64,000 bases of DNA from an uncultured Bacteroides sp. GTDB taxonomy: Bacteria; Bacteroidota; Bacteroidia; Bacteroidales; Bacteroidaceae. The DNA lies in NCBI RefSeq assembly GCF_963666545.1, contig NZ_OY762899.1, forward strand, positions 2,604,001-2,668,000, given 5' to 3'. A program made the translations under genes and the position numbers. Positions 1 through 64,000 of the stretch are shown here, in pieces. The first letter of the stretch is position 1; each line of letters starts with the position of its first letter. The notes under the pieces are model-generated. The model did not search any database. It was not told the DNA's origin and was given only the letters and a program-made list of their open reading frames with translations.

Positions 1-315
1 GCTGCACATGATCAAGAGCTTACAGCCTATGCCATGCAACGTCTCAAAGAAATAGAAGGAATGCGTATTTTTGGAGAGGCAGAACACAAGAGTAGTGTTA
101 TTTCTTTCTTGGTTGGTAATATTCACCATTTTGACATGGGTACTTTACTCGATCGTTTAGGGATCGCTGTACGTACCGGGCATCATTGTGCAGAACCGTT
201 AATGCGACGATTGGGCATCGAAGGTACCGTTCGTGCTTCTTTGGCACTCTACAATACAAAGGAGGAAATTGATGGACTGATTGCCGGAATAGAAAGAGTC
301 AGAAAAATGTTTTAG
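1..315 (+). CDS. sufS: Cysteine desulfurase, SufS type (3' end only)
   Basis: The reading frame is open from the first base of the window, so only the last 104 residues or so are present. The active-site segment RTGHHCAEPLMRRLG is the SufS-type motif: its cysteine carries the persulfide taken from L-cysteine and passed to the Fe-S assembly scaffold. The C-terminal small domain (VRASLALYNTKEEID) also fits group II PLP-dependent desulfurases. The PLP-binding lysine domain lies upstream, outside the window, so an unrelated class V aminotransferase is not formally excluded, but the HHCAEP motif makes SufS much the best call. Confidence 0.9.
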   Translation, partial: AAHDQELTAYAMQRLKEIEGMRIFGEAEHKSSVISFLVGNIHHFDMGTLLDRLGIAVRTGHHCAEPLMRRLGIEGTVRASLALYNTKEEIDGLIAGIERVRKMF

Positions 316-379
316 TACTTGCAATTAAGTGTATACTTGTTGCGTCTAATAGGTCGTAAACTATTAAATAAAAAGAACT

Positions 380-700
380 ATGTTACTAACTACAACTTCA
401 GTTATCGAAGGAAAACGAATAACCAATTATTATGGCATTGTGTCCGGAGAGACTATTATTGGTGCCAATGTATTTCGTGATATCTTTGCGAGCATTCGCG
501 ATATTGTGGGTGGACGTTCAGGCTCTTATGAAGAAGTTCTTCGTGAGGCTAAAGAAACAGCACTCAGAGAGATGGAAGAGCAAGCAGCACGTATGGGAGC
601 TAACGCTGTAATCGGAGTTGATCTTGATTACGAAACAGTAGGTGGCAGTGGCAGTATGCTGATGGTTACTGCCTGCGGAACAGCTGTTTCTATGGAGTAA
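380..700 (+). CDS. UPF0145 / YbjQ-like protein
   Basis: A 106-residue protein of the YbjQ/UPF0145 family, the usual full length for that family. It shows the family pattern: an early [21 protein letters not shown] strand region, a central helix rich in Arg and Glu ([18 protein letters not shown]), then [16 protein letters not shown]. Members form small oligomeric rings and are often annotated as heavy-metal binding, but no biochemical role is established. It lies 64 bp after the sufS-type gene on the same strand and is followed by a strong hairpin, so it may be the last gene of that transcript. Confidence 0.8.
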
Positions 701-728
701 CTCAATAGTTTAAAGAAGTAGGTTACTA

Positions 729-772
729 ATGACTTCTGTAGATAAAAAATATTTTTAATCTACAGAAGTCAT
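729..772. terminator. Bidirectional terminator hairpin
   Basis: A perfect 15-bp inverted repeat (729-743 with 758-772) encloses an A/T-rich loop that can extend the stem. It sits between the convergent UPF0145 gene and the S9 peptidase gene that ends the PUL, so it can serve both strands. The plus-strand exit is T-rich. Confidence 0.75.
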
Positions 773-831
773 CTTTGTTTCTGCTCTTCTCTTCTTGAGA
801 TTTTCTTGTAAAGAGAAGACTTCGCAGAGTC

Positions 832-3054
832 TTACCACTTCGGAGGATTTACATTTAATAAATTGCGCACAAAGAAATCATATCGTTTATGTTCTCCATA
901 ATCTCCTCCCATTGTATGATTAGAGCCTGGAATTACGACTAACTCAAAGTCTTTCTTTGCTTTTATTAGTGCGTTGACCACCTGCATGGTTGAGGCCGGA
1001 TCTACATTGTCATCCATTTCTCCTACTACTAGCATTAGCGGACGTTTAAGTAAATGTGCATTGACTACGTTTGAAGATTCTTCGTATTGCTTCTCTATAG
1101 GATAGCCCATCCATTGTTCATTCCACCAGATTTTATCCATGCGGTTGTCGTGACATCCGCAAGAAGAGTAGGCTGCTTTGTAGAAATCAGGATATAGCAA
1201 GAGGGCATTGGTCGATTCTTGCCCACCGGCAGATGCACCGAAGATGCCTACCCGACTGACATCCATATATGGGTATTTGGTTGCTGCTGCTTTTATCCAT
1301 GCTATTCGGTCGGGTAACCCGGCATCTTTCAGATTCTTATAGCATACATCCTCAAATGTTTTGGAACGGAAAGAAGTTCCCATTCCATCGAGTTGTACTA
1401 CGATAAATCCTAATTCTGCCAAGCCGGACATAGACCAATTATATGCTGAAAAAGATTTAGGAGTGTATTGACTACCAGGCCCGGCATAAATATATTCAAT
1501 AATCGGATACTTCTTCCCGGGATCAAAGTTCGTTGGCCTGAAGATGACACCCCACATATCCGTTTTGCCGTCTCTTCCTTTAGCCGAAAAGACCTCAGGA
1601 GCCCGCCATCCAGTCTTTACTAATTCGCTTATGTCCGCAGTCTCTAGCGGCATAATGATCTTTCCGTCGCTTGCACTACGAAGAACGGCAACCGGAGCTT
1701 TATCCACCAAAGAATATACATCCACCAAAGATTTCATATCTGTAGAGAATGTAGCCTGATGCATTCCTTCCTCCGGTGTGAGGCAGATTAACCCGCTTCC
1801 ATCGAAGTTAATGCGATAATATCTGAGAAGATAAGGATCCTCATTGGGCACCATGCCATTGGCTGAGAAGTAGATGATCTGATTTTGTTCGTCAACGTGT
1901 ATCACGTCGCGTACATACCATTCGCCTTTGGTTATTTGATTTTTCACTTTACCTGTGTGTCGATCGTATAAATACAAGTGATTCCAATTATCACGTTCGC
2001 TCATCCAGATAATTTCGTTTCCATTAGTAAGATCCTCCCGGAAGTAGCGGTTGTAATTTACAAAGGTCTTGCTAGTCTCTTCGATAATAGTGCTCACTTT
2101 TCCGGTTTCTGCCGATAGCTCCAATACTCTGAATGTCTGATGTCCACGTTCATTATATTCGAATAGAATGTTCTTACTGGCGGCATCCCATTCCAATCCT
2201 CTCACTTCGAACTGACTGTTGAAGAGATCAGTAGAAGGAACGTGAGCTTCGTCGCCATTTACATTGAAAATACGAGGGCATCTGAATGGTAACGCATCGC
2301 CTGGTTTGGTGTATTCGCGTTTATGAAGCTTGGGTTGCAATTGATCCTCCGGAGATGACTCTACAAAATAGATATATCGCTTCTCTGCCGGGCGAACTTT
2401 CATCACGGCCACCTTCTTTGAGTCGGGTGACCATTGGATATAAGCCGAGTAGAATTCGCCCGGAGAACCGTCGAAACTCAGTGCCTTTTCTTTTCCCGAT
2501 GTATTCTCCTTCACATACACATTCTGATTTTTGATAAATGCCGTCTTTGTTCCGTCGGGAGAAACCACAGGTTCACCCTTACTTTCATCACCGGCTTCAG
2601 CCCAATAATTGGCAGTAGGCTTCTCTATTTTTCCTTCATCTTTTAGTAGATCTTTTCTCTCAAAATACATCCACTTATGATCGTTTTGTACAAAACGGAT
2701 TGTGTCGTGAGTAGCATTTATCCCCAATTGCTGAAGATTCAGGTTGTTTGCTTCTATTTTGCTCTGCGTTGCAGAAGAAAGTTGTTTAGCCAGCTTTTGG
2801 TGATTAAAGAACTCTTTTTTTGTTTTTTTTACTGCGTCGACAATCACATAAACTCTTCCTTCAGGAGTGACCCTTACATACCAAAATTGATTGGTATTGT
2901 TTATCCACTGAGGTCGCACATCCGAATAGAATACTTTATTTTTCCATTTTTGGTTCAACGTAAAGGCACGCTGATAGTCTTCTGCCGTGCCTTGTGCATA
3001 GAGTACATTGATAGAAATCAATGCGCTGATAGTCCATAATATTGCTTTCTTCAT
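832..3054 (-). CDS. Secreted S9-family prolyl oligopeptidase / dipeptidyl peptidase IV-like
   Basis: A 740-residue serine peptidase with an N-terminal signal peptide ending near VLYAQ. Residues about 80-470 form the DPP-IV-type beta-propeller, and the C-terminal alpha/beta-hydrolase holds the triad: Ser608 in GASAGG, Asp681 in EMDDNV and His713 in GSNHTMGG. Enzymes of this family cleave next to proline, commonly releasing X-Pro dipeptides in the periplasm. It is the last gene of the leftward PUL, 16 bp after GH127, so it is probably co-transcribed with the glycosidases. I infer that it trims proline-rich peptides left after sugar removal. Exact specificity (DPP-IV, DPP-like or oligopeptidase) cannot be told from sequence. 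Confidence 0.88.
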   Translation of the reverse strand: MKKAILWTISALISINVLYAQGTAEDYQRAFTLNQKWKNKVFYSDVRPQWINNTNQFWYVRVTPEGRVYVIVDAVKKTKKEFFNHQKLAKQLSSATQSKIEANNLNLQQLGINATHDTIRFVQNDHKWMYFERKDLLKDEGKIEKPTANYWAEAGDESKGEPVVSPDGTKTAFIKNQNVYVKENTSGKEKALSFDGSPGEFYSAYIQWSPDSKKVAVMKVRPAEKRYIYFVESSPEDQLQPKLHKREYTKPGDALPFRCPRIFNVNGDEAHVPSTDLFNSQFEVRGLEWDAASKNILFEYNERGHQTFRVLELSAETGKVSTIIEETSKTFVNYNRYFREDLTNGNEIIWMSERDNWNHLYLYDRHTGKVKNQITKGEWYVRDVIHVDEQNQIIYFSANGMVPNEDPYLLRYYRINFDGSGLICLTPEEGMHQATFSTDMKSLVDVYSLVDKAPVAVLRSASDGKIIMPLETADISELVKTGWRAPEVFSAKGRDGKTDMWGVIFRPTNFDPGKKYPIIEYIYAGPGSQYTPKSFSAYNWSMSGLAELGFIVVQLDGMGTSFRSKTFEDVCYKNLKDAGLPDRIAWIKAAATKYPYMDVSRVGIFGASAGGQESTNALLLYPDFYKAAYSSCGCHDNRMDKIWWNEQWMGYPIEKQYEESSNVVNAHLLKRPLMLVVGEMDDNVDPASTMQVVNALIKAKKDFELVVIPGSNHTMGGDYGEHKRYDFFVRNLLNVNPPKW

Positions 3055-3070
3055 AAGTTATTTGGTTGAG

Positions 3071-5476
3071 TTATTCTACTTCCCATTCAAAAATTCCCGA
3101 TGCATTCTTTTCCGGAAGCTTCACCTCTAATTTCATTTCTGTGGTTGTAACGGGCTTGAAGAGAACTTCATTACCAACACCTTTCTCTGTTCCATAAATC
3201 GTGGTATTGTCCACTGTCTTCCATTCTCCCGAAGTGGTTTTATAATATAGCTTCCATGATTCAGGAACCCGGCAACCTCCCCATGGACCATCATCATACC
3301 AGTATACAGTGGATCGTGAAGTAGTTTTAGCATCCTGAAATTTATATGCTATCCATTCGGTTGTTCCCTCTTTAGGCCACCAGTGGTAGTAAGGAACCGA
3401 ACGATCATTCTCATCTTTTGGAAGGAGTTGATCGTTAATGGCTGTAATAGATTTCACATTGTGCGAAGCCGTTATTTTACTTTCGGATGCAATAGTGGGA
3501 GGTAAGCTAGCCCTCGTTGCGCTCAAGTCAATAGGTAACCAAACGGCCATTTCTCCACTTCCGCGATGTGCCCAAGCGTAGTAAGGAATCATGTTCAACT
3601 TCACATCCTTAGTAACTAAACGACCGCTTTCATCGTAACTCAACGTTTGCGCATCGGTTTGAATCATGTTAATGCCATAAAGCAAATCAGGTTTTGAGAT
3701 CACGTTGAATTGGGGCTTTTTATTCACTAATACACTGAGCACACTAAAGTCATTGTCCGGCCATTCGGCGCAGTATACCAAAGGGCCACGTTCTATAGCG
3801 ACCTTTCCTCTATCAGCTTCTACCAGCGAGTGTGCTTTTACAGTTCGCGCTTCCATGTCAAAATGAACTTCAACGCGGTCTCCTTTTTTCCAGATACGAT
3901 TGATCGTGAAGTATCCTTTTTCAGTACTTCCTTCTATTTCCTGTCCATTTACTTTTATGGTATATCCCAATTCTTTCTTGTCTGAATAACTGTATAAGTT
4001 ACCCGGAACAACAGAGCCTTGTACCCAGCCCGGAACACGAATTTTGAGGTTAAACGGCTGTTTACCGCTAGGAGAAACTTCTAGTTTAATATCTCCCGTC
4101 CACGGATAATTGGTTTCTTGTTTTAGTGTTACAGCTTTTCCGTTCACTTTCAAATTAGCGTCGTTTCCCATAAAGAGATTTACATACACATCACTGTTGT
4201 GCACAGCATATACGTACCCTGGAACGGAAGGTATAAAGCGACAGATGTTTGACGGGCAGCAAGCACAACCAAACCACGGCTGACGTTGATGTTGTCCGAT
4301 AGATTCCAATGGGTTAGGGTAGAAGAACCCGCCGCCATCGAGTGATACTCCGGAAATCAATCCGTTATAAAGCGTACGTTCCAATACATCGTAATATTTA
4401 GATTCTCCATGAAGAAGGAATAAACGATAGTTTAAGTACACATTTCCTATCGCGGCACAAGTTTCGCAATAAGCTGACATGTTTGGTAGCTCATAATTTT
4501 CTCCGAATGCCTCTCCATTACCTGTTGCTCCGGTACCTCCGGTAAGGTAAAGCTTCTTGTTTACAATGTTATCCCAAATTTTATCGATAGCATGAATGTA
4601 GGCCGAGTCTCCAGTTAGTGCGGCTACGTCTGCCATCCCGGAATACATATAAGCTGCCCGCACGGCATGTCCTACTGCTTCATCTTGCTTAAAGATTGGT
4701 TCATGTGCTTGACTATACGCATCTTTTCGTTCGGTATATCCTCTTTTGTCGAGAAAGAATTTAGCTTCATTGAGATATTTCTTATCGCCGGTGATTAAAT
4801 AAAGTTTGGCAAGCGCCATCTCGGCTATTTGGTGGCCCGGTACAACAATCAACTGCTCGGGCTTATCGCCAATGGCATGGCATACACAGTCAGCATATTT
4901 AATAGCTATATCAAGGAAATTACGTTTGCCTGTAGCCTGATAATGAGCAATAGCCCCTTCTACCATATGTCCCAAATTATACAACTCGTGACTTAAATCT
5001 TCTTCTTTCTCCCAACGTTTGCTTCCTGCCCATTCGTGTGGATGCTTTGGGTTTTGCGTGCGTGCGGTGTACAAATAGCCATCCGGCTCCTGAGCGGCAG
5101 CAACAATTACCAATACACTATCGATGTATTTGTCCAGTTTCTTATTTGGGTACATTTGCATAGAATAACTAGCACCCTCAATTGTTTTGTATACATCTGT
5201 ATCGTCAAAAGAAAATCCATTAACTTTGATTGTGTCACTTGGGTGAGCTGCTCGTACAAAGTTTAGATAGCGACCTGTTTCTTCGCACTTGCTAAAAGCA
5301 AGAGGTATGGTGACTTCGCGGCTTGCTTTGAGTCGTTGTCCCCAGAAAGAATCAGTCACCTTCACTGCGGTAAAAGGCACAGGCGCAAAAGGATAGCCTG
5401 TATTATCATGCTTCTTCTGAGCATTGGCAGCGAGCGTTATGGTCGCCAATGTAATAGCAAATAATGTTTTTCTCAT
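3071..5476 (-). CDS. GH127 beta-L-arabinofuranosidase family protein (distal copy)
   Basis: An 801-residue protein with a type I signal peptide (cleavage near LAANAQ) and a full GH127 (DUF1680) alpha/alpha-barrel. The unusual zinc-cysteine active site of GH127 is intact: Glu338 and Cys340 in AYCETCAA, and Cys406 and Cys407 in FGCACCP. In the family type enzyme HypBA1 these positions bind zinc and provide the cysteine nucleophile. The last 130 residues or so form an extra beta-rich domain. Known members remove beta-L-arabinofuranose, including sugars derived from hydroxyproline-linked arabino-oligosaccharides. It lies between GH43 and the S9 peptidase with gaps of about 20 bp. A second, lipidated paralogue opens the PUL at 18372-20807. 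Confidence 0.9.
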   Translation of the reverse strand: MRKTLFAITLATITLAANAQKKHDNTGYPFAPVPFTAVKVTDSFWGQRLKASREVTIPLAFSKCEETGRYLNFVRAAHPSDTIKVNGFSFDDTDVYKTIEGASYSMQMYPNKKLDKYIDSVLVIVAAAQEPDGYLYTARTQNPKHPHEWAGSKRWEKEEDLSHELYNLGHMVEGAIAHYQATGKRNFLDIAIKYADCVCHAIGDKPEQLIVVPGHQIAEMALAKLYLITGDKKYLNEAKFFLDKRGYTERKDAYSQAHEPIFKQDEAVGHAVRAAYMYSGMADVAALTGDSAYIHAIDKIWDNIVNKKLYLTGGTGATGNGEAFGENYELPNMSAYCETCAAIGNVYLNYRLFLLHGESKYYDVLERTLYNGLISGVSLDGGGFFYPNPLESIGQHQRQPWFGCACCPSNICRFIPSVPGYVYAVHNSDVYVNLFMGNDANLKVNGKAVTLKQETNYPWTGDIKLEVSPSGKQPFNLKIRVPGWVQGSVVPGNLYSYSDKKELGYTIKVNGQEIEGSTEKGYFTINRIWKKGDRVEVHFDMEARTVKAHSLVEADRGKVAIERGPLVYCAEWPDNDFSVLSVLVNKKPQFNVISKPDLLYGINMIQTDAQTLSYDESGRLVTKDVKLNMIPYYAWAHRGSGEMAVWLPIDLSATRASLPPTIASESKITASHNVKSITAINDQLLPKDENDRSVPYYHWWPKEGTTEWIAYKFQDAKTTSRSTVYWYDDGPWGGCRVPESWKLYYKTTSGEWKTVDNTTIYGTEKGVGNEVLFKPVTTTEMKLEVKLPEKNASGIFEWEVE

Positions 5477-5496
5477 GATAGGTATAGTCTTTTAAT

Positions 5497-7551
5497 TTAT
5501 AATCCGTTTTGAATCTCTTTTTCACTAAAAGGTATATCATATACTTTTAAAGAGTGAAGATAACCTGTAAAAGGCCAGTCACCAATAGCTGTTTTGCCAA
5601 GTGTGATGTATTCTCCCTTAGGCAAAAGTAATACAATATTTTTTTCCTTCATCTTTTTCCCATTAAGATATACTTTTTCTACGTATCCATCGTAAGTAAT
5701 GACCCAATGTTGCCACCCTCCGTTCTTCACTATTTCAGAAAAGCCCATATCTTCAAACCATCCAAAGTGGCAAACGACGCCGCATCGTGGTTCCGTGCCG
5801 TTACATAGCATGATCTTTTCCAATTCTCCTTCCGATGAAACCAGATCGACAATGCATTCGTTTACGTTGGCTTGCGGATTAAAAACCCATGCTTCGAGCG
5901 TATATGGAGCACTGTCTTTCATTGTTTCGGGCAGACTGAAGTTTGATTTAAACCACTGTGTGCTGTCAAAAGCAAATGCTTTGAATTGGCCTTTCATTAC
6001 GATGGGCAGTGAAGATGTTTCGCTTGTAAATACTCCTTTACCTATGCGATTCTTTATGCTTCTAATGGAATCACCTACTTTGTAGTCGTCAGCTTTGATA
6101 TCAAGGAACAATCCTACTCGTTTAGTTGATGCCGGAGTTGGGAGATCCCCGTTCTGATCGTTATCAGCAAATACTTTGATATTCCATATTGCTCCGAACT
6201 GTCCACCCTTTTGCCCACCCGTCACAGTTAATCGTACGTAGCGAGCCTTTGTATTGCCAAAGTCGGCCATTGGACTACCTGCCAGCCGATTGTCTCGCTT
6301 GTCTGCAAAGATGGTCCACTCTTTGCCGTTCGTAGAAGTCTCTATCAGGTATTGATAAAAAGAGGTCGGATATTCAAACTGTGTCCAAATGCGACGTACG
6401 GGTTGAACCTTCTTTAAATCAATTTCAATCCACTCTTTTCCACAAGTACGAGGTCTCCACAGAGTTGCGTTGTTATCGTCTACTGCGTATTCCGGTTTAA
6501 AAGATTCATTGTAATACGAAGACGCTTTCACTGATTTACCCAGTGCAAGATTAGGAGAAAGATTGGTTGACGGCTGTAAGCAGCCAACTCCCAGGTGTCC
6601 GGCATCTACCCTTTCTATTGTTCCGTCTTCACTGAAGATCAGTTTATCAATCGCTATCTGCCGATGCATTCCGCGAGTAGACTGTGGGATGTTGTGTCGG
6701 TGATACACGATGTAGTAGTCATCACCCTCTTGAAGAATGCTGTGGTGACCCGGTCCATGTATGGTACTATCTGCATTCGTTGATAAGATTGGATTATTCT
6801 TTCCAAAGGTGAATGGACCCATTGGTCCTACCTTGCTAGTGGCATATTGCACACGATACGTATGGTCATGACAAGATCCCGATGAATACATGAAATAATA
6901 GATTCCATTTCTTTTCATCATAAAAGGAGCTTCAAAGAAATCCGTAGCCTCCGTGTTGGGGATGAGGTGTGTTTGGGTAAAGCTTTTCATATCATCCGAA
7001 AGTTTACCTACTCCGCAACCAAAACCTTTGTAAATGCCCCAAGTACCCCAATAAAGATACGTGGAGCCATCTTCATCAACAAATGACTGCCCATCCAGAG
7101 TTATAGCATTAACTACAAACCGATCGGGAACCAATACCGTTGCATCATCTCCTAATATATTATGCCAAGGGCCTATGGGTGTGTCCGAAACGCCGCAATA
7201 GATTTTACAAGGTTCGCAGTAGTACATGTAGTATTTACCATCTTTTCCTTGCATCACGTCCGGTGCCCAGATATGATAGGTCGTCGGCCAGTTCATGAAT
7301 ATCATCGTCCAGTTCTGAAAATCCTTAGACGTCCACACCACCGATGGACCTAATCCTCCTCCATTCCCATCAGTCGTTGCATAGATATAATAAGTATCAC
7401 CGAACTTCTTAATCGTAGGATCGGCAAAGTATCCCGGAATAATAGGGTTCCCATTGCTCGGAGCATTCCATGCTGTCTGTTGTGATGAAGTAGGCGTAAT
7501 GTAACAAAAAAAATAGAGCAACGGGAAGAATATGTGGCGTAACTTTCTCAT
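5497..7551 (-). CDS. GH43 glycosidase with F5/8-type C and LamG-like domains
   Basis: A 684-residue secreted protein: signal peptide (about 1-24), five-bladed GH43 propeller (about 35-325), a galactose-binding-like F5/8 type C domain (about 335-465), and a concanavalin/LamG-like domain at the C terminus (about 490-684). The GH43 acidic triad is visible: Asp44 in YFADPT, Asp153 in LDGQSF and Glu207 in FFEAPF. GH43 covers alpha-L-arabinofuranosidase, xylosidase and galactan-acting enzymes. Neighbouring GH127, GH97 and GH27 genes favour arabinose or galactose release, but I cannot assign the subfamily. It follows the zinc-peptidase module by 10 bp and precedes GH127 by 20 bp, so this is a tight operon. 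Confidence 0.87.
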   Translation of the reverse strand: MRKLRHIFFPLLYFFCYITPTSSQQTAWNAPSNGNPIIPGYFADPTIKKFGDTYYIYATTDGNGGGLGPSVVWTSKDFQNWTMIFMNWPTTYHIWAPDVMQGKDGKYYMYYCEPCKIYCGVSDTPIGPWHNILGDDATVLVPDRFVVNAITLDGQSFVDEDGSTYLYWGTWGIYKGFGCGVGKLSDDMKSFTQTHLIPNTEATDFFEAPFMMKRNGIYYFMYSSGSCHDHTYRVQYATSKVGPMGPFTFGKNNPILSTNADSTIHGPGHHSILQEGDDYYIVYHRHNIPQSTRGMHRQIAIDKLIFSEDGTIERVDAGHLGVGCLQPSTNLSPNLALGKSVKASSYYNESFKPEYAVDDNNATLWRPRTCGKEWIEIDLKKVQPVRRIWTQFEYPTSFYQYLIETSTNGKEWTIFADKRDNRLAGSPMADFGNTKARYVRLTVTGGQKGGQFGAIWNIKVFADNDQNGDLPTPASTKRVGLFLDIKADDYKVGDSIRSIKNRIGKGVFTSETSSLPIVMKGQFKAFAFDSTQWFKSNFSLPETMKDSAPYTLEAWVFNPQANVNECIVDLVSSEGELEKIMLCNGTEPRCGVVCHFGWFEDMGFSEIVKNGGWQHWVITYDGYVEKVYLNGKKMKEKNIVLLLPKGEYITLGKTAIGDWPFTGYLHSLKVYDIPFSEKEIQNGL

Positions 7552-7561
7552 AAGTTAATTA

Positions 7562-8227
7562 TTAAAGATGAATTTGGTTACAAATAGGGAGATCCGTTTC
7601 GTAAAAGTAGTTTAGTAGTAACTGATACATTTCCGGATCATATTCTTTTAATTTTTCTCTTCTGTTTATGGAATTATGTACCCCATTGGGTTTTTCTGAA
7701 TACCGGTTGCAGTTGAAGAAAGATTGCACTGTTTCTGCAAAATACTCCTCTTTGTTAGATAGTGCATAAGTATTCTTCCATCGTCCTTTTTCTATGGCAT
7801 GTTTCATCACCGTCTCTAACTTATTATTAAAATCAGGATCGGTTCCTACAATACCAACCGTATGTATTAGGTGGGCAAATTCATGAATCAGAATGTTCTC
7901 TCCTTCATAACGATCTCCAGGTAGACAAATTAAGTTCTCTTCTCCGCAACTCGAACTGAGATCATCCTCGGGTGCACCACCAAATCCTCGGGCCCGTTTA
8001 TTCCAGTAAGCAATGCTATCCGGTGAATTGCAAATATGAGCATATTCAGGTATGTCACAAACTTCTTCTTTTTCGCCGATAACCATGAAGCGACAATGTT
8101 TTTTCACCATGTAAGCCTTTATATCCTCTCGTTTAGCAAGCATTCCCACAATGATTTTACGTGCTACTTTCAGAGCCTCATCATCTACTTTCTCCGATGA
8201 AATGACTGGTATTCCATCGGCATCCAT
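7562..8227 (-). CDS. Zinc-peptidase-like module (HEFAH), out of frame with GH97
   Basis: A 221-codon frame encoding a putative metallopeptidase: HEFAH at residues 115-119, and a downstream helix EYFAETVQSFF (about 161-171) that could supply the third, glutamate, zinc ligand as in gluzincin-like folds. It has no signal peptide of its own and its first ATG lies inside the GH97 gene, overlapping it by 47 bp in another frame. The GH97 frame just upstream reads AAFYKK; removing one A from a 7-A run would join it directly to YMDADGIPV. I infer that this is the C-terminal module of a GH97-peptidase fusion of about 915 residues, separated by a frameshift that is either real (slippage or mutation) or a sequencing error. 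I do not recognise a named family with certainty. Confidence 0.7.
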   Translation of the reverse strand: MDADGIPVISSEKVDDEALKVARKIIVGMLAKREDIKAYMVKKHCRFMVIGEKEEVCDIPEYAHICNSPDSIAYWNKRARGFGGAPEDDLSSSCGEENLICLPGDRYEGENILIHEFAHLIHTVGIVGTDPDFNNKLETVMKHAIEKGRWKNTYALSNKEEYFAETVQSFFNCNRYSEKPNGVHNSINRREKLKEYDPEMYQLLLNYFYETDLPICNQIHL

Positions 8228-10283
8228 ATATTTTTTTGTAGAATGCAGCTAGCTTTAAGGAATCGGGAACAGCTGTAGATGTTTCTTCCTTTTCTAGTCG
8301 GATAGCAAAGCCACCTCCTGAAGCTAAGTGAAGTGTGAGTTTACTATCTCTGGTTACTTGTCTATTTTCTTTTCTATAGTCTGATGCTTGTTTGCCAGCG
8401 TTAATGCCATCTTTAAAAATAACAGCATTGTAAATTCCATCATTATCCAAGAAAGAGCAATCAATGATCACATCTCTTTCATCCCAATTAGTCATTCCAC
8501 CAATATACCAATTAGCTTCTTTTTTGCGGGCAGAAATAATATATTGCCCCAATTCACCGGACAGAATCCGGGTTTCATCTATATCTACGGGAATAGATGA
8601 GATGAAATCCAAGCATTCTTGTTCGTTGTTGTAATTGCTAGGAGCGTCGCAAAGCATTGTAAGCGGAGAATCGTGTACAATGTAGGCTGCCAGCTGATGG
8701 CATCGAGTCCCCATGCTCATTGGGTTTGAATAGATTGCTTGGAAATCTTTTTTTGTAGCATTGCGCATCGCCCCCGGTGTATAATCTACCGGTCCCGCCA
8801 TCATGCGAATATAGGGGAAAGTGACGTCATAGAGTGGCATGTTTCTTTCGACAGAACTCCACTTCACCTCTTCCATGCCAAACACACTCTCAATATTAAT
8901 AACATTCGGATAAGTGCGATTTAATCCGGTAGGCTTATACATTCCATGCAAGTCGAGCGTTAGTTTATATTTAGCAGTTGTTTCGGCAATACGATACACC
9001 ATCTCTACCGCTTTTTGATCGTCTCTATCGAGAAAATCGACTTTGAAGCCTTTAATGCCCATGGACGAATACTTTTCGCAAGCTTCTGTTAGTTGGCTAT
9101 CCAGCACATTGAAGACCGTCCACAAGATGAGCCCGACTTTCTTACTATTGCCATAAGCAATAAGCTCCGCCAAATTTAGAGTAGGGATAGGGGTAAGCAT
9201 ATCTCCACTTTTAGGATCATACCAACCCTCATCCAGTACAATGAATTCAATACCATGTTGCGCTGCAAAGTCTATGTAGTACTTATAAGTTTCCATGTTA
9301 ATTCCGGCTTTGAAGTCAACTCCTTTTGGTCCCCAGTCATTCCACCAATCCCAAGCAACTTTTCCTGTTTTAATCCACGAAGCGTCTCCAATTCTATTAG
9401 GCGAAGCCAGCGCATAGACTAAATTGTTCGTTGGCATATTAGTATCTTTTTCTGTGATTGCCAGAATACGCCAAGGAAAAGAACGGGCACCTTTGGTGCG
9501 AGCAATGCTATTTCCGCGTTCTGCCACATACTCCTGTTTACGCCAAGGATAGAAGTCCGTTTTAGTTGGCAATGGAGCAAAGACTGCTCTCAGGCTTTGC
9601 CCTCCTGTTTGTACAAACATCCCGGGATAATCTTCCAAGTCCGATTCCAGAACGGTCAACTTCAATCCTTTTCCATAATCTACTGTGACGGGTAAAAAAG
9701 CCAGTTGCGACTTAGCCTTGCTCAATGGTGTCACATCATAAGTATTCTGGAAAGCCATAGCGAAAGGTTGCTTTTCATTCGTAGAATAGGGTAAATAGAC
9801 TGTGTAATCTTCGTCAAAGTTAAACTCGGCTATTTCATTCTTTATCTCTACTTCTTTATTGAAAGTAGTATAAAAGCGATAAGCAACCCCTTCATCGTAA
9901 GCTCGGAAGATAATTCCATATCCTCCTTTAAGCTTCAGATCAAGCTCATTGCACGAAGCAGTGAACGACCTGAAGCGGTAAAAAGGAGAGAGAATATGAT
10001 CCTTTATTGCTTTTTGTTTTTTACTAATTACCTGCGGGTTGCCTCCCAAGATTATTCCATCGGATAAGACCAAACCGATCTTACTGCCGGTCAGAAGAGT
10101 TCTAGTCCGGTTATATGCGACGGAATAACACAGCGTGTCCCCACCGGTGGAAATAGTCACTTTCAGTTTCCCATCGGGGGAGCTTACCGTAAAATCCTTG
10201 TTTTTGGCACCTACAGTCCCATACCCTGCCGCTATTATGAATGAGCAGAGAACAATGACGTGAAAAATCTTCTTACCTCTCAT
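8181..10283 (-). CDS. GH97 glycoside hydrolase, retaining (alpha-galactosidase-like) type
   Basis: A 700-residue protein with a signal peptide, an N-terminal beta-sandwich (about 28-290), a TIM barrel (about 295-570) and a C-terminal beta domain ending near GGGFAIRLEKEE. The segment GFKVDFLDRDDQ places Asp416 where retaining GH97 enzymes carry the nucleophile, and GMEEVKW places Glu471 as likely acid/base. Inverting SusB-type alpha-glucosidases use three glutamates in a different arrangement, so alpha-galactosidase is the better inference. After the GH97 fold the chain runs through a linker into AAFYKK and then into an off-frame tail (residues about 688-700) caused by a 7-A run. It is the first gene after the 404-bp gap in the PUL. 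Confidence 0.88.
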   Translation of the reverse strand: MRGKKIFHVIVLCSFIIAAGYGTVGAKNKDFTVSSPDGKLKVTISTGGDTLCYSVAYNRTRTLLTGSKIGLVLSDGIILGGNPQVISKKQKAIKDHILSPFYRFRSFTASCNELDLKLKGGYGIIFRAYDEGVAYRFYTTFNKEVEIKNEIAEFNFDEDYTVYLPYSTNEKQPFAMAFQNTYDVTPLSKAKSQLAFLPVTVDYGKGLKLTVLESDLEDYPGMFVQTGGQSLRAVFAPLPTKTDFYPWRKQEYVAERGNSIARTKGARSFPWRILAITEKDTNMPTNNLVYALASPNRIGDASWIKTGKVAWDWWNDWGPKGVDFKAGINMETYKYYIDFAAQHGIEFIVLDEGWYDPKSGDMLTPIPTLNLAELIAYGNSKKVGLILWTVFNVLDSQLTEACEKYSSMGIKGFKVDFLDRDDQKAVEMVYRIAETTAKYKLTLDLHGMYKPTGLNRTYPNVINIESVFGMEEVKWSSVERNMPLYDVTFPYIRMMAGPVDYTPGAMRNATKKDFQAIYSNPMSMGTRCHQLAAYIVHDSPLTMLCDAPSNYNNEQECLDFISSIPVDIDETRILSGELGQYIISARKKEANWYIGGMTNWDERDVIIDCSFLDNDGIYNAVIFKDGINAGKQASDYRKENRQVTRDSKLTLHLASGGGFAIRLEKEETSTAVPDSLKLAAFYKKIYGCRWNTSHFIGESR
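8231..8237 (-). other. A7 homopolymer at the GH97/peptidase junction
   Basis: On the coding (minus) strand seven consecutive A residues follow the TAC codon for Tyr in the GH97 frame. Six A would give Tyr-Lys-Lys-Tyr-Met-Asp-Ala-Asp and continue into the zinc-peptidase frame; seven give Lys-Lys-Ile-Tyr-Gly-Cys and a stop 56 bases later. The run is a plausible slippery site or a mutation or sequencing hotspot. Confidence 0.8.
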
Positions 10284-10428
10284 GATATTTTTAGTTTTCT
10301 TTAGCTATTTACTCTTTTTGTATCAATGTCGTTTCTTTAAGCTCATTAAGTACGTCATCTTAAATAGTTTATACCATTATCGCTATGCCTTCCTATTTAT
10401 TTACATATAAGATCGTCCAAATAGATCT

Positions 10429-10506
10429 AACTAGTTCACCGCGGTTAACTAACTAGTTCAGCGTGGTTAATTAACTAGTTCAGCACGGTTAACTAACTAG
10501 TTCACC
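10429..10506. repeat. 22-bp tandem repeat array, 3.5 copies
   Basis: Three full 22-bp units start at 10429, 10451 and 10473, and a 12-base partial unit starts at 10495. Each opens with the palindrome AACTAGTT and continues into a variable centre (CACCGCGG, CAGCGTGG, CAGCACGG) and a TTAA-containing end. The first and last copies share CACC, the middle two CAGC. There are no spacers, so it is not a CRISPR array. Confidence 0.9.
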
Positions 10507-10508
10507 AG

Positions 10509-10536
10509 ACCCCTCTCACAACGCTTGTAGAGGGGT
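10509..10536. other. Strong stem-loop beside the 22-bp array
   Basis: ACCCCTCT (10509-10516) pairs with AGAGGGGT (10529-10536), and inside it ACAA pairs with TTGT around a CGC loop, with one bulged base. Neither side has a clear U tract, so a standard intrinsic terminator is doubtful. In the minus-strand transcript it would lie between the DUF6055-like gene and the array. Confidence 0.7.
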
Positions 10537-10687
10537 GTTGAATGAATTCTTAAACATTGACAAATAACTTATTAAGAGCTTCTTTTTATTCATCTCAATT
10601 GTACTTAACTAAACGGCATTGATTTAAGATTAAAATTATAGGTCATTTATTTAATAAGGTTTAACAAAGAGTTATCTCGTTTGAATG

Positions 10688-12040
10688 CTATTTGTTCAGC
10701 AATTCGCTGCCCGTCACTCTTATTCGATACGGCCACTGTGCATCCTTCTCTTCTGCTCCGGGATTCATCCAATGTTCTGTTGGAGCCCCCATAACAACTA
10801 ACCACAGATGTGCCGGTGGTGGAGTATCTTTCGATATGGTATAACTAAGGGAGCCAGTTGCGTCACGCTTCATCTCGCTATAAATGGATTTCCCATCTTG
10901 TGTCACAGCTACAAAACCATAGCGCCAACCGGCTTTGTTAGTATTGACCGCTGCATATCCTTCTATTCCGGCTTCTCCATCGAAATCTACATTAACCGTA
11001 TTTCCGGGCTGAGGAACGGATAAGGGTATTGCGTTAAAACCGTAGTTCTCCGGGCAATTATCTTGTGCAACCCGATACCATCCCTGTTGGGCTGCTGCCT
11101 CTAGATGCGTAGTATAGCGGTTTGCATACGGACGGGTCTCTTTCCAAACACGTTTAAAATCCCAATTGATGAAATGGCTGCAAGCATCAAACATTTCATC
11201 ACAGAATTGTTCTTGAGTTTGTCCGGTCAAACGTTTATAGGTGATTACGGGGTCTTCACCTCTTTTACCTTGTCGATAAAGTTCAGCAATGAAAGGCAAA
11301 CCTTGTTTGACGCTCCAATATTCCAGTACGTAAGGAGAATGGTAGATATTCTCTAGGTGAAGATAAGCCTTGTGAGTCAATTTGTTGAAAGCAGTCCAAT
11401 GATATTCTTCGTCAGCAATCCATTCTGGGTTTACCTGCCAAAGCATCCATTGTGAAGTCATCTCGAAAAATCCGCATCCACCCCATGCTTCTCCTTCCCC
11501 GTCACAGGAGATTTGTGATTGGAAGCTATGTCCAAGTTCGTGAGCGATGCAGTTTAGCTTTTCGTCTTGAACACGATTGGGTGCAATCCATAATGCACCG
11601 ATTTCGCTGTCGTAATCTCCACCGTAAGCCGTACCATCAAGTGAATAATTGATCATTACCATCATGCGGTACTTGTCACATTTAGAACCAGATTTGGTAA
11701 ATTGTAATGTCTCTCGGTAATAGCGATAAAAGCTTTCCAGCTTTTTCATTAGATTAGGTAGATCCACTTTCATCGAATGCCCTTCTAATTGTGGTGGATT
11801 AGATAGATCATTGCCAAAACCTTTCTCCCAGAAAACAACAAAATTATCTGTATATGCCATGCAATGATAATTCCACTTGCTCTCGGGATTTTGCAGGTCC
11901 ACTCCTTGCAAATCTTTAGGTATGTAAATGGATTTACCCGGTGGTACCGGTATTCCTGTCGCATCTTGAGCTTTAGAGCAACTGCTGATCATCAAAAGAG
12001 TGAGTGATATTATTTGTATACGTGATTTAATCTGTATCAT
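10688..12040 (-). CDS. DUF6055-like lipoprotein with HExxH zinc-peptidase motif
   Basis: A 450-residue predicted lipoprotein (lipobox ISSC, Cys21). The central region carries AHELGHSFQ with the HExxH at residues 167-171, and GCGFFEMTSQ some 20 residues later offers Glu193 as a possible third metal ligand. The C-terminal 110 residues or so look like a beta-sandwich (SYTISKDTPPPAHLWLVVMG). It resembles PUL proteins annotated DUF6055; no activity is established to my knowledge. It follows GH27 by 7 bp and is therefore almost certainly in the susCD transcript. I infer a cell-surface or periplasmic metallopeptidase acting on a glycoprotein; a carbohydrate-binding role is an alternative. Confidence 0.72.
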   Translation of the reverse strand: MIQIKSRIQIISLTLLMISSCSKAQDATGIPVPPGKSIYIPKDLQGVDLQNPESKWNYHCMAYTDNFVVFWEKGFGNDLSNPPQLEGHSMKVDLPNLMKKLESFYRYYRETLQFTKSGSKCDKYRMMVMINYSLDGTAYGGDYDSEIGALWIAPNRVQDEKLNCIAHELGHSFQSQISCDGEGEAWGGCGFFEMTSQWMLWQVNPEWIADEEYHWTAFNKLTHKAYLHLENIYHSPYVLEYWSVKQGLPFIAELYRQGKRGEDPVITYKRLTGQTQEQFCDEMFDACSHFINWDFKRVWKETRPYANRYTTHLEAAAQQGWYRVAQDNCPENYGFNAIPLSVPQPGNTVNVDFDGEAGIEGYAAVNTNKAGWRYGFVAVTQDGKSIYSEMKRDATGSLSYTISKDTPPPAHLWLVVMGAPTEHWMNPGAEEKDAQWPYRIRVTGSELLNK

Positions 12041-12047
12041 TTGTTTT

Positions 12048-13277
12048 TTAGTTTTTAGGCGTTAAGCGAACTAAAAGGCTTCCATGCGCAGGTAGTTCCA
12101 TTATAAGTTTTGTTCGAGTCGTTCCTATACTTTTATGTTGCCATAAATCTCGTATAGAATATTCTTTCTTATTCATGTTTATGGACTGCATATAATAAAT
12201 GGTGTTTTTCTCCCAATCGTAGTTTAATTTCCAACTGCTTTCTCCTCTATTTAAAAAGCATATCGCTGTTTCACCGTTGCTTAATTCTTTGGCCCATATT
12301 TCATGATCGCCCATGTCCATAAATCTGCGTGCTTGATTTCCTAAAGAATCTTGGTTTACAGCTATTACTTCCTTGTTAGTGAGAATTTCTTTGGTCTCTT
12401 GGTTCATCGAACGTAAATCATTGCCCGCCATCAATGGAGCGGCAAGCATGGCCCACATCGAAAAATGGGTGATATATTCGTCTTTTGTCATTCCACCATT
12501 CCCTATTTCCAGCATTTCCGCGTCGTTCCAGTGTCCGGGACCGGCATAAGGATAGAGCTCTGCCATGATATCTATAATCTCTAGAACTCCCACACCGCCC
12601 CAGTCAAATTTACATTGATAGCAGTCGCGAATGTCCGGAGTAACTCTCCAAAGATGTCCTATTCCTTTCCCCCATTTCCAAGGCTGATTTTCACCCCACT
12701 CGCAGATACTGAAAACGATAGGGCGTCCACTCTGTTTTAGGGCATCGCTCATTGTTCTGTATGCAGCTTCGGCATTTTGTCCTTCGCTGGAACACCAATC
12801 ATATTTCAAATAGTCAACTCCCCATTTGGCGTATTGGCGGGCATCTTGAAACTGATATCCTCTACTACCGGGTCTACCTTGGCAAGTGTATGATCCCGCA
12901 CATGAATAAACGCCAAGTTTTAATCCTTTGGAATGGATGTAGTCGGCTAGTGATTTCATTCCTGAGGGGAAACGTTTTGGGTCTACTAGGATGTTTCCTT
13001 CTTCATCTCTCCCTATTTGCCAACAGTCGTCAATGACAATATATTCGTATCCGGCATCTCTCATTCCTGATGCACACATGGCATCAGCCATTTCTTTAAG
13101 GAGAGTCTCACTAACATTACAACCAAATTTGTTCCAGCTGTTCCATCCCATGGGTGGAGTTGGAGCTAAAGACATAAATACAGAATCTGTGATATTCTTT
13201 TTTTCACCGAAGAACATCTGAGCCTGCAGATTGCTTATCGAGAAGATGACACATAAAACTAAATATGTTGTTTTCAT
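12048..13277 (-). CDS. GH27 alpha-galactosidase family protein
   Basis: A 409-residue secreted enzyme (signal peptide to about SNLQA) with a GH27 TIM barrel and C-terminal beta domain. It shows the family opening PPMGWNSWNKFGCN, VIDDCWQ, the nucleophile Asp160 in YLKYDWC and the likely acid/base Asp215 in RVTPDIRD. GH27 includes alpha-galactosidases and a few beta-L-arabinopyranosidases; the latter is also plausible in this arabinose-rich PUL. It lies 81 bp after susD, with a perfect stem-loop in the gap, and 7 bp before the DUF6055-like gene. Confidence 0.9.
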   Translation of the reverse strand: MKTTYLVLCVIFSISNLQAQMFFGEKKNITDSVFMSLAPTPPMGWNSWNKFGCNVSETLLKEMADAMCASGMRDAGYEYIVIDDCWQIGRDEEGNILVDPKRFPSGMKSLADYIHSKGLKLGVYSCAGSYTCQGRPGSRGYQFQDARQYAKWGVDYLKYDWCSSEGQNAEAAYRTMSDALKQSGRPIVFSICEWGENQPWKWGKGIGHLWRVTPDIRDCYQCKFDWGGVGVLEIIDIMAELYPYAGPGHWNDAEMLEIGNGGMTKDEYITHFSMWAMLAAPLMAGNDLRSMNQETKEILTNKEVIAVNQDSLGNQARRFMDMGDHEIWAKELSNGETAICFLNRGESSWKLNYDWEKNTIYYMQSINMNKKEYSIRDLWQHKSIGTTRTKLIMELPAHGSLLVRLTPKN

Positions 13278-13302
13278 GATGTTTCTAACTTTATAGGAAT
13301 AA

Positions 13303-13343
13303 AGTATCTATGTACTTCAATATAATAGAAGTACATAGATACT
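13303..13343. other. Intra-operon stem-loop between susD and GH27
   Basis: A perfect 16-bp inverted repeat (13303-13318 with 13328-13343) with a 9-base A/T loop sits 15 bases after the susD stop codon. On the transcribed minus strand it is not followed by a clean U tract, so partial termination or 3'-end protection of the susCD message is more likely than a full stop. Confidence 0.8.
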
Positions 13344-13358
13344 ACTTAAAGAAACTAA

Positions 13359-15143
13359 TTATTCATAAGGTTTTGCGTCTAATTGCGGAGCGCGTCTCAA
13401 CTCATAACGGGGTATTGGCCACCAATAATTTTTTGGAGCATTGAAAGCGCGTTGCTGGATAACTTCCGGATTATGATAATATATTTTCGTTCCGTCTTTG
13501 TATTTATATACCTTTACTCCGGTAACGGGTTGTTTATTGTATATGTTTTCCAACTTCATCCAACGGCGTAAATCAAAAAATCGTTGGCCTTCAAATACTA
13601 GTTCCGCCGTACGTTCGTATTCATATTCTTGATGTATGTTTGTTCCTTTCGCAGGAGGCAATAAGGCGCGGGTCCTAATCAAATTGATATACTTTAAAGC
13701 CTCAGGCGTATTTCCCAGTTCCATTTGGCATTCGGCATAGTTCAGATAGATCTCTGATAAACGAAAGAAAATCCAAGGTGTCGTGTTTGCTACAGTCTCG
13801 TCGTATGTGTTATAATTTGGATTTAAGAATTTTCGCATATTATATCCTGTTTTGCTGCCATTCCACCAACTTTCACCCACGCGGCTGTCTTTACCCCCTA
13901 CAACACCTTCTTCTGCCGGTTCAAAAAGTTCTATTTCACGATTGCTGTCACCATATCCCCACGTTTGTCCATCGGTAAAGATGCTTGCAGCAAGTCGTAT
14001 ATCTCTGTTCTTCCAAGGATTCGTTTCGGTAGCTTGAATTGTTTTTTGTTTTTTGATAGCCTGACCCGTAGCCGGATCCATCACTGTCTCAAGTATTGTA
14101 TATGATTTTGTTTGTCCTGCCACGAAAGTTGTTCCATCCGCATTCTGGAACTTACTGACAATCTCTTCCGTCGGCTGCCATGTACCCCAACCTCCATAAC
14201 CGCTACCGGGACCTGCGGGAGCTTGCATGATAAAGCTCGCATTTGAGCCGGCAACGCTTTTTGTGTCATATAGTTTTTCGAATATAACTTCCGGACTATG
14301 TGAATCCAAGAACAAAGCTCCATATTCAGTACTGTTTGATACTGATTTTAAACTATATACTTTCTGTCCACTGTCGTCGACTAAATCAATTACTTCTTTG
14401 TTCGCTTTAGCCGCTGCCGTCCATTTTTCACTGGAAGGTGTTCCAAACAGAGGGCTTGCCTTATAAAGCAACGTACGTCCTTTCAACGCCAATGCGGCAC
14501 CTTTGGTAGCACGACCAAAATCACTATCGTCTTTGTATTTTACAGGGAGGTCTTTAGCGGCTAAGTCACACTCTTGAACGATAAAGTCGGCTACAGCGTC
14601 CGCATCCGCGCGAGTTTCAGTAAATTCAGAGTCTAAGTTGTATGTTTTTGTTATAATAGGCACACGCCCATACACACTATACAACATATGATAGAAGTAT
14701 GCGCGAAGGAAGTGTGCTTGTCCCACTAATTGATTCTTCCATACCTGATCTCCGTCTTTAGAAGCCGGGGTACTTTGAATTTTTTCCAAAAATTGATTGG
14801 TTAGCTTCACACCTCCGTAGTAATGCGCCCAAGTATTTCCTTTTCCTTCGGTCCATCCAGTGTTGTAATCGTCGCATGACACACGGCCTTGGGTATAGTT
14901 GCTTGTTCCATAATCATGCATGTGGAAACTTTCGTCAGTGTAGTTGCTGAACAAAACGCCAGCACTATTTTCCGCTTCCACTTTTACGTAGCAGTTATTT
15001 AAGAAAGCTTCCGAGAGTGACAGATCACTCCAAACAGCCGCGTCCGAGAATGAGTCCAGCGGTTGTTGGTCCAGAATATCGGAACAAGAAACCAGTCCCA
15101 AACTAGATACTGCGATAGCGGCGTAAATTATATGTTTTTTCAT
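13359..15143 (-). CDS. SusD/RagB-family surface glycan-binding lipoprotein
   Basis: A 594-residue predicted lipoprotein (lipobox GLVSC, about residue 20) with the SusD fold: N-terminal SusD-like part (CSDILDQQPLDSFSDAAVW) and the C-terminal RagB/SusD segment with YLNYAECQMELGNTPEALKY and ELVFEGQRFFDLRRWMK. SusD proteins form the lid of the SusC transporter and capture the glycan at the cell surface. It starts 28 bp after susC ends, the usual paired arrangement. Ligand cannot be predicted from sequence. Confidence 0.95.
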   Translation of the reverse strand: MKKHIIYAAIAVSSLGLVSCSDILDQQPLDSFSDAAVWSDLSLSEAFLNNCYVKVEAENSAGVLFSNYTDESFHMHDYGTSNYTQGRVSCDDYNTGWTEGKGNTWAHYYGGVKLTNQFLEKIQSTPASKDGDQVWKNQLVGQAHFLRAYFYHMLYSVYGRVPIITKTYNLDSEFTETRADADAVADFIVQECDLAAKDLPVKYKDDSDFGRATKGAALALKGRTLLYKASPLFGTPSSEKWTAAAKANKEVIDLVDDSGQKVYSLKSVSNSTEYGALFLDSHSPEVIFEKLYDTKSVAGSNASFIMQAPAGPGSGYGGWGTWQPTEEIVSKFQNADGTTFVAGQTKSYTILETVMDPATGQAIKKQKTIQATETNPWKNRDIRLAASIFTDGQTWGYGDSNREIELFEPAEEGVVGGKDSRVGESWWNGSKTGYNMRKFLNPNYNTYDETVANTTPWIFFRLSEIYLNYAECQMELGNTPEALKYINLIRTRALLPPAKGTNIHQEYEYERTAELVFEGQRFFDLRRWMKLENIYNKQPVTGVKVYKYKDGTKIYYHNPEVIQQRAFNAPKNYWWPIPRYELRRAPQLDAKPYE

Positions 15144-15171
15144 ATTCGTTTAATTAAAATAGGGTTATGAT

Positions 15172-18100
15172 TTAGAATGTGACACTCGCTCCGATAGTGA
15201 TCATGCGTTGCAGCGGATATCCTTTTATTCCTCCCGATGCGACGACTTCTCCTTTGGTGTTCTTAAACATTCCGGCTTCGGGATCGCAAATCTTCATCTT
15301 GTCAATAGTGAATAAGTTGTTTCCGTTGACATAGATACGCGCATTCTCAATGCCAATGTTTTGCAGTAGCAGTTTTGGCAGAGTATATCCCAATTCAATT
15401 GATTTCAGGCGAATAAAGGAAGCGTCGCGTAGCCACCATGTGGATGACACACCATTCCATTGATCACCATACGTTTGTTTGATGAAAGCACGCGGCCATT
15501 TTGCGCTTGCGTTTTCTTCCGCCGAGTTCGTTGCAATCCAACGCCCCTCATAAAAATCGGTAGCCATGTTCATCGTGGGTTGAACCATTTGCTTCGCGTC
15601 GGCTTGTCCTTGAAAGAATACATTCAAATCAAAGCCTTTCCAACCCCCATTTAATGTAAAGCCGTATACTATTTTAGGAGTGGCGGATTGATTTATACGA
15701 ACTGCGTCGTCCCAAGTTATTTTTTTATCGCCATTTGTATCTTCATAAATTAAATCACCTGGTTTTGCTTTGGCAATATGAATAGAATTGTTTACTTCTT
15801 CTTGGGTTTGATAGATTCCTAACGCTTTATACAAAACCATGCCATCGATGGTATGCCCGGTAGTGCGTTGCCATTCGGGAGTTGTGGCGGCCTCATCCAT
15901 ATATACGACTTTATTCTTCGCATAAGTGAAGTTACCGCTTACCCCCCATGTGAAATCACCTCTTTTATCACGATAGGTCGCTACTATCTCGATTCCTTGG
16001 TTATTGACTTTTCCTAAGTTCTCAGCAGGCAGTGATAATCCGGAATAAGTAGGTATGGATGCATTACGTGTGATGAGGATATCGGTGCGCTTTGATTTGA
16101 AGTAATCAAAATCCAGTCCAAACTTTCCATCAAGGAACTGGCTATTAAAGCCTATATTAAATGTTTGCGCTTTCTCCCACGTGATAAGCGGATTCGCCGT
16201 GCGAGACTCATATAGTCCTTTTACGACCTCTGTCCCAAACATGGAAGAAATGTCTGTGTTAAATTTGTATTGTGACAAATATTGATAAGCTGACACGTCA
16301 TCATTGCCCATCATACCCCACGAAGCTTTTACTTTCAAGAAATTGACGATTTTTGATACCGGTTTAAAGAAATTTTCTTCTGAAATGATCCAACCTGCCG
16401 AGAACGCGGGGAAAAGTCCCCAACGATGACCGGGGGCAAAGTTCATGGAACCATCATATCTCATCGTAACTTCCGCCAAGTATTTATCTTTGTATCCGTA
16501 ATTGACACGTCCGAAGTAGTTTTGACGCGCGGTGGCTTGAGAATATCCTCCATTGTCTTTATCCTCCGGAACGTTGCTACCAGCAAAGATTTCAGGAATG
16601 GCCGTGGAGAGATAATTGGTGCGATAAGCGGATACCGTGTTGTAGTTATACTTGCTTTGTTCATAAGCGACAAACGCGTCCACTCGGTGCTTGTTGTTAA
16701 AGAGACGGGAGTACCCAATGCGTCCGTTTAAGGTAATCGTGTTATCGTTGTTTGCCCATGAGTTCACACTAATCGCACCCGTCGCGTCGCGTCGATTGGT
16801 ATATTCTTTGGTGCTGTAATCATATTGGTAGACATCATAAGGATGTTTTATTGTCTTACCGTTGCTAAAATGATAGTCCATCGCGGCGTATCCTTCAAGA
16901 TAAAGACCTTTGGTTATAACATCTAGGTCAAAACGGATGCGAGGTTTTAAGTTTAGCGTATTGTAAGTGGTTTTGTCTGTGCCTGGAAGGTCTGTCACAT
17001 TGATGGCAGCGTTGTTCGTCACGCCATCGTATCCGACACGAGGTAGGCCATTTGGATAATAAGGCGCCGCCATCGGATTAGTGCTCAGGAAATATCCGAA
17101 TAAATCCTCGCTGGTGTATACTCCGCGGTTTCTAACTTCTTGGCGGCCCAATATATCGAAGCTAAAATGAATGGACTTAGATATTTTAGCGTCAATATTA
17201 GTGGTGAATTGGTATTGATTATAGTCTTGAGCGCCTTTCTTGTAGATAACGTCTTGCGATAAGTACTGAGCGGAAGTGTAGAAGGACAACTTGTCGTTGC
17301 CACCGCTCACTGACAAGCTGTGTTGGGTTTTAGTAGTCCAGTCTTTCGCCACGGATTTCCACCAGTCCGTGCTTGGATATTTTATCTGGTCTTCACCGCT
17401 TTGCAATAATCCAAGTGCTTCCGCCGAATAAGTAGCTGCCTCTCCATGTCCCAAATCGTACTCGTTGACATAGGTCGCATATTGAAATGAGTTCAGCATT
17501 TCCGGGATACGGGTTGGTTGAGAAATGGCCACATTTCCGTTATAGTTGAATTTAATCTTGCCTTCTTTGCCTCGCTTGGTGGTGACCAATATAACGCCAT
17601 TGGCGGCACGGGCACCATAGATAGCGGCGGAAGCATCTTTCAACACTGAAATAGATTCAATGTCTTCAGGGTTCAGGCGGCTAAACTCACGGTCGGCGAT
17701 GCCATCCACTATGATTAATGGGCTTGTGCTCCCAAGAGTCCCTTTCCCGCGAATTAGAATATCAGCATTGTCTTCTCCTGGTTCTCCAGAGCGTGTGTTG
17801 GCTATGATTCCAGCCGTCTTTCCGGCTAAAGAGTTACTGATGTTAACGGTGGATACCTTTTTTAGTTCATCGCCTCCAACTTGTGATACGGAACCCGTTA
17901 ATGTTGCTTTCTTTTGGGTGCCATATCCTACTACTACTACCTCATCCAATGTTTCGGTATCTTCATCCAAAGTGATATTTATGTTGCTTCTGTTTCCCAC
18001 CGCTATTTGTTGAGTCTTGTAGCCAATGTATGTAACAGAAAGCAAAGACTGCGCACTGTTCACTTTTAGAGAATATTTCCCTTCAAGATCAGTAATTGTT

Positions 18101-18375
18101 CCATTAGTGGTACCCTTTTCCACTACATTTACTCCGATAATAGATTCTCCATTTTTGTCTTTAATAGATCCGGAGACGGTTATCTCCTTTTTTTGTTGCA
18201 CGCTTTCTACCGACAGACTTGTTCTTTCATTGGTCGCATACAATGGCATGCATCCCACTCCTGTCGCCAGAAAAGCACAAGTTGCCATTTTCAAGATTCC
18301 TTTTTGCAAAGGGCTTGCATTTCTTAAGGATGTGTTCATTTTCTTTTGAGTTTTAAGATTTATACTAAAGGTCAT
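15172..18375 (-). CDS. SusC/RagA-family TonB-dependent outer-membrane transporter
   Basis: A 1067-residue protein with signal region, a carboxypeptidase-regulatory-like domain (about 68-145), the conserved DETLDEVVVVGYGTQKKATL stretch leading into the plug, and a long beta-barrel ending in aromatic TIGASVTF. It imports oligosaccharides (or glycopeptides) made at the surface, energised by TonB-ExbBD. The longest frame begins with ATGA overlapping the stop of the GH127 gene. An internal ATG at 18339, giving MNTSLRN before the hydrophobic signal, is a credible alternative start. Unusually, an enzyme gene precedes susC in the operon. Confidence 0.95.
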   Translation of the reverse strand: MTFSINLKTQKKMNTSLRNASPLQKGILKMATCAFLATGVGCMPLYATNERTSLSVESVQQKKEITVSGSIKDKNGESIIGVNVVEKGTTNGTITDLEGKYSLKVNSAQSLLSVTYIGYKTQQIAVGNRSNINITLDEDTETLDEVVVVGYGTQKKATLTGSVSQVGGDELKKVSTVNISNSLAGKTAGIIANTRSGEPGEDNADILIRGKGTLGSTSPLIIVDGIADREFSRLNPEDIESISVLKDASAAIYGARAANGVILVTTKRGKEGKIKFNYNGNVAISQPTRIPEMLNSFQYATYVNEYDLGHGEAATYSAEALGLLQSGEDQIKYPSTDWWKSVAKDWTTKTQHSLSVSGGNDKLSFYTSAQYLSQDVIYKKGAQDYNQYQFTTNIDAKISKSIHFSFDILGRQEVRNRGVYTSEDLFGYFLSTNPMAAPYYPNGLPRVGYDGVTNNAAINVTDLPGTDKTTYNTLNLKPRIRFDLDVITKGLYLEGYAAMDYHFSNGKTIKHPYDVYQYDYSTKEYTNRRDATGAISVNSWANNDNTITLNGRIGYSRLFNNKHRVDAFVAYEQSKYNYNTVSAYRTNYLSTAIPEIFAGSNVPEDKDNGGYSQATARQNYFGRVNYGYKDKYLAEVTMRYDGSMNFAPGHRWGLFPAFSAGWIISEENFFKPVSKIVNFLKVKASWGMMGNDDVSAYQYLSQYKFNTDISSMFGTEVVKGLYESRTANPLITWEKAQTFNIGFNSQFLDGKFGLDFDYFKSKRTDILITRNASIPTYSGLSLPAENLGKVNNQGIEIVATYRDKRGDFTWGVSGNFTYAKNKVVYMDEAATTPEWQRTTGHTIDGMVLYKALGIYQTQEEVNNSIHIAKAKPGDLIYEDTNGDKKITWDDAVRINQSATPKIVYGFTLNGGWKGFDLNVFFQGQADAKQMVQPTMNMATDFYEGRWIATNSAEENASAKWPRAFIKQTYGDQWNGVSSTWWLRDASFIRLKSIELGYTLPKLLLQNIGIENARIYVNGNNLFTIDKMKICDPEAGMFKNTKGEVVASGGIKGYPLQRMITIGASVTF

Positions 18376-20807
18376 TCATTTACTTTCCATTCAATAATAC
18401 CTCCCGATTCTCCTTTCTGTAGTTGGGCGGCTATTTTTAATCCGGTGGTGGTTACCGGCTTGAAGTTCAGTTTGTTATAGCAATCCTTTTTTACGATGTA
18501 TTGGTTCTTGGCTTCAACCTCTTTCCACGTTTTTCCTTCTTTATAGTAGAGCTTCCAACTTTCAGGGATGCGGAAGTTACCATCATAATGATCGAAATCT
18601 AGCCAGTATACTTCTACGTTTGATACTGTTTCCGGTTTATCAAACTCATAGACCATTGTTTCTAACGAACCTTCCTTTAACCACCAATAGTGGTACGGCT
18701 TTGATATGTCCGATGAACTTTTGGGCTCCCATTGGTCGTTTACTCCCCAAGCCCATTCTTCTGTTGAGGCTGATTCGGGTGCATCTTTTTGAATAGGTGC
18801 CCTCATCGTAAATGTTCTTGCGCGTGAGGCGATTGTCGGTGCAGGAACAGGACGCGCATAATTGGCTGCGTAAGGAATCCATACGGCCATTTCGTCTGCC
18901 CCACGGTTGTTCCACGTAGAATACGGGATAGCTGTGAAGGCAACATCTTTTTCCCTCCCGTTGAGTGAGACTTCTTTTGCTTTTCCTTTCAGCACCATTA
19001 CACCGTTTAGTAGATCTTTATCGAATTGAACATCGAATGAAGTGTTTTCGGGGATGTACTTGTTAAGCACATGTTTGTCGGCTTGGTCGCTACCCTCCAG
19101 GCAATAGACTATTGGGCCGCGTTGTATGGCAAGTTTGCCTTCGTCGTCTTTTACATTTGGATTGGCTTTTATCCGGCGGACAGGCATTGGGAAGTTGATT
19201 TCTATTTTATCCCCTTTTTTCCATGTGCGCACTAAAGTGATATAGCCGTTGCTCTCTTTTACGCTTTCTTTTTTCCCGTTTATGGATAGGCTGATGGCCT
19301 GTGATTGATCGGTGAATGAATATAAGTCCGATGGAACAGGCGATTCTTTTGCCCAACCCGGCACGCGTAGTCTCACGGCGAACTTTGCTTGTTTCTCCGG
19401 ATTAACGGTCAACTCCACATGACCTTCCCACGGATAAGAGGTTGCCTGTTTTATCTCTATAGTGTTGGCTTTTGTATTGATGGAACCTTGGCTTTGCACA
19501 TAGAGGTTTACATAAATGTCATTCCCTTGTGTGGCATATACATAGTTTGGTATGGAAGGCATGAATCGGGTAATGTTGCCGGGACAGCAAGCGCATCCAA
19601 ACCATTTCTGGCGTTCATGTTGCCCCATTGATTCCAGTGGATTGTCGTAGAAGAATTTGTCACCACTTAAAGATACGCCCGAGATTACCCCATTATACAT
19701 GGCTCGTTCTACCACATCAATATATTTTGCATCTCCTGTAGCCAGAAACATTCGTTGATTCCAGTACACATTGGCTATGGCCGCACAAGTTTCACAGTAT
19801 GCTTGCTGGTTATGAAGTTCATAGTTTGGCCCGAAACCTTCTCCTTGTGCTCTGGAGCCCATTCCTCCTGTGATATATAGTTTTTTGCTAACCATATTGT
19901 CCCAAATGTTTTTCAGTGCATTAAAATATACAGTGTCATGGGTGAGAGAGGCAACATCGGCCACTCCTGAATAGAGGTAGCCGGCACGAACGGCATGCCC
20001 CACTATCTCTTTTTGTTGCAGAATAGGCATGTGATCTTGGCTATATGCATTTAGCTTGTGTCCGTCTGTTCCCCGACCAGTTTCTTCCACAAAGTATTTG
20101 GCCAGTTTTAGATAATTTTCATTTCCGGTAACGTTGTACAGTTTGGCCAATGCCATTTCAACAATCGGATGTCCGGACGGAACATGTTTCTGTCCTCCGT
20201 TAGGGCCGAATACCTTACAGATAAGGTCGGCATTCTTAATGGCTATATTGAGTAATGCCTTTTTTCCGGTAGCTTTATAATGGGCAACGGCTGCTTCATA
20301 TAGATGTCCGCAGTTATAAAGTTCATGGCTGTTTATTTTTTCCCATTTGCTGCTTCCCCACCAACCCGAAAGGCGAGTACATTTGTTCGTAACGCAAGTA
20401 CAAAGGTATCCGTCTGTTTCTTGAGCCGCACCGATTAAATGAATCACACTGTCGAGATAAGCATCTAATTTTTTGTCATACTTTACGGCTAGTGAATAAG
20501 AAGCTCCTTCAATGATTTTATATGGATCGGTGTCGTCAAACGAGAAATCTCCTTTTTGCTCTCCTTTTATCAAGCCACCGGCAAGAGCGAAGTTGTCAAA
20601 ACGCCCGTTCTTTTCGCACTCTTTGAAGGCTGACGGAATAGACACTGTTCGGTTAGTCTCTATTCTTGGAGCCCAGAAACTGTCGCAGAAATGGACTTGT
20701 GTAAAGGGAACTTCTTTTATCGGATCTCCGGGTTGTTTGTAGGATGAACTACATGATAATACTCCTATTGTAATACATCCAATGAGCAGAAGGGTTTTGC
20801 CTCTCAT
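18372..20807 (-). CDS. GH127 beta-L-arabinofuranosidase family lipoprotein (first PUL gene)
   Basis: An 811-residue GH127 protein, predicted lipoprotein (lipobox VLSC, Cys19). The zinc-cysteine centre is intact: Glu339 and Cys341 in AYCETCAA, Cys407 and Cys408 in FGCACCP. A C-terminal beta-rich extension (about 680-811) resembles that of the other GH127 in this PUL, but the chain is clearly diverged from it. Lipidation suggests membrane anchoring, unlike the type I signal of the distal copy. It is the first gene downstream of the divergent HTCS promoter region and overlaps susC by an ATGA junction, so the two are probably translationally coupled. Confidence 0.9.
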   Translation of the reverse strand: MRGKTLLLIGCITIGVLSCSSSYKQPGDPIKEVPFTQVHFCDSFWAPRIETNRTVSIPSAFKECEKNGRFDNFALAGGLIKGEQKGDFSFDDTDPYKIIEGASYSLAVKYDKKLDAYLDSVIHLIGAAQETDGYLCTCVTNKCTRLSGWWGSSKWEKINSHELYNCGHLYEAAVAHYKATGKKALLNIAIKNADLICKVFGPNGGQKHVPSGHPIVEMALAKLYNVTGNENYLKLAKYFVEETGRGTDGHKLNAYSQDHMPILQQKEIVGHAVRAGYLYSGVADVASLTHDTVYFNALKNIWDNMVSKKLYITGGMGSRAQGEGFGPNYELHNQQAYCETCAAIANVYWNQRMFLATGDAKYIDVVERAMYNGVISGVSLSGDKFFYDNPLESMGQHERQKWFGCACCPGNITRFMPSIPNYVYATQGNDIYVNLYVQSQGSINTKANTIEIKQATSYPWEGHVELTVNPEKQAKFAVRLRVPGWAKESPVPSDLYSFTDQSQAISLSINGKKESVKESNGYITLVRTWKKGDKIEINFPMPVRRIKANPNVKDDEGKLAIQRGPIVYCLEGSDQADKHVLNKYIPENTSFDVQFDKDLLNGVMVLKGKAKEVSLNGREKDVAFTAIPYSTWNNRGADEMAVWIPYAANYARPVPAPTIASRARTFTMRAPIQKDAPESASTEEWAWGVNDQWEPKSSSDISKPYHYWWLKEGSLETMVYEFDKPETVSNVEVYWLDFDHYDGNFRIPESWKLYYKEGKTWKEVEAKNQYIVKKDCYNKLNFKPVTTTGLKIAAQLQKGESGGIIEWKVNE

Positions 20808-20857
20808 AACGTTCTGGTTTTTGAATTAGATTTTTAACTTATGTTTCGGTACGATTG

Positions 20858-20865
20858 CAAATTAA
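20858..20865 (-). promoter_or_regulatory. Candidate -7 element for the PUL operon
   Basis: On the minus strand this reads TTAATTTG, one mismatch from the Bacteroides -7 box TAnnTTTG, about 50 bp before the GH127 start codon. No TTTG -33 box lies at the right distance, which would fit a promoter that needs an activator. Placement is inferred from spacing to the 20893-20921 direct repeat. Confidence 0.35.
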
Positions 20866-20892
20866 GGTGAAAAAGAAGAGTGATGATAAAAG

Positions 20893-20921
20893 AATAGTCT
20901 ATGACTATGCAAAAATAGTCT
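20893..20921. promoter_or_regulatory. Direct repeat, candidate HTCS operator
   Basis: AATAGTCT occurs at 20893-20900 and again at 20914-20921, exactly 21 bp (two helical turns) apart. The first copy is also half of an inverted repeat, ATAGTC-TAT-GACTAT. It lies between the HTCS gene and the first PUL gene, and about 27 bp beyond the candidate -7 box, a typical place for an AraC-type activator site. Confidence 0.5.
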
Positions 20922-20969
20922 GAATGGTGAATAAATGTTTTAGAGCCGATTATCCTTGATTATTAAGGC

Positions 20970-21005
20970 TTTGAGCCTGATGGCTGGATTATTCTTCTAG
21001 CTTTG
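20970..21005 (+). promoter_or_regulatory. Candidate promoter of the HTCS gene
   Basis: TAGCTTTG (20998-21005) matches the Bacteroides -7 consensus. A TTTG at 20970-20973 could be the -33 box, but the 24-bp spacer is longer than the usual 19-21. The predicted start of transcription is about 75 bases ahead of the HTCS start codon. Confidence 0.4.
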
Positions 21006-21087
21006 TGGATGATATTGGGATGTTCTCTCGAATAAAAGCGTTAATATTGCAAAAAGAAACAAATCTTTAGCCCCCTCTTTTCTATTA

Positions 21088-24000
21088 ATGAAGAAATATC
21101 TATTTTTACTCATAGCTCTATTCGCTATTTTCTTGTCGATAGCTAAGGCTGAACCCAGAGTTTTTAGCTTTCGTCATTATACTGTAGACAATGGACTCTC
21201 CTCTAATATTGTCAGGAGCATCTTGCAAGATAAGCGAGGCTTCATCTGGATTGGAACTGAAGAGGGGCTGAACTGCTTTGACGGGCAAAACATCAAAAAG
21301 TATTTGAGCAACGGTAGTTCTCCAACGACTTTGGGCAACAGCTACATCAACGTGCTGTTTGAAGATAGTGAAGGGAAGTTGTGGATTGGTACGGACACAG
21401 GCGTTTATATTTATATCTATGAAAAAGATCTCTTCTATCTTTTTCGTCCACAAACGAAAGAGGGAGTGACGATCACGTCTATCATCAACAACATTGTAGA
21501 GGACAAGCAGGGTAATGTGTGGCTTGCTACTTACGGGCAAGGGGCTTTTAAATATAGCCTATCGTCTCGGAAACTTGAGCAATATATGTTTCCCGGCCAG
21601 CCACAAAGTTTGATTAATTATATTTATGCGGATAAACAGGGTGACGTATGGGTGGCATCGAAGATTGCGAAGAAACCTTTGGCAAAATTCGATAAGCATA
21701 AGAATTGTTTTGAGAAATTTCCGATATTGCTTGCTTCTACTGATAAAGAATCTACCTTCTTATATCTATTGGAAAGCACTAAAGGAGAACTTTGGTTGGG
21801 AACATGGGACGACGGTATCAGGAGACTGGATAAGCATACCGGCAAAACGACGACCTTTCTCTCCCCTAAGATGGAAGGGGGCATTTTGCATATACATAGT
21901 ATGGCAGAGATGAGTCGGGATGTGTTGATGATTGGTTCCGACGATGGACTTAGCATACTGAATACGGCTACCGGAGAACATCAACTATTAGTTTCGGATG
22001 AGACGAGTTTGACTTCTTTATCCAATAAGTTTATCTACCCCATCGTTAAGGATAGGGAAGGAGGAATCTGGATTGGTACGTACTATGGTGGAGTGAATTA
22101 CTTGTCGCCCAACAGCGGTATGTTTAGAGGATATGCCTATTCTCACTTCAGAAACTCTATTAATGGAGACATTGTCAGCCGTTTTTGTGAGGATAAGAAT
22201 GGGAATATCTGGATTGGGACGGATGATGGGGGGCTTAACTGTTATAACCCTAAGACTGGAATATTTAAACCCTACATGCCCGAAATAGGAAAGAATAGCC
22301 TGTCTTATCACAATGTACATGCACTTTGCCTGAACGATGACGAACTTTGGATTGGTACCTATTCGGGTGGACTGGATGTGATGAATCTTAAAACCGGGCA
22401 CTTCAGGCATTACGATACAGATGAAAAGGATCTTCGAACACTCGATGGAAGCAGTATTTATGCCATATTTAGAGATCGGGAGAAACGAATTTGGGTGACG
22501 AGCATGTCGGGTGTGAATCTGTATCATCCTGAAACGGATGACTTTACCAGAGTGAAAGACTTTGGCTTCATGACAATGGATATCAAACAAGATGTGGATG
22601 GATATCTTTGGTTTGGCACGCAGGGTAAAGGGCTTTTTCGCTACAATCCTTCCCGGCACGAATGGCGTAATTATACTCATGCTGCGGACGATAAGCATTC
22701 GATAGCTAGTAATCAGATTAATAGTCTGTACGTTGATTCTCACGATGTACTATGGATTGGCACCGGAGATGGTTTGTGTAGATATGATTCGAAGAAAGAT
22801 GGATTCGTAACCATTCCGTTGAAAATCCCGAGTAATAATATTTGTTGCATCATTGAGAGTGATGAATTGTTGTGGCTTACTACGTCAAGAGGTTTGGTAC
22901 GTTATAATCATCATGCTACGGGAAAGCCTGTTTGCCAGGTATTCACTAAAAGCGATGGTCTGCAAAGTGACCAATTCATCTTTAATTCCGGGTTGAGAGC
23001 AACTTCCGGTCAGATTTACGTCGGAACACTCAATGGCTTTAATACTTTCTGTTCGGCTAAGATTAAGAAGAATGTCTATGTTCCTCCGGTGGTTATCACA
23101 AACTTGGAGATCTTCAATAAAGAAATTCCGATTGATCCAAATGGGTTGCTACCGACAGAACTGTCTAGTATAGATTGCCTGAATTTATCTTATAAAGAGA
23201 ATGTGTTCAGTCTGAGGTATGCGGCATTGAGTTATAGTACTCCTGAGAAGAATCAATATGCCTACAAGCTTGATGGATTTGATGAAGAATGGAATTATGT
23301 TGGTACTCAGACAAAGGCTACTTATACAAATCTGCCTGCAGGTAGTTATACCTTTAGAGTGAAAGCCTGCAATAACGATGGTGTTTGGAATGAAACCGGC
23401 GCGCAATTGCGCATTGTTATTCATCCTCCGTTCTATCTCACAGTTGGTTTTAAGATTGTTTATTTCACTTTACTCTGTCTACTGGCTGTCTTCATCATCC
23501 GAACAATGCATCAGCGTTCCGAACGTAGACATAAAGAGCGGATAAAAGAGATTCAGCAAGAAAAGGAAAAGGAGGTATACGATTCCAAAATTCAGTTCTT
23601 CACAATGATAGCTCATGAGATTCGAACACCGGTTTCACTCATCATTGGCCCGATGGAAAAGATTATGTCGACCGATTCTTCCTTGTCGGATATTGTTCGG
23701 AAAGAGCTCAATATTATTAACCGAAACAGTCAAAGGTTGCTTACGTTGGTGAATCAATTGCTTGATTTTAGAAAAGTGGAACAAGGGGCCTTTACGATTA
23801 TGCCAAGTAAGTGCAATATTCATGAATTATTGATGAATGTATATGAACGCTTCAATCCTCTGCTTCAGCAGCGAGGGATAGAGTTTGTATTCGACTGTCC
23901 GGACAAAGAATTTGAAGCTGTGGTAGATCAGGAGGCAATGACGAAGGTGGTGAGTAATTTGCTTACGAATGCCAATAAGTTTACCAAAGACCGTATTGTT

Positions 24001-25119
24001 CTTCAATGCTTGGTCAGCACTTCTGAATCGAGTTTCCAGATATGGGTTACCGATAATGGTTGTGGCATTCCCGATGAAGAAAAGGAAAAGATTTTTCAAC
24101 CGTTCTATCAGATTGCATCGGGTACAAAACCCGGTACAGGAATCGGCCTGAACTTGGTGAAAAGTATAGTAGAAGCGCATCATGGCATGGTAGAGGTTGA
24201 ATCTGAAGTAGGGCAAGGTAGTTCGTTTATTATCTCTCTCCCTATTCTTAATGCTCTGCCAACGAACCATCATAACAGTTCGCTTTCAGAGGATAATGTC
24301 GTTGTTCAGGAGGTTGATTTGTGCGATGAAGCGCCGAAGGGCTATTATGATGGCGACAAACTTCGATTGCTTATCATTGACGATAATGAAGAGATGCGCC
24401 ATTTCCTTGCTGATAGTTTCCTTGATGAATATCAGGTGCTTACGGCAAATGATGGAGTGGATGCATTGGAGGAGTTAAGCAAAAACAATGTGAATCTTAT
24501 TATAAGTGACTTGATGATGCCTCGTATGGATGGGCTTACTTTGTGTGAACAACTTCATTCAGACATATCATACAGTCACATCCCTATTATTCTGCTTACG
24601 GCTAAAACCGATTTGAGCTCGAAGATTGAAGGGATGAACATTGGTGCCGATGCATATGTAGAGAAGCCTTTCTCTATTCAATACCTGAGGGCTTGTGTGC
24701 GCAATTTGCTTGCTTCGCGCATGATGCTCAAGACTAAATTTACTGAAATGCCTTTTGTTCCATTGAAGAGCATTGCGGTAAACAAAGCGGAAGAGCAATT
24801 CTTGGCACAGATGAATGAGGTGATAGAAAAGAACATTTCAAATATCGATTTCTCGGTGGATCTGTTGGCTAAAGAGCTTTGCATTAGCCGTTCGGGATTG
24901 TTTGCTAAAATCAAAGCAATGGCAGATGTTACCCCTAATGAGTTGATACAACTCGTTCGTTTGAAGAAAGCTGCGGAATTGCTAATAGAGAAAAGTATGC
25001 GAGTGAACGAGGTGGCTTACGCTGTAGGGTTTAATAATCCGTCTTATTTTGCTAAATGTTTTCAGAAGCAGTTTGGGTTAAAGCCAATGGACTTTGTGGT
25101 TAAATGGAAAAAACCTTGA
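21088..25119 (+). CDS. Hybrid two-component system regulator (HTCS) of the PUL
   Basis: A 1343-residue single-chain sensor and activator. Order: signal peptide; two periplasmic seven-bladed propellers built of repeats with WIGT-like ends (about 25-715); Y_Y_Y domain (about 720-780); membrane span (about 788-807); histidine kinase with HEIRTP (His near 842) and ATPase N/G boxes (about 955-1050); receiver domain starting IIDDNEEM (about 1095) with phospho-acceptor Asp in SDLMMP (about 1140); and an AraC-type helix-turn-helix (about 1247-1343). Such proteins bind an oligosaccharide in the periplasm and switch on the adjacent susCD operon. It is divergent from the PUL with a 280-bp shared control region. 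The stop is followed by 180 bp before hppA. Confidence 0.96.
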   Translation: MKKYLFLLIALFAIFLSIAKAEPRVFSFRHYTVDNGLSSNIVRSILQDKRGFIWIGTEEGLNCFDGQNIKKYLSNGSSPTTLGNSYINVLFEDSEGKLWIGTDTGVYIYIYEKDLFYLFRPQTKEGVTITSIINNIVEDKQGNVWLATYGQGAFKYSLSSRKLEQYMFPGQPQSLINYIYADKQGDVWVASKIAKKPLAKFDKHKNCFEKFPILLASTDKESTFLYLLESTKGELWLGTWDDGIRRLDKHTGKTTTFLSPKMEGGILHIHSMAEMSRDVLMIGSDDGLSILNTATGEHQLLVSDETSLTSLSNKFIYPIVKDREGGIWIGTYYGGVNYLSPNSGMFRGYAYSHFRNSINGDIVSRFCEDKNGNIWIGTDDGGLNCYNPKTGIFKPYMPEIGKNSLSYHNVHALCLNDDELWIGTYSGGLDVMNLKTGHFRHYDTDEKDLRTLDGSSIYAIFRDREKRIWVTSMSGVNLYHPETDDFTRVKDFGFMTMDIKQDVDGYLWFGTQGKGLFRYNPSRHEWRNYTHAADDKHSIASNQINSLYVDSHDVLWIGTGDGLCRYDSKKDGFVTIPLKIPSNNICCIIESDELLWLTTSRGLVRYNHHATGKPVCQVFTKSDGLQSDQFIFNSGLRATSGQIYVGTLNGFNTFCSAKIKKNVYVPPVVITNLEIFNKEIPIDPNGLLPTELSSIDCLNLSYKENVFSLRYAALSYSTPEKNQYAYKLDGFDEEWNYVGTQTKATYTNLPAGSYTFRVKACNNDGVWNETGAQLRIVIHPPFYLTVGFKIVYFTLLCLLAVFIIRTMHQRSERRHKERIKEIQQEKEKEVYDSKIQFFTMIAHEIRTPVSLIIGPMEKIMSTDSSLSDIVRKELNIINRNSQRLLTLVNQLLDFRKVEQGAFTIMPSKCNIHELLMNVYERFNPLLQQRGIEFVFDCPDKEFEAVVDQEAMTKVVSNLLTNANKFTKDRIVLQCLVSTSESSFQIWVTDNGCGIPDEEKEKIFQPFYQIASGTKPGTGIGLNLVKSIVEAHHGMVEVESEVGQGSSFIISLPILNALPTNHHNSSLSEDNVVVQEVDLCDEAPKGYYDGDKLRLLIIDDNEEMRHFLADSFLDEYQVLTANDGVDALEELSKNNVNLIISDLMMPRMDGLTLCEQLHSDISYSHIPIILLTAKTDLSSKIEGMNIGADAYVEKPFSIQYLRACVRNLLASRMMLKTKFTEMPFVPLKSIAVNKAEEQFLAQMNEVIEKNISNIDFSVDLLAKELCISRSGLFAKIKAMADVTPNELIQLVRLKKAAELLIEKSMRVNEVAYAVGFNNPSYFAKCFQKQFGLKPMDFVVKWKKP

Positions 25120-25301
25120 CGTATTAAATGAATACTTTTATCTGCAGAAGCAAACTCAGAGATGGTAGCAGATAATGATGTCAGAAAGAAGCTTGTTTAG
25201 CGTATTTATTCTTCCAAATGTTTCTTTTCCTATTTTTTTCTTTGCCTATCTCATTAATAATCAATATTTTTAGGCCATTGTAACCTCTAATATTGGAATC
25301 T

Positions 25302-27506
25302 ATGGATAGTTTACTCTTTTGGCTTATCCCTGCAGCCGCTTTTGCGGCTCTTTGTTTTGCTCTCTATTTTCATAAACAGATGATGAAAGAGAGCGAAGGA
25401 ACTCCTCAAATGGTAAAAATTGCTGCGGCCGTTCGCAAGGGCGCCATGTCTTATCTGAAACAGCAGTATAAGATTGTGGCGTGGGTGTTTTTGGGCTTGG
25501 TGATTTTATTCTCGATTATGGCTTATGGCTTCGAAGTACAAAACTCTTGGGTGCCGATTGCTTTTCTTACCGGTGGCTTCTTTTCAGGACTCTCGGGCTT
25601 TCTGGGCATGAAGACAGCTACGTATGCTTCCGCTCGCACCGCAAATGCGGCTCGTACCTCTTTAAACAAGGGATTACGCATTGCTTTCAGAAGCGGGGCG
25701 GTGATGGGACTTGTTGTTGTAGGTTTGGGATTGCTTGATATTTCCTTTTGGTATTTGTTACTCAACTGGGCGATTCCCGCTGATGTGCTTACGCCGGCAA
25801 GTAAACTTTGTGTTGTAACGACTACCATGCTTACTTTTGGTATGGGTGCCAGCACGCAAGCACTTTTTGCTCGTGTGGGAGGTGGCATTTATACTAAAGC
25901 AGCAGATGTGGGTGCCGATCTTGTTGGTAAGGTTGAGGCCGGAATTCCGGAAGATGATCCACGTAATCCGGCTACGATTGCCGATAATGTGGGTGATAAT
26001 GTAGGTGATGTAGCCGGGATGGGAGCTGATCTTTATGAATCCTATTGTGGCGCAATCTTGTCGACTGCTGCTTTGGGAGCTGCCGCGTTTATGCATACGG
26101 CGGATATTGGAATGCAGTTCAAGGCGGTGATTGCTCCTATGTTAATAGCTGCCGTTGGTATTTTATTATCCATCGTTGGTATCTTTTCGGTGAGAACGAA
26201 GGAAAATGCTACAATGAAAGATTTACTTAGCTCGCTGGCTATTGGTACTAATTTGAGTTCAGTCCTTATAGTGGTTGCAACTTTCTTTATTCTATGGCTT
26301 TTACAGTTGGAGAACTGGGCACTGATCTCATGTTCAGTTATTGTGGGTCTTGTTGTTGGTCTAATTATCGGTCGATCTACTGAATATTATACCTCTCAGT
26401 CATATGCTCCTACGCGAAGACTTGCTGAGAGTGGAAAAACCGGTCCTGCTACGGTAATCATTTCGGGTATTGGATTGGGCATGTTGTCGACTGCAATACC
26501 AGTGTTGGCTGTAGTGATTGGCGTTATTGCCTCTTATTTGTTTGCTTCTAATTTCGATTTCTTAAATGTGGGAATGGGTTTATATGGCATTGGCATAGCC
26601 GCTGTGGGAATGCTTTCTACTTTAGGCATCACTCTGGCGACAGATGCTTATGGACCGATAGCTGATAATGCGGGTGGTAATGCGGAAATGGCCGGTTTGG
26701 GTGAGGAGGTGCGTAAGCGTACGGATGCCCTTGATTCATTAGGGAATACAACGGCAGCAACCGGAAAAGGATTTGCTATAGGTTCTGCTGCACTAACAGG
26801 GCTTGCACTACTTGCTTCGTATGTGGAAGAGATCCGTATCGGACTCACGCGACTTGGCACTACACAGTTGGCTCTTCCTCATGGTGATGTTATTGATGTC
26901 TCAAAAGCTACGTTCCTTGATTTCATGAATTATTATGGCGTTACGCTGATGAATCCAAAAGTACTTTCCGGTATGTTTCTCGGTTCTATGATGGCATTCT
27001 TGTTCTGCGGTTTGACGATGAACGCGGTGGGGCGTGCAGCCGGAAAGATGGTAGATGAAGTTCGTCGGCAGTTTCGTGAGATAAAAGGCATTCTTACTGG
27101 CGAGGCAGAGCCTGATTATGAACGCTGCGTGGCTATATCTACAAAGGGTGCACAGCGAGAGATGATCTTACCTTCGTTACTTGCTATTCTCGCACCGATT
27201 CTTACCGGATTTATATTTGGTGTTCCCGGCGTACTGGGTTTGTTGGTTGGCGGATTGAGTAGCGGTTTTGTACTCGCCATCTTTATGGCTAATTCCGGTG
27301 GGGCATGGGACAATGCAAAGAAGTATGTAGAAGAAGGGAATTTGGGCGGTAAAGGTAGCGATGTTCATAAGGCTACTGTCGTTGGCGATACTGTTGGTGA
27401 TCCGTTTAAAGATACTTCCGGCCCAAGCTTGAACATCTTGATTAAGCTGATGAGCATGGTCGCTATTGTGATGGCGGGACTTACTGTGGCTTGGAGCTTG
27501 TTCTAA
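25302..27506 (+). CDS. hppA: Membrane-bound ion-pumping pyrophosphatase
   Basis: A 734-residue polytopic membrane protein hydrolysing pyrophosphate to pump ions. The catalytic loops are plain: [11 protein letters not shown], then [19 protein letters not shown], and a C-terminal [15 protein letters not shown]. The motif [10 protein letters not shown] has Ala at the position that is Lys in K+-independent enzymes, so a K+-dependent enzyme pumping Na+, or Na+ and H+, is inferred. A TTG codon at 25293 extends the frame by three residues, but the ATG at 25302 (MDSLLFW) is the better start. It is followed by a non-coding tail containing a 21-22 bp repeat rhythm and then a strong terminator. Confidence 0.94.
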
Positions 27507-27650
27507 TAAAACGGCTTCTTCTAGTAGTGTTTCATGCAAGAAGAAGCCGATATTCTGCTGATTATTCTATACAAATAGACTGAAGTGAGCTCATTCTTGT
27601 CAAGAGCAGATTTATGGTTTATTAATGCTATAGAGCGGTTGAGTTAACAA

Positions 27651-27820
27651 TAGGAGTGACTGACCATAACATTAGGAGAAAAATCGGTCCCATTAGGAGT
27701 TATTTCGATAACAAATAATGAAACGAGTGAAGAGAAACCGTCTTTTGAAGAAACACAACCGTGCGGTTGACCAAACACAACCGTCCTTTTAGGCAAACTA
27801 AACCGTTGTTTTGGTCGATT
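27651..27820. repeat. Degenerate repeat region with 21-22 bp period
   Basis: TAGGAG recurs at 27651, 27673 and 27694; AACCGT recurs at 27736, 27757, 27779 and 27801. Steps are 22, 21, 42, 21, 22 and 22 bp, so the two motif sets keep one phase. The unit at 27757 also forms the dyad CAACCG-TG-CGGTTG. The region lies between the hppA stop and its terminator and so is probably in the hppA 3' UTR. Confidence 0.75.
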
Positions 27821-27856
27821 TTCACTGCTTTTTGCTCCTAAATGTGGGATGCAGAC

Positions 27857-27896
27857 ACATAAAAAGGGAGAAGCGCTAACTTCTCCCTTTTTATGT
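27857..27896. terminator. Terminator hairpin upstream of rnhB
   Basis: A 17-bp perfect stem (27857-27873 with 27880-27896), loop CGCTAA, whose second arm includes five T on the plus strand. It ends transcription coming from hppA, about 350 bp after that gene. Confidence 0.8.
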
Positions 27897-28002
27897 GGTT
27901 TCTTTTGAATATACTTTATGATTATGAACACAAAGATAATACATTAACGAGTCAAAGTCAAGTGTTTTGGCTGATAAATAATGGACGAAAGAGAGAAAAA
28001 TG

Positions 28003-28010
28003 TATCTTTG
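28003..28010 (+). promoter_or_regulatory. Candidate -7 box of rnhB
   Basis: TATCTTTG fits TAnnTTTG exactly. It overlaps the first in-frame ATG (28000), which argues that translation starts at the next ATG, 28030. No TTTG lies 19-21 bp upstream. Confidence 0.4.
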
Positions 28011-28029
28011 CCATCAAAATACTCAAGGA

Positions 28030-28632
28030 ATGTTATTACCTTATTTAAACGAAGATTTAATAGAGGCCGGTTGCGATGAAGCCGGACGCGGATGCTTGGC
28101 AGGAGCAGTATATGCTGCTGCTGTTATTCTTCCGAAAGACTTTAAGAATGAATTGCTGAATGACTCTAAACAATTGACAGAGAAACGACGCTATGCCTTG
28201 CGCGAAGTGATAGAAAAGGAAGCGTTGGCATGGGCCGTCGGAATCGTTTCTCCATTGGAGATTGATAAGATTAATATTCTGAATGCTTCGTTCTTGGCTA
28301 TGCATCGGGCCTTAGATCAATTAACTCTTTCTCCGCAACATCTGTTGATAGACGGGAATCGCTTCAAGAGTTATAAAACCATTCCTCATACCACCGTAGT
28401 GAAGGGAGACGGCAAATATCTCTCGATAGCTGCCGCTTCTGTGCTTGCAAAGACTTATAGAGACGACTACATGAATAGCCTGCACAAAGAATTCCCTTAC
28501 TATGATTGGGATCACAATAAGGGATATCCTACAAAGAAGCATCGTAATGCGATATCATTGCATGGTCATTCGCCTTATCATAGGCTCACTTTTAACTTGC
28601 TGGGCGATAGCCAGCTTCAATTGTCTTTCTGA
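28030..28632 (+). CDS. rnhB: Ribonuclease HII
   Basis: A 200-residue RNase HII, which removes RNA from RNA-DNA hybrids and single ribonucleotides from DNA. Conserved acidic residues are visible in [14 protein letters not shown] and later in LIDGNRF, with SVLAKTYRD in the C-terminal half. The frame is open from an ATG at 28000, but [10 protein letters not shown] at 28030 fits the family start and a promoter -7 box overlaps the earlier codon. It converges on corA with only 13 bp between stops and no clear hairpin there. Confidence 0.93.
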
Positions 28633-28645
28633 GTAACGCTTCTTC

Positions 28646-29572
28646 TTAAAACCATTTAATCTTTCGGAAGATCACAAATGCCATAGCCGATACAGAGACA
28701 GAGAAAACAACAATGAAAGCGAAAGCATGTGGCACCTGATCGACATGAACGTCTACATTCATCCCATAAAAGCTTGCGATAAGAGTAGGTACCATTAATA
28801 TAATAGAAATACTCGTCATTCGTTTCATGATTGTGTTCACGTTGTTCGAAATGATAGAAGCAAAGGCATCCATTGTTCCGGTAAGGATGTCGCTGTATAT
28901 GTTCACCGTGTTATATGCTTGTCTAAGTTCGGTGATTACGTCTTCCAATAGCTCTTCATCCAAGTATTCCGGCTGCTGAAAGATACTTTTTAGTCTTCCA
29001 ATCATAACTTCGTTGCCACGGATGGAGGTGTTGAAGTAAACCAATGTCTTTTGCAGCTTCATGAGTTGCAGTAGATCTTCATTACGAATGCTACGTTCCA
29101 ACGCTTTTTCAGCGGCGGTTACGTCATTGTTTATTTGTTTCAGATACTTCAGGAACCATACGGCTGAGGAGTAGATGAGGCGCAGAATCAAATCAAGCTT
29201 GTTATTCACCTTAAGTCCTTTTCGGCGGGTGTAGTTGATGAAGTCGGGCATTATCTCGGTGCGGTGATAGCAGACAGAGATAATTATCTCGTTATTCGTG
29301 ATAATCCCTATAGGTACAGTGGTGAAGGGCGTACCATTCTGTGAACTTTGCATAGGTATGCGTAGGATGGTGAGCAACCAGTTATCCTCTGTCTCCGTAC
29401 GTGGACGCTCGTCTACGTCGGCAATATCGTTCAAGAAAGATTCAGGAACTTCCAGATCTTGGGTGAGGAATCTTAAATCATCGGCATCCGGACATTCTAC
29501 GTTTATCCAGCAATTTGGTTGCCATTGCGGCTTTTCCACAAAGCCGGCTTCACAATAAAGATAAGTTCTCAT
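28646..29572 (-). CDS. corA: CorA-family divalent metal transporter
   Basis: A 308-residue CorA-like channel: a long soluble N-terminal alpha/beta domain with stalk helix, then two C-terminal membrane helices. The signature GMN follows the first helix (IASFYGMNVDV), and the second helix ends FVIFRKIKWF with positive charges. These proteins form pentamers moving Mg2+ (also Co2+ or Ni2+). A 263-bp divergent region separates it from gpmI. Confidence 0.92.
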   Translation of the reverse strand: MRTYLYCEAGFVEKPQWQPNCWINVECPDADDLRFLTQDLEVPESFLNDIADVDERPRTETEDNWLLTILRIPMQSSQNGTPFTTVPIGIITNNEIIISVCYHRTEIMPDFINYTRRKGLKVNNKLDLILRLIYSSAVWFLKYLKQINNDVTAAEKALERSIRNEDLLQLMKLQKTLVYFNTSIRGNEVMIGRLKSIFQQPEYLDEELLEDVITELRQAYNTVNIYSDILTGTMDAFASIISNNVNTIMKRMTSISIILMVPTLIASFYGMNVDVHVDQVPHAFAFIVVFSVSVSAMAFVIFRKIKWF

Positions 29573-29706
29573 TATTGTCTCCTTTCGTTAGTTATCCGAG
29601 CAGAGACATTGAGATAGAATGACTCTGTTCGTTTTAGTTAATACTCTTACTGTACGGTCGCGGGTTTGAATCGTCCATGTTTCTATTATTGTTTTTTTTA
29701 GTGTCG

Positions 29707-29714
29707 CAAAAGTA
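29707..29714 (-). promoter_or_regulatory. Candidate -7 box of corA
   Basis: On the minus strand this reads TACTTTTG, matching TAnnTTTG. It would give a leader of about 125 bases before the corA start. No -33 TTTG is seen at the expected distance. Confidence 0.35.
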
Positions 29715-29755
29715 GATAAATCATTTGAAATGCAGCGCATTAACAGCCTTTTTTA

Positions 29756-29763
29756 TAACTTTG
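29756..29763 (+). promoter_or_regulatory. Candidate -7 box of gpmI
   Basis: TAACTTTG matches TAnnTTTG and lies 73 bases before the gpmI start codon. The upstream TTTG at 29724 is 28 bp away, too far to be a standard -33 box. Confidence 0.4.
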
Positions 29764-29835
29764 CGGACGAAAAAAGTGAGTTGCGTTTGCTTAAAATGCA
29801 TTTGTTAAGGAAGATATTTAAAAATTAATATAATT

Positions 29836-31350
29836 ATGACTAAAAAAGCCCTTTTAATGATTCTTGATGGCTGGGGAATCGGTAGTCACGGAAAAGCTGA
29901 CGTAATCTTTAATACTCCCACTCCTTATTGGGATTATCTGGTAAAAACATATCCGAACTCTCAACTACAGGCAAGTGGTGAGAATGTTGGTTTGCCCGAC
30001 GGACAAATGGGAAATTCAGAAGTTGGTCACCTCAATATTGGTGCCGGACGCGTAGTTTATCAGGATTTGGTGAAAATCAATCTGGCCTGCCGTGAAAATA
30101 CCATTATGCAGAATCCTGAGGTGGTTTCAGCTTTCTCTTATGCGAAAAACAACGGAAAGAGCATTCACTTTATGGGCTTGACTTCGGATGGTGGCGTGCA
30201 CAGCTCACTCGATCACCTGTATAAACTTTGTGATATTTCTAAAGAGTACGGCGTTGAAAACACTTTCATTCACTGCTTTATGGATGGTCGTGATACTGAC
30301 CCGAAGAGCGGGAAAGGTTTCATCGAACAACTTGAAGCGCATTGCCAGACTTCTGCCGGGAAAATAGCCTCCATCATTGGTCGCTATTATGCAATGGATC
30401 GCGACAAGCGTTGGGAACGTGTGAAGGAGGCTTATGATTTGTTGGTAAACGGAGCAGGTAAGAAAGCTGATAACATGGTTCAGGCAATGCAGGAATCTTA
30501 TGATGCAGGTGTGACAGACGAGTTCATTAAACCAATTGTAAATGCAGGAGTTGACGGAACGATCAAAGAGGGTGATGTGGTTATCTTCTTTAACTACCGT
30601 AATGACCGTGCCAAGGAACTTACCGCTGTGCTTACTCAGCAAGATATGCCTGAAGTCGGAATGAAAACGGTTCCCGGTTTGCAATACTATTGCATGACTC
30701 CATACGATTCTTCATTCAAAGGTGTACACATCTTGTTTGACAAAGATAATGTGGAAAATACGTTGGGCGAGTATTTGGCTAAGGAAAAGAAGTCTCAGTT
30801 GCACATTGCCGAAACAGAGAAATATGCTCACGTTACTTTCTTCTTTAATGGTGGCCGCGAAACTCCTTATGAAGGTGAAGACCGTATCTTGGTTGCTTCT
30901 CCCAAGGTGGCGACTTATGATTTGAAGCCTGAAATGAGTGCTTACGAAGTAAAGGATAAGTTGGTCGCTGCAATCAATGAAAACAAATATGACTTTATCG
31001 TAGTAAACTATGCGAATGGCGACATGGTAGGGCATACTGGTATCTACGAAGCCATAGAGAAGGCCGTTGCAGCTGTCGATAATTGCGTAAAAGAAACGAT
31101 TGAAGCTGCAAAAGTTCAAGGTTATGAAGCAATTATCATTGCCGATCATGGTAATGCTGACAATGCGGTAAATGAAGATGGGTCTCCTAATACGGCTCAC
31201 TCGCTGAATCCTGTTCCTTGCATTTATGTAACGGAAAACAAAAACGCAGAGGTTGGTAATGGTCGTTTAGCGGATGTGGCTCCTACAATCTTGAAGATCA
31301 TGGGTCTTGAAGCTCCGAAAGAGATGACCGGCAAAATCTTGATTAAATAA
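29836..31350 (+). CDS. gpmI: 2,3-bisphosphoglycerate-independent phosphoglycerate mutase
   Basis: A 504-residue alkaline-phosphatase-superfamily enzyme converting 3-phosphoglycerate to 2-phosphoglycerate in glycolysis. Visible motifs: MILDGWGIG near the start with the first metal Asp, the catalytic serine in [14 protein letters not shown], the substrate-binding [11 protein letters not shown], and the C-terminal metal motif [11 protein letters not shown]. Length is normal for GpmI. It is monocistronic: divergent from corA and followed by a terminator. Confidence 0.96.
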
Positions 31351-31444
31351 AGAAACCCTCTGAGGTAGATTGTTTATATTCGGGATAGAAATTGAATGAG
31401 TATCTAAGAGAGGGATATTCCGCTCTTGATTATAATATGAAACA

Positions 31445-31479
31445 AAGGCGGAAGACGACAAGAGTCTTCCGCCTTTTTA
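31445..31479 (+). terminator. gpmI terminator
   Basis: A 13-bp perfect G/C-rich stem (about 31445-31457 with 31465-31477, loop of 7) ending in a run of five T on the plus strand, about 95 bp after the gpmI stop and just ahead of the DUF3109 gene. Confidence 0.85.
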
Positions 31480-31491
31480 CCCTAAAGAAAT

Positions 31492-32073
31492 ATGATTCAG
31501 ATAGATAATGTTGTTGTAACACTTGATGTTCTTCGTGAAAAATTTCTTTGTAACCTTGATGTCTGTAAAGGTGAATGTTGTGTAGAAGGCGATGCCGGGG
31601 CTCCACTCGAAAAGGAGGAGGTTGCAGAGTTGGAAAAAGTACTCCCCATTATTTGGGATGATCTCTCACCTGAAGCGCGCGTAGTGATTAATAAGCAAGG
31701 AGTGTGTTACAAGGATGAGGATGGTGATTTAGTTACTTCTATAGTGAATGGGAAAGATTGTGTATTTACCTGCTATGATGAAAAAGGTTGTTGCTATTGC
31801 TCCATTGAAAAAGCCTATCGTGCCGGTAAAGTGGATTTCTACAAACCGATCTCTTGCCATCTTTATCCTATTCGTGTCGGTAATTATGGCTCTTTAAAGG
31901 CTGTGAATTATCATCGCTGGAGTGTCTGCAAGGCTGCTGTTCTTTTGGGAGAGAAAGAGAATGTCCCCATTTATAAATTCTTGAAGGAACCTCTTGTTCG
32001 TAAATTTGGAGAGGCGTGGTATAAAGAATTGGACATTGCAGCAGAAGAGTTGAAAAAGGGTAATGTGATATAA
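31492..32073 (+). CDS. DUF3109 cysteine-rich protein
   Basis: A 193-residue protein of the DUF3109 family (related to YkgJ-type Zn/Fe-S-cluster proteins). It has many conserved cysteines: CNLDVCKGECC near residue 20, then DCVFTCYDEKGCCYC near 85-100, and ISCHLYP near 120. This pattern suggests metal or Fe-S binding, but the function is unknown. It starts a few bases after the gpmI terminator, so a separate promoter or read-through is needed; I see no clear -7 box in the short gap. Confidence 0.82.
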   Translation: MIQIDNVVVTLDVLREKFLCNLDVCKGECCVEGDAGAPLEKEEVAELEKVLPIIWDDLSPEARVVINKQGVCYKDEDGDLVTSIVNGKDCVFTCYDEKGCCYCSIEKAYRAGKVDFYKPISCHLYPIRVGNYGSLKAVNYHRWSVCKAAVLLGEKENVPIYKFLKEPLVRKFGEAWYKELDIAAEELKKGNVI

Positions 32074-32221
32074 CATGCTAAAATGACAGTTCTCTGGTTT
32101 TCATTTCTTTACGTTGTTGCAGGATGTGTCGTGGAGACAAGTAAGGGTATTTCTGTTATTAACAAAAAAGTTTCTTGGCTCTCTTGTTGAATATGATGTA
32201 TAAAAGAAGAGGCCACCTATA

Positions 32222-32278
32222 TTATAAAAGAATCGCCGGTAGAAAGGATTTCCCTTTCTGCCGGCGATTCTTTTATAA
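32222..32278. terminator. Long bidirectional terminator
   Basis: A 26-bp stem with one G-T wobble (about 32222-32247 with 32253-32278) and a five-base loop. The stem ends are AAAA/TTTT on both strands. It lies between the convergent DUF3109 and gyrB genes. Confidence 0.85.
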
Positions 32279-32292
32279 GTTGTGCTTATGCG

Positions 32293-34409
<2,117 letters not shown>

Positions 34410-34443
34410 AATGGATATAATTGGTTGTTAAGAAGTATACTAC

Positions 34444-34698
34444 TTAAGCTAACTTGTTGATGTAGATAGCCAGTCTAGACTTCAGATTGTTGGCTTTATT
34501 CTTGTGAATGATATTCACTTTAGCCAACTTATCTATTGTCTTAGTAACACTAGGATACATTGCAACTGCCTCTGCTTTGTCAGTAGTCGAACGAAGCTTT
34601 CTAACAGCGTTTCTCATGGTTTTACCATAATATCTGTTATGAATTCTTCTTTTTTCTTCTTGTCTGATTCTCTTGATTGATGATTTATGATTTGCCAT
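34444..34698 (-). CDS. rpsT: 30S ribosomal protein S20
   Basis: An 84-residue, very basic, helical protein beginning [18 protein letters not shown] and containing [13 protein letters not shown], the expected S20 pattern. It binds 16S rRNA early in assembly of the small subunit. The gene lies 44 bp downstream of tRNA-Glu on the same strand with a shared upstream promoter and its own terminator, so the two are probably one transcript. Confidence 0.96.
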
Positions 34699-34742
34699 CT
34701 CGACTAATCTTTTTTAAATTCGTTTATTATCTTAATATTTTG

Positions 34743-34814
34743 TAGCCCATAGGGGAGTCGAACCCCTCTTTCAAGAATGAAAATCTTACGTCCTAACCGA
34801 TAGACGAATGGGCC
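34743..34814 (-). tRNA. tRNA-Glu (anticodon TTC)
   Basis: The 72-base minus-strand sequence folds as a tRNA: acceptor GGCCCAT with ATGGGCT (G-U at the end), D arm with GGTTAGGAC, anticodon stem TAAGA/TCTTG around loop TTTTCAT giving anticodon TTC, and T arm GAGGG-GTTCGAC-TCCCCT region. The terminal CCA is not fully encoded (discriminator A followed by CA). Confidence 0.95.
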
Positions 34815-34867
34815 ATCATGTAAAGCATTTCTGCTTTTGCAACTAAGGTTGTTCCCGATTGCGGATG

Positions 34868-34898
34868 CAAATGTAGAGACTATTTTTGAATTAGCAAA
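34868..34898 (-). promoter_or_regulatory. Promoter for tRNA-Glu and rpsT
   Basis: On the minus strand TTTG (34898-34895), a 19-bp spacer and TACATTTG (34875-34868): an exact Bacteroides-type promoter. The -7 box is about 54 bases ahead of the tRNA 5' end. Confidence 0.7.
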
Positions 34899-35033
34899 AT
34901 GTTTAGGAATGAAAATTTCCAAATATCATTCTATATAACTCTATTTATTATTGTTGTTTATTGATTATCAGGTATTTACGATTTTATATTTTTTCTGCTT
35001 ATTTGCGTATATTTTTTTGTTATAAGACTTGAG

Positions 35034-35064
35034 TTGCTGCTTTGCCCCTTTTTTTGTAGCTTTG
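35034..35064 (+). promoter_or_regulatory. Promoter for recO
   Basis: TTG (35034-35036), a 20-bp spacer and TAGCTTTG (35057-35064), matching TAnnTTTG. It lies 36 bases before the recO start codon. Confidence 0.55.
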
Positions 35065-35099
35065 TTTTCAAATAAGGGATTACTTTTAAACGGAAAAAG

Positions 35100-35828
35100 A
35101 TGTTGCAGAAAACGATTGGGATTGTTCTTCACGTTTTGAAATACAGTGATACATCCAATATAATTGAGATGTATACTGAGCAATTGGGCCGATGCTCGTA
35201 TATCATTTCAGTTTCTCGTGCAAAGAATTCGAATGTGAGAGCCGTCTTGTTTCAACCTTTGTCCATCATTGAGTTTGAAGCGGATTATCGTCCTACTGTT
35301 AATCTACATCGTATTAAAGAAGCTAAAATTTATTTCCCTTTTACTTCAATACCTTACGATCCTTACAAATCGGCTATCGCTCTTTTCCTGGCTGAATTTC
35401 TTTATAGAGCTGTCAGAGAGGAGGTCGAAAATCAGCCTTTGTTTGCTTATTTGCGCCACTCTATTGCTTGGCTTGATGAACAACAAGGGGGATATGCTAA
35501 TTTTCATTTAGTATTTTTGATGCGTCTTTCTCGTTTTTTAGGATTATATCCGAATTTAGAGGGCTATCAAAAGGGTGATTACTTTGACTTGCAGAATGCT
35601 TGTTTTGTACCAATGCGTCCGCAACAGCACTCTTTTTTTATCGAACCGCCTGACTCTAGTCGGCTGATGCAGTTAATGCGTATGAACTATGAAACCATGC
35701 ATCTTTTTGGCATGAATAGAGCTGATCGGGCCCGCTGCCTTGCTATAATTAATGAATATTACAGACTTCACTTACCGGATTTCCCGGTACTTAACTCCTT
35801 GGCGGTGCTGCAAGATTTGTTTGATTAA
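35100..35828 (+). CDS. recO: DNA repair protein RecO
   Basis: A 242-residue RecO: N-terminal OB-fold ([27 protein letters not shown]) and a helical C-terminal half. RecO anneals strands and helps load RecA on SSB-coated gaps with RecR. Length is normal for Bacteroidota. The gene is monocistronic, divergent from the tRNA-Glu/rpsT unit, and converges on the yqeY end of the division cluster across a hairpin terminator. Confidence 0.9.
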
Positions 35829-35891
35829 AGCTTCCTTATGCTGATTTTACTCTCAATATGTAAAATAGTTCTGGGCGTGCCTTAAAAACAA

Positions 35892-35929
35892 AAGTCACGC
35901 ACCATGTTACAATACATGATGCGTGACTT
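35892..35929. terminator. Bidirectional terminator, recO / yqeY
   Basis: A 10-bp outer stem (35892-35901 with 35920-35929) plus inner CATGT/ACATG pairing. On the minus strand it runs into TTTGTTTTT, so it is a good terminator for the division cluster; it also follows recO. Confidence 0.75.
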
Positions 35930-35978
35930 ACGCTATTTCTTCTTGCAAAAGTTTTATATGCAGGTAAAAGGGCTGAAA

Positions 35979-36428
35979 TTATCCGAGTAATTCTTTCACT
36001 TTTGCTGAGATTGCACGTCCTTCGGCTAGTCCAGCTAGCTTTTTCGAGGCAATTCCCATTACTTTACCCATGTCTTTGGCATCTTTGGCACCCGTTTCAG
36101 CAATAATCTCTTTCAGGGCTGCTTCCAGCTCTTCAGCGTTTAGCTGTTTAGGCAGATAGGTCTCAATGATTCTTACCTGGGCAAGTTCTGCATCAGCTAA
36201 GTCTTGACGGTTCTGCTGATTATATATTTCCGCTGAATCTTTACCTTGTTTTACCAGTTTCTGCATGATTTTTAATGCATCAGCATCCGTAAGGGAGTCA
36301 TTTGCACCAGGAGCTGTTTTTGCTTCAATAAAAAACTTCTTTATATTTCTCAATGTTTCAAGAGCCACTTTATCTTTCGCCCTCATTGCGATTTTAATGT
36401 CTTCGCTGACTTTCTCAAATAAATCCAT
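35979..36428 (-). CDS. GatB/YqeY domain protein
   Basis: A 149-residue YqeY-family protein, the size of the stand-alone family, with KVALETLRNIKKFFIEA at the start and the C-terminal KDMGKVMGIASKKLAGLAEGRAISAKVKELL characteristic of the GatB tail domain. That domain binds tRNA in GatB, but the role of the free protein is not settled. It follows ftsZ by 29 bp and ends the division cluster. Confidence 0.9.
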   Translation of the reverse strand: MDLFEKVSEDIKIAMRAKDKVALETLRNIKKFFIEAKTAPGANDSLTDADALKIMQKLVKQGKDSAEIYNQQNRQDLADAELAQVRIIETYLPKQLNAEELEAALKEIIAETGAKDAKDMGKVMGIASKKLAGLAEGRAISAKVKELLG

Positions 36429-36457
36429 GATTATGAAGAGTTATAACTTATGAATAA

Positions 36458-37768
36458 TTAAAATGTAATGACTCCGCTGTTGTCTATTGCTTCTTCAGTA
36501 GCTTTTTCTTCCTCTACAGTAGCCTTGGCCTTAATCTGGTTCAAGGTTGTTTTATCCCGAAGATATGCAGGCGAGTTTTCTACAATAGAAACAATGTCAT
36601 CATTGTCAAGATCCTCGGGAGAAAAGAGATAGATGTGGCGGCGTTTATGGATGTTCTTGCTACCAATGCTGTTAGCGCTCTCTCCATATGCTTTGCGAAT
36701 ACGTTCTTTGTTTTTCTCTTTTTCTTCTTCGAGTTGTAATTGACGTTCTTCTTCTTCTTGACTGCGTCTTTCCAGCACGCTGTCCATGCCTGGAACGTCT
36801 TCTACACCAAATCCGGTAGCTAATACGGTGATTTTCACTTTTTTATCAAGCGCATTGTCCATTGCAACACCCCAGATCACCTCTACTCCTTCGCTGAACT
36901 TGCTCATGAACTCATGAATTTCATTCATTTCCTCCATCATTAGTTCCGAATTCCCACAGAAGGAGACATTGAGCATTACTTTTTTAGCATTAAAGATATC
37001 ATTGTTGTTTAGTAAAGGAGAGTGTAGGGCATCATCTATCGCTTTCGTTACTCTGCTGTCGCCCTCACCAAAACCTGTACTCATGATGGCTACCCCGCCA
37101 TCTTTGAGGATGGTTTTCACATCGGCAAAGTCGAGGTTAACGGTACCGCGCATTGTGATGATTTCGGCAATACTTTTGGCGGCAATAGAAAGTGTGTCGT
37201 CGGCCTTTCCAAATGCATTCATGAAAGTTAGGTCGGAGTATATTTCTCGTAAGCGTTCATTGTTGATTACCAGAAGTGCATCAACATGCTGTGCAATTCG
37301 TTCCACACCATCCAGCGCTTGAATAATTTTCTTTTCACCTTCGAAGATGAATGGTATAGTAACAATCCCAACGGTGAGGATGTCCATTTCTTTGGCTATA
37401 CGTGCTATTACGGGTGCGGCCCCTGTTCCGGTTCCACCGCCCATTCCTGCAGTGATGAATACCATTTTAGTACCATCGTTGAGCAGAGCTTCAATATCTT
37501 CAATGCTCTCTTCGGCTGCATCCCGGGCACGGTCAGGACGATTACCCGCTCCCAATCCTTGGGTTATCGAACGGCCTAACTGTAGTTTTACCGGCACCTC
37601 TGATTCGGCCAGAGCTTGGTTATCAGTGTTGCATAGTACGAATGTTACGTCATGTATGCCTTCTTTGTACATGTGGTTAACAGCATTGCCGCCACCGCCA
37701 CCAACACCTATTACCTTAATAATTTTGGGTGAATCGGTTGGAAAATCGAATTGTACTATCTCGTCCAT
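36458..37768 (-). CDS. ftsZ: Cell division protein FtsZ
   Basis: A 436-residue tubulin homologue that forms the division ring. The GTP-binding tubulin signature GGGTGTGAAP lies at residues 110-119, preceded by the GVGGGGGNAVNHM loop, and the T7 region follows around the centre. After the core (to about 335) comes a charged linker (RRSQEEEERQLQLEEEKEKNK) and a C-terminal tail. It follows ftsA by 20 bp in the usual ftsQ-ftsA-ftsZ order. Confidence 0.97.
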   Translation of the reverse strand: MDEIVQFDFPTDSPKIIKVIGVGGGGGNAVNHMYKEGIHDVTFVLCNTDNQALAESEVPVKLQLGRSITQGLGAGNRPDRARDAAEESIEDIEALLNDGTKMVFITAGMGGGTGTGAAPVIARIAKEMDILTVGIVTIPFIFEGEKKIIQALDGVERIAQHVDALLVINNERLREIYSDLTFMNAFGKADDTLSIAAKSIAEIITMRGTVNLDFADVKTILKDGGVAIMSTGFGEGDSRVTKAIDDALHSPLLNNNDIFNAKKVMLNVSFCGNSELMMEEMNEIHEFMSKFSEGVEVIWGVAMDNALDKKVKITVLATGFGVEDVPGMDSVLERRSQEEEERQLQLEEEKEKNKERIRKAYGESANSIGSKNIHKRRHIYLFSPEDLDNDDIVSIVENSPAYLRDKTTLNQIKAKATVEEEKATEEAIDNSGVITF

Positions 37769-37788
37769 ATCTTACTAACAATTACAAA

Positions 37789-39207
37789 TTATTTCATATC
37801 TTCATCAGAGAATATTTCATTAGAGAGCTTGTCGAATGTTCTCGAAATCCAGCTTGGTTTGTTCTTTTTCGCTTCGTCCTTTAGCCTTTTTTCTTCGATC
37901 TTTCTCTGTCTTTCTTCCTCTTCTCTTTTCTTTTTTGCAGCTTTTGCTTCTTCTTCTTGCCTTTTTAGATCTTCGTCTGCTTCAAAGAAGTCTCTTGCAA
38001 CTGTTGTATTGGTGAACGGTGCTGCTACAGGTTTCTGAATCGTTTTGCTTTCCTGCAGGCAACAGTTTTCTTCTCCGGCAAAAAGGAGTGCAAAGAGTGT
38101 ATTCTGTGTGCCATCTTTTTTAAGCAAGTCTCCGGTAGCATGTACCGCATTTCTGATGAATTTGGCCGTTTTTATTTTATCAATCTTGCTTCTTTTTCGA
38201 AGTACCTCATCCAGGTTTTTCAGATTAGCTGCACCTCCGGTAATAATAATACCAGCAAGAAGCTTGTCATCATATCCCGAAAGTTGAATTTGATTCCATA
38301 CATTGGCGATGATTTCTTCTGTGCGTGCCTCGATAATATCATTTAATGTTCGTAGCTCAATGCTTCTGCTTTCGTCCTCTGTCTGAATCACCGTCTCTGT
38401 TGCGCCTTCCTCTGCTTCATAAAGAGCATTGCCATACTGTGTTTTTAGTATCTCAGCATCTTCTTCTTCAAGTTGTAGAGAAGTAATGTCATGTGTGATA
38501 ATGTTTCCTCCCAATGGAAGCACGGTAAGAAAGCGAAGAATGTTGTTTTTATAAATAGAGATTGTCGTCGTGTCGGCTCCGAAATCAACCAATGCACAAC
38601 CGGAACGTTTTTCTCCTTCCGTTAGCACCACATTGGCTGTGACTAAAGGAGAAATAAAGATATCTGCTATTTCAATTTTGGCTTGTTCGAAACAGCGTTC
38701 CAAGTTCTTTTTAATCGAAGAACGTGCTATAATATTTAAGAATCGGCCTTCTATGTGGTTCGCTGTAACTCCTACGGGATCTGCTTGCAGATTATTCCCT
38801 ATCTTATATTCCTGAGGAGCAACGTCCAAAATATCTAGATCTATTAGCGGAATTGATAGGTTCTCGTCGCAGATAGAATCAATCAATTCCTGAGAAATAA
38901 TTGTCTCCTCTTTCAAGTCTCGGCCTACAACATTTCTAACTGTTCGCAGAGATTGTCCTCCAATCCCCACATAAACTTTTCCTATGGCACTATTTAGTTC
39001 ACCCTCTAGTGTGTTGATAATAGATGTCAGGCTTTGAGCTGTTTTGTCTAAATTGTAAATGACCCCTTTCCTAATGAAAGAAGATGAGTCTTCTCTGGCG
39101 TAAGCCAAAACCTGAATGCTTCCGTCGCTACTCTTTTTACCTGCTATCCCGGTTATTTTTGATGAACCAAGTTCGATAGCGGCAATAAAATCTGTTGTTG
39201 ACACCAT
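37789..39207 (-). CDS. ftsA: Cell division protein FtsA
   Basis: A 472-residue actin-family membrane tether for FtsZ. The start FIAAIELGSSKITGIAGKK and the later CALVDFGADTTTISIY and GIIITGGAANLKNLDEVL are the ATPase signatures. The last 60 residues or so are a highly charged Lys/Arg/Glu segment ending in PSWISRTFDKLSNEIFSDED, a candidate amphipathic membrane-binding helix. The protein is longer than E. coli FtsA (420) because of this tail. It lies between ftsQ and ftsZ. Confidence 0.96.
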   Translation of the reverse strand: MVSTTDFIAAIELGSSKITGIAGKKSSDGSIQVLAYAREDSSSFIRKGVIYNLDKTAQSLTSIINTLEGELNSAIGKVYVGIGGQSLRTVRNVVGRDLKEETIISQELIDSICDENLSIPLIDLDILDVAPQEYKIGNNLQADPVGVTANHIEGRFLNIIARSSIKKNLERCFEQAKIEIADIFISPLVTANVVLTEGEKRSGCALVDFGADTTTISIYKNNILRFLTVLPLGGNIITHDITSLQLEEEDAEILKTQYGNALYEAEEGATETVIQTEDESRSIELRTLNDIIEARTEEIIANVWNQIQLSGYDDKLLAGIIITGGAANLKNLDEVLRKRSKIDKIKTAKFIRNAVHATGDLLKKDGTQNTLFALLFAGEENCCLQESKTIQKPVAAPFTNTTVARDFFEADEDLKRQEEEAKAAKKKREEEERQRKIEEKRLKDEAKKNKPSWISRTFDKLSNEIFSDEDMK

Positions 39208-39241
39208 TTTTATTTACTATTTTGACTATTTACTATTTTAA

Positions 39242-39997
39242 TCATTGAGGTTGTACAAGTGTACTATCTTTTGTGCAAATAATCTGATTGCTGAATTCCA
39301 GATTGATGCGAGAATATTTGTTCCAACCCACTTGATTGAGTGCTTTCTCGTAAAAAATCTTTAGACGAGATAATTTTTCTTCAAAATTATCTATTTTCCC
39401 GAGATATACAATATGATTACCTACACGTGGAACCAACTCAATTTCTTTTCCCGGCAATACATTGATTTGTTCTATTTGGGCATTCCAAAATTTATTCTGC
39501 TGCAAAAATACACCAAACTTATGTAAATTCCTCATAGCGAATGACTTTTCTACGTTTCCGGTCACAATAGCAAGGTGTGCTATGCACTTTGCTTCGGGTG
39601 GCATGATAGTTCCTTTATTATCAACATAGTAGTTCTCGCCATTGTTACTCATTATTCGGAGTACGGGTACCCTTTGTGTTATCTCAATACGGATTTTTCC
39701 ACTAGGTGTTTTGTAGCACTCTGTTTTCTCAATAAGTGGATGTTTGTCCAACTCTTTTTCCAATGTTTTGGTACGTATACGTTCCATTTCTTTTCCAACG
39801 GGGTAGATTCCCCTCTTTTGAAGCATACCGGCTATTTCGTGTCTGGTAATGAAGCCGGCGTTGACCGTATCTTTTATAATTAATTCCATGTCACGACAAA
39901 CCATGCTTGATGGCTTTTTGTTGAAAGTCGTTACGGCCATGACAAGGTAAACCACAACGAGTAACAACACAAATGACAGAAGAATTCTCTTAATCAT
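39242..39997 (-). CDS. ftsQ: Cell division protein FtsQ
   Basis: A 251-residue bitopic protein: a short cytoplasmic start, a membrane span (LLSFVLLLVVVYLVMAVTTF), then a POTRA-like region (ITRHEIAGMLQKRGIYPVG) and the FtsQ beta domain. FtsQ bridges early and late division proteins with FtsL. Its start overlaps the murC stop by 4 bp, implying translational coupling. Sequence conservation in this family is low; position in the cluster supports the call. Confidence 0.9.
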   Translation of the reverse strand: MIKRILLSFVLLLVVVYLVMAVTTFNKKPSSMVCRDMELIIKDTVNAGFITRHEIAGMLQKRGIYPVGKEMERIRTKTLEKELDKHPLIEKTECYKTPSGKIRIEITQRVPVLRIMSNNGENYYVDNKGTIMPPEAKCIAHLAIVTGNVEKSFAMRNLHKFGVFLQQNKFWNAQIEQINVLPGKEIELVPRVGNHIVYLGKIDNFEEKLSRLKIFYEKALNQVGWNKYSRINLEFSNQIICTKDSTLVQPQ

Positions 39998-41370
39998 CGC
40001 TTTTTGAGCATTTGTTCGATGGCTGGAACGTAGTTATCGACATCTCCCGCACCGAGGGTAATCAAAACTTCAATATTTTTATCTCTCAAAACATTCAATA
40101 TATCTTCTTTTGAACACAGAATTTTTTCTATGCCCGGTCGTAAATTATCATAAATAAGTTTGCTTGTTATTCCGGGGATAGGTAATTCGCGGGCAGGATA
40201 AATATCTATCAGGATCACTTCATCCAGCAGTGAAAGGCTGTCAGCAAATTCTTTATAGAAATCTCTTGTACGTGTGTACAGGTGAGGTTGAAAAATAGCT
40301 GTAATTTTCTTGTTGGTATACAATTCACGAATAGAGATCACGCTTTGCCTTATTTCTGATGGATGATGTGCATAGTCGCTGAGGAAAACAATCTTATCAT
40401 TTTTTATTTTGAAGTCAAATCTTCTGTCTACTCCTTGGAAACTTGCCATCCCACGCTTAATTTCTTCTGCGCTTACTCCACTCAGGTGGGCAAGAGCCAT
40501 AGCAGCAACACCATTTTCAATATTGATACTTACTGGTACTCCCAGCTGAATATCATTGATTCGACAGTCGGGTGCAACAAAATCGATAAATATTTCTCCA
40601 TTCCCGATGCAGATGTTCTCTGCGTGAAAATCACCTTCATTTTTAGAATATGAATAGACTTTGACTCCATCTTGTACCTTCGGTTTCAAGGAGATATCTT
40701 TGCGTATGATAAGACAACCACCCGGTTGAATTAGAGACGTATATTTTTCGAAACTTTCCAGATAAGCCTCTTCTGTTCCATAAATATCCAAATGGTCGGG
40801 ATCTGTAGCTGTGATGACAGACATGTAAGGTGATAACCAATGGAAAGAACGGTCGAATTCATCTGCTTCAATCACCGTATAAGGGCTTTTCTGCGAAAGC
40901 AGTAAATTTGTACCGTAGTTTTTAGAGATACCTCCCAGAAAAGCAGTGCACTCTACGTGTGATTGATACAAGAGGTGGGCTGCCATGGTTGATGTTGTTG
41001 TCTTGCCATGTGTACCTGCTACACATAGTCCTTTGCTGGAATGGGTGATCGTTCCTAATACTTGCGCCCGTTTCTGTATTTCAAACCCATTTGTGCGGAA
41101 GTAAGTTAATTCGGCATGTTCTTGCGGAACAGCAGGGGTCAAAACGATTAATGTTGTCGTTTTGTCCATGCATGCTTCGGGGATTAAAGTTACATCTTCT
41201 TCGTAGTGTATTTGTGCTCCTTCAGATATAAGCTGTTCGGTCAGTTCACTGGGGGTACGGTCATAGCCGGCTACTAATTTTCCTTTAGAAAGAAAATAAC
41301 GCACAAGGGCACTCATTCCGATACCACCTGCACCGACAAAGTAAACTGATTTAATTGTTTCTATATTCAT
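39994..41370 (-). CDS. murC: UDP-N-acetylmuramate--L-alanine ligase
   Basis: A 458-residue Mur ligase adding L-Ala to UDP-MurNAc. It has the N-terminal nucleotide-binding motif VGAGGIGMSALVRYF, the ATP loop GTHGKTTTSTM and the central EADEFDRSF. It overlaps ftsQ by 4 bp and follows murG by 13 bp. Confidence 0.97.
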   Translation of the reverse strand: MNIETIKSVYFVGAGGIGMSALVRYFLSKGKLVAGYDRTPSELTEQLISEGAQIHYEEDVTLIPEACMDKTTTLIVLTPAVPQEHAELTYFRTNGFEIQKRAQVLGTITHSSKGLCVAGTHGKTTTSTMAAHLLYQSHVECTAFLGGISKNYGTNLLLSQKSPYTVIEADEFDRSFHWLSPYMSVITATDPDHLDIYGTEEAYLESFEKYTSLIQPGGCLIIRKDISLKPKVQDGVKVYSYSKNEGDFHAENICIGNGEIFIDFVAPDCRINDIQLGVPVSINIENGVAAMALAHLSGVSAEEIKRGMASFQGVDRRFDFKIKNDKIVFLSDYAHHPSEIRQSVISIRELYTNKKITAIFQPHLYTRTRDFYKEFADSLSLLDEVILIDIYPARELPIPGITSKLIYDNLRPGIEKILCSKEDILNVLRDKNIEVLITLGAGDVDNYVPAIEQMLKKR

Positions 41371-41383
41371 TAGTTCATTTGTT

Positions 41384-42496
41384 TTAGTTGCCCATTGCTA
41401 ATTTATACACCTCACGGGCTATGATATTTGCTGAATCAGGCAATGCCAATTTACGAATATTTTCGCTCAATTCGTTTAGTAATCTTTCTTCACTGATAGT
41501 AGCTACTGCCTTTGCCATTAGCTCTTTGTTGGCATCGGCATCTTTGACGTAGATGGCAGCTAATTTGTTAACCAATGCCATTGCGTTCTTCGTTTGATGA
41601 TCTTCTGCCACATTAGGCGATGGTACCAAAATAACTGGTTTTCCAAGCAAACAGAACTCAGAAATAGATCCTGCACCGGCCCTTGAAATTACTAAGTCGG
41701 CAGCTGCATAGGCACTTGCCATGTCTTTGATAAAATCAGTTGTGTATAAATTCTCTATTTTTCCGATGTTTTCTACCGCTTTCTGTGCCTGTTCAAAGTA
41801 AATCTTTCCTGTTTGCCATATAAACTGTATGCCGGATGCCTGGATTTCCTCTAGATGGCTCATGATACATTGGTTAATGGTGCGCGCTCCCAGACTACCC
41901 CCCAGGATGAGGATTGTTTTTTTCTCTGGTTGAAGGTTGAAAGACTTTACTGCTTCTTCTCGGCTGACAGTATGGTTTAATAATGTTTGGCGGACAGGAT
42001 TTCCTGTCATTATGATTTTATCGGTTGGAAAGAATTTTTCCATGCCGTCATAAGCGACACATATCTTGTGTGCTCTCTTTGCTAAGAGCTTATTGGTAAC
42101 TCCTGCATACGAATTTTGTTCTTGTATCAAAGTGGGAACTCCCATCATGCCTGCCATTTTTAGTGTTGGTCCACTGGCATAACCACCTACACCTACTGCT
42201 ACGTCAGGCTTAAAACTCTTGATGATGCTACGGGCTTTCCATTGACTTTTGGCTAATTTCACTAGTACAGAGAAATTTTTCAATAGATTCTTTCTATCGA
42301 ATCCAGCTACCGGAAGGCCTATTATTTCATATCCGGCATCAGGAACACGTTGCATTTCCATTCTTCCTTCGGCACCAACGAAAAGAATTTTAGCTTCGGG
42401 ATGTTGCTCTTTTATGGCATTGGCAATAGAAACTGCCGGAAAGATGTGTCCGCCTGTTCCACCACCACTTATGATTACTCTTATTTCTTTTTTCAT
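41384..42496 (-). CDS. murG: UDP-GlcNAc:lipid I glycosyltransferase MurG
   Basis: A 370-residue GT28 enzyme making lipid II at the inner face of the membrane. The N-terminal glycine-rich loop ISGGGTGGHIFPAVSIA and the C-terminal SRAGAGSISEFCLLGKPVILVPSP with the donor-binding region are clear, and EDHQTKNA follows. It sits between ftsW and murC, gaps 19 and 13 bp. Confidence 0.97.
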   Translation of the reverse strand: MKKEIRVIISGGGTGGHIFPAVSIANAIKEQHPEAKILFVGAEGRMEMQRVPDAGYEIIGLPVAGFDRKNLLKNFSVLVKLAKSQWKARSIIKSFKPDVAVGVGGYASGPTLKMAGMMGVPTLIQEQNSYAGVTNKLLAKRAHKICVAYDGMEKFFPTDKIIMTGNPVRQTLLNHTVSREEAVKSFNLQPEKKTILILGGSLGARTINQCIMSHLEEIQASGIQFIWQTGKIYFEQAQKAVENIGKIENLYTTDFIKDMASAYAAADLVISRAGAGSISEFCLLGKPVILVPSPNVAEDHQTKNAMALVNKLAAIYVKDADANKELMAKAVATISEERLLNELSENIRKLALPDSANIIAREVYKLAMGN

Positions 42497-42515
42497 CTTT
42501 TCTATGTTTACCTAT

Positions 42516-43793
42516 TTATTCCTCGAATTCAGCGTCGCTGTTAAGTAGCTCGGATGTCGGTTCAGCAGCTTCTTCACTTGGAGCTATAACTTCCATTTGA
42601 ATGGCATCGTTCTTCTCTTTCTCTTCTTCCAAGCGTGCTGTATATCTACTTACACTGAGTATCATACCTATGTAAGCACAATTGATAAGCGTGCTGGTTC
42701 CTCCTTTACTGATGAGCGGGAGAGGTTGCCCTGTAACCGGAAAAAGCCCTACAGCTACCATCATGTTTAGTATAGCTTGTGACACAAGCATGAGAGCGAT
42801 ACCCATTACAAGGAATGCAGGGAATGTGCGTTCACATTTTTTTGCTATGCGTCCCGCTCGTATTAACAACCAGATGTAGAGCAACGCGACAAAGGCTCCT
42901 CCTACCAACCCTAGCTCTTCGATGATAATGGCAAAAATAAAGTCAGAGAATGCTTGACTTAAAAAGTCGCGTTGTACAGAGTTTCCGGGCGCTTTGCCTA
43001 TAAAATTACTTGTTGCTATAGCAATACGCGCATGGGCTATTTGCCCATCTTTGTCTATGTCGAATTTGGCTGCAGGTACTTCCTCTTTATCCGTGAAATT
43101 AGTGATTCGGCTTTTCCATGTACTTAAACGGTGCAAGAAAGGTATCTCGCTATTCTCGGGAGCAATCAGTACGACTGCTACCACTAATCCTCCAGCTAAC
43201 GCCAGAGTTCCAAACAGCATTACTAGTTTTTTCATTGCTACACGGCCGATAAACATCATCAACACCACTACTCCAAAAAGCAACATGGCTGTAGATAAGT
43301 TTTCCGGAGCTATGAGTAAACAGATTAATCCTGTGATAATCATGATATATTTAAAGGCTCTTGGATTGGCTCCTTCATCGTCTTGTTTTTTAGACAAGAT
43401 AAACGATACAGCAATAATAACGGCCATCTTAGCTAGTTCGGAGGGCTGAAACTGCACTCCAAAAAAGGTCATCCAACGAGCTGCTCCATTTACACGATCA
43501 CCGGTAAGGACTCCCATTAGTGTGACAAAAGCCAGTAAGCATAATGATAAAGGTATCAGGAATACAGGAAATACCTGAAACCATTTGTACGGAATGTTGT
43601 GCATAAAAACGACAACAACCACACCAACCATCAATATCACAGAGTGCTGCGTGATAGGGCCCCAGTGATCACCACTCTTGTAGGTAAGCGTACTTGCAGC
43701 ACTGAATACCTCAATGATGGAAATAAGGCACAGGCATAGGAATATGATCCATATAACCTTGTCTCCTTTAAATATGTTTTTTACTAAATCCAT
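42516..43793 (-). CDS. ftsW: SEDS peptidoglycan polymerase FtsW
   Basis: A 425-residue polytopic membrane protein of the SEDS family (FtsW/RodA/SpoVE), the septal glycan polymerase that works with the PBP FtsI. About ten hydrophobic spans are visible; the region GVQFQPSELAKMAVI and the C-terminal TGQPLPLISKGGTS are SEDS signatures. The cytoplasmic tail is acidic. Cluster position identifies it as FtsW rather than RodA. Confidence 0.95.
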   Translation of the reverse strand: MDLVKNIFKGDKVIWIIFLCLCLISIIEVFSAASTLTYKSGDHWGPITQHSVILMVGVVVVVFMHNIPYKWFQVFPVFLIPLSLCLLAFVTLMGVLTGDRVNGAARWMTFFGVQFQPSELAKMAVIIAVSFILSKKQDDEGANPRAFKYIMIITGLICLLIAPENLSTAMLLFGVVVLMMFIGRVAMKKLVMLFGTLALAGGLVVAVVLIAPENSEIPFLHRLSTWKSRITNFTDKEEVPAAKFDIDKDGQIAHARIAIATSNFIGKAPGNSVQRDFLSQAFSDFIFAIIIEELGLVGGAFVALLYIWLLIRAGRIAKKCERTFPAFLVMGIALMLVSQAILNMMVAVGLFPVTGQPLPLISKGGTSTLINCAYIGMILSVSRYTARLEEEKEKNDAIQMEVIAPSEEAAEPTSELLNSDAEFEE

Positions 43794-43819
43794 TCATTAG
43801 TTAGTTATAAATCACTTAC

Positions 43820-45151
43820 TTACAAATCACAGACATATTTCTTAAACTGATCTCCCCGATCTTCATAGCTTTTGAATAAGTCAAAGCTGGCACAACATGG
43901 AGATAATAACACTGTTTCGCCTTTCTTAGCCATATAATAGGCGGCATCTACTGCATCTTTCATGCTTTGCACATCAGCGACAGGTAGTCCTATGGGGTCA
44001 AAGAAGTCATGCAACTTCTCATTGTGTAACCCGAGATACACCAATCCACTGCACTTTTCTTTTACTAAGTCTTCAATTTCCGTGTAATCGTTGCCCTTAT
44101 CTTTTCCTCCGATAATCAGAATGGCTTTTGTAGTCATACTTTGTAGGGCATACCAACATGAGTTAACATTTGTTGCTTTCGAGTCGTTAATAAAGTCTAT
44201 TCCTCTTACACGCGCTACTTTCTCTAAACGATGTTCCACTCCTTTAAAGTCGGATAATGCTTTGCGAATGTGCTCCTTGGTGATACCGGCTAAGTTAGCC
44301 GAGATACCTGCTGCCAAAGAGTTATATAGATTATGTGTGCCTGTCAGTGCAAGTTTTTCTTGCTCCATATTGAAGGCTATCGGTTCATTAATAATCACCT
44401 CATTGTCTTCTACATAGGCTATGGCATCATTTTCTTTCATTGCAGAGAAAGGGTAGAGGTGGGCGTGAATGCCATGTTTGTCCAGTTGGTTTTTGATGAT
44501 GGGATCATCATTCCAAAAGATAAAGGCATCTTCAGGTGTTTGATTTTGTGCAATTCTGAATTTCGCGTCAATGTAGTTCTGCATGTTATGATCATAGCGA
44601 TCGAGATGGTCGGGCGTAATGTTCATTAGTACCGCTATGTCGGCCTTGAAATCATACATATTATCCAATTGAAAACTACTCAACTCAATGATATAATAAT
44701 CGTGGTTTTCTGTAGCCACCTGCAAAGCTAAACTCTTTCCTATATTTCCGGCCAATCCGACATTAACTCCCGCACTTTTAAATATGTGATAGATTAGGCT
44801 GGTCGTTGTCGTTTTCCCATTACTACCTGTGATACAAATCATTTTGGCGTTTGTATATCGACCGGCAAATTCTATTTCAGAGATAATAGGTGTTCCTTTG
44901 GCCTTAAGTTTCAGAATAATAGGAGCGTCGTTAGGGATGCCGGGGCTTTTGATAATCTCATCCGCATTCAGAATAAGATCTTCTGTGTGTTGTCCTTCTT
45001 CCCAAGCAATATTGTGATTGCTGAGTAACTCTTTATAGTGATCTTTAATGATAGACATATCTGACACAAATGTATCAAACCCTTTTAATTGGGCAAGTAT
45101 AGCAGCACCTGCACCGCTTTCACCAGCTCCTAGTATTACGATTCTTTTCAT
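43820..45151 (-). CDS. murD: UDP-MurNAc-L-alanine--D-glutamate ligase
   Basis: A 443-residue Mur ligase adding D-Glu. It begins with the dinucleotide-fold motif VILGAGESGAGAAILA, has the ATP loop ITGSNGKTTTTSLI and the later IDFINDSKATN and LLSPCCASFDLFKSYEDRG, which is the MurD-specific end motif. Between mraY and ftsW. Confidence 0.97.
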   Translation of the reverse strand: MKRIVILGAGESGAGAAILAQLKGFDTFVSDMSIIKDHYKELLSNHNIAWEEGQHTEDLILNADEIIKSPGIPNDAPIILKLKAKGTPIISEIEFAGRYTNAKMICITGSNGKTTTTSLIYHIFKSAGVNVGLAGNIGKSLALQVATENHDYYIIELSSFQLDNMYDFKADIAVLMNITPDHLDRYDHNMQNYIDAKFRIAQNQTPEDAFIFWNDDPIIKNQLDKHGIHAHLYPFSAMKENDAIAYVEDNEVIINEPIAFNMEQEKLALTGTHNLYNSLAAGISANLAGITKEHIRKALSDFKGVEHRLEKVARVRGIDFINDSKATNVNSCWYALQSMTTKAILIIGGKDKGNDYTEIEDLVKEKCSGLVYLGLHNEKLHDFFDPIGLPVADVQSMKDAVDAAYYMAKKGETVLLSPCCASFDLFKSYEDRGDQFKKYVCDL

Positions 45152-45165
45152 ATTAGCACATTATA

Positions 45166-46434
45166 TTATCTTATTTTTAAAGTAATAATGGTTATGGCAG
45201 CCAGCACGATGGTTACGATCCAGAATCGTATGGTTATTTTAGATTCATGAAATACATTGGTTGGCTTAGTAAACATATACGTACAGTTAGGATCGAGTTG
45301 AGATACAGTGGTTCTAAAGTGATCGTGTATAGGTGTACGTTTGAATATGCGTTGTTTGATGCCTTTTCTTTTTCCAAATTTGAAAAAGTTGACTTGAAGA
45401 ATAACCGATAGGACTTCTACAAGAAAAGCTCCACAGAGGATAGGTATGAGTAATTCTTTGTGTATGATAATGGCAAATACAGCTATAATTCCTCCAATGG
45501 TCAGACTGCCAGTGTCTCCCATGAAGACTTGTGCCGGATAAGCGTTGTACCAGAGGAAACCGATGAGCGCCCCTATGAAAGCACATATATAAATAACGAG
45601 TTCTTCACTTCCCGGAATATACATTATATTTAGATAACCCGCATACTCTATATGGCTTGATACATAAGCCAATATACCTAGTGTAAGCCCTATGATGGCA
45701 GAATTTCCAGCAGCCATGCCATCCATTCCATCATTGAGATTAGCGCCGTTGGATACAGCTGTTACTACAAAGATGGTGACAATAACGAAAAGTATCCACC
45801 CTGCAGCCTGTGCATACTCGCCCATGAATGATACTAGATCTGCGTAGTCTAAGTTATTGCTTTTGACGAAAGGTATAGTGGTTTGCGTTGACTTAATGAT
45901 TTTAGTTGCGTGTACTACTTCTATGGCATTTCCGGGTTTTTGAACCTCAAAATTCTCCCGAATAACAACGTTTGGACTAAGATAAAGAGTGAGCCCGACT
46001 ATGAGACCCAAACCTACTTGCCCGATAATCTTAAATTTACCGTGAAGTCCTTCTTTATCTTTTTTGAATATCTTGATGTAGTCGTCTGCGAATCCCAATG
46101 AGCCTAGCCATACTGTTGTTATTAGCATCAGAATCATGTAAATGTTATGCAGTTTTCCTAATAGCAAGCATGGGATCAGAATAGCAACAATAATTATTAC
46201 TCCACCCATGCTGGGAACGCCAACCTTATTTACTCCAAACGGGTCAATGCTAGCGTCGCGTTGAGTTTCGGTAATTTGCTTTCTCTTTAATAGGTCAATA
46301 AACCTATTTCCAAATATACTTGATATAAGTAGTGCCAGAATAAGAGCCATTAACGCACGGAATGAAATGTAGCCAAACATTCCCGCTCCCGGTAAGTCGT
46401 ATTTCTGAAGCCATTGAAATAAATAATATAACAT
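45166..46434 (-). CDS. mraY: Phospho-N-acetylmuramoyl-pentapeptide transferase MraY
   Basis: A 422-residue integral membrane enzyme forming lipid I from UDP-MurNAc-pentapeptide and undecaprenyl phosphate. Motifs include SMGGVIII, FADDYIKI with the Mg-binding aspartates, NDGMDGMAAG, and MGDTGSL, plus the HHDH-like PIHDHF near the C terminus. A loop of about 60 residues between the early spans (ENFEVQKPGNAIEVVHATK) makes it longer than the E. coli protein (360), a common Bacteroidota feature. Confidence 0.96.
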   Translation of the reverse strand: MLYYLFQWLQKYDLPGAGMFGYISFRALMALILALLISSIFGNRFIDLLKRKQITETQRDASIDPFGVNKVGVPSMGGVIIIVAILIPCLLLGKLHNIYMILMLITTVWLGSLGFADDYIKIFKKDKEGLHGKFKIIGQVGLGLIVGLTLYLSPNVVIRENFEVQKPGNAIEVVHATKIIKSTQTTIPFVKSNNLDYADLVSFMGEYAQAAGWILFVIVTIFVVTAVSNGANLNDGMDGMAAGNSAIIGLTLGILAYVSSHIEYAGYLNIMYIPGSEELVIYICAFIGALIGFLWYNAYPAQVFMGDTGSLTIGGIIAVFAIIIHKELLIPILCGAFLVEVLSVILQVNFFKFGKRKGIKQRIFKRTPIHDHFRTTVSQLDPNCTYMFTKPTNVFHESKITIRFWIVTIVLAAITIITLKIR

Positions 46435-46491
46435 ACGCTATGGTGTTATTGATTGTTCGTTAATTGATTATGAAAAAGGTTTGTTGCTACT

Positions 46492-47946
46492 CTAGTCATT
46501 ATCAAAGATCTCTTTTATAACTTCTTTATCATCAAAGTGGTGTTTAACTCCCTTTATCTCTTGATAATTTTCGTGTCCTTTGCCCGCTACCAAAATAACA
46601 TCTCCCTTTTGAGCTAGCATACAGGCAGTGCGAATGGCTTCTTTTCTGTCTGCTATTGTGAGCGTTTTTTTACTATCGTTGGCATCCAGTCCGGCCGTCA
46701 TATCGTTAATGATATCTTGCGGTTCTTCGAAACGTGGATTATCAGATGTTATAATTACACGGTCGCTACTGCGGGCAGCTTCTTTGGCCATAATGGGCCG
46801 TTTGCCTTTGTCGCGGTTGCCGCCTGCACCTACTACAGTGATTACTTTTCCTTTTCCTTCAAGTACGCCATGTATGGCATTCAGTACATTGATTAATGCA
46901 TCCGGAGTATGTGCATAATCAACAATGGCTGTGTAACCTTTTGGAGAACGCATTGAATCGAATCTTCCGGCTACAGGATGCAGCGTGCTGAGTGCAACCA
47001 ATACGTCTTCTTCTTTTTTTCCTAACAATACAGCTGCTCCGAAAACAGCCAGCAGATTTGAGGCGTTAAATTTACCGATAAACTGCACAGCCAATTCTTT
47101 GTTGTTGAAATCAAGTAGCATACCTTCGAAATGAGACTCTAGGACGCGGCCCTTAAAATCACTCAAACTTCGTAGAGAATAAGTATGTACTTTAGAGCGC
47201 GTGTTTTGTGTCATCACTAATCCGTTTTTATCATCCAGGTTAGTAAGACTAAAAGCATTCTTTGGCATATCATCGAAAAACTTCTTTTTTGCTTTTAAAT
47301 AGTTTTCTACAGTCTTATGATAATCTAAATGATCACGAGTTAGGTTTGTGAAAATTCCTCCGGCAAAAGTAAGTCCGCTGATGCGTTTTTGATCGATTGA
47401 ATGAGAACTTACCTCCATGAATGCATATTTGCAACCTTCGTCGGCCATACGCCCCAGTAACTTGTTGAGTGTGATAGGATCCGGGGTGGTATGCTCGGTT
47501 GGAATTGCCTCATCGTCGATGTAGTTACATACGGTTGATATTAACCCGGTCTTATATCCAAAATAGCGGAATGTATCATATAATAAGGTAGCGATGGTTG
47601 TCTTTCCATTGGTACCCGTTACTCCTACCAGTTTTAACTTTGAGGTGGGATCTCCGTAAAATGCAGTTGCTATTTTTCCCACAGCATCCTCGCTATCTGC
47701 TATTTTAATATAAGTAATGCCTTCAGTTAATTGCTCTGGAAGATTTTCACAAAGCACGGCAATAGCACCTTTGTTTATAGCAGCGGGGATATATGCATGA
47801 CCATCGGTTTGTGTCCCTTTCATTGCCATGAACAAATGCCCCGTTTCCACGAGTCTGGAATCTATGCTGATTCCTTTTATCTCTAACTCTGTTGTTCCGG
47901 TATTCTGTATGACCCGAACGGCTTTTAGTAACTCTTCCAGTTTCAT
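46492..47946 (-). CDS. murE: UDP-MurNAc-tripeptide synthetase MurE (meso-DAP type)
   Basis: A 484-residue Mur ligase adding the third residue of the stem peptide. The ATP loop [12 protein letters not shown] lies at about 110-121. The DNPR motif (residues 402-405, in SDNPRFEEP) is the marker for meso-diaminopimelate rather than lysine, so DAP-type peptidoglycan is inferred. It lies 22 bp after the ftsI gene and 57 bp before mraY. There is no murF next to it. Confidence 0.96.
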
Positions 47947-47968
47947 ATCTATCTACTTAATTATATGG

Positions 47969-50092
47969 TCATTTTAAAATGATTGTTATTGTTTGGCCTT
48001 TTCTAGCCAATGTGCCTTGTGGGACTGATTGGTTGGTCACTTTTCCCATACCGGTCAGCTGAACTTTCAAGCCTTTACTTTCCAGTAGGTAAACAGCATC
48101 CTTTGCACCCATGCCTATTACACTTGGCACGAAGTTGCGCATAACGTTACTCTTCTGCAACACCACTGCTTTTGCTGCTGCGTAGGTATTCCCCCATATT
48201 TCTTTGCCAATGTTTGGCGAATATTGCACTTGTGCTTGAATTTTGAGTTCATCCAATACCCGCCTTGTTTCGTTCATCTCACCGGCTTTCACATCAGGTA
48301 TTACTACTGTGTTGGTGTCGATCGCATTTTTGATATCGAGCACTAGATTCTTAGCGTATACTCTCTCTGCTATCTTTCCAAACACACTTCCGGCCATCAG
48401 ACCACCTGATGCGGGAAGTCCTGGCTTTTGGATGGAAATGATGCAACTATATTTTGGTTCCTCTGAAGGGAAATACCCACAGAAACTCACTAAGTAGTTT
48501 ACTGTTCCGGTTTTATATCCGGATGTTCCTTGTGATATTTGAGCCGTTCCGGTCTTTCCTGATACATGAAATTGTGGCGAACCGGCAGCCTTGCCCAATC
48601 CTTCTCCAACTACCTGTCTGAGTATATCTCTTATTTGCTTCAACGTACGTTGTGAGCAAATGGACGGATTGATAACCTCTGTCGGGAATTCCTGTATCGT
48701 TTCGCCATTTTTGGTTATTGCTTTTACAAATTTAGGGCGTATCATTACCCCGTTATTGGCTATTGCATTATAGAAGGCCAGAATATTCATGGGTGGAACT
48801 TGCGTCTCGTATCCGATACTCATCCATGGAAGAGTCGTTTTTGAAAAATAACGTTCTTTGGGCCCCCTTATATTGGGCCTCCCTTCTCCTGAAATTTGCA
48901 GGTGTAGTGGTTTATCTATGCCTATTCGCTTTAATCCGTCCACAAATTGTTTTGGATTATGACCATAGTGTTGGTCAATGAGAGAAGAAACGCCAATGTT
49001 GGAAGAAACCATCAAAATTTGGGGTACGGTCAGATATTGATAGCCACCTCTTCTCCAGTTATGGTCTTTCATGTCTCGTCCATGCATATTTTTCACCCCA
49101 TTTCCTGTATCTACTCCATCTTCCGGAGTGATCTTTCCATCTTCCAATGCTACCATAATTGAGGCCGTTTTGAAAGTAGAGCCTGGTTCTAGCATATCGC
49201 TAATAGCATTATTCCTTATTTCCCGATATTCTCCATCAGCGCATTTGGTCATGTTCACAATTGCTTTTACTTCTCCGGTAGCCACCTCCATAAGCACCGC
49301 AACTCCTACGTTGGCATTGATCTCCTTCAACTTGTCTACTAACGCTTTCTCACAAATATCTTGCATACCTACATCTATCGTAGCGATGATGTCGGCACCG
49401 TCTATAGGCGGTATGTCGACAATATTGAGGTATTTGTTCATCACCTTTTGGCGATGTGTAACCCCGTCTTTTCCCTTTAACACAGAATCGAAAGCCAATT
49501 CTAGTCCATTCTTGGCTCCTTTTGAAGTGTCCGGATATAGATCACCGAGCGTTCGCGTGGCTAATGAGCCGAAAGGCTTCTTTCTTCGGTTGAATGCTTG
49601 TTCTGTAAATCCTCCTTTGTATTTGTTTAAACAAAATACAGGAAGTTGCTTTACTTCTTTATATTGGATATAAGAGATTCGGTTGGGATAAATTAGATAA
49701 TTCCGGCTTCCTCTTTTTCTTCCTTTTTTTAAGTGGACTTTGAACTCTGCAGCACTTTTGTCGGGGAATATTTTATGAAGTCCCTCACAGATCTCGCCCA
49801 TATGGTTGACAAGCATCGTGTCTTTGGTATCTCCACCGGCTTTGAAGTCCATATAAATTTTATATTCGGGCAGAGAACTGGCCATTAATCGGCCATCGGA
49901 TGAAATGATATTTCCCCGATTGGGCTTCACTGTAACATTTTCTTTCACGAATCGGTCTGCCACATCTTGCCAGTACTGCCTTTCAGCAAACATGGTTATG
50001 CCGGCTTTGATAACAATTGCCACTCCGACAAGTCCCATGAGGAGGATGACGAAGAAGTACCGGGTCATTATGTTTTTTTTATTTACAGGCAT
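47969..50092 (-). CDS. ftsI: Septal penicillin-binding protein (FtsI/PBP3 type) with PASTA domain
   Basis: A 707-residue bitopic transpeptidase: membrane span (about 11-30), dimerisation domain (about 50-200), transpeptidase domain with Ser305 in EPGSTFK, SSN at 363-365 and KTG at 513-515, and a C-terminal PASTA domain (about 645-707, FVPSVIGMGAKDAVYLL). The PASTA repeat is absent from E. coli FtsI but usual in Bacteroidota. It crosslinks septal peptidoglycan with FtsW and lies 4 bp after the ftsL-like gene. Confidence 0.95.
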   Translation of the reverse strand: MPVNKKNIMTRYFFVILLMGLVGVAIVIKAGITMFAERQYWQDVADRFVKENVTVKPNRGNIISSDGRLMASSLPEYKIYMDFKAGGDTKDTMLVNHMGEICEGLHKIFPDKSAAEFKVHLKKGRKRGSRNYLIYPNRISYIQYKEVKQLPVFCLNKYKGGFTEQAFNRRKKPFGSLATRTLGDLYPDTSKGAKNGLELAFDSVLKGKDGVTHRQKVMNKYLNIVDIPPIDGADIIATIDVGMQDICEKALVDKLKEINANVGVAVLMEVATGEVKAIVNMTKCADGEYREIRNNAISDMLEPGSTFKTASIMVALEDGKITPEDGVDTGNGVKNMHGRDMKDHNWRRGGYQYLTVPQILMVSSNIGVSSLIDQHYGHNPKQFVDGLKRIGIDKPLHLQISGEGRPNIRGPKERYFSKTTLPWMSIGYETQVPPMNILAFYNAIANNGVMIRPKFVKAITKNGETIQEFPTEVINPSICSQRTLKQIRDILRQVVGEGLGKAAGSPQFHVSGKTGTAQISQGTSGYKTGTVNYLVSFCGYFPSEEPKYSCIISIQKPGLPASGGLMAGSVFGKIAERVYAKNLVLDIKNAIDTNTVVIPDVKAGEMNETRRVLDELKIQAQVQYSPNIGKEIWGNTYAAAKAVVLQKSNVMRNFVPSVIGMGAKDAVYLLESKGLKVQLTGMGKVTNQSVPQGTLARKGQTITIILK

Positions 50093-50096
50093 CTTT

Positions 50097-50450
50097 TCAG
50101 TCTTTCTTTATTAAATAGGGAGGATTTGTAGACGTTTGCAAATTGCTCTCTTTTTCCGAAATATATTCTTCAATACGAGATTGACGACTGCGTTCCATTA
50201 GCTCCGAGCTGCGTGTCAGAGCGTCGTATTTGATGTCGGTCAGCTCTTTTTTTAGTCTATCAATCTCTATTTGCTGTTGTTGACTGGCATATCGGTTGTG
50301 AATATAGAAAATCAAAAAGACCATGACTAGAATGATCAGTTTTGTTTGGCGGCGGAAAAAGTCCGTAGCTAATATATCACCTCCCAAAATACTTTTTAAG
50401 GAAGTGCCTTTTTTCTTTCTGTCTTTTATTGTTTCTGTCTTCTCTTCCAT
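50097..50450 (-). CDS. ftsL: FtsL-like division protein
   Basis: A 117-residue bitopic protein with a Lys-rich cytoplasmic N terminus, one membrane span (LIILVMVFLIFYIH) and a short coiled-coil (QQQQIEIDRLKKELTDIKYDAL) outside. The layout and its place between rsmH and ftsI identify it as FtsL, although the family has little sequence conservation. It would link FtsQ to the FtsW-FtsI synthase. Confidence 0.85.
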   Translation of the reverse strand: MEEKTETIKDRKKKGTSLKSILGGDILATDFFRRQTKLIILVMVFLIFYIHNRYASQQQQIEIDRLKKELTDIKYDALTRSSELMERSRQSRIEEYISEKESNLQTSTNPPYLIKKD

Positions 50451-50464
50451 CGTTTGCTGAAACG

Positions 50465-51379
50465 TTATTTCTTTTCTGCTATTCTCAGTTTTCCACTGCG
50501 TGAACGCGGATTGCGTTCTATTTCTTCTTCATCAGGTACGATGACCTTGTTGTTCACTAGTTTGAAAGGCGTTTGAAGGTTGCCGAAGAAATCTTGCTCC
50601 GCTTTTCCCTCTATATTGCCTGTCTTCATTATGTTTTTTACCATACGATCTTCGAGCGAATGATAGGTGATGACCACGAGTCTTCCACCTGGCTTTAAGG
50701 CTTCAGTTGCAGCCGTGAGCATCTCTTTTAGTGCTTCCATCTCTTGATTTACTTCAATGCGCAATGCCTGAAACACTTTTGCCAATTCTTTTTTCTCTCT
50801 CTCTCGGCCGAAGAGTGGTTTTATAACTTCCAGGAAATCTTCGATGGTTTCTATCTTCTTTGTTGTGCGAGACTTGATGATAACAGATGCCAGTTTACGG
50901 CTATTTTTGAGCTCACCGTATAAATATAAGATGTTGGCCAGTTTTTCTTCTTCGTATGTATTGACAACGTCCGCTGCCGTAATGCCTGAGCGTTTATTCA
51001 TTCTCATATCCAGTGAGCCGTTAAAGCGAAAAGAAAATCCACGCTCGCTATCATCAAAATGGTGCGACGATACGCCAAGGTCGGCTAAAATGGAATCGAC
51101 TTTTTCTATTTGGTGATAACGTAAAAAGTTTTGTAGGTAACGGAAGTTACTACGCACGAAGATAAAGCGGTCGTCATTAACGATGTTTCGTTCCGCATCT
51201 TCATCCTGATCAAACCCCAGTAATTTTCCTTTTGCGCCCAGGCGAGAAAGTATTTCCCGTGAGTGTCCGCCACCACCAAAGGTTACGTCTACATAAGTGC
51301 CTTCGGGATGTATATTCATCCCATCTACACTTTCCTTTAACAATACTGGTATGTGATATATTATCTCTTCATTTCTCAT
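50465..51379 (-). CDS. rsmH: 16S rRNA (cytosine-1402-N4) methyltransferase
   Basis: A 304-residue RsmH (MraW). The SAM-binding loop DVTFGGGGHSREIL is near residue 32, with ILADLGVSSHHFDDSERGFSF and the C-terminal YHSLEDRMVKN and RNPRSRSGKLR blocks that define the family. It modifies the ribosomal P site. The start is 6 bp after the mraZ stop. Confidence 0.97.
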   Translation of the reverse strand: MRNEEIIYHIPVLLKESVDGMNIHPEGTYVDVTFGGGGHSREILSRLGAKGKLLGFDQDEDAERNIVNDDRFIFVRSNFRYLQNFLRYHQIEKVDSILADLGVSSHHFDDSERGFSFRFNGSLDMRMNKRSGITAADVVNTYEEEKLANILYLYGELKNSRKLASVIIKSRTTKKIETIEDFLEVIKPLFGREREKKELAKVFQALRIEVNQEMEALKEMLTAATEALKPGGRLVVITYHSLEDRMVKNIMKTGNIEGKAEQDFFGNLQTPFKLVNNKVIVPDEEEIERNPRSRSGKLRIAEKK

Positions 51380-51385
51380 GTTGCA

Positions 51386-51844
51386 TTATGACTCCTTATC
51401 ATTGTTCATTATTTCCTCCAGAGCCATACCAAAAGCTTCAGATGACATAAAGGGTTGCTCTGTTTTTTCTTTTGCCCAGATCTCTATTTTATTATCGATG
51501 CCAATAAAACGCACGTCGGCTTGAATGCCTGCCATCTGGAGGTATCTTTTAGGTAGTAATATGCGTCCGTTACCGTCGGGAGTGATAATCTCAACGTCAC
51601 TTACGAATTGCCGAAAGACATTTTGATGATTAGGATTCCATTTGTTTAGCTTTAGGCGAAGTTCATTTAATTCTTCGTTCCATACGCTTTCGGGATAAAG
51701 CACCAAACAGTTTTGAAATACATCTTTGCGCATAATAAGTCTTTCTTCGGAAGTTAATTGTAGTTGTCTTCTGAATTGAACCGGAATGAAAAGTCTGCCT
51801 TTTGCATCCGCTTTTGCTTCAATATTGCCTAAAAAACGTATCAT
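51386..51844 (-). CDS. mraZ: Transcriptional regulator MraZ
   Basis: A 152-residue protein with two AbrB-like SpoVT domains: FLGNIEAKADAKGRLFIPVQFR at the start and VEIITPDGNGRILLPKRYLQ in the second half. MraZ forms a ring and represses the division cluster by binding TGGG-type repeats in front of its own gene. Three such repeats at 10-bp spacing are present at 51881-51910. It is the first gene of the cluster. Confidence 0.95.
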   Translation of the reverse strand: MIRFLGNIEAKADAKGRLFIPVQFRRQLQLTSEERLIMRKDVFQNCLVLYPESVWNEELNELRLKLNKWNPNHQNVFRQFVSDVEIITPDGNGRILLPKRYLQMAGIQADVRFIGIDNKIEIWAKEKTEQPFMSSEAFGMALEEIMNNDKES

Positions 51845-51868
51845 GCACCTTAATTATATAAGAGACGG

Positions 51869-51876
51869 TAAAAATA
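51869..51876 (-). promoter_or_regulatory. Candidate -7 box of the division cluster
   Basis: On the minus strand this reads TATTTTTA, one mismatch from TAnnTTTG, about 25 bases before the mraZ start codon. The MraZ repeats lie directly upstream over the -33 region, a geometry fit for repression. Confidence 0.35.
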
Positions 51877-51880
51877 TACA

Positions 51881-51910
51881 TTTCCCCACAATTCCCCACT
51901 ACTTTCCACT
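51881..51910 (-). promoter_or_regulatory. MraZ-box: three TGGRR repeats at 10-bp spacing
   Basis: Read on the minus strand, AGTGGAAAGT, AGTGGGGAAT and TGTGGGGAAA are three consecutive 10-mers, each with TGGRR at the same place, so 5-base boxes alternate with 5-base spacers. This matches the known MraZ operator design, and it sits 37-66 bases before the mraZ start. Confidence 0.75.
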
Positions 51911-52014
51911 AAAATCTTTTTATAACTTTTCAACAGTTTGTTAAATCCTTCATTTTATTCATGACCGGTAGTTTATATGGGCATTTCTAGAACGCTTTGG
52001 TTGTTGATTTATTT

Positions 52015-52479
52015 CTACTCACTTTCTGGAGCGTCCGATTCATTATTGTTCTTCTTCTTTCTATTGGGTTGAGCAGACCATCCATATCCTAGTTGCATGC
52101 TGACAAAGTGAGTTGCTTTCACTTTTTTCAAGAAGCTAGGAGACGATTTGAAACAAATGCGTGATACCCATACTTTATTGGCTGTACAATCTTCGGGTTT
52201 TTCTACTCCTTGACTACTGATAGTAGGGTAGAAGTTGCCTAAGCCCTTGATACTTACCGTACGTCCTTCGCGCAAGTGGGATGCGATGATGTCTGATAAC
52301 TGTGTAAGAGCTGATAATGCATCTCCATTCTGCAAAGAGCTTCTTTCTGCGAGCTCATCTGCTATTTGCACACTATCGACAGGATGCTTTTGTAATGCTT
52401 TTGTAGTGGCATAATATAGCTCTTTTGTTTGGTTACTGCTTTTATCTACTTTCTTTCTTACTACATAATTAATTGGCAT
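52015..52479 (-). CDS. HU-family DNA-binding protein (Bacteroidota extended type)
   Basis: A 154-residue protein of the HU-related DNA-binding family common in Bacteroidota. Residues about 1-125 fit an HU-like core: helices (ELYYATTKALQKHPVDSVQIADELAE), then GRTVSIKGLGNFYPTISS and a basic beta-arm region. The C-terminal 30 residues form a polar tail with KKKNNNES. Probably chromatin-associated, but no function is proven. It is transcribed toward mraZ, 170 bp away, from a strong promoter more than 180 bp upstream, giving a long leader that contains four dyad repeats. Confidence 0.82.
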   Translation of the reverse strand: MPINYVVRKKVDKSSNQTKELYYATTKALQKHPVDSVQIADELAERSSLQNGDALSALTQLSDIIASHLREGRTVSIKGLGNFYPTISSQGVEKPEDCTANKVWVSRICFKSSPSFLKKVKATHFVSMQLGYGWSAQPNRKKKNNNESDAPESE

Positions 52480-52562
52480 GATAGTTTAAGTATTTGATTG
52501 TTAGTTCTTTATGTTTTTAAAATCGCTTTTCATATGTTTTTTAATCCTATTTTAGGTGTCAG

Positions 52563-52645
52563 AACATCCCCATGTTATATATTAAAACATCTGGGTGTTC
52601 TTGCAAAAAACATCCCGATGTTATGACTGAAAACATCCGGATGTT
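52563..52645. repeat. Four 14-bp dyads repeated every 23 bp
   Basis: AACATCCCCATGTT, AACATCTGGGTGTT, AACATCCCGATGTT and AACATCCGGATGTT begin at 52563, 52586, 52609 and 52632: spacing exactly 23 bp. Each is a near or exact palindrome (the last is perfect), and alternate linkers resemble each other (copies 2 and 4 both continue CTTGYA). The array lies between the HU promoter and start codon. Confidence 0.92.
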
Positions 52646-52664
52646 CTTGTATTTTAATTCGTAA

Positions 52665-52696
52665 CAAAGGTAAGGCAAAAATATGATATCAACAAA
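52665..52696 (-). promoter_or_regulatory. Promoter for the HU-like gene
   Basis: On the minus strand TTTG (52696-52693), a 20-bp spacer and TACCTTTG (52672-52665) form an exact Bacteroides promoter. Transcription would begin near 52658, making a leader of about 180 bases. Confidence 0.7.
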
Positions 52697-52843
52697 AAGT
52701 ATATGTGTCGCTTATCTGTTCCGCATTTGTCTTTTAAAAGAAACTGAAATTTATTCTTGTTGTTACATCTTGGTCCTATTATTCCCGTTGGATATTTTTT
52801 TTAGTTGTTTTGGAGACTTCGCCCCTGCTTTTTTTACTAATTT

Positions 52844-52876
52844 ATTGCGATTAATTAAAAAGATGCGTTAATTTTG
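52844..52876 (+). promoter_or_regulatory. Promoter for glsA
   Basis: ATTG (52844-52847), a 21-bp spacer and TAATTTTG (52869-52876). The -7 box matches TAnnTTTG; the start codon is 25 bases downstream. Confidence 0.55.
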
Positions 52877-52900
52877 CGCAATCGTTTTTAATTAGAAAGA

Positions 52901-53719
52901 ATGACTGACGACTCTTTATTTTTAATTGATATTGAAAAAATACTTCGTGAAAAAGTGTCGAAGTATTATAAATTGATTCCTGCCTTTTTAGTAACCTACC
53001 TGAAGAAGATTATTCATCAGGAAGAACTTAATGTCTTTTTGTATGAGTCGCGAGATAAGCTGGGTGTAGATTTTCTGGAAGCATGTGTGGCTTTTTTAGA
53101 TATGAAGATAGAACTGAAAGGCGAGGAGAATTTACCTAAAGATGGTTTATATACTTTTGTCTCAAATCATCCGCTCGGTGGACAGGATGGTGTTGCCTTA
53201 GGATACGTTTTGGGGCGGCACTATGATGGTAAAGTGAAGTATCTTGTGAATGACTTGCTGATGAATTTACGCGGTTTGGCTCCTCTTTGCATTCCAATAA
53301 ATAAAACAGGTAAACAGGCTAAAGACTTTCCTTTAATGGTGGAAGCCGGTTTTCGTTCAGAAAATCAATTGATTATGTTTCCAGCCGGTATATGCTCAAG
53401 GAGGCAAAAAGGAATTATAAAAGATTTGGATTGGAGAAAATCATTTGTGGTGAAAAGTGTACAGACTCAACGAGATGTTGTACCTATTCATTTTAATGGA
53501 CGTAATTCGGATTTCTTTTATAATCTGGCTAATATCTGTAAAAAGCTAGGCATTAAATTTAATATTGCGATGTTGTATTTGGTCGACGAAATGTTTAAAA
53601 ATCGTCATAAAACATTCACTGTGACTATAGGGAAACCGATACCTTGGCAAACTTTCGATAAATCAAGGACTCCCGCCCAATGGGCAGAGTATGTGAAAGA
53701 CATTGTTTATAAACTCTAA
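52901..53719 (+). CDS. glsA: Lyso-glycine-lipid O-acyltransferase (PlsC-like)
   Basis: A 272-residue acyltransferase of the hemolysin/ornithine-lipid type. The motif SNHPLGGQDG (about residue 90) carries the catalytic His and Asp, and FPAGICSRRQKG the later conserved block. It is followed after 28 bp by a GNAT-type N-acyltransferase; this pair matches glsA-glsB of Bacteroides thetaiotaomicron, which make glycine lipids. By that model GlsB makes N-acyl glycine and GlsA adds the second acyl chain at the membrane. The specific substrate is inferred from the pairing; an OlsA-like role is the alternative. Confidence 0.82.
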   Translation: MTDDSLFLIDIEKILREKVSKYYKLIPAFLVTYLKKIIHQEELNVFLYESRDKLGVDFLEACVAFLDMKIELKGEENLPKDGLYTFVSNHPLGGQDGVALGYVLGRHYDGKVKYLVNDLLMNLRGLAPLCIPINKTGKQAKDFPLMVEAGFRSENQLIMFPAGICSRRQKGIIKDLDWRKSFVVKSVQTQRDVVPIHFNGRNSDFFYNLANICKKLGIKFNIAMLYLVDEMFKNRHKTFTVTIGKPIPWQTFDKSRTPAQWAEYVKDIVYKL

Positions 53720-53747
53720 GTAAATAAAGACACTACTAACGAAAGAT

Positions 53748-54734
53748 ATGGAAGATATTATTGCACCGGTAAGCAAAGAACTACTTAAAGCTGAATTGAC
53801 GGAAGACAAACGGCTACGCTTGACTAATAAGAGTAATAATCAAATTTACATTATTACTCATCAAGATTCACCGAATACGATGAGAGAAATTGGCCGTCTA
53901 CGTGAGATTGCTTTTCGGGCAGCAGGGGGAGGATGTGGGCTCTCACTTGATATTGATGAGTATGATACTATGGAGAATGCATACAAGCAGTTGATTGTGT
54001 GGAACCCTGAGGCTGAAGAGATCTTAGGTGGCTATCGTTATATTCGTGGTACAGATGTATCTCTGGATGAAAACGGTCACCCTATTCTGGCCACTTCTCA
54101 CATGTTCAACTTCTCAGAGAAATTTATGAAAGAGTATCTACCCACCACTATTGAGTTAGGGCGTTCTTTCGTTACACTCGAATATCAATCGACTCGTTCA
54201 GGTAGTAAAGGGTTGTATGCTTTGGATAATCTTTGGGATGGCTTGGGTGCTCTTACCGTAGTGATGCCAGAGGTGAAGTATTTCTTTGGTAAAGTAACGA
54301 TGTATCCAAGTTTTCATCGTCAAGGACGTGATATGATTCTTTATTTCTTGAAGAAGCATTTTGCTGATAAAGAAAGTCTTATTGTTCCGATGAAACCGCT
54401 CAAAATTGAGGCTGACGAGAAAGAACTGGCCGATTTGTTCTGTAAGGATGCATTTAAAGAAGATTATAAAATATTGAATACGGAAGTTCGTAAGTTAGGC
54501 TATAATATACCTCCTTTGGTAAATGCCTATATGGGACTTAGTCCTACCATGAAAATGTTTGGTACGGCGATTAACTACGGTTTTGGCGATGTGGAAGAGA
54601 CAGGGATTTTAATTGCTGTTGACGAAATATTGGAAGATAAACGGATGCGTCACATTCAATCGTTTATAGAAAATAATCCTCAAGGTTGTCAATTGACCTC
54701 TGGAGCAAACCAAGTCTTTTACACTCCTATTTGA
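53748..54734 (+). CDS. glsB: Glycine N-acyltransferase of glycine-lipid synthesis (GNAT, OlsB-like)
   Basis: A 328-residue protein of the hemolysin-like GNAT family that includes ornithine-lipid OlsB and glycine-lipid GlsB. Conserved parts: FRAAGGGCGLSLDIDEYD, EEILGGYRYIRG, ELGRSFVTLEYQ and GKVTMYPSFH. It would attach a 3-hydroxy fatty acid to the amino group of glycine. It follows glsA by 28 bp and converges on dgt with only 4 bp between stop codons. Confidence 0.85.
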   Translation: MEDIIAPVSKELLKAELTEDKRLRLTNKSNNQIYIITHQDSPNTMREIGRLREIAFRAAGGGCGLSLDIDEYDTMENAYKQLIVWNPEAEEILGGYRYIRGTDVSLDENGHPILATSHMFNFSEKFMKEYLPTTIELGRSFVTLEYQSTRSGSKGLYALDNLWDGLGALTVVMPEVKYFFGKVTMYPSFHRQGRDMILYFLKKHFADKESLIVPMKPLKIEADEKELADLFCKDAFKEDYKILNTEVRKLGYNIPPLVNAYMGLSPTMKMFGTAINYGFGDVEETGILIAVDEILEDKRMRHIQSFIENNPQGCQLTSGANQVFYTPI

Positions 54735-54738
54735 TCAA

Positions 54739-56064
54739 TTATACGGCTGGAAGGCTGTTGCCGTTAATTTTCCTGTATAAATCGAGAGCAAAGACATCAG
54801 TCATGCCCGAAACAAAATCCAATACCGCCTGCACCCTCTCGAAGAGTGCGGGCGCTTTTATGTTATATTGATCCGATACACGATTGATAAGGAGCTTTGA
54901 ATAAGCCTTTTCGGGTGAAATAACAGCGTCAATCATTAATTCGAGTAGAGTGCTGATTACTTGAAAGCCGGCTAGTTCAATATCTAGTACATCGCGTGAG
55001 CGATATATCTTATCGACGGAAACGGCTGTACATCTTCTGTATGCTTGAGCAGGTAGTTTCGAGATACTTTTGATGAGTGAACCTTCAAATGTTCCGTTTA
55101 GGATCTCGTCTTCATTTTCTACAAATATCCTTGTACACTCTTTGATAAGCAAACCGATAACTGATGAACGTAAATAGGCGATTTGCTCGTTTTTATCGCT
55201 TACTATGGCAAATGTTTTACTGATATGTGTTTGCTTTCTTTCGTCAAAATACCCCATGAGCAAGTCTATCGTTTCGTCGGTAGTGAGTATCTTCAATTTA
55301 TGCGCATCTTCAATGTCCATCATTTGATAACAGATATCATCGGCAGCTTCTACAAGGTAGACAAGTGGATAGCGGGCGTACTTAAGTGGCTGCTCCTTTA
55401 ATTGGATAATTCCCAGTTCGGCAGCGATGCGTTGAAAACCTTCTTCTTCGGAGACAAAGAAGCCGAATTTCGATTTATCTCCTGCTAATCTCGATGAAAA
55501 GGGGTATTTTACGATAGACGCCAAGGTAGAGTAAGTCATAGCGAAACCTCCTTTACGCCTCCCTTCAAACTGATGGGTTAGTAGGCGGAAAGCATTTGCA
55601 TTGCCTTCAAAATGGATCAGGTCTTCCCATTCTGCGGTAGAAAGTTTGTCTTTTAGTGCCAATCCTTTGCCTTCCGAGAAATAAGTTGAAATAGCTTTTT
55701 CTCCAGAGTGTCCGAAAGGAGGATTGCCCAAATCGTGTGCAAGGCAAGCATCGGAGACAATCGAACCGATTTCGGGAAGAAATGAATCAGTTAGTTCAGG
55801 CTTTTTTAGGAGAATTGCTTTGGCACTATCATTCCCGAGTGAGCGACCCACACAGGATACCTCGAGGCTATGGGTCAGTCGGTTGTGAACGAATACACTT
55901 CCCGGCAATGGAAATACTTGTGTTTTGTTTTGCAACCGACGAAAAGGAGCCGAAAAAACCAATCGGTCATAGTCTCTTTGAAATTCAGAGCGGTTTTCTT
56001 GTCTGTTTTCATGGAACTCTTCCATGCCAAAGCGTTTTGCTGATATCAATTGTCTCCAGTCCAT
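54739..56064 (-). CDS. dgt: Deoxyguanosinetriphosphate triphosphohydrolase-like protein
   Basis: A 441-residue HD-domain enzyme of the dGTPase family. HDLGNPPFGHSGEKA (near residue 115) contains the HD metal ligands, preceded by RLTHSLEVSCVGRSLG and followed by AADDICYQMMDIEDAH. It cleaves dNTPs to the nucleoside and triphosphate; exact base preference is unknown. It is divergent from dut, another dNTP-pool enzyme, with a 103-bp gap. Confidence 0.92.
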   Translation of the reverse strand: MDWRQLISAKRFGMEEFHENRQENRSEFQRDYDRLVFSAPFRRLQNKTQVFPLPGSVFVHNRLTHSLEVSCVGRSLGNDSAKAILLKKPELTDSFLPEIGSIVSDACLAHDLGNPPFGHSGEKAISTYFSEGKGLALKDKLSTAEWEDLIHFEGNANAFRLLTHQFEGRRKGGFAMTYSTLASIVKYPFSSRLAGDKSKFGFFVSEEEGFQRIAAELGIIQLKEQPLKYARYPLVYLVEAADDICYQMMDIEDAHKLKILTTDETIDLLMGYFDERKQTHISKTFAIVSDKNEQIAYLRSSVIGLLIKECTRIFVENEDEILNGTFEGSLIKSISKLPAQAYRRCTAVSVDKIYRSRDVLDIELAGFQVISTLLELMIDAVISPEKAYSKLLINRVSDQYNIKAPALFERVQAVLDFVSGMTDVFALDLYRKINGNSLPAV

Positions 56065-56101
56065 ATGTCGTTATAAATTAATCATTAACCGTTATTAACT
56101 G

Positions 56102-56109
56102 CAAATGTA
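56102..56109 (-). promoter_or_regulatory. Candidate -7 box of dgt
   Basis: On the minus strand TACATTTG, an exact TAnnTTTG match, 38 bases before the dgt start codon. No TTTG at the -33 distance. Confidence 0.35.
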
Positions 56110-56167
56110 TGAAAAATAGCCTCAAAATGCCTATTTTCGCAAATTAAAAAGTAAACAAGGCTGAGTT

Positions 56168-56602
56168 ATGAATATACAAGTCATTAATAAATCAAAGCAT
56201 CCTCTTCCCGCATACGCTACCGAGCTATCAGCCGGAATGGATATTCGTGCGAATATATCCGAACCTATCACATTGGCCCCTTTGCAAAGATGCTTGGTTC
56301 CTACAGGTTTGTATATTGCCCTTCCTCAGGGCTACGAAGCGCAGGTAAGACCTCGCAGTGGTTTGGCCATCAAGAAAGGCATCACTGTTCTTAATTCTCC
56401 GGGAACAATTGACGCTGACTATCGCGGGGAAGTTTGCATTATTTTGGTAAATCTTTCGGCCGAATCATTTGTTATTGAAGATGGTGAACGCATTGCTCAG
56501 ATGGTTATAGCCCGACACGAACAAGCAAAATGGCAAGAAGTAGAGGTCTTGAGTGAAACAGAACGTGGTGCCGGAGGTTTTGGGCATACAGGCAGAGGTT
56601 GA
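56168..56602 (+). CDS. dut: dUTP diphosphatase
   Basis: A 144-residue trimeric dUTPase converting dUTP to dUMP. All five motifs are visible: [40 protein letters not shown] and the C-terminal [12 protein letters not shown] that closes over the substrate. It heads a run of plus-strand genes with a TPR lipoprotein 46 bp downstream. Confidence 0.97.
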
Positions 56603-56648
56603 CTCATTGATAGTGCTCAGAGGTTACTTAACTATATATCGTAAGAGA

Positions 56649-58463
56649 ATGATTAATAATAAATTTCGCATAAGAAGTCAACATTGTACCCAAAAGAAAC
56701 AAAGATTTTGCACTATAGTGTTGGCTGGTTTGCTTGTATCGGTAACCCTGTTAAGTTCTTGTTCTTCTTCAAGCAAGATGCAAAAGCGTGATAAATTGCT
56801 ATCGAATGCCATTTCTGACACACTCACGTTTGAGCAACAACGAAAATACGATTATTTCTTTCTGGAGGCAACCCGCCTCAAATCAAAAGGGGAATATGAT
56901 TCAGCATTCGAATTATTTAAACATTGTCTTGATCTGAGCCCCAGTTCATCTTCGGCACTTTATGAGATAGCTCAATTTTATTTGTTTCTTAAGCAAATGC
57001 CACTAGGACAAGATGCTCTTGAAAAAGCAGTGGCAAATGATCCGGAGAACTATTGGTATAGTCAGGCGCTGGCCAATTTGTATCAACAGCAAGAAAAAAA
57101 AGAAAAGGCCATTTCGTTTCTTGAATCAATGGTTTCTCGTTTTCCTACCCGAAGAGAATCTTTGTTTAGTCTGGTCGATCTGTATAATCAACAAAAAGAC
57201 TATACGAAAGTAATTGCTACATTGGATCGTTTGGAGGGTATCCTTGGAAAGAATGAGCAACTCAGCATGGAGAAGTTCCGCATTTATCTCCAGATGGAAG
57301 ATGATAAGAAGGCCTTTCAGGAGATAGAAAGCCTCGCCAAGGAATATCCGATGGATATGCGATACCTGACTTTACTAGGCGATGTTTATCTACAAAACGG
57401 TAAGAATAAGGAAGCTTATGATACCTATCAAAAAGTATTGGCTGTGGAACCGGATAATGCCATGGCACTTTTTTCGTTGGCCTCTTATTATGAGCAAACC
57501 GGGCAAAAGAAACTGTACGAACAACAGCTTGACACGTTGTTAATGAACCGAAAGGTACCAGCCGAGACAAAAGTGAACGTTATGCGTGAATTCATCGTGC
57601 AATCAGAACAAGAGGGTAAGGATAGCACACAAGTAATGGCAATCTTTGAGCGCATGATGCAACAAGACACTGAAGATTCACAGATACCAATGCTTTATTC
57701 GCAATATTTATTATCAAAAGGTATGGAAAAGAAGTCCATTCCGGTACTCAGGCAAGTCATTCAGATAGATCCTACAAATACGGCCGCCCGAATGATGCTC
57801 TTGGGATCAGCTGTTCGTGCAAACGATTATGAAGAAGTGATTAAACTGTGTGAGCCAGGCATTGAGGCTACTCCCGAATCTCTCGAACTTTATTTTTATC
57901 TGGGTATCGCTTATTATCAAGCAGACCGATGGGATGATGCCTTGGATGTCTATAAGAAAGCATTGACGCATGTTACTGCCGAGAGCAAAAAAGAGGTGGT
58001 ATCTGACTTTTATAGCATGATGGGAGACATTTACCATACAAAGAAGCAGATTGCACAAGCTTATGCGGCTTATGACTCTGCATTGGTTTATAATTCATCA
58101 AACATAGGTGCGCTTAATAATTATGCTTATTACTTGTCGGTAGAACGTCGTGATTTGGATAAGGCCGAGGAGATGAGTTATAAAACGGTGAAAGCGGAAC
58201 CCAATAATGCGACCTACTTAGATACGTATGCATGGATACTTTTCGAAAAAGGTAATTATGCTGAAGCTCGTATTTATATGGATGATGCCATTAAGAACGG
58301 TGGTGATAAGAGTGACGTGGTGGTAGAGCATTGCGGGGATATCTATTATATGACGGGTGATGTCAAAGGAGCCATGGAATATTGGCGCAAAGCCCTTGAT
58401 ATGGGAAGCAAATCGGAGACATTAAAACGGAAAATAGAAAAGAAAAAATACATAGCTGAATGA
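56649..58463 (+). CDS. TPR-repeat lipoprotein
   Basis: A 604-residue predicted lipoprotein with a long run of tetratricopeptide repeats covering most of residues 60-600 (for example NNATYLDTYAWILFEKGNYA). The frame is open from 56553, inside dut, but MINNKFRIRSQ at 56649 leads directly into a signal peptide with lipobox LLSSC and is the better start. TPR lipoproteins serve as scaffolds; the partner here is unknown. It overlaps the next gene by 4 bp, and the order dut, TPR, DUF4292, EnvC-like suggests a cell-envelope operon. Confidence 0.85.
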   Translation: MINNKFRIRSQHCTQKKQRFCTIVLAGLLVSVTLLSSCSSSSKMQKRDKLLSNAISDTLTFEQQRKYDYFFLEATRLKSKGEYDSAFELFKHCLDLSPSSSSALYEIAQFYLFLKQMPLGQDALEKAVANDPENYWYSQALANLYQQQEKKEKAISFLESMVSRFPTRRESLFSLVDLYNQQKDYTKVIATLDRLEGILGKNEQLSMEKFRIYLQMEDDKKAFQEIESLAKEYPMDMRYLTLLGDVYLQNGKNKEAYDTYQKVLAVEPDNAMALFSLASYYEQTGQKKLYEQQLDTLLMNRKVPAETKVNVMREFIVQSEQEGKDSTQVMAIFERMMQQDTEDSQIPMLYSQYLLSKGMEKKSIPVLRQVIQIDPTNTAARMMLLGSAVRANDYEEVIKLCEPGIEATPESLELYFYLGIAYYQADRWDDALDVYKKALTHVTAESKKEVVSDFYSMMGDIYHTKKQIAQAYAAYDSALVYNSSNIGALNNYAYYLSVERRDLDKAEEMSYKTVKAEPNNATYLDTYAWILFEKGNYAEARIYMDDAIKNGGDKSDVVVEHCGDIYYMTGDVKGAMEYWRKALDMGSKSETLKRKIEKKKYIAE

Positions 58464-59029
58464 AAAGAATAACAAAAACACTGGCCTTTCTGCTTCTCTG
58501 TGTTGCATTGCTGACAGGTTGTAAAAGTGCACGCACAATCGTAGCACCGGCTGAGCCGGAGACGCCTCGCTACTTGTCTTCAAAAATTCAGCTTACCGTT
58601 CCTTACAAAGGAGATAAAGTAACGATGGGTGGGTATATGAAAATGAAGAGTGAAGAACGAATTCAATTATCAGTGCAGTTGCCTATTCTTCGAACAGAAG
58701 TGGCCCGAATTGAAATTACTCCTGATGAAGTATTGCTTCTTGATCGCATGAATAAACGTTTTGTTCGTGCCGGAAAGAGCGAACTAACTCCTTTACTTCC
58801 TAAAGGTAGCAACTTTGCTAAACTTGAAAAATTATTGTTTGATGCTTCTCAAGCAGGAGGTAAATCAACTTTCACCGGTAAAGAATTGGGCGTTTCTTCT
58901 CTGAATGATGCCCGTTTGCAGTTGTATGACTTTTCTGCTTCTGAGATAGAACTTATTCCTACCGAAGTTTCTGCTAAATATACCCAAGTGGAATTAAATG
59001 ATTTGATAAAACTGTTCCTGACTCTATGA
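58460..59029 (+). CDS. DUF4292 lipoprotein
   Basis: A 189-residue predicted lipoprotein (lipobox LLTGC near residue 21) with a DUF4292-like body: SSKIQLTVPYKGDKVTMGGYMKMK, then RIEITPDEVLLLDRMNKRFV. The strand pattern resembles LolA/LolB-type lipoprotein-handling folds, which is inference only. Its start overlaps the TPR gene by ATGA, and its stop overlaps the next start in the same way, so three genes are translationally coupled. Confidence 0.8.
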   Translation: MKRITKTLAFLLLCVALLTGCKSARTIVAPAEPETPRYLSSKIQLTVPYKGDKVTMGGYMKMKSEERIQLSVQLPILRTEVARIEITPDEVLLLDRMNKRFVRAGKSELTPLLPKGSNFAKLEKLLFDASQAGGKSTFTGKELGVSSLNDARLQLYDFSASEIELIPTEVSAKYTQVELNDLIKLFLTL

Positions 59030-60342
59030 AACGTTTCTTTGTCGTGTTAATGTTGTGTTTTGGTTCGGCAGCCATCTTGTTTGCGCAGTCTAATAAACTA
59101 ATAAAAGAATTGGAAAGCAAACGGGGTAGTTTGCAAAAGCAGATTGCAGAGACGGAGTCATTGCTTAAAAACACGAAGAAGGATGTGGGTAGCCAGTTGA
59201 ATGGTTTGGCCGCGCTTAGTGGACAAATAGATGAGCGGAAGCGCTATATTTCTTCTATCAATAAAGATGTCGAAACCATTGGAGATGAACTCTCTTCTTT
59301 AGAACGCCAGCTTCGTGGTTTGCAAAGGGATTTAACTGATAAAAAGAAAAAATACGAATCGTCTGTTCAATACCTATATAAAAATAAGTCAATAGAAGAA
59401 AAGTTAATGTTTATCTTTTCCGCTGATGATTTAGGCAAAATGTATCGTCGCTTGAGATATGTTCGCGAATACGCTACTTACCAAAGGTTGCAAGGAGAGG
59501 AAATCCTTAGAAAACAACAGCAGGTTACTCGTAAGAAGATCGAACTGCGTCAAGTGAAGACGGCTAAAGAGAATTTGTTGAGGGAGCGTGAACAAGAAAA
59601 AGTAAAATTAGAATCACAGGAAAAGCAAAAACGTACCATTGTAGCCAATTTGCAGAAGAAACAAAAAGGACTACAAAGTGAGATTCAGCGCAAACGCCGT
59701 GAAGCGAATAATCTAAATGCTCGTATTGATCGATTGATTGCAGAAGAGATAGAACGAGCTCGTAAGCGTGCTGAAGAGGAAGCTCGACGTGAGGAAGAGG
59801 CCCGTCGCAAAGCCGAGTCCAAGTCTGAAAGTAAATCTGAAAAGACTACTGCTGCAAAATCACGTACGAGGAAAAAAGCTAAGCCGCTGGAGAGCTATTC
59901 TATGAATAAAGCCGACCGTGAACTTTCAAGTAATTTTGCAAATAATAAAGGTAGACTGCCGATTCCTATTTCGGGCTCTTATATTGTAACCAGTCATTAC
60001 GGCGAGTACGCTGTAGAAGGATTGCGAAACGTGAAACTAGACAATAAGGGCATCGACATACAAGGGCGTCCCGGTGCTCAGGCGCGAGCTATTTTTGATG
60101 GTAAGGTGGCGGCTGTATTCCAGCTCAATGGACTATTTAATATCTTGATTCGCCATGGGAACTATATTTCTGTTTATTGCAACCTTTCTTCTGCTTCTGT
60201 GAAACAGGGCGAAACGGTGAGCACAAAACAGAGTATCGGACAAGTTTTCTCAGACTTAAGTGACAATGGCCGTACAGTGTTGCATTTTCAGCTACGACAC
60301 GAGAAAGACAAATTAAATCCTGAGCCTTGGCTCAATCGATAG
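59026..60342 (+). CDS. EnvC-like murein hydrolase activator with degenerate LytM domain
   Basis: A 438-residue periplasmic protein: signal peptide (to about ILFAQ), a long coiled coil (about 25-250, rich in Lys, Glu and Arg), a charged linker, and a C-terminal M23/LytM domain (about 315-438). Active LytM enzymes bind zinc with HxxxD and HxH; here the equivalents read NKGID and HFQL, so the catalytic centre looks incomplete. This is the EnvC situation, where the domain activates amidases instead of cutting peptidoglycan. Its start overlaps the DUF4292 stop. Confidence 0.85.
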   Translation: MKRFFVVLMLCFGSAAILFAQSNKLIKELESKRGSLQKQIAETESLLKNTKKDVGSQLNGLAALSGQIDERKRYISSINKDVETIGDELSSLERQLRGLQRDLTDKKKKYESSVQYLYKNKSIEEKLMFIFSADDLGKMYRRLRYVREYATYQRLQGEEILRKQQQVTRKKIELRQVKTAKENLLREREQEKVKLESQEKQKRTIVANLQKKQKGLQSEIQRKRREANNLNARIDRLIAEEIERARKRAEEEARREEEARRKAESKSESKSEKTTAAKSRTRKKAKPLESYSMNKADRELSSNFANNKGRLPIPISGSYIVTSHYGEYAVEGLRNVKLDNKGIDIQGRPGAQARAIFDGKVAAVFQLNGLFNILIRHGNYISVYCNLSSASVKQGETVSTKQSIGQVFSDLSDNGRTVLHFQLRHEKDKLNPEPWLNR

Positions 60343-60388
60343 GAGTAGTCTATGGGAAAATAAAGTAAATCTATACTGAGAAAAACAT

Positions 60389-63300
60389 ATGAAATTAACA
60401 ACCTTACTAATACTATTTGTAACCCTTTGTCTGGAACCATTGTCAGCATCTTCCTCCTTTTCTTTTAAAAAATATCAGGTGGAAGATGGACTATCGCACA
60501 ACACAGTTTGGTGCGCTATACAAGATAGTTATGGATTCATATGGTTTGGTACGAGCGATGGCTTAAACTGCTTTGAAGGCCGCGAAAATAAAGTCTATAG
60601 AAACGTTCTGAATGATAAATTTTCATTGGAGAATAACCTCACAGAAGCTCTTTTTGAGGAGGATAATCATAATATTTGGGTAGGTACCAACCGTGGAATT
60701 TATATTTATCATCGTCAAAAGGACTATTTTACTTACTTTAAAAAACAGACTAGTTATGGGGTCTTCATTAGTAGTGAAGTGAAGAAGATTATAAAAAGTA
60801 GTGATGGTTTAATCTGGATTGCCACATTAGGGCAGGGCTTATTTATCTATGATCCCCAAAAAGACTTATTAACACAGAACAGCTCCTATACTTCTTTTGT
60901 GTGGGACATCTGCGAAAGTGCTTCTCATCGTATATATGTCTCTTCTTTGCAAGAAGGATTATTGTGTTTTGATAAAAAAGGAAAATTCATAAAAACATAT
61001 AGACTTTTATCCGAAACGCATAAGCTTGATAGCTATAAAATAAACTGCATTTATACTGTAGGGCAGGATATTTTGTTGGGGGTAGATAGTAATGTTTTGT
61101 ATAAACTAAATGAATCGACAGAGAAAATAGAAAGTTATAATGCTGCGCCTTTGAATGCTGGAGTGATTAGATGCTTACTCAATTATTCTAAGGCTAAAGT
61201 ACTTGTTGGAACAGATAATGGATTGTATCTTTTTGATTTGATAGATAAAGATTTTATACGCATTGATAATCCGTTGGACACAAGAAGCTTAAGTGACCAA
61301 ACCGTGAATGGCATGATGCAAGATGCAGAAGGGGGTATTTGGATATTGACGAATCTTGGCGGCGTGAATTATATGGCAAAACAAACAAAAAGATTTGATT
61401 ATTATCCGCCGATGAATCGAGCCGGGTCTATGGGGATTGGGAAAATTATTGGTCCCTTTTGTGAAGATCGCTCGGGGAATATATGGATTGGCACTCGCCA
61501 CGGATTGTATTTCTTTAATGTTTCGACTCAAGAAATAATAGAATATTCTATTGATAAAGGGAAGCAGAAAAAATGTGATGTACGCTCTTTGATGCTTGAT
61601 AATGATTGTTTATGGGTTGGCACTTATGCCGAAGGCTTAAAGGTTATTGATCTTAGAGCGGGACGAGTGAGAGGATATAAACATTCTCGTGATATACCTA
61701 ATACGATTTGTAGTAATGATGTATTGTCTGTTTATAAAGATAGCAAGGGAGATATTTTTGTAGGCACTAGTTGGGGATTGTGTCGCTATAATGCGAAAGA
61801 TGATAACTTTGCGACTATCACAAGCGTAGGGTCAATGATTTCTGTAATCGATATTCTTGAAGATAAATATGGCTATTTGTGGATAGCAACTTCCAGCAAT
61901 GGCGTTTTTCGGTACAATACAAATAATGATCATTGGAAACATTTTCAGCATGAACGTGAGAATAGATATACTATAACAAGCAATTCTGTCATCACCTTGT
62001 TTGAGGATCAAAAAGGGATTATGTGGTTTGGAACTAATGGAGGAGGGCTTTGTTCGTTTGACCCTAAAACAGAAAATTTCATAGATTTTGATCCTCAGAA
62101 TAAGTTGCTTCCTAATAAAGTAATATATTCCATTGAACAAGATAGATCGGGTAATTTTTGGATTTCAAGTAATGCCGGTTTGATTAAGATCAATCCTGTC
62201 AGTAAAGATCATTTTAAAAGATTTACAGTGAATGACGGGTTACAAGGTAATCAGTTCAACGCTCAATCTTCATTGAAATCATCCAATGGTAGATTTTATT
62301 TTGGAGGAATCAACGGATTTAATTCATTTAACCCTGATCGTTTTACCGATAATACTTATATCCCTCCGGTATATATTACAGATATAAAATTTCCTTATAC
62401 AGTAAGTAAGCATACAACACAGGAATTACTTCAAATGGACAAACAGCTGTATATGGCCAAGGAAATAACCTTGGCCTACGAGCATAATAGCTTTTCTGTC
62501 AGTTTTGTGTCTTTGAGTTATGAGGATCCGAGTAAGAATAGGTATTCGTACATTCTTCGGGGGGTTGATAAAGATTGGATAATGGACACGGAATTGAATT
62601 CTGCATCATATACGAATTTGCCTCCAGGTGAATATGAATTTGAAGTACGTGGTTCCAATGATGACCATAAATGGAATGAAAAGGGGGCTTCACTTTTAAT
62701 TATTATCACTCCTCCTTGGTGGCGGAGTAATTTTGCATATATATTTTATGCTTTGTTATTGGTGAGTCTGATTTTTTATATTGGGCGTAGGTGGAATAGA
62801 TATATAAGGGCAACTTACAGGCGACAGATGGAAGATTATCAGACGATTAAGGAAAAAGAGGCCTATAAGTCCAAGATTAGCTTTTTTATTAACTTGGTAC
62901 ATGAAATACGTACTCCTTTGAGCCTTATCAGAATTCCTCTGGAAAGAATGATGGATGAAAATAATGAGGTTAAGAATGCAAAATATCTTTCTGTAATGGA
63001 TAAGAATGTGAATTACTTGCTTGGTATCATTAATCATTTGCTTGATTTTCAAAAAATGGAAAATGGCAGTTTGCAATTAAACCTTGTACAATGTAATGTC
63101 AGTCAGGTTATGAAAGATATTTGCAATCAGTTTACAAGCCCGGCAGAACTCAAAGGTGTCTCTTTGACTTTTATATCACCTCCAGAAGATCTGATGGCGG
63201 CAATAGATAAAGAAAAAGTGAGAACGGTTATTGTCAATCTGATAGGGAATGCTTTAAAATATGCAAGTAGTCGTATCGAAGTGAAATTAAGCATTGTTGA

Positions 63301-64000
63301 TAAAGGACTCCAAATTTGCATTAGTGATGATGGCCCTGGAATTCCGGATTTTGCCAAAAAGAAAGTTTTTGAACCTTTCTATCAGATTCCTAATGATAAA
63401 ACGTCCTCAATGGGTACCGGCATTGGGTTGGCTTTTTCGAAATCTTTGGTAGAAGAGCATCATGGTACTTTACGTCTGGAAGATAATTTGGGAGGTGGAT
63501 CATCATTTATTCTTTTCCTTCCATTTGGAAAAGAAGTTGAAGTGGAGGACGTTGATGAAATGAAAGTAGAAGATTTATCTGCGGAAATTATTTCTGCAGA
63601 TAAAGACGTGAGTGAATTCTGTGGTAGGAGATTCACGATATTATTGGTTGAAGATAATATTGATTTATTAAATCTTACCCGTGATTCACTGAGTGCTTGG
63701 TTTCGAGTGATTAAGGCTCAAAATGGAGTACAAGCTTTGGATCTTCTTTTTAAAGAGAGTATAGATGTCATTATTAGTGATGTCATGATGCCTGAAATGA
63801 ATGGGCTGGAACTCACGGCAAAAGTGAAATCAGACATTAACTACTCTCATATTCCTGTGATACTACTTACTGCGAAGACAACTCTGGAATCGAAAATTGA
63901 AGGATTTGAATATGGTGCGGATATTTATATTGAGAAGCCTTTTTCTATTAAACAACTTCGTATGCAGATAGAAAATCTATTGAAGTTAAGATTATCTTTT
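60389..64000 (+). CDS. Second HTCS hybrid two-component regulator (3' end outside window)
   Basis: The frame runs from ATG at 60389 without a stop to the window edge (1204 codons). It begins with a signal peptide and FSFKKYQVEDGLSHNTVW, then propeller repeats (WFGTSDGLNCF, WIGTRHGLYFF, WVGTYAEGL), a Y_Y_Y domain (about 704-770), one membrane span (about 777-800), kinase with HEIRTP (about 837), ATPase domain, and a receiver domain with LLVEDN (about 1088) and SDVMMPEM (about 1129). The AraC-type domain should follow outside. It follows the EnvC-like gene by 46 bp. The PUL it controls is presumably to the right. Confidence 0.93.
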   Translation, partial: MKLTTLLILFVTLCLEPLSASSSFSFKKYQVEDGLSHNTVWCAIQDSYGFIWFGTSDGLNCFEGRENKVYRNVLNDKFSLENNLTEALFEEDNHNIWVGTNRGIYIYHRQKDYFTYFKKQTSYGVFISSEVKKIIKSSDGLIWIATLGQGLFIYDPQKDLLTQNSSYTSFVWDICESASHRIYVSSLQEGLLCFDKKGKFIKTYRLLSETHKLDSYKINCIYTVGQDILLGVDSNVLYKLNESTEKIESYNAAPLNAGVIRCLLNYSKAKVLVGTDNGLYLFDLIDKDFIRIDNPLDTRSLSDQTVNGMMQDAEGGIWILTNLGGVNYMAKQTKRFDYYPPMNRAGSMGIGKIIGPFCEDRSGNIWIGTRHGLYFFNVSTQEIIEYSIDKGKQKKCDVRSLMLDNDCLWVGTYAEGLKVIDLRAGRVRGYKHSRDIPNTICSNDVLSVYKDSKGDIFVGTSWGLCRYNAKDDNFATITSVGSMISVIDILEDKYGYLWIATSSNGVFRYNTNNDHWKHFQHERENRYTITSNSVITLFEDQKGIMWFGTNGGGLCSFDPKTENFIDFDPQNKLLPNKVIYSIEQDRSGNFWISSNAGLIKINPVSKDHFKRFTVNDGLQGNQFNAQSSLKSSNGRFYFGGINGFNSFNPDRFTDNTYIPPVYITDIKFPYTVSKHTTQELLQMDKQLYMAKEITLAYEHNSFSVSFVSLSYEDPSKNRYSYILRGVDKDWIMDTELNSASYTNLPPGEYEFEVRGSNDDHKWNEKGASLLIIITPPWWRSNFAYIFYALLLVSLIFYIGRRWNRYIRATYRRQMEDYQTIKEKEAYKSKISFFINLVHEIRTPLSLIRIPLERMMDENNEVKNAKYLSVMDKNVNYLLGIINHLLDFQKMENGSLQLNLVQCNVSQVMKDICNQFTSPAELKGVSLTFISPPEDLMAAIDKEKVRTVIVNLIGNALKYASSRIEVKLSIVDKGLQICISDDGPGIPDFAKKKVFEPFYQIPNDKTSSMGTGIGLAFSKSLVEEHHGTLRLEDNLGGGSSFILFLPFGKEVEVEDVDEMKVEDLSAEIISADKDVSEFCGRRFTILLVEDNIDLLNLTRDSLSAWFRVIKAQNGVQALDLLFKESIDVIISDVMMPEMNGLELTAKVKSDINYSHIPVILLTAKTTLESKIEGFEYGADIYIEKPFSIKQLRMQIENLLKLRLSF

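Follow-up and report, generated by a model that had tools for sequence, protein, structure and literature searches.

Gene content of the locus and the divided reading frame

The window, by which we mean the whole 64,000-nucleotide stretch of Bacteroides DNA analysed, carries on its (-) strand genes for a dipeptidyl peptidase IV (DPP4)-type S9 peptidase (832..3054), a GH127 enzyme predicted to be a beta-L-arabinofuranosidase (3071..5476), a GH43 protein with F5/8-type and LamG-like domains, predicted at family level to be an alpha-arabinofuranosidase (5497..7551), a PPEP-like zinc metallopeptidase (PEP; 7562..8227), a GH97 enzyme (8181..10283), a DUF6055 protein with an HELGH motif and weak likeness to Svx (10688..12040), a GH27 enzyme predicted to be an alpha-galactosidase (12048..13277), a SusD-like protein (13359..15143), a SusC-like outer-membrane transporter named from its sequence and its adjacency to SusD (15172..18375) and a second GH127 enzyme (18372..20807). 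A hybrid two-component regulator is encoded on the (+) strand (21088..25119). By eye, a 22-bp direct repeat (AACTAGTTCA...GGTTAACT; about 10429-10506) recurs some four times in the gap upstream of the GH97 gene.

The GH97 open reading frame (ORF) of 700 amino acids passes the model for retaining alpha-galactosidases (NF053844, 860.7 bits against a cut-off of 800), and its catalytic parts are complete. Its best solved match, 3a24 (652 bits), resembles it over the whole GH97 part; 3a24 has no peptidase, whereas the GH97 enzymes of relatives carry one at the C-terminus. The Pfam GH97_C match stops at residue 663, leaving a 37-residue tail that reads through AAFYKK into 13 more residues. The PEP ORF of 221 amino acids overlaps this tail on the same (-) strand in a different frame and contains both HEFAH and EYFAE, and the two frames part at a run of seven A residues (A7; 8231..8237 on the (-) strand), which is A6 in B. 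ihuae. The observation of the earlier note, made from the letters alone, was confirmed, including the two domains and their frame relation; its interpretation is supported in part. Upstream of its ATG the PEP frame is open for only 7 codons, and the alignable peptidase domain begins about 14 residues ahead of MDADG; taken with the end of GH97_C, this places the break just within the peptidase domain, past a complete GH97.

The PEP ORF thus lacks the first residues of its domain, and it also has no obvious signal peptide, as had been claimed: by hydropathy, its N-terminus is weakly hydrophobic (1.33), compared with 2.86 for the hydrophobic N-terminus of GH97. Secretion of PEP is putative, the indication for it being hydrophobic N-termini, and the separate PEP ORF of the window lacks such an N-terminus. 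In the window genome, the GH97 enzyme would stay complete and exportable, with PEP deprived of an export signal and of the beginning of its domain. No further peptidase copy was found in this genome.

A conserved fusion and a shuffled peptidase module

A scan of the genome collection yielded 46 loci encoding a relative. In B. ihuae (L001), GH97 and PEP form a single ORF of 906 codons from ATG, in which FYKKYMDADG is uninterrupted and the GH97 and peptidase parts are 93% and 97% identical, respectively, to those of the window. PEP is present in 15 of 99 genomes of the genus, the window's included; the long frame is open in 11 of them (904-972 codons), a shorter one in three (268-303 codons) and one of 228 codons in the window genome. 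The GH97-PEP fusion is real and conserved. With 97% amino-acid identity to B. ihuae and a dN/dS of 0.097 (0.138 for GH97), the PEP reading frame is, judged from these comparisons, more than chance. The earlier note had held that homologues with a separate peptidase gene and its own signal peptide, and with a GH97 that ends before AAFYKK, would speak against a fusion. This is half borne out: separate peptidase genes do occur, in Bacteroides sp. UBA1317, genome G093 and others, with N-termini that by eye resemble signal peptides, but GH97 fusions coexist with them.

GH97 is not the only partner. Among 40 loci (L001-L040), PEP shares its ORF with GH97 in 21, with GH127 in two (L018, L034), with GH43 in two (L032, L033), with GH27 in one (L030) and with a DPP4-like enzyme in one (L016, cut at a contig end); 12 loci have an unfused PEP, among them L003, which is cut at a contig end, and L039 was left unscored. 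Pfam confirms the partner domain in B. ihuae and in the six fusions with other partners, and all five partner families also occur in the window locus. A tree of 43 PEP domains, in which several branches are long and uncertainly placed, needs at least 12 changes of architecture. The PEP module has thus been shuffled among the enzymes of one locus. In UBA1317 (L002:5755-6663), DNA matching the end of the GH97 signal peptide (78% over 69 bases) runs straight on into the linker and PEP (93% over 763 bases) with no GH97 module in between, a state that may reflect either a loss or an older condition. The 3.2-kb contig with the DPP4 fusion (L016) is labelled Clostridiaceae; its PEP-DPP4 sequence groups with Bacteroidota, and the contig is possibly misbinned.

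PEP scores 26.8 bits against Pfam ATLF (PF07737), just below the cut-off of 27.4; relatives in L001, L002, L030, L032 and L033 score 21.0-24.6, also under the cut-off, those in L016, L018 and L034 have no ATLF match, and no NCBIfam model matches the PEP ORF at E up to 1. The fold of the B. ihuae domain is closest to those of PPEP-3, PPEP-2 and PPEP-1 (VIA-align; top of 987 chains aligned). The PPEP pattern of HEXXH, a catalytic Tyr and a Glu seven residues beyond it was compared with PPEP-3 and is found in 39 of 39 PEP rows (H129, E130, H133, Y168 and E175). An invariant tryptophan, W89, sits 40 residues ahead of the first His, and this spacing suggests that its counterparts may be Tyr113 in PPEP-3 and Trp103 in PPEP-1. 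Identity to PPEP-3 is 17%, and about 17% to the PPEPs as a group, so that bond specificity is not transferable to PEP. Unlike the PPEPs, the Bacteroidota peptidase is fused to glycosidases or lies beside them, and Pro-Pro cleavage is only putative here. The catalytic domain of anthrax lethal factor is more distant from PEP than are the PPEPs; in contrast to that toxin, the alignable PEP domain has no targeting part, its context is a nutrient locus, and nothing in it signals a toxin role.

Origin of the break

What separates GH97 from PEP in the window genome is a single base of the A run. We compared the junction in 56 homologue rows (L001-L040, with L007 and L037 entered twice, and L048-L061; several genomes are present twice, and the too distant L041-L046 were omitted). 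None has a run longer than A6, many have AAG codons at this point, and A7 is found in the window alone. The break is either young or not real; in our main reading it would be a true recent mutation.

A real minority share of the probability falls to the alternative that the additional A arose in base calling or assembly, in which case the strain would make the full fusion like B. ihuae. This would fit a one-base homopolymer difference that is unique among 56 rows and a peptidase that is still constrained (dN/dS of 0.097). When five sequences were compared, residues 129 and 149 were peculiar to the window, and residue 219 was shared with the most distant sequence alone. An error of this kind is harder to reconcile with the quality of the surrounding sequence. 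We compared 400 kb each of the window genome and B. ihuae, of which 286,641 bases aligned. Out of 273 B. ihuae ORFs of at least 150 amino acids, the window genome had 186 whole, two split and five with a stop, and 80 could not be judged, as the match was absent or partial. All five stops fall between residues 5 and 29; the other split ORF breaks ahead of a later ATG, within its leading 65 residues. These six cases we read as over-extended starts. In the reverse comparison, 182 of 263 window-genome ORFs were intact, none was split, 10 had a stop, counted wherever it lay, and 71 were unjudged. The 96 frame-changing indels in window-genome ORFs of at least 100 amino acids were, by eye, mostly compensating pairs where the match was poor or where an ORF ended. 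One other homopolymer difference, at 386238 of the joined stretch, falls close to the beginning of a different ORF, which the window genome keeps open. Of 193 comparable ORFs, GH97-PEP is thus the only one with a clear break in its interior, despite 125 runs of seven or more inside ORFs of the 400 kb, which leads us to reject general homopolymer noise in the assembly over the compared stretch.

Programmed slippage on A7, which the earlier note had offered as a way to make the short GH97 alongside the long fusion, is very improbable and was rejected: the run does lie exactly where the frames part and the peptidase frame is conserved, but all 56 relative rows have A6 or shorter, most relatives read straight through, and A7 runs are common within the window (the two strands together hold 30, where shuffled sequence predicts 55).

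Predicted action on hydroxyproline-rich glycoproteins

Our main reading, to which we give a probability of about 0.6, is that the two ORFs are the separated halves of one protein, a conserved and probably secreted fusion of a GH97 alpha-galactosidase with a PPEP-like metallopeptidase, encoded in a Bacteroides locus for extensin-type hydroxyproline-rich glycoproteins. Such glycoproteins are structural components of plant walls. Enzyme families suited to the extensin linkages, a SusCD pair and a regulator all lie in the window locus, for which action on extensin is predicted. Extensin carries alpha-galactose on Ser and up to four arabinoses on Hyp, three beta-linked and the last alpha-linked, according to two papers (PMC8012813, PMC7933510), and the match of the locus's enzyme types to these linkages supports the extensin reading. 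The substrate, the bond cut and the order of steps are ones we infer: (i) GH43 would strip the terminal alpha-arabinose; (ii) the two GH127 enzymes would strip the beta-arabinoses from Hyp; (iii) GH97 and/or GH27 would release alpha-galactose from Ser; (iv) PEP, together with the Svx-like DUF6055 protein, would cleave the exposed Pro/Hyp-rich backbone; (v) the DPP4-like enzyme would trim X-Pro dipeptides; and (vi) SusCD would import the products.

The neighbourhood of PEP also supports this reading. Counting fused partners and labelling neighbours at 100 bits or more, we found that of 40 loci 31 have GH127 around PEP, 26 a DPP4-like gene and 25 GH43; for the 30 that are at least 12 kb long the counts were 28, 24 and 24. 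As a control we used 20 hand-picked stretches of 11.6-20 kb around GH97 genes without PEP, where GH127 was absent (0/20), GH43 reached 100 bits in none (one at 77), and a DPP4-like enzyme (124 bits) and GH27 each occurred once. The notion that GH97 genes generally lie near GH127 was rejected on these 20 stretches. Ten further PEP stretches of the same genus (L123-L132), mostly from genomes already counted, all have GH127 and GH43.

A described system close to this one strips Ara4-Hyp by means of GH43, GH121 and GH127 enzymes in Bifidobacterium and Xanthomonas, and the same paper gives HypAA (GH43) and HypBA2 (GH121) homologues as absent from Bacteroides (PMC6085000). The window locus shares GH43 and GH127 with the HypAA/HypBA2/HypBA1 system; it differs in having no GH121 among the scanned locus proteins and in its added alpha-galactosidases and peptidases. 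Its GH43, likened to HypAA by family alone, would have to be a different enzyme, given the reported absence of HypAA homologues from Bacteroides.

The DUF6055 neighbour weakly matches the Svx/AvrXca family. Like Svx, it combines HEXXH (here HELGH) with an invariant Glu, 22 residues past the second His, and with 74.5 bits against NF040510 (cut-off 625) it is no member of the family by that test. By sequence it matches no solved structure. DUF6055 and PEP as a single family were rejected (profile comparison probability of 1.3%). Svx enzymes are metallopeptidases proposed, from docking, to attack alpha-galactosylated extensin (PMC10815107, PMC9266454). The extensin idea predated this link to the literature. 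The likeness to Svx supports the extensin reading, as do the hydroxyproline dehydratase and P5C dehydrogenase genes beside PEP in other genera. Counting against it are the score of PEP below the ATLF cut-off and its low identity to PPEP-3, the reported absence of HypAA and HypBA2 homologues from Bacteroides and of GH121 from the scanned locus proteins, the action of GH127 enzymes on arabinogalactan, the distance of DUF6055 from the Svx cut-off, and the lack of a glycosidase locus at 14 of the 16 new PEP loci treated below.

Among solved structures, the first GH127 matches 6ex6 best (1136 bits), presumably BT3674. An arabinogalactan protein or arabinose-bearing pectin might be the target, with the peptidases merely clearing accompanying protein, which we consider unlikely while granting it some weight. 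GH127 enzymes act on arabinogalactan too: B. theta BT3674 and exo-galactanases jointly attack the larch polymer (PMC10850190). However, no beta-galactosidase or galactanase family was found among the scanned locus proteins, with GH43 assigned at family level, and the repeated fusion of a PPEP-like peptidase favours the protein chain as the main target. That PEP acts on animal hydroxyproline proteins (collagen, dietary gelatin) is improbable: the hydroxyproline dehydratase neighbours seen in other genera would be equally compatible with it, but the fusions repeatedly involve enzymes for plant-type glycans (GH127, GH43, GH97 and GH27).

Among the literature matches listed, which lay largely outside subscription journals, neither this fusion nor any Bacteroidota extensin locus is described, and those matches include no Bacteroidota system for the protein chain of hydroxyproline-rich glycoproteins. 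A PUL survey lumps peptidases into one broad class (PMC6499787). If the extensin reading is right, PEP would represent a new class of gut enzyme cutting Pro/Hyp-rich chains, a single protease module joined to five enzyme families of one pathway, and the natural single-protein fusions of B. ihuae and Phocaeicola vulgatus ATCC 8482 (L023) could be studied directly. The lasting interest lies in the PPEP-like module and the predicted hydroxyproline-rich glycoprotein locus.

A family-wide search located PEP in 36 of 201 genomes; none of the 54 matches is interrupted by an internal stop, and by eye 12 of these 36 genomes hold two PEP copies in one frame of 533-567 codons. It is rare in a phylum-wide sample (4 of 395 genomes, the window genome and B. 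ihuae among the four). Twenty additional PEP stretches included four that repeat earlier loci (L163, L164, L165 and L168), leaving 16 new ones. A glycosidase locus accompanies PEP in two of them (L166, L167). In the other 14, genes near PEP include P5C dehydrogenase (seven stretches), an aminopeptidase-P-like protein (six) and a hydroxyproline-dehydratase-like protein (five), and seven of the 14, one just 3.8 kb long, have neither a glycosidase nor a hydroxyproline context.

In L176, L177, L180, L173, L179 and L039, PEP, often in tandem, lies near trans-4-hydroxyproline dehydratase, P5C dehydrogenase and aminopeptidase-P-like genes, neighbourhoods that possibly represent a hydroxyproline catabolic operon. 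L176 passes the models for trans-4-hydroxy-L-proline dehydratase (1149.8 bits, cut-off 1100) and P5C dehydrogenase (744.2, cut-off 613.6), and its activase falls below (302.9 against 425); the L180 aminopeptidase is below its cut-off (149 against 465), yet above its Pfam cut-offs. The same set of hydroxyproline-related genes is found near PEP in L039, and the aminopeptidase gene is close to PEP in the GH97 fusions L004, L006 and L008 and in L027. None of these context genes occurs in the 20 control stretches or in L123-L132, and nothing in the window genome reaches the cut-off for hydroxyproline dehydratase (best 113 bits). PEP is thus linked to hydroxyproline in two ways, though not everywhere, and the catabolic context fits collagen as well as extensin. 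Tentatively, and at a little under even odds, PEP may found a Bacteroidota family of (hydroxy)proline-directed endopeptidases, serving as a glycosidase plug-in for extensin glycan and backbone and reused elsewhere at the head of hydroxyproline catabolism. Distant kin of its HExxH half (31-36% identity over 66-104 columns) occur in other gene settings in Verrucomicrobiota (L041-L046).
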